A stretch of 64,000 nt of DNA. It comes from Streptacidiphilus sp. P02-A3a (GTDB lineage Bacteria; Actinomycetota; Actinomycetes; Streptomycetales; Streptomycetaceae). Position numbers and translations under genes: made by a program. This document shows positions 1-64,000 of the stretch, in pieces. Under the pieces are notes generated by a model. It searched no databases, was not told the DNA's origin, and saw only the letters and a list, made by a program, of their open reading frames with translations. Every line of letters begins with the position of its first letter. Position 1 is the first letter of the stretch. The DNA lies in the NCBI RefSeq assembly GCF_014084105.1, contig NZ_CP048289.1, positions 4,907,922-4,971,921 of the forward strand, given 5' to 3'.

Positions 1-184
1 GCCCGTCGTCGGTGCTGACGCGGACCAGGACGGTCTCCATCCGCGCGGAGTAGAGGCTGCGCCAGGGCGGGCGGACGAAGTACCCGGGGTCGGCCCGCGG
101 TGCGGTCCCGTCCGGGAGCTTCCCCAGGTAGGCCGTCTCCGCTGACTGCTTGAGGATGTGAGTCGTCACTTCTGTGATGCGCAT
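1..184 (-). CDS. Enolase-superfamily sugar-acid dehydratase, N-terminal part (runs off the window)
   Basis: Reading from the ATG at 184 gives about 61 residues beginning MRITEVTTHIL, then a stretch with YFVRPPWRSLYSARME and VLVRVSTDDG. This is the usual capping-domain start of mandelate racemase/muconate lactonizing enzymes, the family that includes galactonate and related sugar-acid dehydratases. A GGAG ribosome site lies about 7 nt upstream of the ATG. The gene is divergent from a 2-keto-3-deoxy-6-phosphogluconate-type aldolase and a 2-keto-3-deoxy sugar-acid kinase. It is therefore likely to supply the 2-keto-3-deoxy acid those enzymes use. The catalytic barrel is outside the window, so the substrate cannot be assigned. 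Confidence 0.7.
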   Translation of the reverse strand, partial: MRITEVTTHILKQSAETAYLGKLPDGTAPRADPGYFVRPPWRSLYSARMETVLVRVSTDDG

Positions 185-207
185 GTGCTCTCCAGGGGTT
201 GACTGAT

Positions 208-250
208 CGTATTATGGATGATGTCTTGCGTATATTGGAAGTGTCATCCA
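208..250. promoter_or_regulatory. Candidate operator in the divergent sugar-acid promoter
   Basis: The short intergenic region is AT-rich compared with its surroundings. It holds a direct repeat CGTAT-N3-GGA at 208-218 and 229-239, exactly 21 bp (two helix turns) apart. It also holds an inverted pair TGGATGA (215-221) and TCATCCA (244-250). Such spacing suits a dimeric repressor controlling both divergent transcripts. No regulator gene is in the window, so the binding protein is unknown. Confidence 0.4.
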
Positions 251-272
251 CAACTTGGGAAGCGAAGCTACT

Positions 273-941
273 GTGAACCTGCTCGCGGAGATAGCGGAAC
301 GCAAAGTGCTTGCGATCATCCGTGCCGACGGCCCCGAACGGGCCCTGGACTGCGTCCGTACCCTGGTCGGCGCCGGGATCACCGCCCTGGAGGTGTCGTT
401 GACCACCCCGGGGGCCCTGGAGGCGATCGCCCGGGCGCGGGCCCAGTGCCCGCCCTCGGTCCTGGTCGGGGCCGGGACCGTGCTCACCGCCGACCAGGCC
501 GAGGCCGCCGCCGAGGCGCGGGCCCAGTTCGCGGTCACCCCGGCGATCACCCCCGGCGCCCGGCGCAGCGTCGCCCTCGGTCTGCCGCTGCTGTGCGGGG
601 CGCTCACCCCGACCGAGGTGCTCACCGCCCTGGACCTCGGCGCGGCGGCCGTGAAGATCTTTCCCGCCGGTGCCCACGGTCCGCACTACATCAGGGAGTT
701 GCTCGCCCCGCTGCCGACCGCCCCGCTGGTCGCGGTGGGCGGTGTGGACGCGACGAGCGCGCCGCGGTACCTGGCGGCCGGGGCCCGCGCGGTGGCCGTC
801 GGCTCCCCGCTGCTGGGCTCCGCGGGCCGTGGCGGCGCGCAGGCCGAGCTCGCGGACCGGGCCGCGGCCCTGCTCGCGGCGGTCGGCGCCGCCGGTGCCG
901 TACCGGCGGGGCGCGACGCGCGGCGGGGGCCGGGCCGATGA
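273..941 (+). CDS. KDPG/KDPGal-type aldolase
   Basis: Class I aldolase that splits 2-keto-3-deoxy-6-phospho-gluconate or -galactonate into pyruvate and glyceraldehyde 3-phosphate in the cytoplasm. Seen: LEVSLTTPG (substrate-binding Glu), LVGAGTVL, and AAVKIFPAG with the Schiff-base lysine at about K128. The length (222 aa) fits the family. The GTG at 273 is preferred because family members start close to the LLAEIAERK helix; an in-frame TTG at 255 would add six residues. The stop overlaps the next start (ATGA), so this gene is translationally coupled to the kinase that makes its phosphorylated substrate. Confidence 0.88.
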   Translation: MNLLAEIAERKVLAIIRADGPERALDCVRTLVGAGITALEVSLTTPGALEAIARARAQCPPSVLVGAGTVLTADQAEAAAEARAQFAVTPAITPGARRSVALGLPLLCGALTPTEVLTALDLGAAAVKIFPAGAHGPHYIRELLAPLPTAPLVAVGGVDATSAPRYLAAGARAVAVGSPLLGSAGRGGAQAELADRAAALLAAVGAAGAVPAGRDARRGPGR

Positions 942-1873
942 CCGACGTGCTCACCCTCGGCGAGGCGATGGTCTCGGTCCGCACCGCGGCGCCGATGCGG
1001 CTCGGCGGCGCGGCGCAGCTCTCGGTCGCCGGGTCCGAGAGCAATGTGGCGATCGGCCTCGCCCGGCTCGGCCACGACGTCTGCTGGGTCGGCGCGGTCG
1101 GCGACGACCAGCCGGGGAACCTGGTCCGCAGGACGCTGCGGGCCGAGGGGGTCGACACCCGCTTCGCGCGTGCGGCGCGGGGTGCGTTCACCGGGTTCGT
1201 CGCCTTCGACCAGCCCGCCCACGACATCACCCGGGTCAGCTACCACCGGGCCGGCTCGGCCGGGTCCACGCTGACCGCCAAGGAGTGCTCGGTGGCGCTG
1301 AGCTCCACCTTCCCGCGGCTGGTGCACCTGACCGGGATCACCCCGGCGTTGTCGCAGACCGCCCGCGAGGCGGTCCTGGCCACGGCCCGTGCCGCGCACG
1401 CGGCCGGGATCCGGGTCTCCCTGGACGTCAACTACCGCGAACGGCTGTGGCCCCGGCCGCAGGCGGCGGCGGTGCTGCGGGAACTGCTGCCGCTGCTGCA
1501 CACCGTCTTCGCCTCGGCGGACGAGCTCGACCTGCTCAGCGCGGCGGCGGACCCGGTGGCCGAGCTGCTGGCGCGCGGCGTGGCGCAGGTCGTCGTCACC
1601 GCGGGCGCGGACGGGGCGCACTGCCACACGCCCGGGGGCAGCAGGTACCAGCCCGCGTTGCGGGTCGCGGTGGTGGACAGCGTCGGCGCCGGGGACGCCT
1701 TCGTCTCCGGCTACCTGTCCGGCGCCCTGGACGGGCTGACCGCCGAGGAGCGGCTGCGCCGGGCCGCCACCGCCGGGGCGTTCTGCGTCGGAGCGCACGG
1801 CGACTGGGAGGCGCTGCCGTCCAGGGCCGGCCTGGCCCTGCTCGCCCGCGGCGACGGCGCCGCCCTGCGCTGA
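938..1873 (+). CDS. kdgK: PfkB-family 2-keto-3-deoxygluconate/galactonate kinase
   Basis: Sugar kinase of 311 aa that should phosphorylate the 2-keto-3-deoxy acid at C6 with ATP, feeding the overlapping aldolase gene. Seen: a PfkB N-terminal substrate region (GSESNVAIGLARLG), a central DVNYRERLW segment, and the C-terminal signature DSVGAGDAF with the catalytic base at about D253. The ATG overlaps the aldolase stop by four bases. Which epimer (gluconate or galactonate series) is used cannot be read from the sequence; the divergent dehydratase suggests a modified Entner-Doudoroff or DeLey-Doudoroff route. Confidence 0.85.
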   Translation: MTDVLTLGEAMVSVRTAAPMRLGGAAQLSVAGSESNVAIGLARLGHDVCWVGAVGDDQPGNLVRRTLRAEGVDTRFARAARGAFTGFVAFDQPAHDITRVSYHRAGSAGSTLTAKECSVALSSTFPRLVHLTGITPALSQTAREAVLATARAAHAAGIRVSLDVNYRERLWPRPQAAAVLRELLPLLHTVFASADELDLLSAAADPVAELLARGVAQVVVTAGADGAHCHTPGGSRYQPALRVAVVDSVGAGDAFVSGYLSGALDGLTAEERLRRAATAGAFCVGAHGDWEALPSRAGLALLARGDGAALR

Positions 1874-1898
1874 GGCGGGGCGGCGCCGCGCCGTCCGC

Positions 1899-2318
1899 TC
1901 AGCGCACCCGGACCACCACGGTCGCCGAGGTCTGCTGCGGCACCCGGTGGTGGGCGTTGGGGACGGCGACGAGCTGGGAGCGGAACTGGAGCTCGCCGCG
2001 GTGCTGGGCCTTGACGGCCAGCCGCAGGCTCTCGTTCTGCTGGCTCTCGACGGCGGTGCAGCGGATCGTCTGCCAGCCGCCCTGGCCGACCCGCTCGTCT
2101 ATGCACAGCTGCACCCGGGAGCCGGCGATGTCGTTCCCGCCCGACGCGCTGACCTGCACCGTGCGGCCGACCTGGACGCTGTGGCCGCTGACGCCGACGT
2201 CGACGACCGACTTGGCCGAGGCGGCCCCCGCGCCCAGCGCCAGCGCGGCCGCGGCCAGGGCCACGACCGCCGCCGCGGATCCGGTCCTTCTGCGAGTGAT
2301 CCTCTTGATGGTGCCCAC
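1899..2318 (-). CDS. Small secreted protein of unknown function
   Basis: A 139-residue product. It opens with a basic stretch (TIKRITRRRTG) and an alanine-rich hydrophobic helix ending ALGAGAASA, a typical Sec signal peptide. The mature part is about 105 residues and beta-rich by eye, with two cysteines (QLCIDERVG and IRCTAVES) that could form a disulfide. GTG 2318 was chosen because GGGAGG lies 8 nt upstream; the open frame extends further but has no better site. It is convergent with the kinase gene. I do not recognise the family. Confidence 0.7.
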   Translation of the reverse strand: MGTIKRITRRRTGSAAAVVALAAAALALGAGAASAKSVVDVGVSGHSVQVGRTVQVSASGGNDIAGSRVQLCIDERVGQGGWQTIRCTAVESQQNESLRLAVKAQHRGELQFRSQLVAVPNAHHRVPQQTSATVVVRVR

Positions 2319-2958
2319 GCGGCTGCCTCCCTGGTGACTGGACGGTGCAGAAGTCACTGCGGCCCCTAGGACGTTCGCCGTCACCGGGGAGGTTCCGCCG
2401 GGGAGCGGAAACTTTCAGGCTTCTCCCAGGAAACACGGAGGAACCCCCCCCGGGGCGGATCTTCGCGGGGCATTGTCCGGCGTGATGATTTCCGTGGCGA
2501 TTACGGGCCTCCGGTGGCTCCGACGGCCCTCCGGTAACGATTTGGCCTCGTCGGTCCAAATGCCTGCTGGTCGGACCGGGAGAGGGCTAAAACTTTCTTA
2601 CCGAGATACGACCGGAACACCGGGGACGCTCTCGGCAGCGCGCACAGGATGAATTCCTCCCGCCCGGGGCGCGGCCTCGGGCGACCAGTCCGACCCAGAC
2701 TTCCCTGGGGCCGGTGGTACCGCCGGATACCGCTGCTCCCCAGGGCGATCACCGATATACGGGCCGCAGCGGGCGGCCGCGCGATCACGGCGGAGAAAGT
2801 CGACACAACGACGGACGACGGCCCGATCCGGCGACGGGAATTTCCTTGATTTTTCGGTCCGCGGCACCGCCATGCCGTTTTCCCGGAATGAGGCCCGGCG
2901 ATCTCCGGGGCCCCGCCGAACCCAACCCACTCGGCGGCAGAGCGAAGGAAGTCAACCC
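2319..2958. other. Intergenic region, 640 bp, no gene recognised
   Basis: No convincing coding frame. It contains an inverted repeat CCCTGGGG (2703-2710) and CCCCAGGG (2738-2745) enclosing a second GC-rich dyad, which could fold as a hairpin. The region carries the promoters of two divergent genes, but no -10/-35 pair can be picked with confidence. Confidence 0.4.
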
Positions 2959-4764
2959 ATGCGGTGTTCCACTTGTCAGCACGAGAACCCGGCCGAGGCG
3001 GGGTTCTGCGGCGAGTGCGGCGCGTCCTTGGCCGAGGCGGCGCCCGCGCCCGTTCCCACCCCTCCCCCACCGGCCGCACCCGCACCGCCCGCGCCCGCGC
3101 CCGCACCCGCGCCCGCACCCGCCGACGCGGCCGCGGGGCCCGGCGTCCCGCTGCCCGAGCAGGCCGCCCCGCCGCCGCGGGTACGGCAGCGGCCGGGGGC
3201 CGACCCGCCCGCCCCGGTGCCCTCCTGGCAGCGGCACGAGGCCACCCGGTACCTGTGCGCCGCCGTGCACCTGAACAGCGGCCTCGCCGAACTCCTGGTG
3301 GAGCAGGTGCTGGAGGAGCCGCTCCTGGGCATCGCCCGCTCCCCCGGCATCGACCTGGTGGCCGTGATGCGGCACGTGGTCGCCGCCCGCGCCCGGCACC
3401 TGCGCCGGGACGCCGCCCTGGTCGCCTCGGTGCTGCTGATGCTGGTCAGCGCGGTCGCGCAGTCGGCGTGGCTGTTCCTGCTGTTCTTCGTGCTCTCCTG
3501 GGTGGTGATCCTCACCGAGGCGTACCTGGCCCGCTGGGGCGCCACCGCGCACCGGCTGCGCCGCGGCGCCTTCACCCCGCAGGACTCCCTGCCGCGGGAC
3601 TCCACGGCCGCTCGCGGTCTGACGCGGCAGCAGCTCGACCGGGTCAGGGAGTACCAGCAGGGCAACGTCACCGCCTACCGCGGCTTCGACCCCTTCGTCG
3701 GGCACGGCTGGACCCTGGACAGCTGGTCCTTCGCGCTGGACACCACCATCGCGGACGACGAGGAACAGGCGGTCGAGGACTTCACCGCCGGCGAGCTGCA
3801 GGAGTGGATCCGCGGCCGGGTGGCCGACCTCGACCTGCCCGGCCTGACCGTCGGCGACCGGCTCTTCGTCAGCGGCGCCGACGTCCACCACGACGCGCGG
3901 TTCCTGGTCGCCGTCGACCACCGCGACGACGGCCGCCCGGCCGGCGACACCGGGGTTCCCCGGCGGCCGGTGGCCCAGGTGGACGAGGAGCTGCTGGAGA
4001 GCCTGCGGGAGCGGCCCGAGGACCGGGCCAGACCCTATCTCGCGGTCGAGGTGGTGGGCTGGGGCGGGCAGTTGGTCTACACCCTGTTCCTGCGGCTCCA
4101 CCGTTCGGCCAGCCACCTGTTCGTGGAGGCCAACCACACCCTGCTGCCACCGCTGCACTGGGCCTACTACGAGGTCGACGACCTGCTGCTGCGGCCGTCC
4201 GTCCGCCAACTGCTGGGCCTGGCGGTGGCCAGCGGCGTGCGCTGGCCGGGCATGGTGCTGCTGTGCGTGCCGCGGACCGCCCGGCAGCTCTTCGCCGGTC
4301 CTCGGCAGCGGCGCCGCCAGCGCCGCCAGATGAAGTCCATCAAGGAGCAGTTCACCTTCGACCACGGCGCCCGGATCAGCGTCCGCGAAGCGGCCAGCGA
4401 CCTGCGTTCGCGGGTGCCGCAGCGCTTCCCGTCACTGGGACCGCTGGAGCCGGTACTGGCTCCGGTGCTCCGCGCGGTCCTGGGGCTCTTCCTGGACAAC
4501 GGGGGCCGGACCCTCGGCTACCACCGCTACTTCCAGGTCCTGGACAAGGAGATGTACGCCAAGGTCGCGGAGAAGCGGATCTTCGACGCCCTGGCCGAGT
4601 TCCTGGAGGACAGGAACATCGACGCCGGCGAGCTCCGCCGCCGGGTGGAGACGATCATCAACAACAGCCTGAGCATCGGCGACAACAACAGCTTCAACGG
4701 CGTGGCGCTGAGCGTGGGCCGCGGCGCCGCGTCCACGGCCACCTCCGGCAAGCCGTCCAACTGA
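2959..4764 (+). CDS. Zinc-ribbon membrane protein of unknown function (601 aa)
   Basis: Seen: an N-terminal zinc ribbon with two CxxC pairs (CSTC and CGEC, about residues 3-20), a roughly 40-residue Pro/Ala linker, and a soluble segment. Two adjacent hydrophobic helices follow around residues 155-190 (SVLLMLVSAVAQSAWLFLLF, then FVLSWVVILTEAYL). Next comes a large cytoplasm-like region with mixed charge. The C-terminus ends in a short motif SIGDNNSFNGVALSVG. Start ATG 2959 is preceded by GAAGGAAG. The next gene begins 35 nt downstream and carries a closely similar motif near its N-terminus, suggesting the two proteins act together. Family not recognised; the function is open. Confidence 0.75.
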   Translation: MRCSTCQHENPAEAGFCGECGASLAEAAPAPVPTPPPPAAPAPPAPAPAPAPAPADAAAGPGVPLPEQAAPPPRVRQRPGADPPAPVPSWQRHEATRYLCAAVHLNSGLAELLVEQVLEEPLLGIARSPGIDLVAVMRHVVAARARHLRRDAALVASVLLMLVSAVAQSAWLFLLFFVLSWVVILTEAYLARWGATAHRLRRGAFTPQDSLPRDSTAARGLTRQQLDRVREYQQGNVTAYRGFDPFVGHGWTLDSWSFALDTTIADDEEQAVEDFTAGELQEWIRGRVADLDLPGLTVGDRLFVSGADVHHDARFLVAVDHRDDGRPAGDTGVPRRPVAQVDEELLESLRERPEDRARPYLAVEVVGWGGQLVYTLFLRLHRSASHLFVEANHTLLPPLHWAYYEVDDLLLRPSVRQLLGLAVASGVRWPGMVLLCVPRTARQLFAGPRQRRRQRRQMKSIKEQFTFDHGARISVREAASDLRSRVPQRFPSLGPLEPVLAPVLRAVLGLFLDNGGRTLGYHRYFQVLDKEMYAKVAEKRIFDALAEFLEDRNIDAGELRRRVETIINNSLSIGDNNSFNGVALSVGRGAASTATSGKPSN

Positions 4765-4799
4765 GCGCGCGGCAAAGGAAATCAACAAGGGGAAACGAA

Positions 4800-5273
4800 A
4801 TGACGGACAGTCAGTTACCGGGTGGGGAAGGCGACGACGCGGAGAACGAGCCGGACGCGGGAGCGAACCGGGCGCGCCGCCGCGGGCGGCGCGGCGGCGG
4901 CGACATCACCATCGGGGGGAACAGCACCCTCACCGGGGTCGCCATCGCCTCCGGGGACTCCTCCCGCGCCTCGGCCCACGCGGCCGGAGCAGCAGCGGAA
5001 CCGGCCAGGCCCGCGACCCGCGCCGAACTCCACCGGTTCCTGACCGACCTGCTGGCCCAACTCCGTTCCACCGAGGAGGAGTTGGCCGACCGACCGGCGG
5101 CGGTGGAAGTCACCGAGGAGCTGGTGGCCGAGACCTCCGGAACGCACCCCGACCGCTACCGCCTGCGGGGAATGCTGGCCGCGCTGCAAGCGGCCGTCGG
5201 CGGGGCCACCAGCCTGACCGGAGCGGTGACCGTCCTGGTCGAAGCGGTCAAGCGGCTGTTCGGGATTGCCTGA
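4800..5273 (+). CDS. Small partner protein with Gly/Asn beta motif
   Basis: 157 aa, start ATG 4800 with AAGGGGA upstream. Order: an acidic N-terminus, a very basic patch (RARRRGRRGGG), then the motif DITIGGNSTLTGVAIASG, an alanine-rich linker, and a helical C-terminal half of about 95 residues (ELHRFLTDLLAQLRSTEEEL onward) ending in an amphipathic helix VEAVKRLFGIA. The motif matches the C-terminus of the preceding protein. Small actinobacterial proteins with such a Gly/Asn segment and a helical tail are known next to signalling or effector proteins, but that link is inference. It sits between two zinc-ribbon genes in one likely operon. Confidence 0.7.
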   Translation: MTDSQLPGGEGDDAENEPDAGANRARRRGRRGGGDITIGGNSTLTGVAIASGDSSRASAHAAGAAAEPARPATRAELHRFLTDLLAQLRSTEEELADRPAAVEVTEELVAETSGTHPDRYRLRGMLAALQAAVGGATSLTGAVTVLVEAVKRLFGIA

Positions 5274-5316
5274 GACCGGAGCCGGGGGCGGCTACCGGGG
5301 GGAGGTACGGCCAGAG

Positions 5317-6243
5317 ATGACGACGTGTCAGTACTGCCGGGCGCCACTGAGCAGCGCCGCGACCCGGTTCTGCACCCGCTGCGGCGCCCCGGTCGCAGCG
5401 GTACCGGCGGCCTCGGAGCCGGAGCCGGGGCCGGAACCAGAGCCGGAGCCGGGGCCGGAGCCGGGGCCGGAACCAGAGCCGGAGCCGGGGCCGGGGCCGG
5501 GGCCGGTTTCGGGCTCGGAGCAGGAGACGGTGACGATCCGGCACGAGCCAGGGGCCGCCGTGCCCGCGCCGCCGGGGTTCGGTCCGCCGACCGGCGGACC
5601 GCCCGAACCCGACGGCCCCGATCCCGACCCCGGCTTCGACCCCGGCTTCGACCCCGATCCCGATCACGGCCGGGCGGACGCCCGGCGCCGCCGGACGCTG
5701 ATCGCGGTGGGCGTGCTGCTGGCGCTGGTACTGGCCGCGGGCCTGGCGGTGCTGCTCAGCCGGGGGACGTCCGGCCGTACCCCGGCGCACCGCCCGGGGG
5801 CATCCGGCAGCGGCACGCACGCCGCGCCCACGGCCGGTTCCCCGGCCGCCGCGCCCACCGACTCGGCGCCGGGGACCGGCGCACCCTCCCCCACCCCGCC
5901 CTCGCCCTCACCCTCGCCGTCGCCGAGCGCCTCGGCGTCGGCGAGCGCCTCGCCGACCGATCCGGCCGGCGTGGTCACGGCCTACTACAACGACATCAAC
6001 CAGCACGACTACCAGGCGGCCTGGCAGCTGGGCGGCGACCACCTCGGGGAGCCGTACTCCAGCTTCGTCTCCGGCTTCCGCGACACCACCCAGGACACCG
6101 TCGCCGTCACCGGCGTCAGCGGGGACACGGTGACGGTGACCCTGGTGGCGCGGAACTCCGACGGCAGCACGGCCGACTACAGCGGCGACTACACCGTGCG
6201 CGACGGGGTGATCACCGGCGCGAGCCTGGAGTCCACGGGCTGA
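5317..6243 (+). CDS. Zinc-ribbon, single-pass membrane protein with extracellular domain
   Basis: 308 aa. Seen: an N-terminal zinc ribbon (CQYC and CTRC), a long repeat of Glu-Pro-Gly units, an Asp/Pro linker, then one transmembrane helix (LIAVGVLLALVLAAGLAVLL, about residues 128-148). A Ser/Pro/Ala-rich stalk and an outer domain of about 90 residues (VVTAYYNDINQHDYQAAWQL onward) follow, resembling the NTF2-like/DUF4878 type of extracellular modules. A GGAGG site lies about 12 nt before ATG 5317. It ends the three-gene cluster with the 601-aa zinc-ribbon protein and the 157-aa protein. A membrane sensing or secretion role is possible but unproven. Confidence 0.72.
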   Translation: MTTCQYCRAPLSSAATRFCTRCGAPVAAVPAASEPEPGPEPEPEPGPEPGPEPEPEPGPGPGPVSGSEQETVTIRHEPGAAVPAPPGFGPPTGGPPEPDGPDPDPGFDPGFDPDPDHGRADARRRRTLIAVGVLLALVLAAGLAVLLSRGTSGRTPAHRPGASGSGTHAAPTAGSPAAAPTDSAPGTGAPSPTPPSPSPSPSPSASASASASPTDPAGVVTAYYNDINQHDYQAAWQLGGDHLGEPYSSFVSGFRDTTQDTVAVTGVSGDTVTVTLVARNSDGSTADYSGDYTVRDGVITGASLESTG

Positions 6244-6288
6244 CCCGCCAGCGGCGCCCCACCCCGCGCGACCTGCGCGTCGCCGCCG

Positions 6289-6319
6289 TTCTGCCGGTGG
6301 CGAATCTGCCGCGGGCAGA
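6289..6319. promoter_or_regulatory. PopR-type palindromes upstream of clpP3
   Basis: A perfect dyad TCTGCCGCGGGCAGA lies at 6305-6319 (TCTGCC-N3-GGCAGA). As I recall it, this is the arrangement described for PopR control of the clpP3-clpP4 operon in Streptomyces lividans. Immediately before it is an imperfect copy TTCTGCCGGTGGCGAA at 6289-6304. Two abutting sites 73 nt upstream of clpP3 fit an activator site. popR itself lies just downstream of clpP4. Confidence 0.7.
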
Positions 6320-6391
6320 GCAACCACCTCCGCGGTCCTCCCAGGGGCAAGAGTGGAGTCAACGGCGTTCCTGCCTCGACAAGGAGACCCG

Positions 6392-7030
6392 ATGACTCCA
6401 CTGACCACCCTCCAACCCCGCGCGGAGGAGGGCGACACCGCGCCCAGCCGCTTCGACGACCACCTCGCGGCCCAACTGCTCGCCCAGCGGATCGTGCTCC
6501 TCGGCACCCAGGTCGACGAGGTGTCGGCCAACCGGGTGTGCGCGCAACTGCTGCTGCTGTCGGCGGAGGACCCGCACACCGACATCAACCTGTACATCAA
6601 CAGCCCCGGCGGCTCGGTCACCGCGGGCCTCGCCATCTACGACACCATGCGGCTCATCCCGAACGACGTCTCGACGCTGGCGATGGGGATGGCCGCCAGC
6701 ATGGGCCAGTTCCTGCTCACCGTGGGGACCTCCGGCAAGCGCTTCGCGCTGCCCAACGCGCGGGTCATGATGCACCAGCCCTCGGCGGGCATCGGCGGCA
6801 CCACCGCGGACATCGAGATCCAGGCGCAGAACCTCCAGTTCACCAAGAAGGCCATCGAGAAGATCACCGCCGAGCACACCGGCCAGAGCGAGGAGACGAT
6901 CACCCGGGACGGCGACCGGGACCGCTGGTTCACGGCCGAACAGGCCAAGGAGTACGGAATCGTGGACCGGGTGGTGGAGTCGCTCGCCAGCATCCGCCCG
7001 ACCACCTCGCGTCCTCGGATGGGGTTGTGA
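6392..7030 (+). CDS. clpP3: ATP-dependent Clp protease proteolytic subunit ClpP3
   Basis: 212-residue ClpP serine protease subunit, forming a double-ring barrel with a partner ClpP and working with a Clp ATPase. The catalytic triad is complete by motif: Ser in [10 protein letters not shown] (about S103), His in VMMHQP (about H128) and Asp in DRDRWF (about D177). Start ATG 6392 is chosen for the AAGGAG site 6 nt upstream; the open frame begins earlier at 6353. The next gene begins 1 nt after its stop. The pair with a nearby PopR gene and PopR-type box identifies it as the inducible clpP3-clpP4 operon rather than the housekeeping clpP1-clpP2. Confidence 0.9.
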
Positions 7031-7031
7031 C

Positions 7032-7634
7032 ATGGGCTCCTACACTGTTCCCTACGTCATCGAACGCACCGCGCAGGGCGAACGGTCCTACGACGTCTTC
7101 AGCCGGTTGCTCAACGAGCGGATCATCTTCCTCGGCACCGAGATCGACGACGGCGTCGCCAACGTGGTCATCGCGCAACTCCTGCACCTGGAGTCGGCCG
7201 GCCCCGAGCAGGAGATCTCGATCTACCTCAACTCGCCCGGCGGCTCGTTCACCTCACTGATGGCGATCTACGACACGATGACGTTCGTGCAGGCGCCGAT
7301 CTCCACGTTCTGCGTCGGCCAGGCGGCGTCCACCGCCGCGGTGCTGCTGGCCGGCGGGGATCCCGGACGGCGGTTCGTGTTGCAGCACGCGCGGGTACTG
7401 CTCGGCCAACCGGCCAGCAACGGCCGCCGGGGAATGGTCTCCGACCTCAGCCTCGCCGCCAAGGAGATGGTCCGCGTCCGCTCCCAGGTGGAGGAGATCC
7501 TGTCCCGGCACACGCATCACGACACGGCGACGCTGCGCGCGGACATGGACCGGGACAAGGTGCTCACCGCCGACGAGGCCGTCAGCTACGGGCTCGCCGA
7601 CGAGGTACTGCGCCGCCGCCTCGCGTTCGCCTGA
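7032..7634 (+). CDS. clpP4: ClpP4-type subunit with altered catalytic triad
   Basis: 200-residue ClpP homologue directly downstream of clpP3. Ser is present in [12 protein letters not shown] (about S100) and Asp in [10 protein letters not shown] (about D175). The position that is His in clpP3 (VMMHQP) reads VLLGQP here, so the catalytic His is Gly (about G125, codon GGC at 7404-7406). The subunit is expected to be catalytically weak or inactive alone and may act as a structural or regulatory ring in a mixed ClpP3-ClpP4 complex. Whether this substitution is usual for ClpP4 proteins I cannot check here. The rest of the fold motifs ([16 protein letters not shown]) are intact. Confidence 0.88.
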
Positions 7635-7660
7635 CCCCGCGCGACCGGGCCCCGAGGCCC

Positions 7661-7695
7661 GCCGGTACAACGGCGCCGCGCCCCGTTGTACCGGC
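7661..7695. terminator. Bidirectional terminator between clpP4 and popR
   Basis: Perfect 13-bp stem, GCCGGTACAACGG at 7661-7673 and its complement at 7683-7695, with a 9-nt loop, placed between the convergent clpP4 and popR genes. No long T-run, as is common in streptomycetes. Confidence 0.7.
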
Positions 7696-7704
7696 GCCGG
7701 CCGC

Positions 7705-8172
7705 TCAGGCCACGAGGCACAGGCCGTCGTACCGCGCCGTGGGCGCCGTGCGCTCCCGGTCCCGGACCACCCGGTCGCGGACCACCCGGTCGCGGACCAC
7801 CCGGCCGCGGGAGTGCTGGGCCAGCTCGTCCTGGGCGAGCGAGAGCAGGTCGCCCAGGCCGAGGCCGAGGGCCTGGGCGGCGGCGGCGAGCACCTCGGAG
7901 GAGGCCTCCTTGCGCCCGCGCTCCAGCTCCGACAGGTACGGCATCGAGATCCGGGCCGCCTGCGCGACGTCCTTGAGCGTGCGCTCCTGGGCGAGCCGCT
8001 CGCGCCGCAGCGCGCCGCCGACCAGGTGGCGCCACAACGGCTCCCTCGGCCGGGGGGCCGGGGGCGTTCCCCTCGGCCGCTGCGGAACGCGGGGCGCCCC
8101 CTCGGAGCCGGGCGGCTGGGCCGCCGGGCGCAGCGGGATGACGCGGGCTTCGTTCGGCGCAGGAGTGCTCAC
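7705..8172 (-). CDS. popR: XRE-family activator PopR
   Basis: 155 aa. A central helix-turn-helix (TLKDVAQAARISMPYLSELE, about residues 64-83, followed by RGRKEASSEVL) is typical of the ClgR/PopR regulators of clp genes. The N-terminus is Pro/Arg-rich; the C-terminus ends LCLVA. In S. lividans PopR is reported to be removed by ClpP through its last residues, and the Val-Ala end fits such a degron. Before the end there is a threefold in-frame VVRDR repeat, encoded by a 15-bp tandem repeat near 7755-7810. The GTG at 8172 is nearly touching a GGAGG, so translation may be leaderless or start elsewhere. Convergent with clpP3-clpP4, its presumed target. Confidence 0.85.
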   Translation of the reverse strand: MSTPAPNEARVIPLRPAAQPPGSEGAPRVPQRPRGTPPAPRPREPLWRHLVGGALRRERLAQERTLKDVAQAARISMPYLSELERGRKEASSEVLAAAAQALGLGLGDLLSLAQDELAQHSRGRVVRDRVVRDRVVRDRERTAPTARYDGLCLVA

Positions 8173-8422
8173 CCCTCCAGCCTAGGGATCCGCGGCGCCC
8201 GGGGAAGGGAGCGGCGCTCTGCCCTGGGCGAAGCCACGGGCCGAAGGACACCCGCGTTCGACAAATGAACGCAGCGCGACACCTTGACGGTGCATCAGCG
8301 AGATGACTTGATATGACCCGGCGTCACACAAGGCCACCACCAAGAGAGTTGATGCGTCGACTCTCCCGGCCGACGCCGCCCCCCTTTCATCCACCCCATG
8401 AAGGGCCTGATGCGCTTGAGAT

Positions 8423-8436
8423 TGGGAGCGCTCCCA
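8423..8436. promoter_or_regulatory. CebR operator
   Basis: Perfect 14-bp palindrome TGGGAGCGCTCCCA, the established binding site of the LacI-family cellobiose/cellotriose repressor CebR in streptomycetes. It lies 44 nt before the GH48 start, so expression of that cellulase should be induced by cello-oligosaccharides. The remainder of the 8173-8479 intergenic region shows no gene. Confidence 0.9.
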
Positions 8437-8479
8437 TTCAGCTTCGGATCCCGTAGGTCCACGAAGGAGGAGTCCCGTT

Positions 8480-11122
8480 ATGTCCGAGTCCCTGTCCCGA
8501 AGGCGGTTCGCCACCGCGGTCAGCGGCGCGCTGATGGCCGTGGCCGCCGCGCCCTCCATCGCCAGAGCCGCGGCGGCGGGCGGCGCCGCGTCGGGCGCCG
8601 CGAGCGCGACGACCGCGACGGACGCGTACACCCAGCAGTTCCTGACCCAGTACAACAAGATCAAGAATCCGGCGAACGGCTACTTCAGCGCGGCCGGGAT
8701 CCCGTACCACAGCGTGGAGACGCTGATCGTCGAGGCCCCGGACTACGGGCACCAGACGACCTCGGAGGCGTTCAGTTTCTGGATGTGGCTGGAGGCCACC
8801 TACGGCCGGGTGACCGGGGACTGGACGGCGTTCAACAACGCGTGGACCACCGCCGAGCACTACATCATCCCCACGCACACCGACCAGCCGACCAACAGCT
8901 CGTACAACCCGAGCTCACCGGCGACGTACGCCCCGGAGTGGCCCTCCCCCAGCGACTACCCCAGTGCCCTCAACACCTCGGTCCCGGTGGGCCAGGACCC
9001 GCTGGCCAACGAGCTGACGTCGACCTACGGCACCGCGGACGTCTACGGCATGCACTGGCTGCTGGACGTCGACAACAAGTACGGCTACGGCAACACGCCC
9101 GGCACCGGCGCGGAGGCCGGGCCCAGCGCGAGCGGGCCGTCGTACATCAACAGCTACCAGCGCGGCTCCGCCGAGTCGGTGTGGCTGACGATCCCGCAGC
9201 CCACCACCGACCTGTTCAACTACGGTGGCCCGAACGGGTACCTGGACCTGTTCGTGGCGCAGAGCGGCGCGTACTCGAAGCAGTGGAAGTACACCGACGC
9301 CCCGGACGCCGACTCCCGCGCGGTGCAGGCCGCGTACTGGGCCTACCGCTGGGCCTCGGCCCAGGGCGCCGAGGGCCAGATCGCCGCCTCGGTGGCGAAG
9401 GCCGCCAAGATGGGCGACTACCTGCGGTACGCGTTCTTCGACAAGTACTTCAAGCAGATCGGCGACTGCGTCAACGCCAGTAGCTGCGCCGCTGGTACCG
9501 GCCGCAGCTCCGAGCACTACCTGCTGTCGTGGTACTACGCCTGGGGCGGGGCCGAGGCCGGCGGCGGCTGGGCCTGGCGGATCGGCGACGGCGCCTCGCA
9601 CCAGGGGTACCAGAACCCGCTGGCCGCCTGGGCGCTGTCCACCGTGGCCACGCTGACCCCGCAGTCCCCGACCGCGCAGAGCGACTGGTCGGGCAGCCTG
9701 ACCCGGCAGTTGGAGTTCTACCAGTGGCTCCAGTCGGCCGAGGGCGCCATGGCCGGCGGCTGCACCAACAGCTGGGAGGGGCAGTACGCCACCCCGCCCG
9801 CGGGCACCTCGACCTTCTACGGCATGGCCTACGACTGGGAGCCGGTCTACCACGACCCGCCGAGCAACAACTGGTTCGGCTTCCAGGCGTGGTCGATGGA
9901 GCGCGTCGCGGAGTACTACTACGTGACCGGCGACGCCAGGGCCAAGGCGCTGCTGGACAAGTGGGTGGCCTGGGCCGTCTCGCAGACCACGGTCACCGCG
10001 ACGAACTTCCAGATCCCGTCCACGCTCGGCTGGTCCGGCCAGCCGGACACCTGGAACCCGACCACCCCGGGGGCCAACTCCGGGCTGCACGTCTCGGTGG
10101 TCGACTACGGCAACGACGTCGGTGTCGCGGCGGCGTACGCCAAGACCCTGATGTACTACTCGGCCAAGTCAGGTGACACGGCGTCAGGAGCCTTGGCGAA
10201 GAGCCTGCTCGACGTGATGGCGACGTTCGCGGACACCATCGGCATCTCGGTTCCGGAGACCCGCACCGACTACAGCTCGTTCGGCGCCACGGTGTACGTG
10301 CCGACCGGCTGGTCGGGCAAGATGCCGAACGGCGACGCGATCGTGCCCGGGGCCACCTTCACCTCCATCCGCTCCTGGTACAAGAGCGACCCGAACTGGT
10401 CGCAGGTGCAGACCTACCTGAACGGCGGGGCCGCGCCCGTCTTCACGTACCACCGCTTCTGGGCGCAGGCGGACATCGCCATGGCCTACGCGGTGTACGG
10501 CGAGCTGTTCGAGGGCGCGGGCACCGGTCCGACGGCGACCCCGCCGACGGTGCCGACCGGTCTGGCGGCCTCGAACGTGACGAGCACCTCGGTGACCCTC
10601 ACCTGGACCGCGTCCACCGACTCGGCCAGCAGTGTGGCGGGCTACACCGTGTACCGGGGCTCGACCAAGGTCGGCCTGACCACCGGCACCTCGTACACCG
10701 ACACCGGGCTGACGCCCGCCACCGGCTACTCGTACACGGTCACCGCCCAGGACCCGGCGGGCGACACCTCGGCGGCCTCCGCCGCGCTGTCGGTCACCAC
10801 CTCGGCCGCGCCCGCCGGCGGCAGCTGCACGGCTGTCTACAGCGTCAGCAGCGACTGGGGCAGCGGCTTCAACGGCAACGTCACCATCACCAACAACGGC
10901 ACCACCGCCACCAAGACCTGGAAGGTCACCTGGACCTGGCCGGGCAACCAGACCATCAGCAACATGTGGAACGCCGGCTACACCCAGACCGGTACCTCGG
11001 TCACCGCCACCAGCATGACCTACAACAACGCCATCGCCCCGGGTGCCAGCACCAGCTTCGGCTTCGGCGCCACGTACACCGGCACCAACACCGCCCCGAC
11101 GGTGACCGTCACCTCCACCTGA
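8480..11122 (+). CDS. Secreted GH48 cellulase with FnIII and CBM2 modules
   Basis: 880 aa. A twin-arginine type signal ([20 protein letters not shown]) leads to a GH48 catalytic domain (about residues 48-680), then a fibronectin type III domain (about 690-775) and a C-terminal cellulose-binding CBM2 (about 782-880). GH48 enzymes are processive exocellulases acting from reducing ends. The family acid-catalyst region is visible in [18 protein letters not shown], with Glu in TSEAF. An AGGAGG site precedes the start. A CebR box controls the promoter and a strong hairpin follows the stop. The downstream GH10 xylanase suggests joint attack on plant cell walls outside the cell. Confidence 0.95.
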
Positions 11123-11134
11123 CCGGCCCCTCGC

Positions 11135-11167
11135 GCGTGCGCCCGGGTCCGTCGCCCGGGCGCACGC
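11135..11167 (+). terminator. Terminator after GH48 gene
   Basis: Thirteen-base perfect stem GCGTGCGCCCGGG (11135-11147) with its complement at 11155-11167 and a 7-nt loop, 12 nt past the GH48 stop. It separates GH48 from the following xylanase gene, which would then need its own promoter in the short 11168-11234 gap or read-through. Confidence 0.7.
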
Positions 11168-11234
11168 GCACGCCCGCCCGCACCTCCGCCCGCCCGCCCA
11201 GTCCGCCCAGTCCGCCCGAGGAAAGGACACCACG

Positions 11235-12668
11235 GTGTCAGTCCACGCACGCCTGCGGCACCGCCTGTTGGCGGTGGCCGCCGCACTCGCGGCAGTCGCG
11301 CTCCTGCTGACCGCGCTGAGCGCCCGAGCGGGCGCGACCGGCGGCGGCCTCAAGTCCCTCGCCGAGGCGAAGGGCATCTACTTCGGCACCGCGCTGACCC
11401 AGGGCAACCTGGGCGTCCCCGCGCTCACCGCCGTCGCCGCCGCCCAGTTCGACATGGTCACCCCCGGCAACGAGATGAAGTGGGACACCACCGAACCCTC
11501 CGACGGGAGCTACGACTTCGCCCCCGGCGACCAGATCGTCTCCTACGCCCAGGCGAACGGCATGCGGGTGCGCGGGCACAACCTGGTGTGGGACAGCCAG
11601 CTGCCGTCCTGGGTGTCCAGCCTGCCCAGCGCCCAGGTGCAGTCCGCGATGGAGGGCCACATCACCACCGAGGTCACCCACTACCGGGGCCAGGTCTACT
11701 CCTGGGACGTGGTCAACGAGCCCTTCAACGACGACGGCACCCTCAAGCAGGACGTCTTCTTCAACGCGATGGGCAGCGGCTACATCGCCGACGCCCTGCG
11801 GACCGCCCACGCCGCGGACCCCGGCGCCAAGCTCTACCTGAACGACTACAACATCGAGGGGGAGAACGCCAAGAGCGACGCGATGTACACCCTGGTGCGG
11901 TCGCTCAAGGCGCAGGGCGTGCCGATCGACGGCGTCGGTTTCGAGAGCCACTTCATCCTCGGGCAGGTGCCGTCGACGATGGCGGCGAACCTGGAGCGCT
12001 TCACCGCGCTGGGCGTGGACGTCGCCGTCACCGAGCTCGACGACCGCATCCCGCTCCCGGCCACCAGCGCCGACCTGGCCCAGCAGGCCGACGACTACGC
12101 CGCCGTGGTCCAGGACTGCCTGGCCGTCAGCGGCTGCGTCGGGGTCTCCCAGTGGGGGGTCGGCGACGCCGACTCCTGGATCCCGGGCACCTTCCCCGGC
12201 TACGGCGCGGCCACCATGTTCGACAGCGACTACCAGCCCAAGCCCGCGTACGGCGCCGTCGTCGCCGCCCTGGGCGGCTCCGCCACCGGCCCCTCCGCCT
12301 CCGCGTCGGCCTCCGCCCCGCCTTCCGCTTCCGGGTCCCCCGGCGCTCCTGCGGGCGGCTGCCAGGTGGCCGACTCGGTCGACGCCTGGAACACCGGGAT
12401 GACCGAGAACATCACCCTGACCAACACCGGCGCCACCACCCTCGGCGCCTGGTCCCTGGTCTTCACCCTGGGCGGCGGACAGGCCGTCAGCTCCACCTGG
12501 AACGCGGCCATCAGCCCGAGTACCGGGCAGGTCACCGCCACCAACCTCAGCTACAACGGGACCCTCGCCCCGGGTGCCTCCGCCAGTTTCGGTTTCCAGG
12601 CCACCCAGACCGGCGACTTCGCGGCACCCGCCTCGTTCAGCCTGGGCGGCGTCAGCTGCGTCGGCTGA
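11235..12668 (+). CDS. Secreted GH10 endo-1,4-beta-xylanase with CBM2
   Basis: 477 aa. Signal peptide (about 1-33), GH10 barrel (about 37-345), a Ser/Ala/Pro linker, and a C-terminal CBM2 (about 375-477). The acid/base Glu is in SWDVVNEPF (E162) and the nucleophile Glu in VAVTELDDR (E267), both in the expected GH10 positions. Other family marks are MVTPGNEMKWD and GHNLVWDSQLP. The start is GTG 11235 with GAGGAAAGG upstream. No CebR palindrome was found in front of it. Product: extracellular depolymerisation of xylan, with CBM2 tethering to cellulose or xylan. Confidence 0.95.
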   Translation: MSVHARLRHRLLAVAAALAAVALLLTALSARAGATGGGLKSLAEAKGIYFGTALTQGNLGVPALTAVAAAQFDMVTPGNEMKWDTTEPSDGSYDFAPGDQIVSYAQANGMRVRGHNLVWDSQLPSWVSSLPSAQVQSAMEGHITTEVTHYRGQVYSWDVVNEPFNDDGTLKQDVFFNAMGSGYIADALRTAHAADPGAKLYLNDYNIEGENAKSDAMYTLVRSLKAQGVPIDGVGFESHFILGQVPSTMAANLERFTALGVDVAVTELDDRIPLPATSADLAQQADDYAAVVQDCLAVSGCVGVSQWGVGDADSWIPGTFPGYGAATMFDSDYQPKPAYGAVVAALGGSATGPSASASASAPPSASGSPGAPAGGCQVADSVDAWNTGMTENITLTNTGATTLGAWSLVFTLGGGQAVSSTWNAAISPSTGQVTATNLSYNGTLAPGASASFGFQATQTGDFAAPASFSLGGVSCVG

Positions 12669-12695
12669 GCGCAACGCGGCCGACGGCTGCGGCCG

Positions 12696-12822
12696 TCAGG
12701 TCGCCGCCGGTGCGGCCGTGGCCCGGTCGGCCTGGGGGTCCTCGCCGTAGAGCTCGCTGATCAGGTCGACGCCGGTGACGATCCCCAGAAAGGCGTCGAG
12801 GCCGGCGAGCTGGCCGGTCCTG
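12696..12822 (-). pseudogene. 3' remnant of a protein-coding gene (CBS-like fragment)
   Basis: In the frame shifted by one from the MarR gene end, the minus strand reads about 40 residues including LAGLDAFLGIVTGVDLISEL and a stop at 12696-12698. There is no start codon and an in-frame stop lies just upstream. The peptide resembles the C-terminal strand/helix of a CBS-type domain (GIVTGVDLI). It looks like a leftover tail next to the shortened MarR gene; the identity is tentative. Confidence 0.3.
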
Positions 12823-12825
12823 GGC

Positions 12826-13218
12826 TCAGGGGGGCGGTTGGTCGGGTCGCTCGGTGCTCAGGTACTGCTCGATCCGGCGCTGGTTCCCGACCAGACGCAG
12901 GCACAGGTTGATCTGGCCCCGGACGGACCGGCGGTCGTGTGGGTCCTGGACCCGCCGCACAAGCTGGTCGCGCTCCAGCGTGTCGACCACTCCGGTGACG
13001 TTGCGCGAACTCACCCCGCCGGCGTGGGCGATCTCACCGGTGGCCAGACCGGACCGCGTGGCGGCGCTCAACCGTACGAGGACGTCCCGTGCCCCCGCGC
13101 TCATGCCGCGTCCCTGCGTCCCGTGGGAGCGGAGCCGGTCCACTGCCTGCGCGGCCGACCGGACGGCCGCGGCCGCCTCCAGCGGGAGCGTACCGCCGCC
13201 GGGCGCGAACAGGCTCAT
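12826..13218 (-). CDS. MarR-family transcriptional regulator, internally shortened
   Basis: 130 aa. Winged helix region clear: LSAGARDVLV-type entry (seen as MSAGARDVLVRLSAATRSGL), recognition helix VSSRNVTGVVDTLERDQLV, and wing RRVQDPHDRRSV. Directly after the wing the chain jumps to NLCLRLVGNQRRIEQYL, which looks like the final dimerisation helix. The segment normally between the wing and this helix (a few tens of residues) is missing, pointing to an in-frame internal deletion. Start ATG 13218 has a weak ribosome site and overlaps by ATGA the end of a 28-codon frame above it, so the N-terminus is uncertain. May be non-functional. Confidence 0.6.
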   Translation of the reverse strand: MSLFAPGGGTLPLEAAAAVRSAAQAVDRLRSHGTQGRGMSAGARDVLVRLSAATRSGLATGEIAHAGGVSSRNVTGVVDTLERDQLVRRVQDPHDRRSVRGQINLCLRLVGNQRRIEQYLSTERPDQPPP

Positions 13219-13351
13219 CGACGCCCGGACGCCGGGGTCGACAGCAGGCCGTCGCTGTCGTCGGCCAGCGCTCCCGAAATTTTATGTACGTGCTTCACCA
13301 TGAGGCAGTGCCTTACTTTACCGAGGGCTCCCCCGCCAGGGGTGGCGGAGC

Positions 13352-14449
13352 TCAGCGGGCCCGGGCCGCCCACGGTCCTTCGGCCGGGCCGCCCAGCCAG
13401 GCGGAGAGCGGGCCGGGCATCCAGCGGGCCTTGTACAGGCTCGCCCCCTCGACGCGCTGACGGCCGTCGGGCGCGTGGAAGTCGATGGTGGACGTGCACC
13501 AGGGGCACGGGTTGTCCGTCACCGGGGCCACCGTCAGGACCTGGCCGGTGAGCGGGTCGTCGCCGACGCTCTTGACCCCCGGTCCGTCGATGTCCTGCTG
13601 CCCGAGGTAGGCGGTGAAGTCGGCGCCGGTGACGGAGTACTGGTAGACGTGGCCCACGGTGGTGACCCACAGCCGGTCGCCGTCGTCCGCGCGCACCGAC
13701 AGGTCGTGGCCGCCGGGGGCGGGCAGCTCCACCGCCAGGACGGTCGTCAGCCGCGGATCGTCCGGCGCGCCGCCGACGTCCAACGCGACCAGCAGGCGGT
13801 CCCCCAGCGCCCACAGCACCTGACGGACGGCGTCCCACTGCAGGCCGTGCGCCCCGGGCAGGTCGAACTGGGCGCAGCGGGTCGCCCGCGGGCCCTGGGA
13901 GGCGGCGTAGAGGCGGACGAATCCGGCCTCGCTGGCCGCGATCGCGACGTTGCCGTCCGGCAGGAGTTCCAGTGTGTGGACGTTTCCGCTGGTGGCGGTG
14001 GACCAGTAGGCGCGGCCGGTGGGGTAGGGGACGACGGCGGCCAGGCCCGCGGAGGCGCAGGTGAGCAGCCACTGCCGGCCGTTGCTGAGGCGGTACTTCG
14101 CTTCGCTGACCAGCCGCCAGGTGTCCTTGGGGGCGAGGTGGTCCAGGCTGCTGTCGCCGGTCGGCGACCAGGACCACAGGGCCGCCTGTCGCGCCGAGCG
14201 GCGTTGGGGCGCGTCGCCGTCCAGCCAGCTGGGGTCGTTCGGGTCCAGTACCAGGACCCGCTCGCTGGCCTGGTCGGCGGCCAGGAGCAGGCTCAGGGTC
14301 GGTAGGGGGCCGTCGTCGCGGGGCTGCCGCGGGCGGCGGGTGGCGGCGGGCGGCGGGGCGGGTACGGTGGCGGCGCCCAGCGCCGCCGCCGTGGCGGTCA
14401 GGACGTCGCGCCTGCTCGGAGCCGGGGGGAACGCGGTGTCGGGGCCCAT
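13352..14449 (-). CDS. Secreted DUF6528-like beta-propeller protein
   Basis: 365 aa. Twin-arginine type leader (PSRRDVLTATAAALGAATVP), a Pro-rich linker, then repeated blade-like segments such as RVLVLDPNDPSWLDGD, WSWSPTGDSSLDHLAPKDTW, TLELLPDGNVAIAAS and VLWALGDRLLVALDV. This pattern and length fit the DUF6528 family of exported actinobacterial proteins with unknown activity. A CPWC motif near the C-terminus could bind metal or form a disulfide. It starts 9 nt after the stop of the truncated TetR gene, so it probably was co-transcribed with that regulator before the IS insertion. Confidence 0.65.
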   Translation of the reverse strand: MGPDTAFPPAPSRRDVLTATAAALGAATVPAPPPAATRRPRQPRDDGPLPTLSLLLAADQASERVLVLDPNDPSWLDGDAPQRRSARQAALWSWSPTGDSSLDHLAPKDTWRLVSEAKYRLSNGRQWLLTCASAGLAAVVPYPTGRAYWSTATSGNVHTLELLPDGNVAIAASEAGFVRLYAASQGPRATRCAQFDLPGAHGLQWDAVRQVLWALGDRLLVALDVGGAPDDPRLTTVLAVELPAPGGHDLSVRADDGDRLWVTTVGHVYQYSVTGADFTAYLGQQDIDGPGVKSVGDDPLTGQVLTVAPVTDNPCPWCTSTIDFHAPDGRQRVEGASLYKARWMPGPLSAWLGGPAEGPWAARAR

Positions 14450-14458
14450 GGGGTCATT

Positions 14459-14913
14459 TCACACGATGGGGCGGTCCGGGGCCGTGGTTGACGCCGGGTC
14501 GGCGGCGGGGTGTTCGGGCAGGGTGACCGCCCGCAGGTAGGCCTCGGCGAACAGTTCGCTGACCTCGGCCGGGGATGGCGGGGCGGCGCCGAGTACGGGT
14601 TCCAGGACCGGGCGCGTCAGGATGTGGGTGACCATCGGGCCCGCCAGGAGCTGGAACAGGACCGGCAGGGGCAGTGGTCGGATCCGGCCCGCCCGCACGT
14701 GCGGTTGCAGGACGTGGGCGAGGCTGTCGGTCAGGCGTGGCAGGTACGCGCGCATGGTGTGCGCGGCGGGGCCGTCCGGTCGGCTGAAGAGGTCCGCGAA
14801 GATCGCCGGGAGGACCCGCGGTTCGCGGTCGAGTGCGGTGGTCATGGTCCGGTAGAGCCTTCGCACGGTGTCGTCCAGGTGCTCGGGCGGGTCGGCGGCC
14901 AGAGCCTGTTTGT
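14459..14913 (-). pseudogene. TetR-family regulator, C-terminal domain only (5' end removed by IS)
   Basis: The minus strand encodes a TetR ligand-binding/C-terminal domain: HLDDTVRRLYRTMTTALDRE, LPAIFADLFSRPDG, LAHVLQPHVRAGRI, LFAEAYLRAV. The open frame continues into the adjacent IS sequence up to 15256, but homology to TetR stops at about 14910 where the IS inverted repeat begins. The DNA-binding HTH has been lost, so the gene is inactive as a repressor. Neighbour: the DUF6528-like gene 9 nt downstream. Confidence 0.75.
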
Positions 14914-15983
14914 GGTTCGGATCTTTCGGTGGTGGTCGTTGCTGGTAGAACTCGGGTGTGGCGCGTTTTGATGTGACGGATGCCGAATGGGCTCTGATCG
15001 AGCCTCTGCTGCCGGTGGCGGCCACGGGGCCGTTGCCCCGGCGGGTGCGGGACCAGTTCAACGGGGTGATCTGGCGTTTTCGCAACGGGGCTGGCTGGCG
15101 TGATGTCCCGGAGCGGTACGGGCCGTGGTCCACGGTGTACTCCCGGTTCAACCACTGGGCCAGGGCCGGGGTGTTCCAGGGGCTGATGGACGCGTTGATC
15201 GCCGAGGCGGCCGGGCGTGGCCTGGTCGGACTGGAGTTGGTGAGCGTGGACTCCACGGTCGTGCGCGCGCACCAGGACTCAGCGGGCCTGGCTGTCGCCG
15301 GGGAGACCCTGGACGCCCTCGAACAGGCACTGACCGAGGAAAAAGGGGCTCCGCTTCCGCGTCAGCCGCCGGTGTGGCGGGTGGTGCGACACAGCCCGAG
15401 ACGGATGAGGCCGGTGCAGGCCAGGCGGGACGGATCGTGCCGCAACGCGACGTCGTCGCAGAGCCCGAGCGAAGGCCGCCGGACTCGGCCGGTCCCGGGG
15501 TGGCCTGAGCAGCAAGGTCCATGCCGCGGTCGACTCCGCCGGGCTCCCTCTGGTCTTCGTCCTGACACCCGGTCAGTCGGGAGACTGCCCGCAGTTCCGG
15601 ACCGTGCTGGAGAAGGTCAGGGTCCCGGGGCCGGTCGGCCGCCCGCGCACCCGCCCGGACGCGGTCGCCGCCGACAAGGCCTACTCCTCTAAGGCCAACC
15701 GGTCCTACCTGCGCAAACGAGGCATCAAGGCCGTCATCCCGGAAAAGCGCGACCAGGCCGCCAACCGCAAGAAGAAGGGCAGCAGGGGCGGCCGGCCCGT
15801 CAGCCACGACACCGAGCTCTACAAACAGAGGAACACCGTCGAACGTTGCGTCCAGAAGCTCAAGACCTGGCGGGGCGTGGCGACTCGCTACGACAAGAGC
15901 CCGGAAAGCTTCGAGGCTGGACTCCACCTCCGAGGCTCGATCATGTGGCTGAAGCGCCTCACCGCAACCACATGATCCGAACC
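14914..15983. mobile_element. IS5-family-type insertion sequence, about 1.07 kb
   Basis: Bounded by a 10-bp perfect inverted repeat, GGTTCGGATC at 14914-14923 and GATCCGAACC at 15974-15983, with weaker matching outside (GAGC..TGTT). It encloses a split DDE transposase. The left flank is a TetR C-terminal fragment and the right flank a 5'-truncated replication gene. Thus the IS sits at the junction of chromosome and AICE remnant. No target duplication is obvious, which suggests deletion next to the element after insertion. Confidence 0.75.
14958..15975 (+). pseudogene. IS5-family transposase in split frames
   Basis: Frame from GTG 14958: MARFDVTDAEWALIEPLLP, WRFRNGAGWRDVPERYGPW and SVDSTVVRAHQ (first Asp of the DDE set). 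From about 15340 the reading must change frame. A run AAAAAGGGG at 15340-15348 would allow a -1 shift into a linker frame open to 15508. A second -1 change is then needed to reach GRSRGGLSSKVHAAVD, LPLVFVLTPGQSGD, ADKAYSSKANR and the C-terminal NTVERCVQKLKTWRGVATRY ending at 15975. Programmed frameshifting is known in IS5 relatives, but two shifts suggest at least one real mutation. Confidence 0.75.
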
Positions 15984-16883
15984 CCGAACAGCTCCTACCT
16001 GCGCCGCGAGCTGGCGGCCCTGCTCGGCATGACCCAGAAGGCCATGCGCACCGCGTTGCGCGTGTCCTTCGCCAAGGTCGCCGAGTACCAAAAGCGCGGC
16101 CTGGTCCACTTCCACGCTGTGATCCGCCTCGACGGACCCGACGGCAGCAACACGCCCCCGCCGCGCGAGGCCACCACAAGCGTGCTCACCATGGCTATTC
16201 AAGGCCGCCGCCCACCGCGGTGGTCCTGGCCGTGAACTAGACGCCGTCGGGGACCGGAAATCGTCTGGGGCGAACAGGTCGACGTCCGCACCATCGCCGC
16301 CTTCGGCACCGACGCCAAGCTCACCGACCACGCCGTGGCGGCGTACGCCGCCACGTACGCCACCAAGTCCGCCGACGACTCCGGCGCCCTGGACCGCTCC
16401 CTGTTCTGCGCCCCCTGCAACGGGCGCGGGATGGCCGTGTCCGCACAGACCGGTGTACCGGTGGAGTGCCGGGCCTGCTCGGGCACCGGCCAGTCCCGCC
16501 CGCTGCCCCGCCTGGCCGTGGAACGACACGTGCGGCAGATGATCCGTACCTGCTGGGACCTGGGCCAGCGACCGGAGTTCGCCGACCTCAAGCTCTGGAA
16601 GTGGGCGCACATGCTCGGCTTCCGGGGCCACTTCTCCACCAAGTCCCGGTTCTACTCGGTCACCCTCGGCGCACTGCGCGACGCCCGCCGGACCTGGCGC
16701 ACCGATCAGGCACGCGCACGCGCCGACCTGCCCGACCTCGACCCGACAACGACCCTGGTCGTCGGCCACTGGGCCTACCACGGGTCGGGTTACAGCCCCG
16801 GCGAGGAACTCCTCGCCGCCACCGTCCGGCACGACCGCGCCCACCAACGACAGTTCCAGCACGAAGGCGGGGACCGCCCATGA
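15984..16883 (+). pseudogene. AICE replication initiator (RepSA-like) remnant, element 1
   Basis: The remnant starts in mid-protein directly at the IS end (SSYLRRELAALLGMTQKAMR). It contains the HUH-type metal motif in KRGLVHFHAVIRLDG and, further on, AAYAATYATKSADDSG, a CxxC pair insert (CAPCNGRG, CRACSGTG), and KWAHMLGFRGHFSTKSRF. An in-frame stop at about 16233 and out-of-frame sequence just before it show an internal frameshift. Compared with the intact paralogue at 22956-24647 it lacks the first 220 or so residues. Non-functional rolling-circle Rep; it overlaps the xis gene by four bases. Confidence 0.85.
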
Positions 16884-17074
16884 CCGCGCCCGCCCCGGAG
16901 GAACTGCTGACAGTCCCGCAGGTCATGGCCCGCCTCCAACTCGGCCGCTCCGCTGTCTACGACCTCCTGCGCACCCGGCAACTCGGCTCCATCACCCTCG
17001 GCCGCGCCCGCCGCATCCCCGCACTCGCCCTCACCGACTTCATCCGCACCCGACTCGAACAGGACGCCACCTGA
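16880..17074 (+). CDS. xis: Excisionase / helix-turn-helix DNA-binding protein, element 1
   Basis: 64 aa MerR/Xis-type winged helix: ELLTVPQVMARLQLGRSAVY, then DLLRTRQLGSITLGRARRIP. Such small proteins between rep and int in pSAM2-like AICEs act with the integrase during excision. ATGA overlaps link it to rep upstream and int downstream. Very similar to the second copy at 24644-24832. Confidence 0.88.
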   Translation: MTAPAPEELLTVPQVMARLQLGRSAVYDLLRTRQLGSITLGRARRIPALALTDFIRTRLEQDAT

Positions 17075-18402
17075 TGACCACACCCCAGGGCACCCCCGCC
17101 TCCCGCCGCAGCCGAGCCAACGGAGACGGCACCATCTACCAGCGCCAGGACGGCCGCTGGGAAGCCGCCGGATACGTCCTCGCCGCAGGCGACACCCGCA
17201 AGCGCATCCGCGTCTACGGCACCACCCGCAAAGAGGCCCTGGCCAAGTTCACCGACAAGATCGCCACCAGCAACCGCGGCGTCCCCGTACCCTCCGCACA
17301 AGGCAGCCTGGGCGCCTACCTGACGTACTGGCTGGAGAACGTCGCCGTCCACTACCTCCGCGAGAACACCCACACCCGCTACCCCGCCTGCGCCAACCAG
17401 TACCTCATCCCCGGCCTGGGCAAGAAGAAGCTCGCCAAACTCACCGCCAAGGACGTCCGCTCCTGGCTCAACGACCTGCGCACCGTCTGCCAGTGCTGCG
17501 CACGCGGCACCGACGCCAGCCGCAACCCCCAAGCCCAGACCAGCCGCCGCCCCCGCTGCTGCGCCATCGGGAAGTGCTGCCACAAGCGGCTGTCCCCGCT
17601 GACCCTGGCCTACGTGCACTCCATGCTCAAGTCCGCCCTGGAGCACGCCGTCCGCGAAGAGGAGATCCCGCGCAACGTGGCCCGCAACGTCCGCATGGGC
17701 ACCCCCCGACCCCTCCGCTTCGAACCCCTCACCGCCGAGGAGGCTCGTGCGTTCCTTGCCGCCACGAACGGGCACCGGCTGAGCGCGCTGTTCGAGCTCG
17801 CCCTCCGCACCGGACTGCGCAAGGGCGAACTCCTCGGCCTGCGATGGGAGGACCTCGACCTGGCCGGCGGATCCGCCAGCATCCGCCGCACCTTGCAGCG
17901 CACTAACTCCAGCGGCCTTGTCGCCCTGCCCACCAAGACCCAGAGCTCGGAACGGCGCATCGCCCTGCCCACCGAGTGCCTGCGCTCCCTCGAACAGCAC
18001 CGCGACCGGCAGCGTCAGGACCGCGAGGCGGCGGGGGCGGGCTGGAAGGCGAGCGGCTACGTCTTCACCCGACCCGACGGCAACCCGATCAAAGGAGCCA
18101 CCCTCACCCGACACTTCAACACCCTGCTCCGCCGAGCCACCCTCCGCCGCATCCGCTTCCACGACCTCCGGCACTCGGCGGCCACTCTCCTCCTGGAACA
18201 GGGCGTCGAACTCGTCGTCATCAAGGAACTCCTCGGCCACGCCCACATCGGCGTGACCGCGACGGTGTACGCCCACGTCCGACTCCGCCTCCAACGCGAC
18301 GCCATCAACCTCCTCGGCAACGCCCTCCGCAACTCCAACGAGACCGCCACCCGACCCGACGACGGCGACGAACCACCACTTTGGGCAGCACCCGTCCGCT
18401 GA
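17074..18402 (+). CDS. int: Tyrosine recombinase (site-specific integrase), element 1
   Basis: 442 aa. N-terminal arm-binding domain (ANGDGTIYQRQDGRWEAAGY), SAM-like core-binding domain, and catalytic domain with Arg in ALRTGLRKGELLGLRWEDLD, His-x-x-Arg in HDLRHSAATLLL, and Tyr in GVTATVYAHVRLRL. An insert with Cys pairs (CQCCARGTD, CCAIGKCCHKR) sits at about residues 133-170. The gene appears complete although the linked rep is broken, so it could still act on att sites. Its stop is followed at once by the att-like repeat at 18404. Strong similarity to the integrase at 24832-26163. Confidence 0.95.
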   Translation: MTTPQGTPASRRSRANGDGTIYQRQDGRWEAAGYVLAAGDTRKRIRVYGTTRKEALAKFTDKIATSNRGVPVPSAQGSLGAYLTYWLENVAVHYLRENTHTRYPACANQYLIPGLGKKKLAKLTAKDVRSWLNDLRTVCQCCARGTDASRNPQAQTSRRPRCCAIGKCCHKRLSPLTLAYVHSMLKSALEHAVREEEIPRNVARNVRMGTPRPLRFEPLTAEEARAFLAATNGHRLSALFELALRTGLRKGELLGLRWEDLDLAGGSASIRRTLQRTNSSGLVALPTKTQSSERRIALPTECLRSLEQHRDRQRQDREAAGAGWKASGYVFTRPDGNPIKGATLTRHFNTLLRRATLRRIRFHDLRHSAATLLLEQGVELVVIKELLGHAHIGVTATVYAHVRLRLQRDAINLLGNALRNSNETATRPDDGDEPPLWAAPVR

Positions 18403-18403
18403 C

Positions 18404-18430
18404 GTTGCCGTCAACTACTGCCGTCAGAGG
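18404..18430. repeat. att-type repeat next to int of element 1 (copy R1)
   Basis: Two GCCGTCA heptamers 13 nt apart, preceded by GTT and followed by GAGG. Its first 23 bases are repeated exactly after the second integrase at 26165-26187 and nearly at 19704-19729, with a weaker copy at 18675-18700. The position directly behind int and the copy pattern suggest att core/arm sequence. Confidence 0.65.
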
Positions 18431-18438
18431 CCCCAGCG

Positions 18439-18465
18439 GCCCCACCGGAGCACTTCCGGTGGGGC
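18439..18465 (+). terminator. Terminator after integrase 1
   Basis: Eleven-bp perfect stem GCCCCACCGGA (18439-18449) with complement at 18455-18465, loop of 5 nt. The same hairpin, slightly altered, follows integrase 2. Confidence 0.7.
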
Positions 18466-18607
18466 TCCACTTTCTATCGACAGCGTTTCGCCAGGGTATT
18501 ACAGAGCCGAGATCAGACTCCCGCAGACGCTTCCCGCTCCCATTCCATCACTGGCCTCAGCAGTGGGCCTACAAAAGTGCGAGCCCCACAGAGATAGAAA
18601 GTCCACC
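18466..18607. other. Non-coding spacer between element 1 and att block A
   Basis: No gene seen. It holds a 10-bp inverted repeat ACTTTCTATC (18469-18478) and GATAGAAAGT (18593-18602), about 115 bp apart, just before block A. Composition becomes less GC-rich towards the toxin cassette. Confidence 0.4.
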
Positions 18608-18700
18608 TCTTCGCAGGCCAGCCGCGACATGACAGTCCGTCGGAGTTCGTGGTTATGCGCTGACATCCGTGCTTGTTACCGTCACCGCTGCCGTCGGAGG
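18608..18700. repeat. att-like block A (left border of toxin cassette)
   Basis: A 93-bp block that aligns without gaps to block B (19637-19729) with roughly 20 mismatches. It begins TCTTCGCA and ends in a degenerate version of the GCCGTCA pair. It lies left of an orphan toxin/immunity gene pair whose right side is block B, both in the same orientation. It looks like the end of an integrative element opposite to its integrase. Confidence 0.6.
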
Positions 18701-18813
18701 CCTGAATCATACAGTGGAGGATAGCCACTCTCGTTTCGGCCTTGCAATTACGCGCGACTAGTTGCGAGTTGCGGAGCCATCCTTAGGGGAAGTACTTACT
18801 CCGATGCATCCGA

Positions 18814-19146
18814 TTACTTTAAGCGGGTCCGGGTCAAGGAAGAGCTGAAAGTAATACCCCCCCGTTCACGATCATTAACAAAGGAGACCAGGAGACCCTG
18901 CTCACCCCTTTCAGCGAGAGTTGCCAGGCATTCCGGGAACCCGACCGTCAACTTGCCACGCCTCTGCAAGTTTCTCTTCCGCGCCCCAGTGATTCCCAGA
19001 AGTTCTACTGCTAGGACCGGCTTGATCCAGAGATCAAAGTTCGCCCCGGAGATTAGCGCACGCTTGGCCAGGACGCTAGCTTCAGAATTAAGCTCAAATG
19101 CGGCTAGCAATTCATCCCTAGATGCGCTGTGAATTTCATCGTGCAT
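18814..19146 (-). CDS. Probable immunity protein of orphan toxin tip
   Basis: 110 aa, mostly helical, with no signal peptide or membrane segment. Segments such as DELLAAFELNSEASVLAKRA and LWIKPVLAVELLGI are visible. It starts 1 nt after the stop of the toxin-tip frame, the standard place for a cognate immunity gene. Base composition is clearly lower in GC than the flanking chromosome, as is usual for polymorphic-toxin modules. I do not recognise the family; the assignment rests on context. Confidence 0.55.
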   Translation of the reverse strand: MHDEIHSASRDELLAAFELNSEASVLAKRALISGANFDLWIKPVLAVELLGITGARKRNLQRRGKLTVGFPECLATLAERGEQGLLVSFVNDRERGGITFSSSLTRTRLK

Positions 19147-19147
19147 C

Positions 19148-19600
19148 TCATTCCCTTATAATACTTAGCCAAGTCATTCCAGAGTCAAAACTAACTTCTT
19201 CAGCGTAAATTTCTCCCACAATAAGATGTTCATCCTCGTCATAATCATATTCGCTGCCGTGAATTTGGATATTTCTCGATGGCCCGATTTCGGGGTCTAT
19301 GCCCGCTTCCCTGATGCGCATTATAACGCCAAGTTCACCAGTCGGCTCATCGTTCAGATATTGGGCGCCTTCATTGGCCCTCTCGATATCATGCGTCCAA
19401 GACGTGAAGGGGGAATCCGTTTGGTTTCCACCCACATGGGCCCTGATACCCGAGGGTCCACCACGAGGAACCGCCCGACCTTCAGCGGCGGCGTCATAAG
19501 CACGGTGCCCATTGGCCACACCGCGATACAGGTAGCCATCGCCGGTACCGCAACCGCTATCGGTGTTGTGTACCAGGACGGGGACGGTCCCCGCCATCAC
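19148..19600 (-). CDS. Orphan polymorphic-toxin C-terminal tip (possible ADP-ribosyltransferase)
   Basis: About 150 aa. It opens with the last strand of a HINT/pretoxin domain (TYYVMAGTVPVLVHNTDSG, counting from the codons just before the first start). The same motif in the full Rhs protein precedes its own tip. The toxin part contains LYRGVANGHRAYDAAAEGRA, a FTSWTHD segment and DEDEHLIVGEI. That order (Arg, S/T-T-S, Glu) resembles ADP-ribosyltransferase folds, but this is tentative. An in-frame TAG lies about ten codons upstream of the HINT strand, so the delivery part is absent. It could be a silent tip reservoir able to recombine with the rhs gene. Low GC; immunity gene 1 nt downstream. 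Confidence 0.6.
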   Translation of the reverse strand: MMAGTVPVLVHNTDSGCGTGDGYLYRGVANGHRAYDAAAEGRAVPRGGPSGIRAHVGGNQTDSPFTSWTHDIERANEGAQYLNDEPTGELGVIMRIREAGIDPEIGPSRNIQIHGSEYDYDEDEHLIVGEIYAEEVSFDSGMTWLSIIRE

Positions 19601-19636
19601 ATAGTACGTGTGGCACGGCGGCCTGCTCTACCTGCT

Positions 19637-19729
19637 TCTTCGCATGTCAGCGGTGTTTTGACGGTCTGTCGGGGTCCGTGGTTGTGCGCTGGCGTGCGTG
19701 GTTGTTGCCGTCACTACTGCCGTCAGAGG
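19637..19729. repeat. att-like block B (distal end of element 2)
   Basis: 93 bp, homologous to block A. It contains two direct CGTGGTTGT copies at 19677-19685 and 19697-19705 (20 bp apart), suited to arm-type integrase sites, then the GCCGTCA pair at 19707-19725 followed by GAGG. With the copy at 26165 it brackets the second AICE in direct orientation. Confidence 0.62.
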
Positions 19730-19796
19730 TATAGACCATTTGACCTCAATGACGTCAGCACGACCGCCCTCGGTGAGGTGTTGGCGCTCGGGGGCC

Positions 19797-20048
19797 TCAC
19801 TTCCACTCTCCGGGTTCTGCGCGGAGGGTGGCACGGGTGGTCCGCTCGTAGGTCGCGTGGCCGGTCTGCGCGCAGTGCGCGGCGATCCAGCGGGTCAGTT
19901 CCTCGGGGGTGTGCATCTGGCCGGAGGCGGCCCCACAGTCCTGCTCCTCTCCGGTGACACAGACCGCCTCGACGGTCGGCAGCGCCATCGCGTCCAGGAC
20001 AGTGGAGACGGTGTACTCGCGGAACCGGTAGCGAGTAGTCGTGCCCAT
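19797..20048 (-). CDS. Small conserved AICE-associated protein (DUF7848-like)
   Basis: 83 aa: RYRFREYTVSTVLDAM, then cysteines in VCVTGEEQDCGAASG and HCAQTGHATYERT, ending RATLRAEPGEWK. Cysteine/histidine spacing suggests a small metal-binding fold, as in the DUF7848 proteins often found beside XRE regulators in streptomycete mobile elements. The start ATG overlaps the stop of the upstream gene (ATGA), so the two are co-translated. Function unknown. Confidence 0.6.
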   Translation of the reverse strand: MGTTTRYRFREYTVSTVLDAMALPTVEAVCVTGEEQDCGAASGQMHTPEELTRWIAAHCAQTGHATYERTTRATLRAEPGEWK

Positions 20049-20425
20049 CAGCGCGCTCCCTGCTGGTCAGAGCCGTTGGCCTCGGCTGTGTCCGACGGGT
20101 CGGGGATGCGCTGCCCGCGTGAGTCCGCGACCCTGAGCGCGTCCGACAGGGCCTCGGTCAGCCGACAGGCCAGCCACCGGTACTCGACGTCCGTCAGCGC
20201 CCGCGCTCCGGGGGCCAAGACGCCCCGGGCGTGGTCCAGCAGTTCCTGCCCCATGGTGAGCTGGATCTCTTCGATGCCGTCGGCGAGCGACGCCAGGTAG
20301 CCCCCGCCGTCGGTGCTCAGGTAGCAGGGGAGCCCGTCCGGGGTGGCCCATGGCAGCAGGCGTAGTTCCTCCGCTGCGGGCCCCGCCGTGCTCGCGTCGA
20401 ACAGGTGTGTCGCCTCCTCGGCCAT
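20048..20425 (-). CDS. Hypothetical protein of element 2
   Basis: 125 aa, start ATG 20425 with GGAAGGGA upstream; the longer frame to 21001 overlaps the divergent XRE gene and is not believed. Acidic, mostly helical, with LTMGQELLDHARGVLAPGAR and LACRLTEALSDALRVADSRG. No domain recognised. It forms a two-gene unit with the 83-aa protein and is divergent from the XRE-TPR regulator, so it may be under its control. Confidence 0.55.
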   Translation of the reverse strand: MAEEATHLFDASTAGPAAEELRLLPWATPDGLPCYLSTDGGGYLASLADGIEEIQLTMGQELLDHARGVLAPGARALTDVEYRWLACRLTEALSDALRVADSRGQRIPDPSDTAEANGSDQQGAR

Positions 20426-20499
20426 GCTGCTGTCCCTTCCTCGGTTCGGCTCTATCGATCCAGGGTCTCGTTGGCCTGAACCTTTCGGAGTAGCCAGCG

Positions 20500-20519
20500 T
20501 GTCTGCCTGACTGTCTGCC
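20500..20519. promoter_or_regulatory. Direct repeat in the divergent promoter of element 2
   Basis: TGTCTGCC occurs at 20500-20507 and 20512-20519, 12 bp apart, between the divergent 125-aa gene and the XRE regulator. It lies just 11 nt upstream of the regulator start. A candidate operator, possibly for autoregulation. Confidence 0.4.
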
Positions 20520-20530
20520 AAGCTGGCCAG

Positions 20531-21736
20531 GTGGCGCGGGAATCGGTCGGGGAGCTGGTACGGCGGCTGCGGCTGGCGCGTGGTTGGAGTCAACAGCGGC
20601 TGGCCGACGCACTGGCCCAAGCTGCCCCCGGCAGGGTTCCGCCAACGCGCAACGACGTGTCCCGCTGGGAGATCGGCACCCGGTCCCCGCGCGAATGGCT
20701 GCCCTTTCTCGCCCTGGTGCTGGAGGTCCCGCGCGAACTGCTGGAGGCAGCCAAGGCCGTCCCACCGGCCGAGCCCGCCCCACGCGTGCTGACGGTGGCC
20801 GACTTCCTGCCCGAGGGCGACCCGCTGGCCCCGCTGGCTGTCAGGACCGGCCGGCGGATCGGAGCCGGGCAGGTCGCCGACCTGACCCAGCGAGTCCACG
20901 GCCTGCGCCTGGCCGACGACGTGGTCTACGGCAAGGACCTGATCGCCCCGGCACTGAGGGAACTGCGCGCGGCGGTCACGCTCTACCGCCAGGGCACCCA
21001 CACCGAGCAGGTGGGCCGTGAACTTCTACGGGCTATTGGCGAGTTGGCGCAGATCGCCGGTTGGGTCGCCTCCGACGCGGGCGAGCACGCCGAGGCGGAG
21101 CGGATCTACCGGCTCGGAATCAGTGCCGCCCGAGCCGCCGGGGACGGCGTCCTGTCGGGCAACGTCGCGGGCTCGCTGGCCTACCAGTGGAGCAACACCG
21201 GACGCCCCAGCGATGCCGTCGACCTGGCTTCCGCTGCCGTGGAGGAGGCCGGTCCCGATGCTCCGGCGAAGGCCCGCGCCCTGCACTTGGACCGGGTGGC
21301 TTGGGCGCACACCCGCGCCGGTCAGGACCGATCGGCGATGACCGCGCTCGGGGAGGCGAGCGAGGCCCTGGGACAGGACTCGGCCGGTACCGAGTCGCCG
21401 TCATATCTGTATTGGATGGACGCCGGGGAACTGTAGGTCATGGAGGCCCGCGTCTACACCGAGCTGCACCGGCCGCTGCGCGCGGTGCCGCTGCTGACGG
21501 ACGTCCTGGGGCGGTACGACGCCAGTCACGCGAGGGAGTTGGCTCTGTACTTGTCCTGGCTGGCCGTGGCCTACGCCGACGCGAACGAACCCGAGGCCGC
21601 AGCCGGGACCGCTGCCCGGATGCTCGCCCTGGGGCAGAGCGGCAGCGAACGCACCACCGAGCGCACACGGATCGTGCTTGACCGGCTGCGGGCGTTCCGC
21701 GACGTTCCCGAAGTCGCCGGGCTGCTGGCGTCCTGA
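20531..21736 (+). pseudogene. XRE-TPR transcriptional regulator interrupted by an in-frame amber codon
   Basis: The first part (301 aa from GTG 20531) has an XRE helix-turn-helix (ELVRRLRLARGWSQQRLADA, then NDVSRWEIGTRSPREW) and a TPR-like helical region. It stops at TAG 21434-21436. The same frame continues without another stop to 21736 (VMEARVYTELHRPLRAVPLL ...), giving a further 99 codons that read as more TPR helices. A single codon change (for example CAG to TAG) would restore about 400 aa, the usual size of such regulators. The N-terminal DNA-binding part may still be made. Confidence 0.7.
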
Positions 21737-22229
21737 TCGTCCCGATCACGTGGGGGGGCGAGTTCGGACTGCTGCTTGTGGGCGTCTCGGCGCTCGGCGG
21801 GCTTGCGCACGGTCTGGTCGCTCGGTACCAGGGCTCAGCGGTTCGGCGGGGGCCCGCACTGCCAAGCCGAGCGGCGTCGAACACCGCTCACGGCGGGTCC
21901 GGCGGTAGAACGGAGGGTCGGACCCCTGGCCGACCCTGTGCCCGCGATCCGACCGTAGGACGGTCGCTAGCGACAACTTGCTCCGGCTTGACGGGGCCTG
22001 GGGTAAGCAGTCCTTACCCCACAACTTGCTCCCATCGGGAATCAGTCGAGCCCCGCCCACATCCTCGGCTGACCACTCCCCGCCGACGCCAGCGAGGGCC
22101 TTGGTTGCTGCCATCGCCCTGGCTCGGTCGGCGACGTCGGGCCACCTCCAGCGGGCCGGACCCGCCTTGAACCTCGTAGAGAAAATCTGGACGCGCAGCT
22201 CCAGCCCCTGCCGTCCAGCGGCCGACGGG
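21737..22229. other. Gap of about 490 bp in element 2, no gene assigned
   Basis: One plus-strand frame reads a hydrophobic segment (FGLLLVGVSALGGLAHGLVA) near 21763-21822 but has no convincing start or homology. The rest shows no coding pattern. Possibly a degraded small membrane-protein gene or a replication/regulatory region. Confidence 0.35.
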
Positions 22230-22604
22230 TCAGCAACCTCGCTCGATGCCGCCTGCTTCGAGGGCCTCGACGCGGGCACGCAGAGCGGTGAGCTGATCAA
22301 GCGTCTCGGCCAGTGCCAGCTCCAGCGCCTCAACGCGCGCCGCCGTCCCGCCGACGGGCGTGTTCCCCGCCTCCCCGTCACCTGAGTCAGTGTCGGGGGA
22401 GGCGACGAAGGCGCCCTTGCCGGGGCGGGAGATCGCGTAGCCGTCCTGCTTCAGCAGGGCCATGGCCTTCTGCACGGACAGGCTGGAGGCCCCGTACTCC
22501 GCCATCAAAACGGCCTGCGTCGGCAACGCGTCCCCAGGCTTCAGCTCCCCTGAGCGGATCCGCTCCCGCAAGGCATCGGCGATGACCTCGAACGTCAGCA
22601 ACAC
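22230..22604 (-). CDS. GntR-family regulator of element 2 (KorSA-like role)
   Basis: 124 aa from GTG 22604; longer in-frame starts to 22883 give a Pro/Ser-rich extension I do not trust. Winged helix: FEVIADALRERIRSGELKPG, DALPTQAVLMAEYGASSLSV, QKAMALLKQDGYAISRPGKG. A C-terminal coiled-coil-like stretch (ARVEALELALAETLDQLTAL) could mediate dimer formation. GntR proteins near rep in pSAM2-type elements (KorSA) repress replication and transfer genes. It is divergent from rep, so it probably represses it. The 22605-22955 region between them shows no other gene. Confidence 0.7.
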   Translation of the reverse strand: MLLTFEVIADALRERIRSGELKPGDALPTQAVLMAEYGASSLSVQKAMALLKQDGYAISRPGKGAFVASPDTDSGDGEAGNTPVGGTAARVEALELALAETLDQLTALRARVEALEAGGIERGC

Positions 22605-22955
22605 CGTGCCGCCCGCCGGTCTACGTCCCCGCCGCCCCACCGTCACCGCAGGTCGCCCCGCTTTCTCTGCGCCACTACCACTGAAATCCGGCCCATCCAA
22701 AACGGAAGACCAGGGCCACAGTACTTGCGTCCCCACGGCCACCGAAATAGATGAGGAGGGATGCACTTGAATGCGCGCTTGAAGCGATGCTACCTTCACG
22801 CACCGCTGGTGAACACCACCGCTGACCAGGCCAGACGTCCCCGGCCCACCATCGGCGCCCGCCGTCACGCGCACCGTGCCCACGTGCGCTGATCACCCGG
22901 GTCGCCCCTCAATCGCCTTTCCTCTTCTCCCGACTCCTGCCGGAGGTCTGTCCCG

Positions 22956-24647
22956 ATGCCCGCGCAGCTCCAACTCCCCACCCCCGCGACCACCTCCACT
23001 CCCGCCAGCGCGGCGTTCGCCGCACCAGCGCTCACCACCAGCCCCGCCACGTCCGCGAACAGGAACTCGGCGCTGGAACGCCGGGCGCGGCTGACCGCCA
23101 GGCTGGCCAAGCTCGCCGCCGCCGGGTACCTCGCACCCCTGGCCCGACAGATCGGCTCGCTGGGCGGCTGCGCCCGGCCCATCCGTATGACCGGGCACCG
23201 CACCCGGGTCGACACCGCGACGGGCCTGATCCTCGATCACCTCGACGCCCGTCAGCTCCCGGCCGGTGAGCTGCTGGTCCGCTGCGGCAACCGCCGCGCC
23301 ACCCGCTGCCCAGCCTGCTCCACCGTCTACCGCTACGACACCTACCAACTCATCGCCGCCGGACTGCGCGGCGGCAAGACCGTCCCCACGAGCGTCGCCG
23401 CGCACCCGCGCGTGTTCGCCACCCTGACCGCTCCCGGCTTCGGGCCCGTCCATAACCAGCCCGACACCGGCCACTGCCATTGCGGTGCCCGACATGCCGA
23501 CACCGATCCCCTGCTCGGCACCCCACTCAACCCCCAGCACTACGACTACGCGGGCGCGGTGCTGTGGAACGCCCACGCCCCAGCCCTGTGGGCCCGCTTC
23601 ACCACCCACCTACGCCGAGAGATCGCCAAGGCCGCCGGACTCACCCAGCGCACCCTGCGGCACCACGCCACCCTCTCCTACGCCAAGGTCGCCGAGTACC
23701 AAAAACGCGGCCAGGTCCACTTCCACGCCGTCATCCGCCTCGACGGGCCCACCGGCCCCGGCAACACCCCGCCCGCCTGGGCCACCACCGAGCTCCTCGA
23801 CCACGCCGTCCGCGCCGCCGCCCAACGCACTCGCGTCCTGCACGAAGGCCAGTCGCGGCAGTCCGCCGGGGGCGACGCCTCTCGGCCCCAGGACGCTGGC
23901 CGGGCTGGGCGGCTGGTGTTCCGGTTCGGGCGGCAGATCGACGTCCGGCCGATCCGCAGCACCGACTTCACCGGCGACGCACCGGTCACCGACCGGCACG
24001 TCGCCGCGTACATCGCCAAGTACGCCACCAAGGGAGCCGAGACCACCACCGGCACCCTCGACCGCCGCGTCCGCCTCCTCGCCGAACTCGCCCAGTACGA
24101 CATCACCGACCACGCCCGCCGCATGATCCACACCGCCTGGCACCTCGCCACCCGACCCCAGCACGCCCACCTCCGCCTGCGGCAGTGGGCCCACATGCTC
24201 GGCTTCCGAGGCCACTTCTCCACCCGCACCCGCCACTACTCCACCACGCTCGCCGAGTTGCGAGCGGAGCGGAGCGCCTGGCGAACCCGCCAATCCGAAG
24301 CTGATACGTCGATGTCAACCGATCCCGCACGGGTCGGGCATGCGGGCCCGCCGGTCACTGACCGGAGCGGTGACCACGCTGACCTGAACGCCGGTCACCC
24401 AGCAGGTCAATGCGCGGGTCACCGCAACGCGGTCGATCAGCGCGGCAGCACGGACACGACCCTGGTCATCTCGCACTGGCAGTACGCCGGCACCGGCCTC
24501 CTACCCGAACTCACCCACCTCGCCAACCTCCTGGACGCCAAGCGGCCCACCCGACCGGACGGACGCCGACCGGACCGTCTCAGCCAAGACGCCGGTCACC
24601 CGCGCCGCCGGTCTACCCGCACTGACCGGACGGGGGTCACGAAGTGA
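22956..24647 (+). CDS. RepSA-like rolling-circle replication initiator, element 2
   Basis: 563 aa. Conserved parts: a Cys-rich segment (RCGNRRATRCPACSTVY, CHCGARH), the HUH-type metal motif in GQVHFHAVIRLDG, the AYIAKYATKGAE region, and QWAHMLGFRGHFSTRTRH near the C-terminus. A Ser/His/Asp-rich stretch near residues 450-500 differs from the broken copy in element 1. The protein should nick the element origin and start rolling-circle replication after excision. ATG 22956 follows GGAGG. The stop overlaps the xis start by four bases. Confidence 0.85.
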   Translation: MPAQLQLPTPATTSTPASAAFAAPALTTSPATSANRNSALERRARLTARLAKLAAAGYLAPLARQIGSLGGCARPIRMTGHRTRVDTATGLILDHLDARQLPAGELLVRCGNRRATRCPACSTVYRYDTYQLIAAGLRGGKTVPTSVAAHPRVFATLTAPGFGPVHNQPDTGHCHCGARHADTDPLLGTPLNPQHYDYAGAVLWNAHAPALWARFTTHLRREIAKAAGLTQRTLRHHATLSYAKVAEYQKRGQVHFHAVIRLDGPTGPGNTPPAWATTELLDHAVRAAAQRTRVLHEGQSRQSAGGDASRPQDAGRAGRLVFRFGRQIDVRPIRSTDFTGDAPVTDRHVAAYIAKYATKGAETTTGTLDRRVRLLAELAQYDITDHARRMIHTAWHLATRPQHAHLRLRQWAHMLGFRGHFSTRTRHYSTTLAELRAERSAWRTRQSEADTSMSTDPARVGHAGPPVTDRSGDHADLNAGHPAGQCAGHRNAVDQRGSTDTTLVISHWQYAGTGLLPELTHLANLLDAKRPTRPDGRRPDRLSQDAGHPRRRSTRTDRTGVTK

Positions 24648-24832
24648 TCGCCAGCGCTGAACTCCTCACCGTGCCCGAGGTCATGGCCCGACTCAAGATC
24701 AGCCGCACCGCCGTCTACGACCTCATCCGCACCCGCCAACTCGCCTCCATCACCCTCGGCCGCGCCCGCCGAATCCCCGCACACGCGCTCGACCACCTCA
24801 TCAACACCCGACTCGAACAGGAAGCCGCCTAA
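24644..24832 (+). CDS. xis: Excisionase, element 2
   Basis: 62 aa helix-turn-helix protein (ELLTVPEVMARLKISRTAVY, then DLIRTRQLASITLGRARRIP), nearly the same as the element 1 copy. GTG start overlaps rep; its stop overlaps the int start (TAATG), giving a coupled rep-xis-int operon. Confidence 0.88.
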   Translation: MIASAELLTVPEVMARLKISRTAVYDLIRTRQLASITLGRARRIPAHALDHLINTRLEQEAA

Positions 24833-26163
24833 TGACCACACCCAGCCACGCCTCTTCCGCCTCCCGCCGTGTCCGCGCCAACGGGGACGGCACCGTCTAC
24901 CAGCGAAAGGACGGCCGCTGGGAAGCCGCCGGCTACGTCCTCGCCTCCGGCGGCACCCGCAAGCGCGTCCACGTCTACGGCAGCACCCGCAAAGAGGCGC
25001 TGGCGAAACTGACGGAGAAGATCTCCGCCAGCAACCGCGGCGTCCCCGTCGTCACCGCCCAGGGCAGCCTCGCCGCCTACCTGACGTACTGGCTGGAGAA
25101 CGTCGCCGTCCACCACCTCCGCGAGACCACCCACACCCGCTACACCGCCGTCGTCCACCAGTACCTGATACCAGGACTGGGCCGGAAGAAGCTCGCCAAG
25201 CTCACCGCCAAGGACGTCCGCACCTGGCTCAACGAGCTACGGACCGTCTGCCAGTGCTGCACGCGCGGCACCGACGCCCGACGCGACCCCCGCGCGCAGG
25301 CCAGCCGACGCCCGCGCTGCTGCGCGCTCGGCCGGTGCTGCCACAAGCGGCTCTCCCCGCTCACGCTCGCCTACCTCCACTCCGTACTCAAGTCCGCCCT
25401 GGAGCACGCCGTCCGCGAGGAAGAGATCCCCCGCAACGTCGCCCGCAACGTCCGAACCGGCACACCCCGCCCCCGCCGCTTCAACCCCCTCACCGCCGAC
25501 GAAGCCCGACAGTTCCTCTCCGCCGTCCAGGGACACCGTCTCGCCGCCCTGTTCGAGCTCGCCCTGCGCACCGGCCTGCGCAAGGGCGAACTCCTCGGCC
25601 TGCACTGGGAAGACCTCGACCTCGACAGCGGCACCGCCAGCATCCGCCGCACCCTCCAGCGAACCGCCAGCAGCGGACTGGCGGGGCTGCCGACCAAGAC
25701 CATCAGCTCCGAGCGACGCATCGCCCTGCCGGCCTCCTGCGTCACCTCCCTACGCGCACACCGCGCGCGGCAGGCTGGGGAACGGGAGCGGGCAGGCTCG
25801 GAGTGGCACGGCAGCGGGTACGTCTTCACGCGGACCGACGGGCATCCGATCGAGCCCGCCACGCTCACCCGGCACTTCAACGCGCTGCTCCGCGAGGCGC
25901 ACCTGCGGCCGATCCGGTTCCACGACCTAAGGCATTCGACCGCGACGCTCCTCCTGGAGCAGGGCGTCGAACTCGTCGTCATCAAGGAACTGCTGGGCCA
26001 CGCCCACATCGGCGTGACCGCGACGGTCTACGCCCACGTTCGCCTCCGCCTCCAGCGCCAGGCCATCGACCTCCTCGGCCACGCCCTCGGCAACCTCACC
26101 GAGACCGCAACCGAGCCTGACGACGGCAGCGACCCACCGCTTCGTCCAGAACCCGTCCACTGA
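24832..26163 (+). CDS. int: Tyrosine recombinase (site-specific integrase), element 2
   Basis: 443 aa, closely similar over the full length to integrase 1: ANGDGTVYQRKDGRWEAAGY at the N-terminus, the Cys-pair insert (CQCCTRGTD, CCALGRCCHKR), and catalytic motifs LRTGLRKGELLGLHWEDLD, HDLRHSTATLLL and GVTATVYAHVRLRL. The active-site set appears complete. The stop lies one base before the 23-bp repeat shared with integrase 1, so both enzymes probably recognise the same kind of att site. Confidence 0.95.
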   Translation: MTTPSHASSASRRVRANGDGTVYQRKDGRWEAAGYVLASGGTRKRVHVYGSTRKEALAKLTEKISASNRGVPVVTAQGSLAAYLTYWLENVAVHHLRETTHTRYTAVVHQYLIPGLGRKKLAKLTAKDVRTWLNELRTVCQCCTRGTDARRDPRAQASRRPRCCALGRCCHKRLSPLTLAYLHSVLKSALEHAVREEEIPRNVARNVRTGTPRPRRFNPLTADEARQFLSAVQGHRLAALFELALRTGLRKGELLGLHWEDLDLDSGTASIRRTLQRTASSGLAGLPTKTISSERRIALPASCVTSLRAHRARQAGERERAGSEWHGSGYVFTRTDGHPIEPATLTRHFNALLREAHLRPIRFHDLRHSTATLLLEQGVELVVIKELLGHAHIGVTATVYAHVRLRLQRQAIDLLGHALGNLTETATEPDDGSDPPLRPEPVH

Positions 26164-26164
26164 C

Positions 26165-26187
26165 GTTGCCGTCAACTACTGCCGTCA
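26165..26187. repeat. att-type repeat next to int of element 2 (copy R2)
   Basis: Identical over 23 bases to 18404-18426 behind integrase 1: GTT then GCCGTCAACTACTGCCGTCA. It is the right-hand partner of 19704-19729 for element 2. Confidence 0.65.
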
Positions 26188-26209
26188 AGCACTGGCTCAG
26201 CACAACACA

Positions 26210-26243
26210 GCGGCCCCACCGGAAGAAATTCCGGCGGGGCCGC
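26210..26243 (+). terminator. Terminator after integrase 2
   Basis: Stem of about 15 bp with one mismatch (GCGGCCCCACCGGAA at 26210-26224, partner at 26229-26243) and a GAAA tetraloop. It is related to the hairpin after integrase 1. Confidence 0.72.
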
Positions 26244-26265
26244 TGCCCATTGCAGATCCACCCGA

Positions 26266-26649
26266 TCAGGGAATAACGGCTTCTGCTTGCGGGTCGTAGC
26301 AAACGAGGCCGTGCTTACGCGCCAGAGCAGCGAGAGCTGTTGCCATCACTTGCTGCCGAGACCACGAAATACTCGCAACCACGAAAGCATCGCTGAAATA
26401 GAGCGGACTCATCCAAGGAGAACTGTCGGCGTTCTCCTCAGTGAGATCCGGGAACACCTTGACGAGATCTGCCAGGAACTCGGAAACGGCCACGCTGGGG
26501 TTAGCAGCAGACGGCTCCTCATTGAGAATCGCCCTGTACGTATCAAGGGCACTCGAACCGTCAACCGGATCCTCTGAATACCAGAACGCGAGATCAAAGC
26601 TCACCAGACGACTCCCATCGAACATCAGGCACCAAGGGTAGGCCAGCAT
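26266..26649 (-). CDS. Immunity protein for the Rhs toxin tip
   Basis: 127 aa cytosolic protein: LVSFDLAFWYSEDPVDGSSA, FLADLVKVFPDLTEENADSS, PWMSPLYF and a C-terminal LARKHGLVCYDPQ. This pattern (acidic body, GLV-YDPQ end) is common among streptomycete proteins directly downstream of polymorphic toxins. It lies 69 nt after the rhs stop on the same strand and so should neutralise that tip. Specific family not named with confidence. Confidence 0.65.
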   Translation of the reverse strand: MLAYPWCLMFDGSRLVSFDLAFWYSEDPVDGSSALDTYRAILNEEPSAANPSVAVSEFLADLVKVFPDLTEENADSSPWMSPLYFSDAFVVASISWSRQQVMATALAALARKHGLVCYDPQAEAVIP

Positions 26650-26654
26650 AGAGC

Positions 26655-26689
26655 ACGAGCGGGCCAGGCCTCCAGCCTGGCCCGTTCGT
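26655..26689 (-). terminator. Hairpin between rhs and its immunity gene
   Basis: Ten-bp perfect core stem CGGGCCAGGC (26660-26669) and GCCTGGCCCG (26675-26684), extended by five pairs outside one mismatch. It is placed between the rhs stop and the immunity start. It could reduce read-through, or stabilise the immunity message. Confidence 0.6.
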
Positions 26690-26718
26690 GTCTACGGTCA
26701 CTCAGCTGGGGGCCGATC

Positions 26719-29700
26719 CTACGGCACCCACGCGTCAAAGACGCCATGGAGTTCATACTGGCCATTTAGAGTAACGGCGGTATTACCTGGCGTATTGAGC
26801 CAGCCATCAAAAAGCTTCTGATCAGGATTGCGACCGGCAGATGCGCCCTTTGTTTCGATTCCATACCAAAGGCCGTCTATGTTGGCCAGACCATCGAACT
26901 TCCGAAGCTTGAATCCAGGAACCCGGACACTCGTCTCCTGGCGCACCACCGTGACACCTTCAGTTTGAAGGTGATCCCATACGGTCTCCTCATTATTGGC
27001 GCCCGGCTGGACGCCGGTTGTACCGGCGTAATGGCCGTTTGCATCTCGAATGGATCCGTCGGGGTGGAGGTACGTGCCATTACCGAGGTCGACCTTGCAA
27101 CCTTCGCCGTCGGTGTTATGCACCAAGATCGGCGTGCCGCCTGCCACAACATAGTACGTGTGAAGTTGCTGAACTGTCAGGTTCCAGCGGTTCGCCGCCC
27201 CCGGGGTCGCATGGGTTGCGACGACGATGGAGTGGTGAGCACCGGTGCTGTTGAGTTCGTGACCCGGTTTGAGGCTGCCAGCGGCGACCCAGGTGTGGGT
27301 GGTGTCATCCCAGAACGGATGGTTTGCCGTGGTGTGAATAGTGGCGGTGTGGCCATGGCCAGTGGAGACGATAACGTCGAGGAGATCGGTATCATGATTG
27401 ATCCAGACATGCTGGACCATCCGACCGCCCTCTTCCTTCCCGGTATTTGGGTCGGCCGATTCGACCTCGTCGCCGTCCTTCAATTTGGCAATTGGCTTAG
27501 TCTTGCCGTTGGCGAGCAGGACAGGCGTCGTGGGAGAGAAACTACACTCGCCACAGGCCAGGCACGACGAACCGCCACTCGCCGATTTGCCGCCCCCACC
27601 GGTTCTTTTCGCCGCCGTAGTCGGATTTACCGATTTTCCAGCGGTGAGACTATCGCCTATTTCTTTCAGGAACGAAGTGAAGAACCCACCTATGCTACCG
27701 GACGACTTCTGAAGCGCCTCTTCGGCCATGCAGACCGCCAACACCACTCCGGAGGGGATATCACAGAGTAGGGAGTTGAGTTCTTGGATCTTGCCCGCAG
27801 TCAACTCTGCTGCCTCAGAAACAGAAGCAACGAGATCCAACGGGTATGTCTCTTCGGGATTAGATGACACAACTTGAGATTCGCGCCACATCTCGGCGCA
27901 TGCCCCCGGCGAAAGATCGCAGCCAGTCTGATATTCCCAGTCCGCCAATTCGCCATTCTGGCAAGCGGAATCACAGCTACTGGACGCACTAGTGCTGCCG
28001 CTGGAGTTGTTCGTGGGGGGCGGTGCCGAAGGGGTTTCCGGACGGGGTGCGATGCCCAAGGAACTGCACTCAGGGCTGTCGACACCTGCAGTGCACATGA
28101 GCCCGGTGGGGTCGCTGCCGGTGCTGGGGTTGTCGGCGGCGTAGGTGTAGCCGCCCATCTGGTTGGGCTCGCCGGCTTCGAAGATGGGGTCGGGGCTGGT
28201 GAAGCGGCCCTCGGTGGGGTCGTAGTTGCGGGCGCCGAGGAGGTCAAGGCCGGTGTTGGGGTCGCTTGGCTGGTTGAGGAAGCCGCGGTTCTCGTCGGTG
28301 CTGATCCAGGTGGTGGGCTGGGTGCCGCGGGGGTTGCCGTAAGGGTCGTAGTAGCGGCGGGTGACCGCGAGGGAGCTGGCGTCGATGGTGGTTTCGGCGG
28401 TGCCCTGGCCGTTGGCGACTTGGTAGGCGACGGTGCCGGCGCTGGTGCGGGTGATGGTGGTGCCGTCGGGGCCGTTGTAGTTGCGCAGGGCGGTCCAGGA
28501 CTTGTTGGGGACGTTGAGGGTGATCTGTTCGGCCCCGCCGAAGAGGTAGAGGATCCGGGTGGTGGGGGTGGATCCGGTGCTGCTGGTCTGCTCCAGGAGG
28601 CTGCCGCTGGCGTCGTAGAGGTAACTGCTGGTGGCGGTCGTTGTTCCGGTTCCGGTGGTGACGGTGCTGGTGCGGCCCTCGGCGTCGTAGGTGGTGGTCT
28701 GGGTCTGGCCGGCGGGGATGGCGGTGTTGTCGGTGGGGACCGTGTAGGTCTGGCCGCCGCTGCCGCAGGTCCAGACGATCTGCTTGGCGCCGCCGGGCGA
28801 CTGGTTGCCGCTGGGGTCGGCCAGGCAGCGGCCGGAGCTGGTGTTGACCAGGGTGGTGGCGGTTGCCTTCCACTGCTGGCTCGCGGTGCCGCTGGTGCAG
28901 GTGTTCAGGACCACGGTGGCGTCGTTGGCACCGGTGGTGTCCAGGCACAGGCCCTGGATCCTGACGGTGCCGTCGCTGCCGATGGTGACGTCCTGCCCGC
29001 CGGCTTCGCAGCCCCAAAGAATCACCCCGGTGCCGGGGGTGGTGGAGGCTCCGGGGTCAGCCAGGCACAGCTTCCCGCCGCTGGTGGTGGTCACCCCGGA
29101 CAGCACGTTCCCGGTGGCGGTGACGGTGCGCTTGGTGGTGTTCCCGTTGTCGGCACCGCTGGTGGGGTCGGTGTAGCCAGGAGTGACCGTGGTGGTTCCG
29201 GCCAGGCTGGGGTTGGGATTGCTGGTGGTGACGCTGGTGGCCTGGTTCGGATCACTGGCACTGGTGGTGCCGTTACTGCCGGGGTAGGCGATGTTCTGGG
29301 TGGTGTCGTTCACCGCGTTGCCGCTGGTGTCGTGGTCGACCAGGCTCGTGCGATCCCCCAGCAGGTCATAGCTGTAGGACTGCCAGTACGCGGCGGGACC
29401 GCCGACCGTGGTGGTGCCGACGGTGGTGGTCTCCGGAGCGCTGCTCGCGCACCCCCCGACCCCTCCCCCCAGGGAGCTGGACAGCGTGGTCAGACCCTGG
29501 GTGTCGCTCCAGGCCTGGGTCAGACGCTGCATCGAGTCGTAGGTGAAACACTGGGTGTCGGTGCCGGTGATGGAGCCACCGCTGGACTGGGTGTCGGACA
29601 CGCCGGTGAGATCGCCGACGGTGTCGTAGCGGTAGGCGTACCCGTCTATCGCGTTGGTTGTGCTGGTCTGGGTGTTGGTGTCCGATGTCAACTCGCGCCC

Positions 29701-32700
29701 GGTGACCGCGTCCCAAGTCGCGTCGGTGACCAGTTGCTTGCCGCCGACACCGTAGGTGGAGCGGCTCTCCTGGCCCAGGGCCGTGTAGTCGGCGACGTCG
29801 AGGTAGGCGGCGCTGCCGTGGGTGCCGTTGGCGTAGGTCAGGGTGGAGCCGGTGGACTCCAACATCCCGCCGAGGTAGTCGCCATAGGTGACGGCTTCGT
29901 CCGGCAGACCGCCGTCGGCGTCGTAGTGGACCTCTTCCAGTTCACCGGTGTTGGGGCTGTAGGTGTTGGTGTTGGTGTAGGTGACGGAGCCGCTGGTGGG
30001 CGCAGTGCTCTGTCCGGCCGCGGCGAAGCCGTCGGCGGCGGGGATCGTCAGGCTGCTGCCGAGCTGCTGGTAGGCCGCGTTGTAGCCGGTGACAGCCTCG
30101 CTGTAGGTGGACCCGGTGCTGCCCGCTCCACCCACGTAACTGGCTGTCGACGTCGGGTAGCCCTTGGCCAGGGTGTCGTAGCTCCACGACGCCAGCTCGT
30201 AGTTGGCGGACTCACTCGAACCTGAGGCGGTCAGGTTGTACTCGGCTGTCGGCCGGTTGTCCCAGTCGTAGGCGTAGCCGAGTTTGTCACCGCGCGCGTC
30301 GGTCGACTCCAGCAGATTCCCGAGGTCGTCGTAGGAGTTGAACGTCGTGGTGCCCACGTTGGGGTCGCTCTGCGAGGTCGTCTCACCGAGCAGGTTGTAC
30401 TGGTAGGACCAGGTGTTCCCGGCGCTGTCCTTGACCGTGGAGACCTGACCGGCCGGGGTGTAGGTGTAACTGGTCGTCGCGTTGGCCTGGGAGGCCTTCT
30501 GGTAGGTGTTACTGGCCCAGGCGGCGGTGCCGGCACTGGTGTAGTCGACCAGGTTCGCGTCGTTCTGCAGCTTCAGCGTGGACCCGGTAGTGGCCGCCAG
30601 GCCTGTGCTCCACAGCTGCGTTCCCGACGCGCTGTAGACGTACAGGTTCCCGTCGGTGCCGAACTTGGCGTAGGCGCCCGTGCTGGAGGTGCTGCTGTGC
30701 CACAGGGTGCTTCCCGAAGCCAGTGAGGAGAGCACCAGGTCACCGCTGGCCAGCATCGACAGCCTGACGCTGTCGGAGGAGAGCGAGGTTCCCGAGGCGA
30801 TGATCTGGCCGCCGGTCAGCGTCACCTGAGCGTTGGTGTTCTCCACCACGGTGCTGGTCGTCTGCCCGAGTGCGTTGGTGAATGTCTGGGTGGTGGAGCC
30901 GCCTGCCGGTGGGGTGCTCACGGTCTCGTCGGCACCTGGGTAGCTGGTGGAACTGCTCCACTGCGCCGTGCTCTTGGAGTACAGCGTGCTGCGGAAGGAC
31001 CGGCCCTGCCCGTCGTAGGTGGTGACCGTCTCCGAGGGGATCTGGTTCTCGTTGTCCGGCTCGGCCATCGTGGTCGAGGGAGCCGTCGTGGAGTCCCAGT
31101 AGGAGGAGTAGGTACGCACGGGCCAGCCGTGGCTGTCGTAGAACGTGTCCGTCAGGACCCGGCCTGTGGTGTCATCGGCCGCCGTGTCGCTCTGCGTCTG
31201 ACGCTCCTGCATCATCCCGTCGTAGAAGGTGACCGACGTGCCGTAGCTGTCGTTCTCGTTCAGGGTCTGCGTCGTCACCGAACTGGGGGCACCGCTGAGT
31301 GGCTCGTTGGGGGTGATGGTGGTCTGCGCGCCCGGGTCGACCGCATACGCGAACTTCTCGTCCGGGTAGGCCGGATAGGCCGCTTCCGGGCTGGAGCCCA
31401 CCGCGACGCGGCCGGGAAGCCATACCGCGGTGCGCCGTCCGAGCGCGTCGTAGGTGATGTCCGTGTACCGGTTGTTCGCGTCGATGTTCTCCGTGACCAA
31501 TCCGCGCAGCGGATCCAGCTTCGACGTCGTGGTCCAGCCCTGCGAGTTGGTTGACACCACCGTGGTGGGGTCGGTGTTCCCACCGGCGCTGCTCCACGCC
31601 GGGGTGTAGGAGGTCCCCGTGGGCCTGCCGTTGGTGTCCAGTGTCTGGGTGACGCGCCCGGCCCCGTCGTAGGTCATCGTGGCAGTGGTCTGCCACGCCG
31701 TCACGGTACCGGCGCTGGACGCGGTGGCGGTCAGGGTTCCGGTAGCCTCGCCAGTACCGGCAGCATCCAACTGGCCGAAGGTACCCAGGCTGGTCAGGGT
31801 TCCGTCGCCTCCGTAGTACGTTCGCGCCGCCGACAGCAGGGTGGGAGACGACCCGGCGCAGGCACCAGTGACATTGATGACCTGGTCCTTATAGGTCAGC
31901 ATCATCGGGTTGCTGGTCGGTGGCGTTGCGTAGCTGGTCGTCGAGCACGTCTCCTGGGGTGCGGAGCCGCCCACGTCCGCGATCGAGTCCGCTGTGGAGG
32001 GGCGTCCCTGGCTGTCGTAACCAGTGATGCTCTCGTTCTCACGCCAAGAGCCGCTTGCCAGGAGCGAATACGCACGCGACTCGGTGGAGGTCGGCCGGTA
32101 GGAGATCAGGTTCGGCAGCGTCGAGAGCGTCGGTGCGGTGCCCGTGTCGTCGGTGGTGTTCCAGTCCGTCCAGGCGCTCTGTGCCACGCTCTGCGTTACC
32201 GCGTTGGCAAACGGCCCGTTGACGGTCTTGGCGTCGATACTGCCGCCGGCCTTGGTGTAGGTGTCGGTCTCCAGTACGGTTCCGGCCAGCCAGTTGGAGT
32301 CGGTGACCTGGTCACCGACGGAGTCGACGACCTTGACCGAGCGGCGTGTTCCATCGGCCAGGTAGTCACCGTCCATGCCCTGCATGTAGGTAGTGGTCGT
32401 CTGGGTGATCGGATCCGGGGCACTACCGGTGGTGACGGTCACTGTGGCATAGCCGCGGAACTGGTCCCAGGTCCGGTACTGGTCGTCTGTCTGTACGGAG
32501 TCGTCACGGTGCCATGCTGCAGGCCCGTAGGCATAGGTGGATGTCTGTGTGGGGGAGCCGTCGTACGAGGTGACGGTCGTTCCCTGCATCACGACACCGG
32601 CCTGGTCCGAAGAGGCGCCGGTCAGGTCGGACACGGCCACCGTCTGCACACGGGTCTTGTTGAACCAGTCCGCGATCGGCTTTATCGCACCCGGTGGTGT

Positions 32701-35247
32701 CCAGTAGACCTGGTAGCACGACATCGTGTCAGTGTCCGGTGCGGTGGGCATCGTGCCGGCGGTCACCGAGCAGTCGGGGTTGTAGTAGGTGACCGCGATC
32801 GCCTCGCCGGTCTCGGTGATGATCTGCGAGATCCTGGGCCGGTACAGGGGTGGGTCACCCGGGTCGGAGCCGGTGACCCGGTTGTCGGTGTCGTTGCCGA
32901 TGAACGTGATCGGGTTCACCGTCACCGGGCTGCTACCGCCCGCGTCGGTGGCCGACCCGGTGTGCGTGATCGTCTGCAGCCACAGCACGGCCTGCAGTTC
33001 GCCCGCGTCGGTCGGGTCGACGGTGGTTCCGGTCACCGGGTCCACGCTGCCGCCGGCGTCCGAGTACACCTGCCCCAACTGGTAGGAGTCCACCGTCGTC
33101 AGCCCCTGGCCGGCGACATTGACCTTCGTGGTGACCGAGTCCAGGCGAGTGCTACTCCAGAAGCTCGGCGAAGATGTAATGCATACGTTCGCGGGAACCG
33201 AGGTGGAACCCGGTGGCAGCGTCGTGGAATCCGAGGAGGGGCAGTTGAGGTCGTAGGGCACGTCAGGCCAGTTGGTCGCGTTCGACGTGCTGATCGCCTG
33301 AGTGCAGTCGAACGAACTCGATATCTCGCAGCGCTGCTTGGAGGTGAACACCACCTGCGCCGCCGGAAGGCGCCCTGCCTGCTCATCAGCGAGGGTGTAC
33401 CCGTAGGAGATCGAGGTGAGCGTGCCACCGCGGGTGTACGGGGTCAGCGTCCCCGAACCATTGGCGACTGCGACCTGGCCACCACCCAGGTCGTAGTAGT
33501 TCGTCTCGGTGGAGTAGTCATAGCGCTGCACGAATCCGGTCGGGGAGACGGTGAAGTCCAGGTTCCAGCGCCAGCCCTCGTTCGACGAGCACTTCGAACC
33601 GGTGCCGGTGGAGGACGAGTAGCACGGATCACCCGAGACCGGATGCAGGACCGGCACACCCCACGCGGAGTTGGTGGAGGTGTCCGCGGACTGCAACGAC
33701 GCGGAGGGGCCGGCGCCGGTTGGCGCGTGGTCCGCACCAAAATACGCCGCGCTGCCGTCCGTGCTCAGCACACGGTAGTAGATCCCCTGGTACAGGCCGT
33801 TGGCGGCTCCGCTGAGCTCCTGCACGATCGTGCCGTCGTCGCCCTGGAGCGCCCACTGCTGGACCAGGTTGGATGGCGACAACGTCGGCTTGGCCATCGG
33901 GACCAGTGTGCCCGAATGGGACCCGAAGGACATCGTGGCGTTGTCCCCAGCCCAGCACTCGTCGCCTGAGCCCTTCAGCAACCGATTGCCCGAGGAGTCC
34001 AGCAGGCTCCCGCACGACCGGTAGGAGCGCTCGATGAACCCCGGATCGTAGTCCCATCCGTCACCGATCCAACTCGCCTGTGAATTACGGGCGCTGGTCT
34101 CCCCGTCCACTGCCTGCGAGTCATAGGAGAACGCCACCGACGGCGCCACTCCGCCTACGGCCGTCGGCACGTCGATGGGGTACGAGTAGGTGAAGGCGCC
34201 CGTCCCCGATGCCTGCCACGTCCCTGACGGATTCAGCGACGTTGCTGCATAGTTACCCTGCGAACCCGACGTCCCGGAGATGACCTCAGTCGCCGTCATC
34301 GGTGCGGCCGCCGCCGGACGCGCGGCCCCATCGGCTGCATTGGTGGTGGCGCCGGTGGTTCCGGTCAGGGAGAGGGTGGCGACCAACTGGTCCGCCGCGG
34401 CACGGTTGGTGAAGGCAAGCGGCGTGCGGGTACGGCAGGCCGCCGCCTGCGGGGTGGTCAGCGCACACGCGGGAACCTGCACCAGTTCCAGCCGGGAGCC
34501 GAAACCGCCTCCGTAGGCCTTGGCCAAGGCCGCGTAGTCGATCACGACCTGTACTCGGCCGGACCCGCTGCCGCCGTCGGCCCGGGCGAAGCCCAGCAGC
34601 ATCCCGTCCGAGCCTGCCGCCTCCGTCTGTGCGTGCGAAGCCACCTGAACCCGCACCGCGGACGGCACAGCGGCAACCGCGGTCCTGGTGCGCCCAGGTG
34701 TGGCGGCTGGCGTCACAGGCGCGACCCAGACCGGCAGATTGCCCGCGCGGACAGGACCGGACACCGGGACGGCTGAAGCAGCGACGCTGCCCTCAGCAGA
34801 AGCGGAAGCAGAAGCTGGGGGCGGCAGCGCAGGGGACTTGGGTGCGGAGGGTGAACTCGTGTCGGTGTTCGTGCTCGGTGTTGCGGTGGAGCTGGCGGTG
34901 GCGGTGGTCCGGGCCAGGGTGACTATGGAGCTGCCCGCTGCGGGCCACGCGGCCGTGCTGGGGGTGTACTGGGCCAGCGGTTTCTGTCCTTTGGCCGGCA
35001 ACGGCGTGGTGCTGCCGCTGGTCACCGCGTGCACGGGGACGCCGGCGCCCTTCTGGAGCGGGTACGGCGACCAGAGGGAGCCGGTGTAGTGGTACTGCGG
35101 GAGTTGCTGGGCCACAGCTTGAGGGGCCACGACGGCGCTGACCGCGACGACGGTGGTCACGGCCGTCAACGCACTGCCCCAGATCCGGTGACGGTTCCAC
35201 AGGAATCCGCTCCGTCGCCTACGCATACCCCACCCCTTGGACGCCAT
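26719..35247 (-). CDS. Rhs/YD-repeat polymorphic toxin with HINT domain and nuclease-like tip
   Basis: 2842 aa. A Sec signal (about residues 18-47), then a large beta-rich N-terminal part and YD-type repeats. A bulb-lectin-like segment lies at about 1465-1560 and a ricin-type lectin at about 2050-2170 (LCLADPG, QQWKA). The Rhs core end (GARNYDPTEGRFTSPDPI) is near 2340, a HINT autoprocessing/pretoxin domain (CSFSPTTPVLLANGKTKPIA ... ILVHN) spans about 2565-2712, and a tip of about 130 residues follows. The tip has FDGLANIDGLWYGIETKG, an Asp...Glu-x-Lys pattern like PD-(D/E)xK nucleases. Immunity gene follows. Start 35247 is taken; ATG 35223 has a better AAGGGG site. Confidence 0.9.
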   Translation of the reverse strand: MASKGWGMRRRRSGFLWNRHRIWGSALTAVTTVVAVSAVVAPQAVAQQLPQYHYTGSLWSPYPLQKGAGVPVHAVTSGSTTPLPAKGQKPLAQYTPSTAAWPAAGSSIVTLARTTATASSTATPSTNTDTSSPSAPKSPALPPPASASASAEGSVAASAVPVSGPVRAGNLPVWVAPVTPAATPGRTRTAVAAVPSAVRVQVASHAQTEAAGSDGMLLGFARADGGSGSGRVQVVIDYAALAKAYGGGFGSRLELVQVPACALTTPQAAACRTRTPLAFTNRAAADQLVATLSLTGTTGATTNAADGAARPAAAAPMTATEVISGTSGSQGNYAATSLNPSGTWQASGTGAFTYSYPIDVPTAVGGVAPSVAFSYDSQAVDGETSARNSQASWIGDGWDYDPGFIERSYRSCGSLLDSSGNRLLKGSGDECWAGDNATMSFGSHSGTLVPMAKPTLSPSNLVQQWALQGDDGTIVQELSGAANGLYQGIYYRVLSTDGSAAYFGADHAPTGAGPSASLQSADTSTNSAWGVPVLHPVSGDPCYSSSTGTGSKCSSNEGWRWNLDFTVSPTGFVQRYDYSTETNYYDLGGGQVAVANGSGTLTPYTRGGTLTSISYGYTLADEQAGRLPAAQVVFTSKQRCEISSSFDCTQAISTSNATNWPDVPYDLNCPSSDSTTLPPGSTSVPANVCITSSPSFWSSTRLDSVTTKVNVAGQGLTTVDSYQLGQVYSDAGGSVDPVTGTTVDPTDAGELQAVLWLQTITHTGSATDAGGSSPVTVNPITFIGNDTDNRVTGSDPGDPPLYRPRISQIITETGEAIAVTYYNPDCSVTAGTMPTAPDTDTMSCYQVYWTPPGAIKPIADWFNKTRVQTVAVSDLTGASSDQAGVVMQGTTVTSYDGSPTQTSTYAYGPAAWHRDDSVQTDDQYRTWDQFRGYATVTVTTGSAPDPITQTTTTYMQGMDGDYLADGTRRSVKVVDSVGDQVTDSNWLAGTVLETDTYTKAGGSIDAKTVNGPFANAVTQSVAQSAWTDWNTTDDTGTAPTLSTLPNLISYRPTSTESRAYSLLASGSWRENESITGYDSQGRPSTADSIADVGGSAPQETCSTTSYATPPTSNPMMLTYKDQVINVTGACAGSSPTLLSAARTYYGGDGTLTSLGTFGQLDAAGTGEATGTLTATASSAGTVTAWQTTATMTYDGAGRVTQTLDTNGRPTGTSYTPAWSSAGGNTDPTTVVSTNSQGWTTTSKLDPLRGLVTENIDANNRYTDITYDALGRRTAVWLPGRVAVGSSPEAAYPAYPDEKFAYAVDPGAQTTITPNEPLSGAPSSVTTQTLNENDSYGTSVTFYDGMMQERQTQSDTAADDTTGRVLTDTFYDSHGWPVRTYSSYWDSTTAPSTTMAEPDNENQIPSETVTTYDGQGRSFRSTLYSKSTAQWSSSTSYPGADETVSTPPAGGSTTQTFTNALGQTTSTVVENTNAQVTLTGGQIIASGTSLSSDSVRLSMLASGDLVLSSLASGSTLWHSSTSSTGAYAKFGTDGNLYVYSASGTQLWSTGLAATTGSTLKLQNDANLVDYTSAGTAAWASNTYQKASQANATTSYTYTPAGQVSTVKDSAGNTWSYQYNLLGETTSQSDPNVGTTTFNSYDDLGNLLESTDARGDKLGYAYDWDNRPTAEYNLTASGSSESANYELASWSYDTLAKGYPTSTASYVGGAGSTGSTYSEAVTGYNAAYQQLGSSLTIPAADGFAAAGQSTAPTSGSVTYTNTNTYSPNTGELEEVHYDADGGLPDEAVTYGDYLGGMLESTGSTLTYANGTHGSAAYLDVADYTALGQESRSTYGVGGKQLVTDATWDAVTGRELTSDTNTQTSTTNAIDGYAYRYDTVGDLTGVSDTQSSGGSITGTDTQCFTYDSMQRLTQAWSDTQGLTTLSSSLGGGVGGCASSAPETTTVGTTTVGGPAAYWQSYSYDLLGDRTSLVDHDTSGNAVNDTTQNIAYPGSNGTTSASDPNQATSVTTSNPNPSLAGTTTVTPGYTDPTSGADNGNTTKRTVTATGNVLSGVTTTSGGKLCLADPGASTTPGTGVILWGCEAGGQDVTIGSDGTVRIQGLCLDTTGANDATVVLNTCTSGTASQQWKATATTLVNTSSGRCLADPSGNQSPGGAKQIVWTCGSGGQTYTVPTDNTAIPAGQTQTTTYDAEGRTSTVTTGTGTTTATSSYLYDASGSLLEQTSSTGSTPTTRILYLFGGAEQITLNVPNKSWTALRNYNGPDGTTITRTSAGTVAYQVANGQGTAETTIDASSLAVTRRYYDPYGNPRGTQPTTWISTDENRGFLNQPSDPNTGLDLLGARNYDPTEGRFTSPDPIFEAGEPNQMGGYTYAADNPSTGSDPTGLMCTAGVDSPECSSLGIAPRPETPSAPPPTNNSSGSTSASSSCDSACQNGELADWEYQTGCDLSPGACAEMWRESQVVSSNPEETYPLDLVASVSEAAELTAGKIQELNSLLCDIPSGVVLAVCMAEEALQKSSGSIGGFFTSFLKEIGDSLTAGKSVNPTTAAKRTGGGGKSASGGSSCLACGECSFSPTTPVLLANGKTKPIAKLKDGDEVESADPNTGKEEGGRMVQHVWINHDTDLLDVIVSTGHGHTATIHTTANHPFWDDTTHTWVAAGSLKPGHELNSTGAHHSIVVATHATPGAANRWNLTVQQLHTYYVVAGGTPILVHNTDGEGCKVDLGNGTYLHPDGSIRDANGHYAGTTGVQPGANNEETVWDHLQTEGVTVVRQETSVRVPGFKLRKFDGLANIDGLWYGIETKGASAGRNPDQKLFDGWLNTPGNTAVTLNGQYELHGVFDAWVP

Positions 35248-35511
35248 GGTTCCTGATACCCCGTCCGTTCACATGTGACAGGGTCCGGCCACGTTTCCGG
35301 ATCATATGGATCAGGCATCCCATCGGCTACTGTGACGCCCGCTCGCCGCTTGGCGGGCGTACGAACAACGGGGGGTTTTTCGCCCGATCCATGCCGGGCG
35401 AATACGGACAGCTCCTCCCACATTCCTCATGCAGGGGCAGGCCCGTAGGACATCATCCGCATATGAACGTGACAGAGAACACATATACTCGTACACACAC
35501 GAAGGTCCACG
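35248..35511. promoter_or_regulatory. Divergent promoter region of rhs and the lectin/LamG gene
   Basis: 264 bp without a gene. The right part (35455-35500) is AT-rich and includes ACACATATACTCGTACACAC, a plausible promoter for the plus-strand gene. GGCGGGCG and CGCCCG stretches near 35350-35400 can pair weakly. No known operator recognised. Confidence 0.4.
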
Positions 35512-38500
35512 ATGACTGATCCCACCCGCGCGCGCCGGGCCCGGATCCGGCGCCGACTCACCGCGCCTCTTCTGGCAGCCCTGCTCGCCGCTGGCACTCT
35601 CACACCGGCGTTCGCCGACAGCGGCCCGGTCGACCCCTCCAATCCCGCCGATCCGGGAGCGGCGGCACCGCCCACATCGACCGGGTCCGTTCAGGCCGCC
35701 CAACTCCAGGCCGTGGCCACCGGTCAGCCCGTCACCGTCGACTCCCTCACCACCGCCACCACCACCGTCCTCGCCAACCCGGACGGCTCCCTCACACAGA
35801 CCACCGATGCCTTGCCGGTACGTGTGCAGCAGAGCGGCGCGTGGGTGCCCCTGGACGACACCCTCACCGCCAATCCCGACGGAACCGTCAGTACGAAGGC
35901 CACCACCACGGCAGTCACCCTGTCCGGTGGCGGCACCAACCCCCTGGTCACCTTCACCGACCAGGCAGACCAGCAACTTTCGCTGTCCATGCCCTTCGCT
36001 CTGCCTGTCCCGACCCTCAGCGGCAACACCGCCCTGTATGCGTCTGCCCTTCCCGGTGTGGACCTGTCCGTCAGCATCGACCCGCAGGGCAACTTCCGTG
36101 ACGTCCTGATCGTCCACAATGCCGCGGCCGCCGCGAACCCCGATCTGAAGACCCTTCAGCTTGCCGCCACCACCGAGGGGCTCACCCTGGCCACCGCCAC
36201 CGGCGGCGGCATGGATGCGAACGCCCCGGACGGCACCACGGTGTTCACCAGCCCCACCCCCACCATGTGGGACTCCAGCGACAACACCAACAGCACCGGC
36301 GGGCAAAGCACCCCGTCCCCGAGCGCCACCGCGACGTCCGCCGCCAGCGCGCAGTCGGCGGCCCGCGCGGCGATAGGGACCGCAGACGCCGCGGCTGACC
36401 CCACCACACCGACACCGACGGACACCAGTACAGCTGGTGCCGGCGGCGCGGGCACCGCGTCGGGCACCGCGTCGGGCACCGATGGGCCCGGAACAGGCGC
36501 ACAGGTCGCGCAGGTGCCCATGACCACTTCCAGTAGCGGGCTGACTCTCACCCCGGACCAGTCCCTGTTGACCGGGGCCAACACGACCTATCCGGTCTAC
36601 ATCGACCCGCCCGTCGACAACCTCACCTCCAACTACTTCGAAGCGCAGCAAGGTTGCGACTCGGCCTCGTCGAGCAACCATGAGTACGACTACGCACAGA
36701 CCAACGGTGAAGGCGTCGGCTACCAGGCCTACAACGCTGCCAACGGCGACTGCATCGGCGCCGAGCGGTCCTTCTTCGAGATCGACACCTCCAAGCTGAC
36801 CAGCAGCATGCACGTGCTGTCCTCCACGCTCGACGTCACCGAGACCTACGCCGCTCGATGGAGCTGTTCAACGACCGCTCCCGTGACGGTCAAATGGACT
36901 GGAGGGATCTCCCGGAGCATGTACTGGGACACCCAGCCCGCCGCGCTCTCAACCCTGGGGACGATCACCTTGGGAAGCGCCTACAACGGCGCTGATCCCG
37001 CTGACACCACCTCATGCGGGGGTCAGAACGGTTCCCTGGCCGTCACCTCCGCGATCAGTTCCATCGCCGGGAAGAACAGCACCTGGACCTTCGGCCTCTA
37101 CAACCCCGACGAGAGTTCCTCCTCAGACTTCGAGCGGTTCGCCACCGACCCCAAGCTGATCACTACCTACGACATCGCGCCGACCATCGCCGCGTCGAGC
37201 GTCAACACCACCCCGGCAGCGATCACCACCAACGCCCAGGGCAAGCTCGTCGACGCCGACCCCGCCTGCGGCACCGGAACCCCAGGCTGGATCGGGCAGA
37301 CCACCATCAACAACGGCGCCAGCAACATCACCATGAACGCCACGGCGGTCTCCCCCGTCGGGTCCACGGTGGCCACCTGGTTCAGCCTGAACGACACCGG
37401 CGACGGCAGCGGGACCCCCACCCAGGTCACCTACAACCACACCAGTTACCAGGCATCCGGCGCCCCCGCGAGCCTCGCAATGTCCACGACCGTGACAGAC
37501 GGCCACCAGTACAACTGGTCGACCCAGGCCTCCGACGGCACCTTGACCTCCAACACCGTCAGCGACTGCCGGTTCAACGTCGACCTCACTCCACCCAACC
37601 AGGCCACCGTCACCAGCACGGACTTCCCGGTCGCCGGCAGCAACACGACCAAGTTGTTCGCCGGATCCACTGGTTCCTTCACCCTCACCAGCACCGACCC
37701 CCAACCCGCCGGCTGCTCCATCCCGAAATGCCTCACCAGCGGGCTGGCCGGATTCCGCTACTCCCTCGACCAGCCCATCCCCACCGACGGATACAGCTAT
37801 ACAGCCGCCGACTCCACCGGCACCGCCCAAGTGAAGATCACCCCAGAGGGCTGGGGCACTCACATCCTGTACGTCGAAGCAGTCGACAATGCCGGCAACT
37901 CCGCCGTCAACCCGGCCACCTACACCTTCTACGCACCCTGGAACCCCGCAAGCCATGTCACCGCGGGAGACCTCACCCACGACAACACCCCTGACCTCCT
38001 CGCCACCAACTCCAACGGCGACCTGATCATGCTCCCCGGTGACGCCGACCCCAACGGCACGAACGCCCACGACACGGTCTGCGCTCCCAGCAACTACCTG
38101 CCCGGCTGCCAGGCCTCCCCTGCTGCCGACAGCCCCGACAACACGAGCTGGAGCGACTTCCAGATCGCACACCGGGGCAGCTTGCACAACATGACCGTCG
38201 ACGACCTGTTCGCTCACCAGAAGAACAACGCCACTCTCTACAGCGTCGACAACGACGGTATCCACCAGGGCGGTGTCGACGGCCGCTTCACCCTCGTTCA
38301 CACCGTCATCCCGAAACCGCAGTGCCTGCCCGTCACCGGCCGCAGCAACAACTGCGCCCTCTACGACGCCACTGACTGGTCCACCGTGGATCAGATGACC
38401 GCACCCGGGTCCGTCTACGGCGACAAGTACGCCGACCTGATCACCAGCGAGAAGGGCAGCAGCGGCGACCAGCTCTGGCTCTACCGTGGCAGCAGCAGCG

Positions 38501-40083
38501 CCAGCGACCCGCTGGGCCCCCCTGCCACCGGCACCACAGCCACAACCCCGATCCTTCTAGGCACCGGCGACTGGTCCCACTTCACCCTCATCTCCCCCGG
38601 CACCGTCGGCGGAGACGTGAACACCAACACTGCAGGCACCGAGACCCTGTGGGCCCGCGACACCAACAGCGGCATCCTCTACAGCTTCTCCCTGGCCATC
38701 GACCCCACCACCGGCTATCCCGACGAGATCGCCGCACCCACCACAGCCCCGTTCACCTCCGCGGTCACCACCACCACCGGCGCCAGCCTGTGTGCGGCAG
38801 ACGCCTCCGGCAGCACCACCTCCGGCAGCGCCGCCATCATCTGGACCTGCGACCAGGCCCCCGAACAGGCCTTCAGCCTGCTGGCAGACCACACCGTGCG
38901 CACCGAAGGCCTGTGCCTGCAAGCCAGCGCTACCGCCAAGGACTCCCTGGTCACCTTCGATACCTGCAACAGCGGCAACACCCTGCAGCAGTGGACCGCG
39001 GGAACCACGGGCTCCCTGGTCAACACCGCGTCCGGCATGTGCCTGGCTGACCCCTCGGCAAACCAGACCCGAGACACCGCCCTGCTGATCTGGACCTGCG
39101 ACAACGGTCCCGAGCAGGACTGGGCCTCCCAGAGCGGCAACCAACTCCCAATACCCATGCCGACCATGCCCACCGCCCTCACCCCCGTACTCACCGCCGC
39201 CGAATACCCCACTCTTGCCTCCCCCGGGGACGGCACCGGACTCGGCGAGCCGTCCCTGTACGCCGTCACCCCCACCGACGAGGTCGTCGACTACCCCGGT
39301 GCCCTGCCCAGCAGCACCGGCACCGCCAACTTCGCCACCCCCGCCGACGAGGGCATCTTCAGCAACTCCGCGAACTGGTGGGATCTCGACGGCGGCACGG
39401 ACAGCAACGGTGCTGCCATCGACACCGAGAACACCACCGGCACCACCGATGCCGCCCTTGAGGGCAGCGCGAATTGGGCCACCGACAGCAGCCGCATCAC
39501 CAGTTCCGACCCCACCGGCACGGTCCTCAACCTCGACGGCACCACCGGCTACGCCGCAACATCCGGATCGGTCATCAACACCAGCGGCAGTTACACCGTT
39601 TCCGTCTGGGCCAAACTCAACGTCGGCTTCAACCCGGCCAGCCACTACACCGTCGTGGCGCAGCGCGACGGAACCGGCCTCCGCTGCGGCTTCTACCTGC
39701 AGTACTCCGACAGCTTCAAGGGCTGGACTCTTGTCTCGCCGGACACCGACACCGCCAGCCCCAGCGCCTACTACCATGCCGGCGACAACATCACCGCCAC
39801 CGGAGGCCAATGGACCCACCTGGTCGGGGTCTTCGACGCCACCACCGACACCATGAGCCTCTACGTCAACGGTCAGCTCGCCGGTACCGGCACCAATCCC
39901 ACCCCCTGGAACTCGACCTCGTCCGGTCCCCTTCTCATCGGCGGCTCCGACAACGACAGTAACGCCAGCCAGGCCGACTTCCCCGGCGAGATCAGCGATG
40001 TCCACATCTACGACATCGCCCTCAGCCCATCAGCCGCAACCACCCTCAACGACACTCCCGCCCCCATCAACAACCTCAACTGA
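35512..40083 (+). CDS. Large secreted lectin/LamG surface protein
   Basis: 1523 aa. Sec signal (RRRLTAPLLAALLAAGTLTP AFA), a beta-rich N-terminal domain, a DNRLRE-type region (about 365-530, YDYAQTNGEGVGYQAYNAA), Ig-like segments and FG-GAP-like repeats (DLTHDNTPDLLATNSNGDL). A ricin-type lectin lies at about 1086-1204 (QQWTA, LCLQAS) and a C-terminal LamG/concanavalin-like domain at about 1333-1512 (YTVSVWAKLNVGFNPASHYT). It is divergent from the rhs gene, and the two share a closely similar ricin-type lectin. Such pairs are frequent in streptomycetes, suggesting a partner in surface binding or delivery of the toxin. AAGG lies 8 nt before the ATG. Confidence 0.85.
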   Translation: MTDPTRARRARIRRRLTAPLLAALLAAGTLTPAFADSGPVDPSNPADPGAAAPPTSTGSVQAAQLQAVATGQPVTVDSLTTATTTVLANPDGSLTQTTDALPVRVQQSGAWVPLDDTLTANPDGTVSTKATTTAVTLSGGGTNPLVTFTDQADQQLSLSMPFALPVPTLSGNTALYASALPGVDLSVSIDPQGNFRDVLIVHNAAAAANPDLKTLQLAATTEGLTLATATGGGMDANAPDGTTVFTSPTPTMWDSSDNTNSTGGQSTPSPSATATSAASAQSAARAAIGTADAAADPTTPTPTDTSTAGAGGAGTASGTASGTDGPGTGAQVAQVPMTTSSSGLTLTPDQSLLTGANTTYPVYIDPPVDNLTSNYFEAQQGCDSASSSNHEYDYAQTNGEGVGYQAYNAANGDCIGAERSFFEIDTSKLTSSMHVLSSTLDVTETYAARWSCSTTAPVTVKWTGGISRSMYWDTQPAALSTLGTITLGSAYNGADPADTTSCGGQNGSLAVTSAISSIAGKNSTWTFGLYNPDESSSSDFERFATDPKLITTYDIAPTIAASSVNTTPAAITTNAQGKLVDADPACGTGTPGWIGQTTINNGASNITMNATAVSPVGSTVATWFSLNDTGDGSGTPTQVTYNHTSYQASGAPASLAMSTTVTDGHQYNWSTQASDGTLTSNTVSDCRFNVDLTPPNQATVTSTDFPVAGSNTTKLFAGSTGSFTLTSTDPQPAGCSIPKCLTSGLAGFRYSLDQPIPTDGYSYTAADSTGTAQVKITPEGWGTHILYVEAVDNAGNSAVNPATYTFYAPWNPASHVTAGDLTHDNTPDLLATNSNGDLIMLPGDADPNGTNAHDTVCAPSNYLPGCQASPAADSPDNTSWSDFQIAHRGSLHNMTVDDLFAHQKNNATLYSVDNDGIHQGGVDGRFTLVHTVIPKPQCLPVTGRSNNCALYDATDWSTVDQMTAPGSVYGDKYADLITSEKGSSGDQLWLYRGSSSASDPLGPPATGTTATTPILLGTGDWSHFTLISPGTVGGDVNTNTAGTETLWARDTNSGILYSFSLAIDPTTGYPDEIAAPTTAPFTSAVTTTTGASLCAADASGSTTSGSAAIIWTCDQAPEQAFSLLADHTVRTEGLCLQASATAKDSLVTFDTCNSGNTLQQWTAGTTGSLVNTASGMCLADPSANQTRDTALLIWTCDNGPEQDWASQSGNQLPIPMPTMPTALTPVLTAAEYPTLASPGDGTGLGEPSLYAVTPTDEVVDYPGALPSSTGTANFATPADEGIFSNSANWWDLDGGTDSNGAAIDTENTTGTTDAALEGSANWATDSSRITSSDPTGTVLNLDGTTGYAATSGSVINTSGSYTVSVWAKLNVGFNPASHYTVVAQRDGTGLRCGFYLQYSDSFKGWTLVSPDTDTASPSAYYHAGDNITATGGQWTHLVGVFDATTDTMSLYVNGQLAGTGTNPTPWNSTSSGPLLIGGSDNDSNASQADFPGEISDVHIYDIALSPSAATTLNDTPAPINNLN

Positions 40084-40100
40084 CCAAGCCCACCGTCCGT

Positions 40101-40134
40101 GTGCCCGCCCCTGAGCACGAACGGGGGCGGGCAC
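40101..40134. terminator. Terminator after the lectin/LamG gene
   Basis: Perfect 11-bp stem GTGCCCGCCCC (40101-40111) with complement at 40124-40134, 12-nt loop, 17 nt past the stop. Confidence 0.75.
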
Positions 40135-40200
40135 AGCTCTATGCCATGAACACGCCCCGCCCTTCGCCCGACGCTGACCGCCACCCCGGGCGCGGGGGTG

Positions 40201-40228
40201 CCCACCCGGTGGGGGGGTGCCGGGTGGG
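40201..40228 (-). terminator. Terminator for the encapsulin gene
   Basis: Nine-bp perfect stem CCCACCCGG (40201-40209) and CCGGGTGGG (40220-40228), just downstream of the minus-strand encapsulin stop. Confidence 0.6.
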
Positions 40229-40246
40229 CGGTGCGCGGGGGCGCGG

Positions 40247-41629
40247 TCAGTCGCGGGGGTGGGCCACCTCGACGTTCTCCAGCACCCCCAGCGCGTCCGG
40301 GACCAGCACCGCGGCCGAGTAGTAGGTGCTGACCAGGTACTGGATCACGGCCTTCTCGTTGATGCCCATGAAGCGCACCGACAGGCCCGGTTCGTACTCG
40401 TCCGGCAGCCCGGTCTGGTGCAGCCCGACCACGCCCTGGTTGTCCTCGCCGGTACGCAGCACCAGGATCGAGCTGGTGTGGCCGCCGTTGACCGGGATCT
40501 TGCCGCACGGGAAGATCGGCACCCCGCGCCAGGACGGGATCCGGTGCCCCTCGACGTCCACCGACTCCGGGTACAGGCCGCGCTTGTTGCACTCCCGGGC
40601 GAAGGCGGCGATGGCCCGCGGATGGGCCAGGAACAGCCGCGAACCCCGTCGGCGGGAGAGCAGCTCGTCCAGGTCGTCCGGGGTGGGCGGGCCGCTGTGG
40701 GTCGAGATCCGCTGCTGGTGGTCGGCGTTGGCGAGCAGCCCGAACTCCGGGTTGTTGACCAGCTCGTGCTCCTGACGCTCCCTCAGTGCCTCGATGGTGA
40801 GCTTGAGTTGCTGCTCGGTCTGGTCCATCGGCTTGTTGTAGAGGTCGGCGACCCGGGTGTGGACCTGCAGGATGGTCTGGGCGACGCTCAACTCGTATTC
40901 GCGCGGCGTCAGTTCGTAGTCCGCGAAGGAGCCGGGCAGTTCCGGCTCGCCGTCGTGCCCGGCGGCCAGGGCGATCTCGGCCTGGCCGTGGGAGTCCTGG
41001 TCCTGGTCGGTGGCGGCCTGGTAGGAGTCGACCTGCGCGCGCAGCTGCTCCGAGCGGGCGACCAGGTCGCTGAAGGCGCCGCGGGGAAGCACCAGCAGCG
41101 AGCCGGAGGTGGCCGCCCTGGCGGTGTAGTTCCAGGTCAGACCGTCCTCGGTGAGGGTCTCGTCACCGAAGTGGTCGCCGTTGGCCAAGGTGCCCAGCAC
41201 GGCCTGGTGGTCGCCGAACTTGCCCTCCCCGAGCTTGCGGATCTTGCCGTGGGCGACCACCAGCACCTGGTCGACCGGCGCTCCGCGCTCGACCAGCACC
41301 TCGCCCTGCTCGAAGTCGCGCCGGGTGAAGCGCCCGGCCAGCTCGGCGAGCAGCGCCTGGTCCTCGAACCCGCGCAGCACCGGGAGTTCGGCCAGCGTCG
41401 GCGGCACGATCCGCACGTCGGCCCCGGCCTGGACGAAGCTGAGCCGCCCCTGCCCGGTGGTGTAGGTCAGCCGCCGGTTCACCCGGTAGGTGCCGCCGGA
41501 GACCTGCACCCACGGCAGCATCTTGAGCAGCCAGCGCGAGCTGATGCCTTGCATCTGCGGCGGCGTCTTGGTGGTGGTCGCCAGATTCTTTGCTGCGGCC
41601 GTAGTCAGTGCGGTCTGTTCCTGGGCCAT
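40247..41629 (-). CDS. eshA: Family 2B encapsulin shell protein (EshA-like) of the 2-MIB locus
   Basis: 460 aa. HK97-type shell protein split by an inserted cyclic-nucleotide-binding-like domain at about residues 95-210 ([45 protein letters not shown]). The shell part resumes with [12 protein letters not shown]-like sequence (seen as [19 protein letters not shown]), [20 protein letters not shown] and [20 protein letters not shown]. Known of the family: 2B encapsulins in streptomycetes enclose 2-methylisoborneol synthase. The synthase gene is divergent here, about 730 bp away, rather than in line. The nucleotide-binding insert may gate cargo or substrate access; ligand not known from sequence. 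Confidence 0.9.
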
Positions 41630-42361
41630 GTCGCCGACTCCTCTGGAAGACGTGGACTGCCGTGCTGGGAAGGTTTCGGACGCAGGGCGCGACGACTGGA
41701 CGGCGTATTAGCCGATACCGTCGGCCGCCGTCAACTGACGCCCTGTCATTTCTGGGAAATCAACGAGTATTCCACTGCGAACAACGAGTGAATGCCGTCA
41801 CTGTGGTATTGGGGCACCGCGCACCGAAAGGGCCGGACGGCGCGGACCGGACAGCGTGCGCCGACAAAGTCCCACCAGTATGCATGGAGTCGCCGATCGA
41901 GGACGGCCAAAACCGAACAGGTACGCGTGATGGATCCAACCCCGTTGCCCCCAGTGCCGTCGGAGCCGCTTCCGACCGGGGGAAATTGCTACTGAACCCG
42001 TTGCCAACACTGGTTTTTCGAGGGAACTTTCCGGGCGCCGCCGGGGGCAAGTATTGCATGAGTATGCCAACGACGCATTCACTCGATCGAGTGATTGTGT
42101 ACTGGGCTTATGACCAGCCATATTTCTTTTCGGCGATTCTAGAGCCCATGGGGGAAGGGAACCGGACATGCCCGTTGGGTCCGACGCGGCCGCGCGTCGG
42201 CTCCCGCAGACGAAACGTCACCTCTGGCTCCCGCGCGCGGCTGATGGGCCCCGGTACCGCCCGCGCCGCGACCCCGCCCACGCCGCCTGCCCGCCCCCGC
42301 TGCCCGCCCGCGCCGTCCGCACCGCCGCCCGCGCCGCCGTCCGCCCGGGGCGGCGGCACGG
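41630..42361. promoter_or_regulatory. Long divergent regulatory region of the 2-MIB locus
   Basis: 732 bp without a credible gene. It contains a perfect 16-bp palindrome TCACTCGATCGAGTGA at 42079-42094. GCATTCACTC at 42075-42084 overlaps it and is repeated inverted as GAGTGAATGC at 41786-41795, near the encapsulin promoter. CAACGAGT is repeated at 41761-41768 and 41782-41789. These shared sites suggest one regulator acts on both transcripts. The last 200 bp before the synthase is Pro/Arg-like GC-rich sequence and may include an upstream start for it. Confidence 0.5.
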
Positions 42362-43639
42362 GTGACCATCGCACGCGAGTCAACAACTCTTCGAGGAGTG
42401 GCCGATCATGCACCATCCCGGCGTACCGCGCCGTCAGGCCGCGGCGGTGTGCTCGTGAACGACATCACCGCCCTGCAGCGGATCCTGCGCGGACCCAGCG
42501 GTCTCGGCACCTCCGGCCCGCATCCGGGCCGGGCCGCGGACCGGGCCTCGGACGGGGCCTCGGCGGAGCTCGAACTCCCGCGACCGGCAACCGAATCCGA
42601 CGCGGCACCGGGGCCGGTGGCAGCCGTGGCCCAGGACGCGCCGCGGCGGGAGGTGCCGGCGCCCAGGCCGATCCCGGGGCTGTACTACCACCCGGTGCCC
42701 GAGCCCGACCCGGTGCGCGTGGCCGAGGTGAGCCACCGGATCAAGCAGTGGGCGGTGGAGGAGGTCCAGCTGTTCCCGCCCGAGTGGGAGGGCCAGTTCG
42801 ACGGCTTCGACATCGGGCGCTACATGGTCGCCTGCCACCCGGTCGCGCCCACGATCGAGCATCTGCTGATCGCCACCCGGCTGATGGCCGCCGAGAACGC
42901 GTTGGACGACCAGTACTGCGAGGACCACGGCGGCTCCCCGGTCGGCCTGGGCGGGCGGCTGCTGCTGGCGCACACCGCCCTCGATCCGCTGCACACCACG
43001 CAGGAGTACCAGCCGGCCTGGGCCGCGTCGCTGTCGGCGGACTCCCCCCGGCGCGCCTACCGCTCGGCCATGCGGTACTTCGCCCAGGCGGCCTCGCCCT
43101 CCCAGGCGGACCGCTTCCGGCACGACATGGCGCGGCTGCACCTGGGCTACCTGGCCGAGGCGGCCTGGCAGGAGACGGACTACGTTCCCGAGGTCTGGGA
43201 ATACCTGTCGATGCGCCAGTTCAACAACTTCCGTCCCTGCCCGACCATCACCGACACCGTGGACGGCTACGAACTGCCCGCCGACCTGCACGCGCTGCCG
43301 GTGGTCCAGCGGGTCATCGCCCTGGGCTCCAACGCGACCACCATCGTCAACGACCTGTACTCGTACACCAAGGAACTCGCCAGTCCAGGACGGCACTTGA
43401 ACCTGCCGGTGGTCATCGGCGAGCGCGAGGAGTGCTCCGAGCGCGAGGCGTACCTGAAGGCGGTCGAGGTCCACAACGAGCTCATGCACGGCTTCGAGGA
43501 CGCCGCGGCCCAGGCGGCGGCGGACCACCCGGTGCCCACGGTGCTCCGCTTCCTGCGCGGCGTGGCCGCCTGGGTCGACGGAAACCACCACTGGCACTGC
43601 ACCAACACCTACCGCTACACCCTGCCCGACTTCTGGTGA
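42362..43639 (+). CDS. tpc: 2-Methylisoborneol synthase (class I terpene cyclase)
   Basis: 425 aa. It converts 2-methyl-GPP to the musty odorant 2-methylisoborneol. An N-terminal region of about 110 residues is Pro/Ala-rich and disordered, containing LQRILRGPSGLGT, a motif also seen in other MIB synthases and a good candidate for shell targeting. The catalytic alpha domain has the Mg-binding DDQYCED (D182-D188) and the NSE motif NDLYSYTKE (N330, S334, E338). The GTG at 42362 gives the usual length; the GTG at 42455 would shorten the disordered part. The GPP methyltransferase follows 58 nt downstream and the encapsulin shell gene is divergent. Confidence 0.95.
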   Translation: MTIARESTTLRGVADHAPSRRTAPSGRGGVLVNDITALQRILRGPSGLGTSGPHPGRAADRASDGASAELELPRPATESDAAPGPVAAVAQDAPRREVPAPRPIPGLYYHPVPEPDPVRVAEVSHRIKQWAVEEVQLFPPEWEGQFDGFDIGRYMVACHPVAPTIEHLLIATRLMAAENALDDQYCEDHGGSPVGLGGRLLLAHTALDPLHTTQEYQPAWAASLSADSPRRAYRSAMRYFAQAASPSQADRFRHDMARLHLGYLAEAAWQETDYVPEVWEYLSMRQFNNFRPCPTITDTVDGYELPADLHALPVVQRVIALGSNATTIVNDLYSYTKELASPGRHLNLPVVIGEREECSEREAYLKAVEVHNELMHGFEDAAAQAAADHPVPTVLRFLRGVAAWVDGNHHWHCTNTYRYTLPDFW

Positions 43640-43697
43640 CCTTCCGGTGACCGCGCCCGCGGGACCCACCCCTGTTGACCGAGGAGAGGAACGACCC

Positions 43698-44570
43698 ATG
43701 ACCACAACCGACTTCACCCCCGACACCGCCGTGATCCCCGGGCCCGCCACGCCCTACCAGGACGACATCGCCCGCTACTGGGACCAGGAGGCGCGCCCGG
43801 TCAACCTGCGGCTGGGCGATGTCGACGGCCTCTACCACCACCACTACGGCATCGGCGACGTCGACCGGGATGCGCTCGCCGGTCCCGCCAGTGGCCACGA
43901 GAGGCGGCTGGTCGCGGAGTTGCACCGGTTGGAGTCGGCGCAGGCCGACCTGCTGCTGGACCACCTGGGCCACGTCCCGCGCGAGTCGCTGCTGGTGGAC
44001 GCCGGATGCGGGCGCGGCGGCTCGATGATGATGGCCCATCAGCGTTTCGGGTGCCGGGTCGAGGGGCTGACGCTGTCGGCCAAGCAGGCCGAGTTCGCCA
44101 ACCGGCGCGCCGAGGAGACCGAGGCCGCCGCGTTCGTCCACGCCCGGGTCCGCAACATGTTGGACATGCCGTTCGAGACCGGTTCGGCCCGGGCCTCCTG
44201 GAACAACGAGTCCAGCATGTACGTCGACCTGGACGACCTGATGGGCGAGCACGCGCGGATCCTGGAGGTCGGCGGCCGGTACGTCACCATCACCGGCTGC
44301 TGGAACCCGGCCTACGGGCAGCCCTCGAAGTGGGTGTCGCAGATCAACGCGCACTTCGAGTGCAACATCCACTCCCGCCGGGAGTACCTGCGGGCCATGG
44401 CCGACAACCGGCTGGTGCCCCGGGCCATCATCGACCTGACCGAGGCCACCTTGCCCTACTGGGAGTTGCGCGCCACCTCCGCCCTGGTCACCGGCATCGA
44501 GGAGGCGTTCCTGTCCTCCTACAAGGACGGCTCCTTCCAGTACGTGCTGATCGCCGCCGACCGGGTCTGA
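43698..44570 (+). CDS. Geranyl diphosphate 2-C-methyltransferase
   Basis: 290 aa SAM-dependent methyltransferase that makes 2-methyl-GPP, the substrate of the preceding cyclase. SAM-binding motif LLVDAGCGRGGSMMMAHQRF, followed by VEGLTLSAKQAEFA and a YHHHYGIGD segment near the N-terminus, as in cyclopropane-synthase-like isoprenoid methyltransferases. ATG 43698 has GAGGAGAGG upstream. It is in an operon with the synthase and ends in a strong terminator. Confidence 0.93.
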   Translation: MTTTDFTPDTAVIPGPATPYQDDIARYWDQEARPVNLRLGDVDGLYHHHYGIGDVDRDALAGPASGHERRLVAELHRLESAQADLLLDHLGHVPRESLLVDAGCGRGGSMMMAHQRFGCRVEGLTLSAKQAEFANRRAEETEAAAFVHARVRNMLDMPFETGSARASWNNESSMYVDLDDLMGEHARILEVGGRYVTITGCWNPAYGQPSKWVSQINAHFECNIHSRREYLRAMADNRLVPRAIIDLTEATLPYWELRATSALVTGIEEAFLSSYKDGSFQYVLIAADRV

Positions 44571-44578
44571 CCCCCCAG

Positions 44579-44624
44579 CCCCCGGGCCCCTGCCGTCCCG
44601 CGCGGGACGGCGGAGGCCCCGGGG
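44579..44624 (+). terminator. Strong terminator after the 2-MIB operon
   Basis: A 20-bp perfect palindrome at 44592-44611 (arm GCCGTCCCGC) lies inside an outer GC-rich dyad (CCCCCGGGGCC-type arms at about 44580 and 44615). It may serve both this operon and the convergent protease gene. Confidence 0.75.
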
Positions 44625-44631
44625 CGGTTGC

Positions 44632-45516
44632 TCAGTAGCGGGTCGCGCCGTGGGTGGGGGCGGTGGTCGCCCGGTCGTTGTGGTGCCGGGTGGAGTCGCC
44701 GCCGGGCACGATGGAGAAGCCGCCGTTGTCCAGCGCGGTCTCGGTGTAGCCGCCGCTGTCGATGGCCTGCGGGCTGAAGTCGTCGAAGACCTGGCCGTTG
44801 ACGGTGACGTTCGTGAAGTCCAGTTCGCTGAACGAGGGGTAGCTGCTGGACGGGGACTCGATGACGGCCTCGGCGCTGATGTTCTGCGCGTCCAGGTACT
44901 GCTGGGTCTGCTCGCTCCAGCCCTGGGTGTTGTCGGTCAGGGTCAGCGTGTAGTTGCCCTGGCCGTCGGTGGTCACCGAGCCGGTGAAGGAGTCGCCCAC
45001 CGAGACCGGGTCGCTGAAGTACTGCGGCGCCGCCGGGTACATCTCGTACCAGCCGCTGAGCACCGGGGAGCCGCTGGAGCAGTCGACCTGCACACCGGTC
45101 TGCTCGACGGTCTGCGACCCGTATCCGTCGATGCCGACCCACGGCGCGAACAGGTCGTTGCTGCTGTCGCAGGTGACCTGCGGCATCGTCCACGAGCCGC
45201 TGATACTGGTGAACCCGCTGCCCTGGGCGACGTAGCCGCCCCAGACGCCGTCCGAGTCGTGCGCCCGTATCTGATGGTCCGTCAACGGGCGCTGCGGCCC
45301 GTACCCGGCCGCCGAGGCCCCGACCGGGAAGGCGAGGGCCGCGGCGCCGAGGGCGGACAGCAGGGCCACGGTACGGCGGGCCCTGCCCGCAGTGCGGGGA
45401 TGCTCATGGCTGGACTCCAGGGGTGCGTGGGGGTGGGCGGGCGGATCGCGCGCCGGGACGCCCCTCGGCGCGCCGGAAACCGGAACCCCGCGCCCGATTT
45501 GACTGTGCATCATCAA
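44632..45516 (-). CDS. Secreted G1-family (eqolisin-type) glutamic peptidase
   Basis: The mature part matches G1 endopeptidases: GGYVAQGSGFTSISGSWTMP, WVGIDGYGSQTVEQTGVQ and SGWYEMYPAAPQY, with the Gln and Glu of the Q/E dyad expected in these segments. A signal helix (VALLSALGAAALAFPVGASA) precedes it. The best start (ATG 45407, GGAG 8 nt upstream) is one base out of frame with the rest. The frame shown runs to 45516 through a Pro/His-rich stretch that is unlikely to be real. A single indel near 45380-45405 would join MSIPALRAG to the signal peptide, so the 5' end is probably frameshifted. Confidence 0.7.
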   Translation of the reverse strand: MMMHSQIGRGVPVSGAPRGVPARDPPAHPHAPLESSHEHPRTAGRARRTVALLSALGAAALAFPVGASAAGYGPQRPLTDHQIRAHDSDGVWGGYVAQGSGFTSISGSWTMPQVTCDSSNDLFAPWVGIDGYGSQTVEQTGVQVDCSSGSPVLSGWYEMYPAAPQYFSDPVSVGDSFTGSVTTDGQGNYTLTLTDNTQGWSEQTQQYLDAQNISAEAVIESPSSSYPSFSELDFTNVTVNGQVFDDFSPQAIDSGGYTETALDNGGFSIVPGGDSTRHHNDRATTAPTHGATRY

Positions 45517-45920
45517 ACACCCCGATCCGGGGTGGCAACAAGGGGCCGAGGCCGGTTCGGCATGTCCTCATCCCCGGACCGCCCGCCACCGCCACCCGGC
45601 GGGCCGCGCCGCACCCCAGCTCAGCCCGGCGATGGCGCGGTCGCGGGGCCCCCGCGACCGCCATGCCCTCCACAGGATCCTCACAGCGCGGGCCCAGCCC
45701 CGGATCGCGGCGCAGCGGGACCCCGCCGCGGCCGCCGGTCGAGAGGCGCCGGGGGCACGCGAAGAATATTTGTCCTTCGTACACGTTCTTTACTGACGGT
45801 CCTGAGCCGTGGTCAAAAGATAGGGTGGCCCGGCCGGAGTGATCACTCGCCCATGCCACCGGGTCCGGCGGAGGGTCTCCGGAGGGATGGGACCGCACCA
45901 GTGGACGAGGAGAGACCGGC
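45517..45920. other. Intergenic region, about 400 bp
   Basis: No gene recognised. The right half (45760-45840) is less GC-rich and probably holds the promoter of the following small secreted protein. No operator recognised. Confidence 0.4.
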
Positions 45921-46330
45921 ATGTTGAAGACCAGGGCCATCAGGGGCGCGGCCATCGCCGCGGCGTTCGGCGCCGTGGCGGGCGTGGTATCCGTGGCAGC
46001 GGTGAGCGGGACGGCGTCGGCCGCGACCGGCTCCGCCGCGCGCCCGGACTCCTACGCCTGCAACAAGAACGGCTACCAGGCGACCTGCACCAACGCACCG
46101 CCGACGTGACCTTGTGGTCGCCGAGCAACAATCCCATCGTCACCGTCCCCAAGGGCGCCCAGGTGGCGGTCAGTTGCTACTACACCGGGCAGGGCGCACC
46201 GGACCCGGACGGGTTCTGGGACCACATCGTGTGGACGTCGAACCTCGGGAACACCTGGGGCCACCTCAGCGACAACGACGTCAACCTCGGCGGCGCCAAC
46301 CCGCCGAGCGCGGGAATCCCGCACTGCTGA
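45921..46330 (+). pseudogene. Small secreted SH3-like protein, frameshifted
   Basis: ATG 45921 opens a signal peptide (IAAAFGAVAGVVSVAAVSGT ASA) and the start of the mature chain (DSYACNKNGYQATCTN), then stops at 46109. Another frame then continues the protein: ADVTLWSPSNNPIVTVPKGA, VAVSCYYTGQGA, FWDHIVWTSNLGNTWGHLSD, ending at 46330. One extra base near 46098 would join them into about 137 aa with an SH3-like fold, as in many short streptomycete exported proteins. Confidence 0.7.
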
Positions 46331-46383
46331 ACCGCCGTGGAACCACTACCGCGTGGAGCCGGTCCCTCGGCTTCCGGCGTTTT

Positions 46384-47094
46384 TCACCCGGTGGCGAGTT
46401 CCGCCAGTGCGGCTCCGTCCGGGCCGTAGACGGTGACCGACTCCCCGCTGGGGACCGCCGGTTGCCCGTCGGTCTGCGGGACCCAGGCGTAGCCGGTCGC
46501 GTAGCCGGGGTGGCCCGGGAGGGTCACTACCGTGGCCGGGTAGGTCCGCCCGGCCACGGTGACCGTCATCCGCGCCGCCCGGCCGGGCCCGGTGTAGAGC
46601 GGCAGGAAGAACGTGCCGCCGCTGTCGCCGGACGTCCGCAGGCTGACCGAGCCCGCCGCCTGGTTGCCGCCGACGGTGGCACTGCACTGCGCCGGGTCCT
46701 GGGCGCTCCCTTCGCAGCTCTGGTCGGCCGTCAGTCGGAGCCAGTGGCCGCGGCCGATCGACACGTCCTGACCTGCCGTCACTGTCTTTGCAGCAGAGGG
46801 TACATGTAGTGGTGACGGTGTGTCAGAAATGGTTGCCGGTGGCGCGGAGCGGGCCGGGGCGGCCCCGGGCGCGGTCCGGACCGTGCCCGTGCCCGTTCCC
46901 GTTCCCGTTCCCAGTAGCGCGGCCGCGGCCGGGACGGCCAGTGCGGCGGCCACCGCCAGCGCGGTCCGCCGTGCGCGGCGACGCTGGAGCCGCGCGCGGG
47001 CGGCGGCGCGTACCGGGGCGGCCGGCCAGAGCGGCGGGGCCAGGGCGTCGGCCTCGTCGCGCAGCGCCTGGCGCAGCATGTCCTCGGTCGTCAT
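46384..47094 (-). CDS. Membrane-anchored exported protein next to a broken sigma gene
   Basis: 236 aa from ATG 47094 (GGAAGGAG upstream). Short cytosolic N-terminus (MLRQALRDEADALAP), one transmembrane helix (TALAVAAALAVPAAAALL), a Gly-Thr repeat, then an outer domain of about 120 residues: VSIGRGHWLRLTADQSCEGS, SVSLRTSGDSGGTFFLPLYT, YATGYAWVPQTDG. Layout and position after an ECF-type sigma gene suggest an anti-sigma or sensor partner. A paralogue with the same outer domain is at 47517-48085. Confidence 0.65.
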   Translation of the reverse strand: MTTEDMLRQALRDEADALAPPLWPAAPVRAAARARLQRRRARRTALAVAAALAVPAAAALLGTGTGTGTGTVRTAPGAAPARSAPPATISDTPSPLHVPSAAKTVTAGQDVSIGRGHWLRLTADQSCEGSAQDPAQCSATVGGNQAAGSVSLRTSGDSGGTFFLPLYTGPGRAARMTVTVAGRTYPATVVTLPGHPGYATGYAWVPQTDGQPAVPSGESVTVYGPDGAALAELATG

Positions 47095-47447
47095 CGTGGG
47101 TCCGCTCCTTCCAGGTCCCGGCCCGGCCAACGCCCACGCCAACGCCCACGCACACGCACACGCCCACGCCCACGGGAGGGGCCCCGTTGCGGAGCACCTT
47201 GCCCGGTGGGCAGCCGGGCGTTTCGGCGACCTGGTGCTCGCTCAGGTCCTCCCAGTACGTGGGCGTCCGGCTCGTCCGGTGCGCTGGTCGGCGTCCGGCG
47301 CGGGGAGACTTTCGCCGGTGTCAGCTGGGCCAGGTCCTGCGCCGCGTGGTGGTCGCCGGTCAGCAGGTCGGCGGTGCGGGCCAGGCGGCTCCAGCGCGCT
47401 GCCGCGAACTCCTCGAAGTCCAGCTCGCGCTGTCGCGGTTCGCGCAC
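47091..47447 (-). pseudogene. SigE-type ECF sigma factor, truncated and degenerate
   Basis: From GTG 47447 the frame reads REPRQRELDFEEFAAARWSR and LARTADLLTGDHHAAQDLAQ, a clear sigma region 2 start. It then reads TPAKVSPRRTPTSAPDEPDA and turns into Arg/Gly-rich nonsense. Regions 2.4 to 4 are absent before the next gene. The expected size is about 170-180 aa; only about 60 are recognisable. Deletion plus frame loss; inactive. Confidence 0.65.
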
Positions 47448-47516
47448 CGCGCCCACCCCCGTCCGTCCCTCGCTCCGCACCGCCGACTGCCTTCCCTGCC
47501 CCGGTTCCGCGTCGTG

Positions 47517-48085
47517 CTACAGCGTCGTCAGGACCGTCCCGGCGGCGTTGTAGACGGTCGTGGTGACGTTCCCCGTGGTCTGCGGGGCGCCCCAGCCGTA
47601 GCCGACGGTGTATCCGGTGTCGCCCGCGAGGCGGACCAGCCGCAGGGTGTCGTTCTGCTGGCCGGCCCGGACGGTGATCCGCGCCGCGCCGCTGCCCAGG
47701 TACAGCGCCCGGTACAGGGTTCCGGCGGTGTCGCCGGAGGTCAGCAGGGACACCGTGCCGGGTCCCTGGTTGCCGTTGGTGAACGCTGGAGCAGTTTCTC
47801 CACGGTCGGGCCGCTGCCGTCGCAGACCTGGGCGGCGGTCAGCGTCAGCCACTGGCCGTGGCCCAGGTCCAGGCGCTGTCCCGAGGTGACCACCACGACG
47901 GAGGCGGGGCGGGCGCTGGGGGCGGCGGCACCGCTCGGGGCCGCGTAGGCGTTGACCGGGGCCAGTGCTGCGGCTGCCAGCGCGCAGACCGCCAGCGGCT
48001 TGATGAGGTGGGTGCGCAGGGCTGTCGACCATCGTCGGGCTCCTTGTTCCGGGGCTCCCCCGTGGGTGCCCTCTGCCGTACTCAC
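47517..48085 (-). pseudogene. Paralogue of the 46384-47094 exported protein, frameshifted
   Basis: From GTG 48085 one frame reads a membrane/signal helix (LIKPLAVCALAAAALAPVNA) and GQRLDLGHGQWLTLTAAQVC. Near 47790 the reading passes to another frame: NGNQGPGTVSLLTSGDTAGT, LYRALYLGSGAARITVRAGQ, TGYTVGYGWGAPQTTG, stop at 47517. The outer domain matches the neighbour at 46384 in order and key residues, so this is a local duplication now broken. Confidence 0.65.
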
Positions 48086-48184
48086 CGCGGTCCGGCGGGA
48101 AAGGTTGCACGGCCCGGCGGACGAGTTCCGCGCCGTGGTACCGGGCGTCCGCGGGGGGCCCGGAGGGGCGGGGCGGGCGACATT

Positions 48185-49264
48185 ATGCTGGGGGCATGGT
48201 CGAGTCCTTGCCTTCGGTGGTCGCGGGTCGGTGGCGGCCGGGGACCGGGGTTCGCCGGGCGTGTCGCGCGCGTGGGGCGGCGCGCGCTGGTGGAGTCGCT
48301 GTACCTGCTGACCGCGCCGCCCGGCGCTGTGGTCGGGCTGCTGCTGCTGGTCGGCGGCCTGGGGGTCGCGGCGGTCGGTTCGCTGCTGCCGGGCGGGGCG
48401 CCGGTCGCGGGCCGGGCGCTGGCGCTGGCGCGGTGGCCCGGGGACCTGGAGTGGTGGCGGATCGGCCGGCTGCGGTCGCGGACCGGGGTGCCCGGCGCGG
48501 GCCGGCGGCCGAGGCCGCGGGAGGCGGACGCCGCGGACCCGGGGCTGTGGCTCGACCTGGCGCACGCGGTGCTGGTGCTCCCAGTGGTCCTGGTCACCTC
48601 GGCGGTGACCGCGCTGTGGTGGTTCGTGGCGGTCGCCACCGCCACCTATCCGCTGCGCAGCCAGGGTTCGCCCGGGGCGCTGCGGCCGATGACCCTGTAC
48701 GCGGGCAGCGACCGCTCCCATATCGCCCTGGGCCTGGGGCTGACCTCGCCGGGCGGGCGGCTGGGTTTCGCGGTCACGGTGTGCGTGCTGCTGCTGGTGA
48801 CCCTGCCGCTGGTGACGCGGGCGGCCGTCGCCGCGCAGGCGGGTCTGGGGCGGGCGCTGCTGCCCACCGTGTGGGCCCTGCACCGGCGGATCAGCGGGCT
48901 GGAGCGGGAGCGCGACAGTGCCCGGGCGCAGGCTGTCGCGGCGGTGTCGGCAGAGGCGCGGGCCCTGCGCCGGCTCGAACGCGACATCCACGACGGGCCC
49001 CAGCAGCACCTGGTGCGGCTCGCGCTGGAGTTGGGCCGCGCCCAGCACCATTTCGACAGCAGGCCGGGGCCCGCCGGGTCACTGCGGTCCGCCATTCACC
49101 CGGGGTGTGGCCTGCCACACCCCGGGCCGCGCGTCCCAGGCCGTGTACCGGACGCCTCGGGCGGGGGCCGCCCGAGGCGTCGGGTGTCCGTTCAGTGGGC
49201 GCTGACCGGCTCCAGGACGAAGACCGGGATCACCCGGTCCGTCTTCTGCTGGTACTCGGCGTAG
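48185..49264 (+). pseudogene. NarL-type sensor histidine kinase lacking its ATPase domain
   Basis: Membrane sensor part: ALVESLYLLTAPPGAVVGLL, VVLVTSAVTALWWFVAVATA and GFAVTVCVLLLVTLPLVTRA. The HisKA_3 dimerisation box follows: RRLERDIHDGPQQHLVRLAL (phospho-acceptor His in IHDGPQQ). Homology ends at about 49078; the rest of the frame is antisense to the next gene. The catalytic ATPase domain and the response regulator gene normally downstream are missing. Start ATG 48185 is uncertain. Confidence 0.7.
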
Positions 49265-49635
49265 TCCGGCCAGACCTCGACCGCGCGCGACCACCACAGG
49301 TCCCGCTCCGCGCCCTGGACCTCGCGGGCCGTCATGTCCTGCCGTACCGCGCCGTCCTGGAGCTCGACCAGCGGGTGCGCGACCAGGTTGTGGTACCAGG
49401 CGGGGTGGCTCGGCGCGCCGCCCTGCGAGGCCACCACGGCGTACGCTCCCTGGTGCTCCACCCGCATCAGCGGGTTCTTGCGGATCTTGCCGCTCTTGGT
49501 CCCGAGGCTGGTGAGGACGATGACGGGCACATCCCGCAGCGTCGTTCCCTCGGTGCCCCCGGAACCCTCGTACAACGCGACCTGGTCGCGGACCCACTGA
49601 TCCGGGCTCGGCTGGTACTCGCCGCTGAGAGGCAT
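49192..49635 (-). CDS. Deazaflavin(F420)-dependent nitroreductase-family protein
   Basis: 147 aa: [46 protein letters not shown]-like strand ([11 protein letters not shown]) and [20 protein letters not shown] near the C-terminus. This is the Ddn-type split beta-barrel fold that binds F420. Start ATG 49635 (GGACGGG upstream) is preferred over the long frame to 49791. Intact, unlike many neighbours. Substrate unknown; family members reduce quinones and nitro compounds. Confidence 0.88.
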
Positions 49636-49795
49636 GCTGTTCCCGTCCTTCGCAAGGCGGAGCCGAGGCGGGTGACCTGCTGTCAGCCGCCTCGGGTCCG
49701 CGGTTCGACCTGCTGTTCCCATGATCCACCACGGCCGCGTCCCGGTGGGGGGCGGCGCGACGGAGCGGTGCCCGCAAGCGGCCGGGCGCACCGGT

Positions 49796-50653
49796 TCAGC
49801 CCTGCAGTGCCTCGGCCAGTTGCCGGTAGCCGACCTCCGGCAGTTCGCCGTCCTCGGTCAGGAGTTGGACCACGACCTCGTCCGCGCCCGCGCGCAGGTG
49901 CGCGCGCAGCGCGTCGGCGGCCTGCTCCGGGGTGCCGTGCGGGGCGAGCGCGTCGATCAGCCGGTCGCTGCCCCCGCCGGCCAGGTCCTGGTCGGACCAG
50001 CCGAAGCGGCGCAGGTTCGAGGTGTAGTTGGCCAGGCTCAGGTAGGGCTTCTCGACGCGGGGGCGGCCGATCGCGCGGGCGCGGACCGGGTCCGCCTCCA
50101 GCACCACCTTCTGCTCGGGTGCGAGCAGGGCGTCCGGGCCCAGGATCTCGCGGGCGGTGCGGGTGTGTTCCGGGGTGACCAGGTAGGGGTGGGCGCCGCC
50201 GGCGCGGTCGGCGGCCAGCCGCAGCACCCGGGGGCCGAGCGCGGCCAGTACCCGCCGGTCCTGCGGCACGCCCTCGGCGTCCAGCACGTCCAGGTAGGAC
50301 ACCAGTGCCTCGTAGGGGCGCACGTACCGCTCGCCGGTGAACTCGCGGTGGCCGGCGCCGATGCCGAGCAGGAACCGGCCCGGGTGGCGTTCCTGCAGCC
50401 GCTGGTAGGAGGCGGCGACGGTCTTGGCGTCGTCCTTCCAGATGTTGACGATCCCGGTGGCCAGGCCGATCGTCGAGGTCGCGTCGAGCAGTCGCTCGGC
50501 CGCGGCCAGGTCACCGTCGGGAGACCCGCCGATCCAGATGCGTCCGTAGCCGAGCTTCTCCAGCTCGACGGCCAGTTCCGGTGTCAGGCCGTCGGCGTTT
50601 CGCCACACCGCGAGCGTGCCCGCCCCGTCGCCAGTCCCCGCGTTCGCCACCAT
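49796..50653 (-). CDS. LLM-class F420-dependent oxidoreductase
   Basis: 285 aa luciferase-like barrel: [75 protein letters not shown] and [17 protein letters not shown]. The pattern is that of the TIGR03620-type F420 oxidoreductases of actinobacteria. It begins 45 nt after the GNAT gene stop, so the two are likely one transcript. Substrate unknown. Confidence 0.88.
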
Positions 50654-50698
50654 GCACTGCTCCCTGATGCTCGTCCGGTCCTCGACCCGTCCTGCGGG

Positions 50699-51295
50699 TC
50701 AACCTACCCGCGGCCGGACGTGTTCCCGCTCTCCCGCGCTGACTTGGGGCATTTCCCTCAGTTCCTTCACCAGCAGTTCGAACCGCAGGTCGCCGCGCGT
50801 GGGCCGGCCGAAGCGCTCGTTGCCGTAGGGGAAGTCGCTCAGCTGCCCGGTGCGGGCGTAGCCGCGGCGCACGTACCAGGCGATGAGGTCCTCGCGGACG
50901 CTGATCACCGTCATGTGCATCTGCCGGGCGCCCCACTCGGCACCGGCCAGGCGCTCGGCCTCGGCGAGCAGCCGCCTGCCCAGGCCGCCGCCCTGCAGTT
51001 CGGGACGCACCGCGAACATCCCGAAGTACGCGTGGCCGCGGCGGTCCTCCACCTGGCAGCAGCCCAGGAGCGCGCCGTCGGACTCGGCCACGAGCATCCG
51101 GCTGTCCGGGCCCCGCAGGACCGCCAGCACCCCCTCGGAGTCGGTCCGCCGCCCCTGCACCAGGTCGGCCTCGGTGGTCCACCCCGCGCGGCTGGACTCC
51201 CCGCGGTAGGCCGACTCGATCAGCGCGACCAGGGCGGGCACGTCCGCGGCGGTGGCGGTACGGAAGGTCGCGGGCGCGACTGGCTGGACATCCAT
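50699..51295 (-). CDS. GNAT-family N-acetyltransferase
   Basis: 198 aa: TATAADVPALVALIESAYRG at the N-terminus, then ESDGALLGCCQVEDRRGHAY, FGMFAVRPELQGGGLGRRLL (acetyl-CoA loop, Q-G-G-G-L-G) and AWYVRRGYARTG. A complete GCN5-type domain. Start ATG 51295 is followed directly by a typical N-terminus; GGAG lies about 7 nt upstream. It is upstream of the F420 oxidoreductase gene. Acceptor substrate unknown. Confidence 0.88.
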   Translation of the reverse strand: MDVQPVAPATFRTATAADVPALVALIESAYRGESSRAGWTTEADLVQGRRTDSEGVLAVLRGPDSRMLVAESDGALLGCCQVEDRRGHAYFGMFAVRPELQGGGLGRRLLAEAERLAGAEWGARQMHMTVISVREDLIAWYVRRGYARTGQLSDFPYGNERFGRPTRGDLRFELLVKELREMPQVSAGEREHVRPRVG

Positions 51296-51334
51296 GACGG
51301 CGGAACTCCTGGGGTACGAGGGTGCGCCCCCAGG

Positions 51335-51968
51335 CTACAGAACCGTCCCACCAGGCGTTGGGCCGACCGGAGGCCGCTGCCTCGTCACCGCGCCTCGGTC
51401 CCGAACACCGGCATACAGGGCCAGCCACTGGTCGATGCGCGGCACGCCGTCGGCCGAGCGCCGCTGCTGCCCGTGGGGGACGTAGCCGAGCTTGGCTGGC
51501 CCCGCCCGGGACGCCGCGTTGTCGGCGAACGCCGTCGAGGCGGCCTCCACCGCGTCCAACCCGGCGAAGGCCAGGTGCAGCACGGCGGCCCGCAGCTCGG
51601 TGCCGATGCCCCGGCCCTGGAACGGCAGGCCCAGCCAGGAACTGGTGGACACGCTGCGCGTGACGGCGAAGTCCCGGGCGAACATGCTCTGCTCCCCGAC
51701 GGGTTCGCCCCCGAAGAACCGGTGAGGTTCAGTGACCAGTCCGCCGGCTTCAGCGTCCCGGGTCACTCCAGTGGGACTGGACGACGCCGCGGCACAGTTC
51801 GGCCGCTGGGGCCTGGGTCCACGGTGCCAGGAACGGCATGTAGTCGGGGTGGTGGATTCCGGCCGCCGCGACCTCGGCCAGTTTCGTCAGCTCCTGCGGG
51901 CGGGCAGGGCAAGTTCCAGGCGCGGGGTCTTGAGACGGAGACCGAGCGGGGGGAATGACGGCGAGCAC
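51335..51968 (-). pseudogene. RimJ/RimL-type GNAT acetyltransferase, frameshifted
   Basis: N-terminal pieces in different frames: RLKTPRLELALPAR, then QELTKLAEVAAAGIHHPDYM and PFLAPWTQAPAAELCRGVVQ. The C-terminal part is in the frame ending 51335: SWLGLPFQGRGIGTELRAAV, LHLAFAGLDAVEAASTAFAD, KLGYVPHGQQRR. At least three small indels between about 51750 and 51960 are needed to make one protein. Otherwise well conserved. Confidence 0.75.
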
Positions 51969-52121
51969 GCCGCATCCTCTCCGGACCGGCGGTGGCGGTC
52001 ACCGGGATTTCCGAGCCGCCGCGCCCACCGCACGGCGCCCACCGCGCCGCGCCCGCGCGCCGCGCCCACCGCGCCGCGCCCGCCGCACGGCGCCGCCCGG
52101 GTCCCGCTGGCCCGCGCGGGT

Positions 52122-53044
52122 TCAGTGCGGCAGTACCCAGGCCGGGACCCAGGTCCCGGCGGCGCTGTGGCCGCCGGCGGTGGCGGCGAGGTGGGCGCGC
52201 AGGGTGGCCAGCGCCGGGTGGGGGTTGTCGCGGTGCCACAGCAGCGAGTGCGGGTAGACCGGTGCCGGGTCGGTCACCGCGATGCGGCGCAGCCGTGGTC
52301 GGCGGGCCAGACCAGGCGGCTCCGCCCGCCCATGAAGGTGGCCAGCGCCGGGTGTCGGCGACGGTGTCGAGCAGCGCGTCGGAGCCGAAGTTGGGGCCGG
52401 TCGCCTCGATGGTGAGGCCGAACTCGGCGGCCAGGTCGTCGTAGTAGGCGGCCCACTCGGTGCCGGGGACGATGCCGGGCATCCAGATCCGGTGCCCGGC
52501 GAGCTGGGCGAGGGCCACCGACCGGGCCCCGGCCAGTGGTGGCGGGGCCGGTGAGCAGGTGCAGCGGCTCGTCGAGTACCCGGAGCGACTCGATGTCCTC
52601 GGCAGCGGCCGTCCGGGCACGGCGACGGCGCGGAAGGAGGCGTCGATCGCGCCGGAGCGGATGGGGCCACCGCCGTCTCGACGTCGAACAGCATCATCAC
52701 GTCGAGCTCGATGTCGGGGTACGCCCGGTGGAAGTCGCGCATCAGGCCCGACTGCGCGCTGCGCGAGCGATCACGTCCACGCGCAGCGGACGGCGGCCGG
52801 TGCGCACCGAGGCGACCGCGCGTTCGGCGACCGCAGCAGTTCGCGCGCGTGGGCAGGAACGCCTGCCCGTCGATGGTCAGCTCGGCGCCGCGCGCGGTGC
52901 GGGTGAACAGCCGCACCCCAGGTCGCGCTCCAGTGCGGCGATGCGCTTGGAGACGGCCTGCTGGGTGACCGCCAGCTCGGCGGCGGCCTCTGGAACTGCC
53001 CCGCCTCGGCGGCGCGAGGAAGGTCCGGACGGTGTCGAGTCCAT
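52122..53044 (-). pseudogene. LysR-family regulator broken by many frameshifts
   Basis: Pieces of one LysR protein appear in order in all three minus frames: DTVRTFLA and AGQFQ (N-terminus), VRLFTRTARGAELTIDGQAF, AQSGLMRDFHRAYPDIELDV, MMLFDVETAVA, ARSVALAQLAGHRIWMPGIV, GTEWAAYYDDLAAEFGLTIE, LLDTVADT and LRRIAVTDPAPVYPHSLLWH to the stop at 52122. Six or more single-base indels are needed. It is divergent from an MFS gene, the usual partner arrangement. Confidence 0.75.
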
Positions 53045-53149
53045 GCCGACACCCTAAGGCACAACCGGTGGTGTGGCTGGTGGCCCTTGGTTGTTTGCTC
53101 CCAGGTGGGTGCTCGCTTTGATGGATCCGATCACGGATCGGTTGTGCGA

Positions 53150-54394
53150 GTGAACGGCAAGGGGGCGGCGGCATGGGCTGGGGCGGCGGTTCGGTGGCTC
53201 TGGGCAGCGTACGGGACCAGCGCGCTGGGCACCTGGCTCGCCTTCGGCGCGTTCCCCTGATCGCCATCCGGGTGCTGCACGACGGACCGGCCCAGGTCGC
53301 CGCGCTCTCCACGTGGGGACGGCGGTGGGCGCGGCCGTGGCGGTGCCGCTCGGCCCGTGGGTGGAGTTCCGCCGCAAGCGGCCGGTGCTGGTCGCGATGG
53401 ACCTGCTGCGGTTCGCGGCGCTGCTGACGATCCCGGTGGCGTTCGCGCTCGGCGTGCTCAGCTTCGTCCAGCTGCTGCTGGTCTCGGTCCTCGTCGCGGC
53501 GGCCGACATCACCTTCCGCGCCGCCTCCGGCGCGTACTCAAGCGCTGCTGCGGGCCGAGGACCTGCTGGTCGCCAACGCCCGGTCGAGTCCACGTCCTGG
53601 ACCACCACGATCATCGGACCGCCGCTGGGCGGGCTGGCGATCGGGCTGCTCGGCCCGGTGGCGACGGTGGTGGCCGAGCGGTCAGCTACCTGCTGTCGGC
53701 CCTGGGCATCCGCGGACCGGCACCGGGCGGGCCGAGCCGCGGCCCGAACCGCGCCCGGCCGCCCGGCTGCGGCATCGGACCTGCTCGACGGCGGCGGTAC
53801 ATCCTCGCCGACCCGACACTGCGTCCGCTGTTCTTCAACACCGCCCTGTTCAACGGCCTGGTGATGGCCACCGTGCCGCTGCTGTCGGTGCTGATGCTCG
53901 GCCGCTCGGCTTCACGCCGTGGCAGTACGGCCTGGCCTTCGCCGCGCCCTCGATCGGCGGGCTGCTCGGCTCGCGCTGGCCCGCCGCTCGTCGCCAGTTC
54001 GGGCAGCGCCGGATCCTGGTCGCCTTCGGGCGCTGCGCACCCTGTGGCCCGTCGGCCTGGCCTTCCTGCGGCCGGGAGCAGCGGGCTGGCGCTGGTGATG
54101 GCGTCGAACTCGGGCTCATCTTCTGCTGCGGGGTCTCAACCCCGTCTACGCCACCTACCGCCTGGAGCGCACCGCGACCACCGGCTCACCCGCACGCTGT
54201 CCGCCTGGACGGTGACCACCAAGGCCTCCGCCGCGCTGCTGACCGCCGTCTGGGCGTGCTGGGCACCCTGCTCGGCCTGCGTACCGCCATCGGCCTGCGG
54301 GGTGTTGCTGCTGGCGACCCCGCTGCTGCTCCCGCGCCGCGCGGCGGCGCTGCCCGCCGAACCGTCCCCGGCCCCGGCCCCGAGCCGCGCCTGA
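53150..54394 (+). pseudogene. MFS transporter broken by many frameshifts
   Basis: Twelve-helix MFS protein spread over three frames: WLWAAYGTSALGTWLAFGAF, VGTAVGAAVAVPLGPWVEFR, RKRPVLVAMDLLRFAALLTI, TSWTTTIIGPPLGGLAIGLL, RPLFFNTALFNGLVMATVPL, LSVLMLGR, LTRTLSAWTVTTKASAALLT and VLLLATPLLLPRRAAALPAE. At least six indels separate them. Start GTG 53150 gives the natural N-terminus. Probably an efflux pump once controlled by the divergent LysR gene. Confidence 0.75.
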
Positions 54395-54548
54395 CCGCGG
54401 CCGGGCCGACCCCGCCGGGGGTGTGCCGTTCCGGTGATCCCCGGTGATCGCGCGTAAGGCGCGCGGACCGGGACAGGAGGACCCTCAGGCGGCAATCCCG
54501 CTGCCCCGATCGGCACAGGTGGTTCCCACCTCGGCGAAAGGCGTTTCC

Positions 54549-54895
54549 ATGGAGAACGTGTGTGGGGTTACCAGGAGAGCTCCGGCTACCAGACCGGCCA
54601 CCGATCTGACCGGCTACCGGGTCGAGGCGAGCGACGGCCACATCGGCAAGGTCGACGAGCACTCCCAGGAGGCCGGCGCCGGATACCTCATCGTCGACAC
54701 CGGACCGTGGATCTTCGGCAAGCAGGTCATGCTCCCGGTCGGCACCATCACCCGGATCGACCCCCCAACCGACCGTCCACGTGGGACGCACCAAGGACGA
54801 GATCAAGGGCTCCCCCGAGTTCGACCGGACCACGCACATGGCGACGTCGAGTACCAGCAACTGGTCGGCGGCTACTACGGCATGTGGCCCATCTG
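54549..54895 (+). pseudogene. PRC-barrel domain protein, frameshifted
   Basis: ATG 54549, then WGYQESSGYQTG in one frame, TDLTGYRVEASDGHIGKVDE, YLIVDTGPWIFGKQVMLPVG and TITRID in a second, HVGRTKDEIKGSPEFDR in a third, and VEYQQLVGGYYGMWPI back in the second to the stop at 54895. This is the common streptomycete PRC-barrel protein of about 115 aa with three or more indels. Confidence 0.75.
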
Positions 54896-55230
54896 ACCAC
54901 CCCGCCCGGCGCCGCGCGGCTCGCCGCGACGTGACGCCGCCCGCCACGCTCCCTCCGCGAAGGGCGCGCCCCGCGCGCCCCTTTCGCGTTCCCATGCCCC
55001 CGTGCGCGTCGCGAGCCCGGCACCCCGTCCACCACGGACGACCCCTGGATTGGGCATGGGACAGGTTCTCGGCCTGCAATCCCCCGGCTAAGAAACAGTA
55101 GAATTGCAATAACGACTGCAGTGAAGAGTGACCCGATCACCAGGAATGCGACTCCCAGCAACGGGATGATCACGCGAGCAGCAGGCGCATCCCTCAGGAA
55201 CTGATCGTACGTAATCCGCGATGGAGCACC

Positions 55231-55790
55231 TTACTGCGAATTTCGAGCGGAATTAAACAGCGCCACAACGCCAACGAAGGCAGCGAGGAGGCACAGGGGA
55301 AGCACTTCAAAAGCGATCTGCGGACCGGATATGCCGCCGCCGTGACCAGTCACACGAACGAGCACCCCTCTCGTAGTATGCACCTGCGCTCGCCACCGTG
55401 AGGCCGCAGACAGGATGCGAATCAGAGTCTTGCCGGATGGTCACCGAGACGTTGAGGCGCCCCTCGTGAACGTGCCGCTTCCGTCGCATTCACCCCCGTC
55501 AGGGCCGACGCAGGCCGTATTCCGTTCTCGCCTTCCACGACATTCAAGAATATCTCGCAGGCACCCACCGGCGGAATATCTCCGAGGAGATCGAGGGAGC
55601 AGCCGGAACTGTCGTCGGAATTCCAGTCGTCAAAGCCCACGTCCCCGACCGTACTTTCCCCTCGAATATCCCGGCGTCGTTGCTCGGGATTGATACTCCC
55701 GCCGCCGTGAAATTTCCATCTGCTGCGGTGTGATGGATCCCTCGCTCGGGGCTCACCCATACGCCGCTTCTCGCCACGAAAGTCCCTCGT
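55231..55790 (-). pseudogene. Degenerate lower-GC membrane/exported protein gene
   Basis: Several minus-strand frames give good peptide pieces in order: SGVWVSPERGIHHTAADGNF, VGFDDWNSDDSSGCSLDLLG, IPPVGACEIFLNVVEGENGI, HVHEGRLNVSVTIRQDSDSH, and finally ISGPQIAFEVLPLCLLAAFV with a transmembrane helix to a stop at 55231. Frames change at least three times. A further hydrophobic frame (IIPLLGVAFLVIGSLFTAVV) begins at 55173. GC content is lower than the flanks. Family not recognised. Confidence 0.4.
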
Positions 55791-55994
55791 TCGGAATCTC
55801 CGAGCTGCAGCCGGGAGGCCTCCCCCGGGAGGAGGCCGGCATGCAGCCCTGCACGAGATTAGTAATACATCCGCGTGCCCCAGTCAAAATTTCCCACACC
55901 CTACCCCGCCCGCAAAGGGGAAATTCCAGGCAATACGGTGGAGGGGCCCGTCTCTGTCCCGTGGCGGAGCAGGGAAAGCCGCCGGGCCGGGGGG

Positions 55995-56162
55995 TGGGTC
56001 AGCGGTGGCGCGGTTGCGGCGGGTGAAGCGGGTTCCGAAGAAGAGCAGGTCGGCGACCAGCAGGACGATGCCGAGGACCAGAGGTAGAACAGTCCGTGGG
56101 CGACGGCGCCGACCAGGCCCAGGGCGATCGCGATGATGACCACGAGCAGGAACAGGGGTCAT
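55995..56162 (-). pseudogene. Small two-helix membrane protein, frameshifted
   Basis: From ATG 56162 one frame gives VIIAIALGLVGAVAHGLFYL and another VLGIVLLVADLLFFGTRFTR. Together they would form a protein of about 55-60 aa with two membrane helices and a basic tail. Two small indels are needed. It lies downstream of the ABC permease gene on the same strand. Confidence 0.5.
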
Positions 56163-56366
56163 GGCGGGCTCCTCGGTCCGACGGCGGGTGTTCGCGGGCG
56201 CGCGGGGCGGCGGGCCGCGTGCTTCGGGTCGGCGTCGGCGGCGGGCGGCCGGTGCGGGCCTCGGCGCCCCCCACGTCCGGTAGCACAGCGCCTACCCGGC
56301 CGCGCCGCGCACAAACCGCTGGTGCGGCGGGTGCGCGGCGCGGCCGGGCGGGTACCGGCTGAGGCC

Positions 56367-57207
56367 TCAGCTCGGCTTCGGTTCGCGTTCGTACAGGCGT
56401 CGGGACCAGGCGTAGGACAGGGCGGCGACGCCCACGCACCAGGCGAGGGTGATGACCAGGTTGTCGCCGATCCCGGTTCCGGTCAGCAGGCCCCGCAGGG
56501 TCTCGTTGACCGGGGTGAACGGCTCGTACTCGGCGAACCAGCGCAGCCCGGTCGGCAGGGAGGCGGTGGGCACGAAGCCGCTGCCCAGGAACGGCAGCAG
56601 GGTCAGGAACATCGGCGAGTTGCTGGCGGTCTCCACGCTCTTGGCCGACAGTCCCAGGCCCACGCACAGCCAGGTGATGGCGAAGGTCAGCAGCAGCACC
56701 ACGCCGAGGGCGGCGAGCCAGTCGAGCGGGTCGGCGTGCGGCCGGAAGCCGACCGCGATCGCGGCGCCGGTGACCACCGCGACGCCGATCAGCGTCTGGA
56801 TGGTCGCGCCGATCACGTGCCCGGTCAGCACCGAGGAGCGGGCGACGGCCATGGTCCGGAAGCGGGCGATGACGCCCTCGGTCATGTCCTGCGCGACCGC
56901 GATGGCGGTGCCCTGCGCGCGCGGCCACGGCCATCAGATGATCCCCGGGCGGCACGTGTCCGCTACGCGGCGCCGGCGCGTCAGGCCGGGGGCATCGCGC
57001 CGCCGGCCCGGAGCCGAGGGTCCCGCCGAAGACGTAGACGAACAGGAACAGGAACAGCAGCGGCATCAGCAGGACCATCAAGGTCAGCGACGGGTAGCGG
57101 CGCATGTGCCGCAGGTTGCGGCGCAGCATGATCCGCGCGTGGACCAGGGCGTGGGTGCGGTCGTCGGCGGTTTCCAGGCCGGTGGCGTCGATCGTCGCGG
57201 TGCTCAT
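56367..57207 (-). pseudogene. ABC-2 type permease, frameshifted
   Basis: From ATG 57207 (overlapping the ATPase stop as ATGA): HARIMLRRNLRHMRRYPSLT, LMVLLMPLLFLFLFVYVFGG. The frame is lost between about 57010 and 56890. The protein resumes MTEGVIARFRTMAVARSSVL, TWLCVGLGLSAKSVETASNS and YEPFTPVNETLRGLLTGTGI to 56367. This is the membrane subunit of a daunorubicin-resistance-type exporter. The missing middle could be restored by two or three small indels. Confidence 0.78.
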
Positions 57208-58175
57208 GGTCGGGCTCCCTGCCTGCCGGTGAGGGCGAAGAAGACGTCGTCGAGGTTCGGGGTGCGTACGGTGAGCGTCTCGACCTGGACCGAGGCGTCG
57301 TCCAGTTGCCGCAGCAGGGCGCGCAGGGTGTCGGCGCGGCTGTCGCCGGGCAGTTGCAGGGTGAGCGCGTCGTCGTCGCGGCCGGTGGCGGCCAGTACGG
57401 TGGCGGCGGCGTCGAGTTCGGCGCGGTCGGTGAAGGCCAGTTCGATGTGTCCGCCGGGGACGCGTGCCTTGAGTTCGGCGGGGGTTCCCTCGGCGACGAT
57501 CCGGCCGCCGTCCAGGACCGCGACGCGGTGGGCGAGTTGGTCGGCCTCCTCCAGGTACTGGGTGGTGAGCAGGATGGTCGTGCCCTGGGCGGCCAGTGCG
57601 CGGATGATGTCCCACATGGTGTGGCGGCTGCGCGGGTCCAGGCCGGTGGTCGGCTCGTCGAGGAAGATCACCTTCGGGTCGCCGACCAGGGTCATCGCCA
57701 GGTCGAGTTTGCGTTTCATGCCGCCGGAGTAGGTCGAGGCCGGTTTGTCGGCGGCCGGTGCCAGGGCGAAGCGCTCCAGCAGTTCCTCGGCGCGGCGGCG
57801 GCCGGCGCGGGTGGGCAGCAGGTGCAGGTCGGCCATCAGCATCAGGTTCTCGCGGCCGGTGAGGTAGCCGTCGACGGCGGAGAACTGGCCGGTGACGCCG
57901 ATCGCGCGGCGGACCGCCTGCGGGTCGCGGGCCACGTCCCGGCCCGCGACCCGGATCTCGCCGGCGTCGGGGCGCAGGTAGGTGGTCAGCAGGTGGACGG
58001 CGGTGGTCTTGCCTGCTCCGTTCGGGCCGAGCAGGGCCAGGATCGTGCCCTGGGGGACGGTCAGGTCGATGCCGTCGAGCACGGTCTTGTCGCCGAAGGA
58101 CTTGCGCAGGCCGCGGGCGCGGATCGCGGCCGGGGCGGTGGTGCCCACGCCGGGGCCGGGGTTGGTGGTGGTCAC
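57204..58175 (-). CDS. ABC exporter ATP-binding protein (daunorubicin-resistance type)
   Basis: 323 aa. Walker A LLGPNGAGKTTAVH, Q-loop region GVTGQFSAVDGYLTGRENL, signature STYSGGMKRKLD, Walker B KVIFLDEPTTGLDPRSRHTM and H-switch LLTTQYLEEADQLAHR. The C-terminal DrrA-type extension ends DDVFFALTGRQ. GTG 58175 is preferred with AGGAGG 9 nt upstream; GTG 58184 overlaps the preceding stop. It energises the permease encoded next, with ATGA coupling. Member of a four-gene operon with a RHH regulator and a DUF4097 protein. Confidence 0.93.
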   Translation of the reverse strand: MTTTNPGPGVGTTAPAAIRARGLRKSFGDKTVLDGIDLTVPQGTILALLGPNGAGKTTAVHLLTTYLRPDAGEIRVAGRDVARDPQAVRRAIGVTGQFSAVDGYLTGRENLMLMADLHLLPTRAGRRRAEELLERFALAPAADKPASTYSGGMKRKLDLAMTLVGDPKVIFLDEPTTGLDPRSRHTMWDIIRALAAQGTTILLTTQYLEEADQLAHRVAVLDGGRIVAEGTPAELKARVPGGHIELAFTDRAELDAAATVLAATGRDDDALTLQLPGDSRADTLRALLRQLDDASVQVETLTVRTPNLDDVFFALTGRQGARP

Positions 58176-58180
58176 GGGGG

Positions 58181-59074
58181 TCACGCCTCCTGGTCCAGCT
58201 TCGGGGCGCGGCGGATGGTGATGTCGCCGAGCTTGGTGTCGGCGTGGACCTCGACCTTGTCGACCGGCTCGCCGCTCTGGGGGGCCTCGGCGGAGGCGAG
58301 CTCGTTGTAGACGCGGCCGACGCCGGTGTTCAGCTCCAGCCAGGCGGCGCTGCCCTCGCGGACGCCGACCTCGACGCCGCCGTTCTTGGAGCCGGCGGTC
58401 ACCTTGCCGCGTATCACCTCGCTGATCCGCACCTCGCCGTTGGCGCTGGTGGCGGTGACGTCGGACAGCGCGCGGTCCACCGCGACCGAGCCGTTGGAGG
58501 CCTTGACGGTGGCCGGTCCGGTGACCAGGCCGACCCACAGCTTCCCGTTGCCGGTGGAGACGTCGGCGGTGCCGTCGATGGCGACGATCCGGATGTCGCA
58601 GGAGCCGCCGTGGATCTGGGCGGTGCCGTTGACGGTCTCGACGCTGATCGCGCCGACGCCGCTGCGCAGGTTCAGCGGCCCGGTCTCGGCGAGCCGCACG
58701 GCGCCCAGGTCGGTCTTGAGCGCGACCGCGCCCAGGACGCCCTCGGACTCGAAGTCGCCGAGGCCGGCCTCGGCGCGGACGTCGGAGTCGGTGGGCAGCT
58801 GGATGACGACGTCGATCGAGTCGGGGCGCTTGTTGCTGAAGTTGACGAACCGGCTGCGGGGCTTCTTGGTGATGACGCTCAGCGTCCGGGTCTCGTCGTC
58901 GTACTCGACGCGGGTGTTCTCCGCGGCCTTGACGTCGCCGGCCCGCTTCGGGTCCCTGGGGCGGACCTCGACGGTCGTGTCGGCGCGGTCGGCGGCGACG
59001 AAGCGGACACCCGCGGCGTACAGGTCCAGGGCGACGGCGATCGGGGCGGGGGTGGCGAAGGTCGACAGGGACAT
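58181..59074 (-). CDS. DUF4097-family beta-strand repeat protein
   Basis: 297 aa made of repeating short beta strands: RVEYDDETRTLSVITKKPRS, VVIQLPTDSDVRAEAGLGDF, GVLGAVALKTDLGAVRLAET, LNLRSGVGAISVETVNGTAQ and ATSANGEVRISEVIRGKVTA. This is the DUF4097 adhesin-like solenoid often found beside ABC transporters and regulators. No signal peptide, so cytoplasmic or membrane-associated. Coupled with the downstream ATPase gene. Role unknown. Confidence 0.85.
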   Translation of the reverse strand: MSLSTFATPAPIAVALDLYAAGVRFVAADRADTTVEVRPRDPKRAGDVKAAENTRVEYDDETRTLSVITKKPRSRFVNFSNKRPDSIDVVIQLPTDSDVRAEAGLGDFESEGVLGAVALKTDLGAVRLAETGPLNLRSGVGAISVETVNGTAQIHGGSCDIRIVAIDGTADVSTGNGKLWVGLVTGPATVKASNGSVAVDRALSDVTATSANGEVRISEVIRGKVTAGSKNGGVEVGVREGSAAWLELNTGVGRVYNELASAEAPQSGEPVDKVEVHADTKLGDITIRRAPKLDQEA

Positions 59075-59175
59075 CTCGGGGGTCCTTAACTGCTCAGGGC
59101 GGGTGATCGGCGGGTGATCGGTGGGTGCATCGGTCCTGCGGTGGCGCGGTGGTTCGGGGTGGCGCTCGGCCGCGG

Positions 59176-59703
59176 TCAGCGGGCCCAGCCGCTGTAGCTC
59201 TGGCCGACGGACCGGTCGGGCTGCTGCGCGGGGGCCGGGCGGGTGGCGAGTCGGCCCTCGGTCGCCAGCGCGGCGACGACGGCCCGCACGATCCAGGTGT
59301 TGACGGAGAGCCCGCCGGTGGCGGCGGCGTCCTCGGCCAGGGCCTTGACGTTGGCGGGCAGCCGCAGGTTGATCCGGACCATGGCGGCGTCGTCGCCCTC
59401 GGCCGGCGGCAGCCGCACCTCGACCGGTCCGGCCGCGGTGTCGGCGGCGGCCGGGGCGGCGGGCGGCGGCGTCACCACGAACCCGGCCGTCCCGCCCCGC
59501 AGCCGCACATCGACCGAGCCGGGCGCGAGCTCGGCGGAGATCTCGTCGGCGGCGGCGGAGAGCGCCTCCAGCAGGGTGAGCCGCACTGCGGAGTCGAGCG
59601 ACGGCAGGAGCCGGTCGGCGAGCGCGCGGGCGTCCTCGCCGCCGACCTCGGCCGCGGTCCTCAGCTCGCGGCGGAGGTTTTCGACGTACTGGGTGAGTTC
59701 CAT
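59176..59703 (-). CDS. Ribbon-helix-helix (HicB-like) regulator
   Basis: 175 aa. N-terminal helical region (MELTQYVENLRRELRTAAEV, LADRLLPSLDSAVRLTLLEA), a Pro/Ala linker, and a C-terminal RHH DNA-binding fold (MVRINLRLPANVKALAEDAA, TGGLSVNTWIVRAVVAALAT). It resembles streptomycete HicB-like antitoxin proteins without a HicA partner. It heads the operon with DUF4097 and ABC genes. TGGCACCA repeats just upstream are its likely autoregulatory operators. ATG 59703. Confidence 0.8.
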   Translation of the reverse strand: MELTQYVENLRRELRTAAEVGGEDARALADRLLPSLDSAVRLTLLEALSAAADEISAELAPGSVDVRLRGGTAGFVVTPPPAAPAAADTAAGPVEVRLPPAEGDDAAMVRINLRLPANVKALAEDAAATGGLSVNTWIVRAVVAALATEGRLATRPAPAQQPDRSVGQSYSGWAR

Positions 59704-59713
59704 GGCTCTAATG

Positions 59714-59888
59714 TGGCACCACTTTGGCACCAATGCAAGCGCCATTGGCTCAGGATGGCGTATTAGCAGGTCAGACGTAGTACTGGGGATGCGCCTGGGT
59801 GGCGTCAGGCGATGCCGAGGGGTTCCCTTGTCGGGTCGGGTGGCACCGGATGGTGCCGAGTGGCGCTGGTTGGCGTCATGTGGTGCCA
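59714..59888. promoter_or_regulatory. TGGCACC repeat cluster upstream of the RHH gene
   Basis: TGGCACCA occurs at 59714-59721 and 59725-59732, 11 bp (one helix turn) apart. An inverted pair GGCACC (59842-59847) and GGTGCC (59852-59857) follows, then TGGTGCCA at 59881-59888. Short tandem sites one turn apart are typical for ribbon-helix-helix dimers. The first pair sits 11 nt before the RHH start, the others towards the divergent plus-strand gene. Confidence 0.6.
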
Positions 59889-59955
59889 CCGCGCCGCCAC
59901 TCCGCTGCGCGGGGGGCGCTGGCGCGGGCGGGGTGCGGCGGGGCACAGTGTCGCC

Positions 59956-60504
59956 ATGTCCGAACGACGCGAACGCCGCCGCCTGCACGCCCGAGCCCGA
60001 GCTCTCGGGGTCCCCGTCGAGCAGGCCCGGCGTCGCCCCGCGCCCGCCCCCGCGCGGCGGCCGCTCCCCCCGGAGCCCGCCTGGCCGCGCACGGTGCTGC
60101 CGGACCGGGGCGAGGAGCAGCGCGGGGACTGGCGCGGGGACCGGGGCGAGGAGCAGCACTGGGAGCAGCACGGGGGCCGGGGCCAGGAGCAGCGCGGGGA
60201 CTGGCACGGGGGCCGGGGCCAGGAGCAGCGCGGGGGCAGCGGGGAGCGGGGCCAGGAGCAGCGCGGGGGCAGCGGGGAGCGGGGCCAGGAGCAGCGCGGG
60301 GACTGGCACGGGGGCCGGGGCCAGGAGCAGCGCGGGGGCAGCGGGGAGCGGGGCCAGGAGGGGCGTGGGGGTCTGGGTGGTGCTTCTCAGGCGGTGTGGG
60401 TGCGCTGTTGTGCGGCTACCCGGACGCGGGAGGTCCTGGCCGGTGGCACGGTCGTGATGCTGACCGTCCATGCCGTCGGGTGCGCGGTGTGGACCGCGCG
60501 CTGA
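59956..60504 (+). CDS. Hypothetical protein containing a repetitive segment
   Basis: 182 aa if the frame from ATG 59956 is used: a basic N-terminus (SERRERRRLHARARALGVPV EQ), a middle built of RGQEQRGGSGE and RGQEQRGDWHG units, and a C-terminal part with a hydrophobic stretch (LAGGTVVMLTVHAVGCAVWT). All three frames and the opposite strand are open across the repeat, so which frame is real is uncertain. Family unknown. Confidence 0.4.
   Translation: MSERRERRRLHARARALGVPVEQARRRPAPAPARRPLPPEPAWPRTVLPDRGEEQRGDWRGDRGEEQHWEQHGGRGQEQRGDWHGGRGQEQRGGSGERGQEQRGGSGERGQEQRGDWHGGRGQEQRGGSGERGQEGRGGLGGASQAVWVRCCAATRTREVLAGGTVVMLTVHAVGCAVWTAR
60107..60360. repeat. Minisatellite of 33- and 36-bp units
   Basis: Imperfect tandem units with the common core GGGGCCAGGAGCAGCGCGGG, in 33-bp (with GGCAGCGGGGAGC) and 36-bp (with GACTGGCACGGGGGCC) versions, about seven copies. 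All periods are multiples of three, so copy changes would keep the frame of the surrounding ORF. Confidence 0.75.
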
Positions 60505-60517
60505 GTGTGGTTACCGC

Positions 60518-60645
60518 GCCGCTCGGGTGACCGCTCCTGTCTCCAGGGCGACCCACAGCGCGCCGTCGGGCCCGGGGGCGATGCCGTAGGGGCCGGCGCC
60601 CTCGTCCACCACGCGGACCTCGCTGATGGCCGGGGTTCGACCGGG
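60518..60645 (-). pseudogene. Fragment of a virginiamycin B lyase-like propeller protein
   Basis: The minus strand reads ISEVRVVDEGAGPYGIAPGP and DGALWVALETGAVTRAAR, a blade of the Vgb-type beta-propeller (GPYGIAPGPDGALW). No start codon in place and the remaining blades are missing. A short leftover between the repeat-containing ORF and the monooxygenase gene. Confidence 0.5.
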
Positions 60646-60709
60646 CGCACGGCGGCTCCTGACGGGGTTCGGGCGACGTTTGCGACCGTTGTCGCGGTTC
60701 GTTCACCTC

Positions 60710-61843
60710 CTAGGCCCGGCCGGGCTGCCCGGGTCCGGTGAACAGGTCGATCAGGCTGTGCGGTGAGCGTTCACCGAAGAGGAGTTCGTGCAGGTCGGCG
60801 CCGTCGGCGGCGGCCGCGGCGCTGCGTGGGAAGAGGGCCTGCTCGTAGGCGGCGAGCGCGGTCTCGGGGTCGTCCGGGTGGGCGGCGAGGAGGCGGCCGA
60901 GTTCGGCGCCGTCGTACATGGCCAGGTTGGCGCCCTCGCCGTTGGGGGCCGCGAGGTGGGCGGCGTCGCCGAGCAGGGTCACCCCCGGGACCCGCTCCCA
61001 GCGGTGGTCGACCGGCAGGGCGCTGAGGGGGCGCAGGACCGGGGCGCTCTCGCCGTCGGTGATCAGCGCGGTGAGCTCCGGTGCCCAGCCGTCGAACTCG
61101 CGGGCGATCCGGGCGGCGGCCGCGGCGGGGTCGGTGAAGTCGACGGCGGCGAACCAGTCCTGCGGCTCGGTGAGCGCCACGTAGGTGTGCAGGGTGCCGC
61201 CGTTCTCCCGGTGGGCCTGGATCCCCTTGCCCGGCGCGAGCGCGAACAGCGCCCCGGCGCCGACCGCCTTCGCGGTGGCCGGGTGCCGGGTGTCGGCGTC
61301 GAACAGGTAGGTCTCGACGAAGGACCTGCCGATGTACTCGGGTACCGCGCCGGACAGCAGCGGCCGCACCCGCGACCACGCGCCGTCCGCGCCGACCAGC
61401 AGGCCGGCGGTGACGGTGGCGCCGTCGGCGAAGACGACCTCGTGGCGGCCCGGGCCCAGGGCGCGCACGGCGCTGACCTTGTGCCCCCAGCGCACGGTTC
61501 CGGCCGGGAGCGAGTCGAGCAGGATCCGCCGCAGTTCACCGCGCAGCACCTCGGGGCGGCCGCGGGCGCTGTCGTCGTCGAACAGGACCGTCCCGTCCGG
61601 GGCCAGGATCCGGGTCGCCTCGCGGCCCTCCAGGATCAGGCCGCGGAACTCCTCGCCCAGGCCTGCCGCCCGCAGGGCCGACTGGCCGGTGTCGTCGTGG
61701 ATGTCGAGCATCCCGCCCTGCGAGCGCGCCGTCGCGCGGGGCTCCGCCTCGTAGACCGCGGCCGGGATTCCGTGGACGTGCAGGACCCGGGCGAGCGTGA
61801 GGCCGCCGAGCCCGGCGCCGATGATCGTGACCTCGGTACGCAT
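60710..61843 (-). CDS. FAD-dependent monooxygenase (TetX/PHBH fold)
   Basis: 377 aa. Rossmann GxGxxG in TIIGAGLGGLTLARVLHVHG, the TetX-like MLDIHDDTGQSALRAAGL segment, central VGADGAWSRVRPLL (DG motif), and GD motif in VTLLGDAAHLAAPNGEGANL. Aromatic hydroxylases of this group modify polyketides or antibiotics using NAD(P)H and O2. ATG 61843 has AAGGAG 6 nt upstream. Divergent from a TetR gene with two palindromic operators between them, so probably induced by its substrate. Confidence 0.92.
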   Translation of the reverse strand: MRTEVTIIGAGLGGLTLARVLHVHGIPAAVYEAEPRATARSQGGMLDIHDDTGQSALRAAGLGEEFRGLILEGREATRILAPDGTVLFDDDSARGRPEVLRGELRRILLDSLPAGTVRWGHKVSAVRALGPGRHEVVFADGATVTAGLLVGADGAWSRVRPLLSGAVPEYIGRSFVETYLFDADTRHPATAKAVGAGALFALAPGKGIQAHRENGGTLHTYVALTEPQDWFAAVDFTDPAAAAARIAREFDGWAPELTALITDGESAPVLRPLSALPVDHRWERVPGVTLLGDAAHLAAPNGEGANLAMYDGAELGRLLAAHPDDPETALAAYEQALFPRSAAAAADGADLHELLFGERSPHSLIDLFTGPGQPGRA

Positions 61844-61890
61844 CGGGACTCCTTCGCAGAGGGGGGAAGCCGGGCGGACACCCGACCGTC

Positions 61891-61924
61891 TGGAACGTCG
61901 TTCCATTGTTGGAACGGCGCTCCA
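61891..61924. promoter_or_regulatory. Paired TetR operators
   Basis: TGGAACGTCGTTCCA at 61891-61905 (perfect dyad) and TGGAACGGCGCTCCA at 61910-61924 (one mismatched pair), 19 bp apart, between the divergent monooxygenase and TetR genes. They probably bind the TetR protein encoded at 61944. Confidence 0.8.
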
Positions 61925-61943
61925 GATATGTCAAGCTGGTCGT

Positions 61944-62672
61944 ATGGCAACGCGAACGCGCCGGTCACCGCGGCGTACGCAGGCGCTCTCGCGGGAGCGC
62001 ATCGTGGCGGCCGCGGTCGAACTGCTCGACGCGGTCGGCGAGGACGGGCTGACCTTCCGGGCGCTGACCGAGCGCCTCGCCACCGGGCCCGGGGCGATCT
62101 ACTGGCACGTGGCGAACAAGGGCGAGCTGCTCGGCGCCGCGGCCGAGGCCGTGGTCGGCGCGGCGCTGGCGGTCGAGCCCGCCGGGGCCCCGGGCTCGCC
62201 GCGGCAGGAGATCCGCGCCCTGGCGCTCGGCCTGTTCCAGGCGATCGAGGAACACCCGTGGCTGGGCACGCAGTTGTCGACGCAGCTGGCCCGCAGTCCC
62301 TGGGGGCCGGTGACGCCGCGGATCTTCGAGGGCGTCGGCCGGCGGGTCCGCGCGCTGGGCGTGCCCGAGTCCGGGTGGTTCGCGGCGGTCTCGGTGCTGG
62401 TGCACTACATCCTGGGCGCCGCCGGGCAGAACGCCGCGAACACCGCGGGCGCCCGGGCGCTGGGGCCCGGCACGGACCGCGCCGCCTTCCTCGACGGCGT
62501 CTCGCGGGCCTGGGAGGCGCTGGACCCCGAGGACTACCCGTTCACCCGGGCGTTCGCGGACCAGCTGCGCGGGCACGACGACCGCGAGCAGTTCCTGGCC
62601 GGGGTCGACCTGGTGCTGGCCGGCATCACCGCGCTACAGCTGCCCGGCGACCGGCCCCCACCCACCGTCTGA
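61944..62672 (+). CDS. TetR-family regulator of the monooxygenase
   Basis: 242 aa. N-terminal HTH: SRERIVAAAVELLDAVGEDG, LTFRALTERLATGPGAIYWH, VANKGELLGAAAEAVV. The C-terminal ligand domain (TetR_C type) has HPWLGTQLSTQLARSPWGPV and VHYILGAAGQNAANTAG. It should repress the divergent FAD monooxygenase and itself through the two operators at 61891-61924. Inducer unknown. The ATG lies 20 nt after the second operator. Confidence 0.92.
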   Translation: MATRTRRSPRRTQALSRERIVAAAVELLDAVGEDGLTFRALTERLATGPGAIYWHVANKGELLGAAAEAVVGAALAVEPAGAPGSPRQEIRALALGLFQAIEEHPWLGTQLSTQLARSPWGPVTPRIFEGVGRRVRALGVPESGWFAAVSVLVHYILGAAGQNAANTAGARALGPGTDRAAFLDGVSRAWEALDPEDYPFTRAFADQLRGHDDREQFLAGVDLVLAGITALQLPGDRPPPTV

Positions 62673-62715
62673 GTTCCCATCTGCCGTACCCCGCAACGGC
62701 GTTACTCTGTGGCAC

Positions 62716-63525
62716 GTGAGTGAACCCGATGCCCGCTCGTCACTGGACCTGCTCGCCGCCGACCCCACCGGGGCGCGGCTGGACCTGCTGCTGCCCCAGG
62801 GCCAGGTGGTGGACGACACCGCGGGCGCCGCGGCCCTGTGGCTCAGCGACGGCGCCGCGGACGCCGCGCTGCTGGCGCGGGCGCACGGCGCGGTGGAGCG
62901 GACCGGACTGTGGCCGGTGCTGCTGAACATGGAGGGGATCGAGCTGCCGCCGCGAGCGGAGCAGCCACCGGCCCCCTCCGGCGCCGAGCCCCGGCCCGGC
63001 GCGGAGGCGGTCCTGGCCCAGTGGTCCGTCGGGCTCGAACCCCGCCGGCCGGACCACGACCACCGCGGCTGCGGGACCTGCCTGGCGCTGCTCGAATCGC
63101 GCCGGTCCGAACCGGTCAGCCGGATCACCGCCCGGTGCGACCAGGACCCCGCGCGCACCGCCGCCGCGGTGGCCGGGTACGCGGCGCCCTTCGCGCCGCG
63201 CCTGGCCCTGGTGGCCTGCGCCCGCAGCGCCGACGTGCCGACCGTCCTCGGCTGGGACGGCCCGGCCCGCACCGGTCGCCCGATCGCGCACCACTCGGCC
63301 GTGCTGCGGCGCTGGGAGGAGCGCTACCAGCTGCGGGTCGTCGCGCTCCACGGCGCGGGCCTGGTGTGCAGCGTCGCCTCGCCGCCCAGGACGTTCCAGC
63401 GGGCGCTCGGACTGGCCGTGGACCACCTCGCCTTCTGCCCGGACCTCGCGGGCGAGTTCGAGTCGGTGAACACCCAGGCCGAGGAGCTGGTCGGCACGGC
63501 GCTGTGGTCGTTCCACTGGGACTGA
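62716..63525 (+). CDS. DUF4253-family protein
   Basis: 269 aa. The C-terminal half matches the DUF4253 pattern: GRPIAHHSAVLRRWEERYQL, RVVALHGAGLVCSVASPPRT, AVDHLAFCPDLAGE and a terminal LVGTALWSFHWD. The N-terminal half is variable. Cytoplasmic, no known activity; related proteins sometimes act as SMI1/KNR4-like or immunity-like neighbours, but nothing here supports that. GTG 62716. Confidence 0.8.
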   Translation: MSEPDARSSLDLLAADPTGARLDLLLPQGQVVDDTAGAAALWLSDGAADAALLARAHGAVERTGLWPVLLNMEGIELPPRAEQPPAPSGAEPRPGAEAVLAQWSVGLEPRRPDHDHRGCGTCLALLESRRSEPVSRITARCDQDPARTAAAVAGYAAPFAPRLALVACARSADVPTVLGWDGPARTGRPIAHHSAVLRRWEERYQLRVVALHGAGLVCSVASPPRTFQRALGLAVDHLAFCPDLAGEFESVNTQAEELVGTALWSFHWD

Positions 63526-63553
63526 CCCCCAGGCCCCGGGCGACCGCCCGGGG

Positions 63554-63594
63554 GGGGTGAAGCAGGGCTTGTGGCCGGGGTGAAGCAGGGCTTG
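63554..63594. repeat. Direct repeat upstream of the lipoprotein gene
   Basis: An 18-bp sequence, GGGGTGAAGCAGGGCTTG, occurs at 63554-63571 and exactly again at 63577-63594 (23 bp apart, about two helix turns), 70-110 nt before the lipoprotein start. The second copy is followed by CTTCC, giving a GAAGC/GCTTC dyad. Possible activator or repressor site. Confidence 0.5.
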
Positions 63595-63663
63595 CTTCCT
63601 CGGGTCGGGGGCGGTCGGCACAGTGGAGCGGACCACCCCTCCCCCGCCCGACCAGGAGTCACC

Positions 63664-64000
63664 ATGCCCCAGCGGATCACCGCGCCGACCGCCCTGCTCG
63701 TCCTTGGCGCCGTGGTGGGCGCGACCGCGACCGGGTGCGGCGCGACGGCCGCCGCGCGCCCCGGGACCGCGCCCCCCACGACCACGACCACCGCCGCGAC
63801 GGCGACCGCGTCCGCTGCCGCCGCGGGCGGCGGACGCGCGGGCGGCGGGGGCTGGACGCTGAGCGCGCCCGGGTCGGCGGCGGGCCTGGCCCGGTTCCAG
63901 CCGCCCGCCGCCGAGTCGGCGAAGCTGACCCAGTCGCTCGACCGCACCGCCCAGGAGCTGGGCCTGACCGGCAGCACCGTCGAGGCGGTCTACGCCGATC
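63664..64000 (+). CDS. Lipoprotein or secreted protein, N-terminal part (runs off the window)
   Basis: 112 residues visible. Signal helix TALLVLGAVVGATATGCGAT with a lipobox-like cysteine, a Thr/Ala/Gly-rich linker, then GWTLSAPGSAAGLARFQPPA and AKLTQSLDRTAQELGLTGST. AGGAG precedes ATG 63664. Likely anchored outside the membrane; the function cannot be told from this part. Confidence 0.65.
   Translation, partial: MPQRITAPTALLVLGAVVGATATGCGATAAARPGTAPPTTTTTAATATASAAAAGGGRAGGGGWTLSAPGSAAGLARFQPPAAESAKLTQSLDRTAQELGLTGSTVEAVYAD

What the first reader, a model, noticed from the sequence alone, without database searches (positions are those of the whole stretch)
19599..19636. Orphan toxin starts exactly in the conserved HINT end, with 14 bp identical to the rhs gene
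ACATAGTACGTGTG at 19599-19612 (minus-strand codons for HTYYV) is identical to 27149-27162 in the intact rhs gene. Beyond it the sequences diverge: rhs continues into its HINT domain, while the orphan runs within 25 bp into att block B. So the HINT part was cut away at the most conserved point. That point would allow recombination of the orphan tip back onto the rhs body, replacing the present nuclease tip.
Basis: seen in the sequence. Interest (0 to 1): 0.6.

Follow-up and report, generated by a model that had tools for sequence, protein, structure and literature searches.

The report
Mobile element swaps Rhs toxin tips
A small Streptomyces-type mobile element appears to insert at one fixed 14-base site inside a giant bacterial toxin gene, giving it a new toxic tip with its antidote and pushing the old tip aside as a silent spare, which would make toxin re-arming a site-specific recombination event.

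Summary
CACACGTACTATGT occurs twice in the window, same strand: at the HTYYV codons of the rhs PT-HINT end (27149-27162) and at the start of the orphan tip (19599-19612). Between them (7.55 kb) lies an AICE-like element: current tip, likely immunity gene, tyrosine integrase, Xis-like protein, RepSA, and a ~110-bp end block. Of 33 distinct core pairs examined in Streptomycetaceae, 25 enclose an integrase; in 24 it is antisense to rhs with the same block at the far core. The other has a different integrase, opposite orientation, no block, yet the same core. Displaced tips are mostly unrelated (14 in 12 families). Pairs of loci sharing a tip but not a body start their homology at the core. The core is conserved as DNA: 26/31 unbiased HINT ends carry it, 0.24 expected from codon usage. 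Best explanation: the element integrates into rhs at the core and supplies a new 3' end (tip plus immunity gene); the old pair becomes an orphan. Catalysis, excision and tip switching are inferred. I found no published description in the literature I could search.

The parts
19599..27162 (.). Element 2: AICE-like integrative element, core to core (7550 bp period)
   Evidence: direct-repeat cores; int, Xis-like, RepSA inside; same layout in 23 other core pairs
26719..35247 (-). rhs/wapA-type gene, 2842 aa
27115..27501 (-). PT-HINT domain
   Evidence: PF07591 E 9e-17
27149..27162 (-). Core CACACGTACTATGT at the rhs end (attL-like), codons HTYYV
26719..27148 (-). Current tip of rhs, nuclease-like by eye, unnamed by Pfam
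   Evidence: no Pfam match
26266..26649 (-). 127-aa gene after the current tip, presumed immunity gene
   Evidence: position only; no family match
26161..26188 (.). TGACGGCA repeats at the int2 3' end, possible integrase arm sites
24832..26163 (+). int2, tyrosine integrase, 443 aa
   Evidence: PF00589 E 5e-30
24644..24832 (+). Xis-like helix-turn-helix protein
   Evidence: HTH_17 E 8e-12
22956..24647 (+). RepSA replication initiator
   Evidence: PF20199 E 1e-139
20531..21436 (+). HTH regulator-like protein
   Evidence: HTH_31 E 7e-5, below Pfam's cut-off
19613..19735 (.). Block B, conserved end block of the element, with TGACGGCA repeats at its outer end
   Evidence: found next to the far core in all 24 element pairs with an antisense integrase
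19599..19612 (-). Core CACACGTACTATGT at the orphan (attR-like)
19148..19598 (-). Orphan tip, predicted ADP-ribosyltransferase
18814..19146 (-). 110-aa gene, presumed immunity gene of the orphan tip
   Evidence: follows the tip in ten other loci, fused or orphan
18608..18700 (.). Block A, diverged second copy of the block without a core
   Evidence: 78% over 93 bp
17074..18402 (+). int1, tyrosine integrase of the older element 1
   Evidence: PF00589 E 2e-29; 80% identical to int2
15990..16817 (+). RepSA remnant of element 1
   Evidence: 38% identity, partial

Best explanation
Window 19599-27162 is an integrated AICE-like element (tyrosine integrase, Xis-like HTH protein, RepSA; no TraB found in this copy) whose attachment core is CACACGTACTATGT, the HTYYV codons at the end of the rhs PT-HINT domain. 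In its circular form the core would join the element's end block to its own toxin tip and immunity gene. Integration puts the new tip in frame on the rhs body and moves the old tip (here a predicted ADP-ribosyltransferase) with its immunity gene behind block B and the second core, where it has no body and no secretion part and is probably silent. Later insertions at the same core stack tips last-in, first-out; excision should restore the older tip. Shown by sequence: same-strand direct-repeat cores, element content and orientation, recurrence with unrelated tips, homology breakpoints at the core, DNA-level conservation of the core. Inferred: catalysis by this integrase, the exact crossover, excision, silence of the orphan, identity of the immunity genes, role in competition.
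For: (1) Core pairs: 33 distinct pairs examined, 25 with an integrase between; all 24 with an antisense integrase carry the block next to the far core; RepSA in 23 of 25. (2) The one element with a 58% identical integrase, opposite orientation and no block is bounded by the same core (G001 3.7 Mb). (3) Breakpoints: eight locus pairs share a tip but not the body, homology starting 1-32 nt before the core; in G001 against G090 89% identity for 1.84 kb starts one base before the core and runs through tip, immunity gene and int. (4) DNA-level constraint: 26/31 unbiased HINT ends have the exact 14-mer, 0.24 expected from codon usage; neighbouring codons vary. (5) 9/20 rhs genes with the core have this integrase downstream, 0/20 with synonymous variants (Fisher p 0.0012). 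(6) 23/29 integrase relatives have the core within 1.5 kb. (7) 14 block-linked orphan tips fall in 12 families. (8) Longer relatives carry FtsK/SpoIIIE, RepSA and Int, i.e. full AICEs. (9) 41 cores in 14 same-genus genomes, 0 for the reversed control.
Against: No excision, circle or empty site in the same species was seen. Block and integrase identities do not co-vary (Mantel r 0.03, p 0.42). The putative arm repeats next to int lie about 1 kb from the core, unusual for an attP. 11 of 20 sampled core-bearing rhs genes have no such integrase within 16 kb, and 8 of 33 core pairs lack one (decay or other routes). Many loci were found through the core or the integrase, so the counts are not prevalence.
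Confidence: 0.86

Rival explanations
1. Homologous tip exchange: orphan cassettes recombine onto rhs through the conserved HINT end, and the nearby integrases are incidental.
For: HINT ends are conserved; orphan-to-rhs recombination is documented in Salmonella (PMC3967940).
Against: The Salmonella case uses 522 bp at 95% identity; here 14 exact bp within 58 bp at 72%. It does not explain the block before unrelated orphan tips, the integrases between the cores, or synonymous-site conservation limited to 14 bp.
Confidence: 0.06
2. The element uses the TGACGGCA repeats (26161-26188 and 19704-19729) as its crossover core and inserts after the immunity gene; the HTYYV junction belongs to a pre-existing cassette array.
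For: These repeats are direct repeats near both ends of the int-to-block stretch; some core pairs have no integrase between them.
Against: Shared-tip loci start their homology at the HTYYV core and run through tip, immunity gene and int; an element without the block is bounded by the same core; it gives no reason for the DNA-level conservation of the core in rhs genes.
Confidence: 0.06
3. Coincidence: the 14 bp are only conserved coding sequence, and the orphan is a random truncation or duplication.
For: HTYYV itself is conserved in the protein.
Against: Synonymous alternatives exist and occur in rhs genes without this integrase; orphans in several genera start at the same base behind the same block.
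Confidence: 0.02

Closest known systems
Actinomycete integrative and conjugative elements (AICE, pSAM2 type; PMC3218068, PMC9513070)
   Same: Tyrosine Int, Xis-like HTH protein, RepSA, FtsK-type Tra in the longer relatives, direct-repeat att sites, tandem accretion and decay
   Different: Most described tyrosine-integrase AICEs sit in tRNA 3' ends (a minority in protein genes); here the site is inside a toxin gene and the element carries a replacement toxin end with an immunity gene
Orphan rhs-CT/rhsI modules (Salmonella, PMC3967940) and standalone polymorphic-toxin cassettes (PMC3482391)
   Same: Silent displaced tip plus immunity gene downstream of a full rhs gene, able in principle to re-arm it
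   Different: There recombination is homologous (522 bp at 95% identity in Salmonella); here a 14-bp core, an end block and an integrase gene point to site-specific recombination
Prophage e14 / phage 21 in icd (recalled from general knowledge, not tested here)
   Same: An element integrates inside a coding gene and supplies a replacement 3' end
   Different: There the protein stays nearly the same; here the replaced end is an unrelated effector domain with its own immunity gene

Membership tests
AICE | Integrase gene next to an att site, with direct-repeat att sites at both ends | tested here: met
   int2 antisense about 1 kb from one core; cores are direct repeats
AICE | RepSA/RepAM/Prim-Pol type replication gene | tested here: met
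   PF20199 E 1e-139
AICE | FtsK/SpoIIIE-type Tra gene | tested here: not met
   none among the element-2 ORFs scanned; present in relatives, so the window copy is called AICE-like
AICE | Excision as a circle and conjugative transfer | not testable with these tools
   needs PCR or mating
Orphan Rhs toxin-immunity module | Tip homologous to tips of full-length Rhs, lacking the body, linked to an immunity gene | tested here: met
   fused homologues; 110-aa gene linked in ten other loci
Orphan Rhs exchange by homologous recombination | Long near-identical stretch shared by rhs and orphan | tested here: not met
   58 bp at 72%, 14 bp exact
ADP-ribosyltransferase toxin (orphan tip) | ART fold with R-S-E motif | tested here: inconclusive
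   YRG, TSW and ExE conserved; Foldseek top hits are mostly ARTs, but E is 0.011 or worse and TM about 0.45; no Pfam match above cut-off

The most novel reading that the evidence does not exclude
A dedicated class of tip-swapping AICEs uses polymorphic toxin genes as docking sites: rhs genes keep a 14-bp capture site in their coding DNA, at least two integrase lineages use it, and integration and excision work as a reversible last-in, first-out stack of toxin/immunity tips that re-arms the same secreted body.
Probability: 0.4. Interest if true: 0.92.

Novelty: new variant of a known kind. Interest (0 to 1): 0.82.

Why it matters
How polymorphic toxins gain new tips is usually put down to recombination with silent cassettes. 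Here a specific mobile element appears to do it in one step, delivering toxin and antidote together and keeping the old pair. This gives a directly testable mechanism (integrase plus a 14-bp core), explains orphan tip arrays in streptomycetes, and ties conjugative elements to interbacterial competition: the element gains a landing site that is useful rather than harmful, and the host gains a new weapon.

Tried and rejected
Homologous exchange through the HINT end (rejected, see rivals). The TGACGGCA repeats as crossover site (disfavoured, not excluded). Block-integrase co-variation (Mantel): no signal, so it neither supports nor refutes. Viral contigs: 31 hits of the 14-mer, only 3 in HINT context, so the motif alone in a huge collection means little. 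Phage integrases: none at 60% identity or more, top hits about 30%. Pfam and NCBIfam gave no name above cut-off for either tip or immunity protein. tRNA target: no tRNA in the window.

Full report
Observation. Towards the rhs body they share nothing more; towards the tip they stay homologous for 44 bp, the end of the HINT domain. The orphan frame closes at a stop just upstream.

What lies between. Read from rhs, the order is core, current tip, small gene, int2 (reverse), HTH protein, RepSA (reverse), other genes, block B, core, orphan tip, small gene, then a second, decayed unit with int1. This is the layout of an AICE-like element with a core-to-core period of 7550 bp. RepSA and the integrase have strong Pfam matches. 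No Tra gene was seen among the ORFs scanned in this copy, but related elements carry FtsK/SpoIIIE.

The orphan tip. Homologues (37-76% identity) sit at the ends of full-length Rhs proteins in other Streptomycetaceae. The 110-aa gene next to the orphan follows the tip in ten other loci, fused or orphan, so it is probably its immunity gene. The tip model is of moderate confidence (pLDDT 74.5) and resembles ADP-ribosyltransferases, first of all the Rhs toxin TreX.

Recurrence. In 14 genomes of the genus the core occurs 41 times, the reversed control never. In regions fetched from several genera I found 33 distinct same-strand core pairs; 25 hold an integrase, and 24 of those hold it antisense to rhs with a copy of the block next to the far core. 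The exception, in G001 at 3.7 Mb, has a 58%-identical integrase in the other orientation and no block, but the same core. Named records show the same thing: Streptomyces sp. NBC_00080 (NZ_CP108236.1) and S. goshikiensis (NZ_CP115937.1) have an annotated AICE gene set between a polymorphic toxin gene and a block, core and orphan tip.

Breakpoints. Among 146 core sites, eight pairs share the tip side but not the body, with homology starting 1-32 nt before the core and running 0.7-1.5 kb, the upper limit being set by the stretch compared; starts beyond about 20 nt reflect the shared NLT(V/I) codons. In G001 against G090, homology runs 1.84 kb at 89% from one base before the core through tip, immunity gene and integrase. 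One pair is homologous through the core. Pairs with similar bodies and unrelated tips are common (48 pairs; identity falls to about 0.3 beyond the HINT tail).

DNA-level constraint. In a sample of PT-HINT domains chosen without regard to the core, 26 of 31 ends read exactly CACACGTACTATGT. Codon usage of the same genes predicts 0.0076 per gene. Tyr at codon +3 is TAT in 27/31 although TAT is 6% of Tyr codons in these genes, while codons a few positions away use the common forms or vary. The genes are related, so the binomial P (1e-50) is only indicative, but the neighbouring codons are an internal control. Rhs genes with synonymous variants had no such integrase downstream (0/20) against 9/20 with the core; both samples were picked by hand from the list.

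Mechanism. The simplest reading is integrase-mediated insertion at the core, the element supplying a new rhs 3' end with its immunity gene and displacing the old pair. The core holds an imperfect inverted repeat, CACA and TGT(G), around a 7-bp centre, which fits a tyrosine recombinase site, but this is inference. Catalysis, excision and silence of the orphan are not shown. In the window the ART-like tip probably came with element 1 and the present tip with element 2: a last-in, first-out stack.

Known or new. Orphan tips, AICEs and 3'-end-replacing integrations are each known; I found no report of an element that swaps polymorphic toxin tips by integrating at the tip junction. I therefore rate it a new variant of known kinds.

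Noticed in passing
whole window; genome 4480763-5007921: The window lies in a large inverted repeat (100% identical over the first 44.6 kb tested, 99.9% overall with many single-base indels). dnaA is at position 1588 of the contig and a palindrome sits at about 4744386, so the contig seems to start at the origin with the ends of a linear chromosome joined in its middle; the terminal repeat would be about 263-284 kb and carry the rhs cluster twice.
   Followed up: partly
window 18608-18700: Block A: a 78% copy of the end block with no core after it, between the orphan's immunity gene and int1; perhaps the scar of an older element.
   Followed up: partly
G001 3.7 Mb region (L104, L105): An element with a different integrase (58%), in the other orientation and without the block, ends at the same 14-bp core.
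   Followed up: partly
L030 (Streptomyces sp. NBC_01549) 8436-10001: The ART-like tip of an rhs gene is split by an insert of about 1.6 kb; immunity gene still present.
   Followed up: no
G448:C67 1316, 4159, 6661 (outside the family): Three HTYYV HINT-end motifs in a row 2.5-2.8 kb apart, two with the exact core; the arrangement may reach beyond Streptomycetaceae.
   Followed up: no
window 60102-60371: Short tandem direct repeats, 82-89% alike.
   Followed up: no
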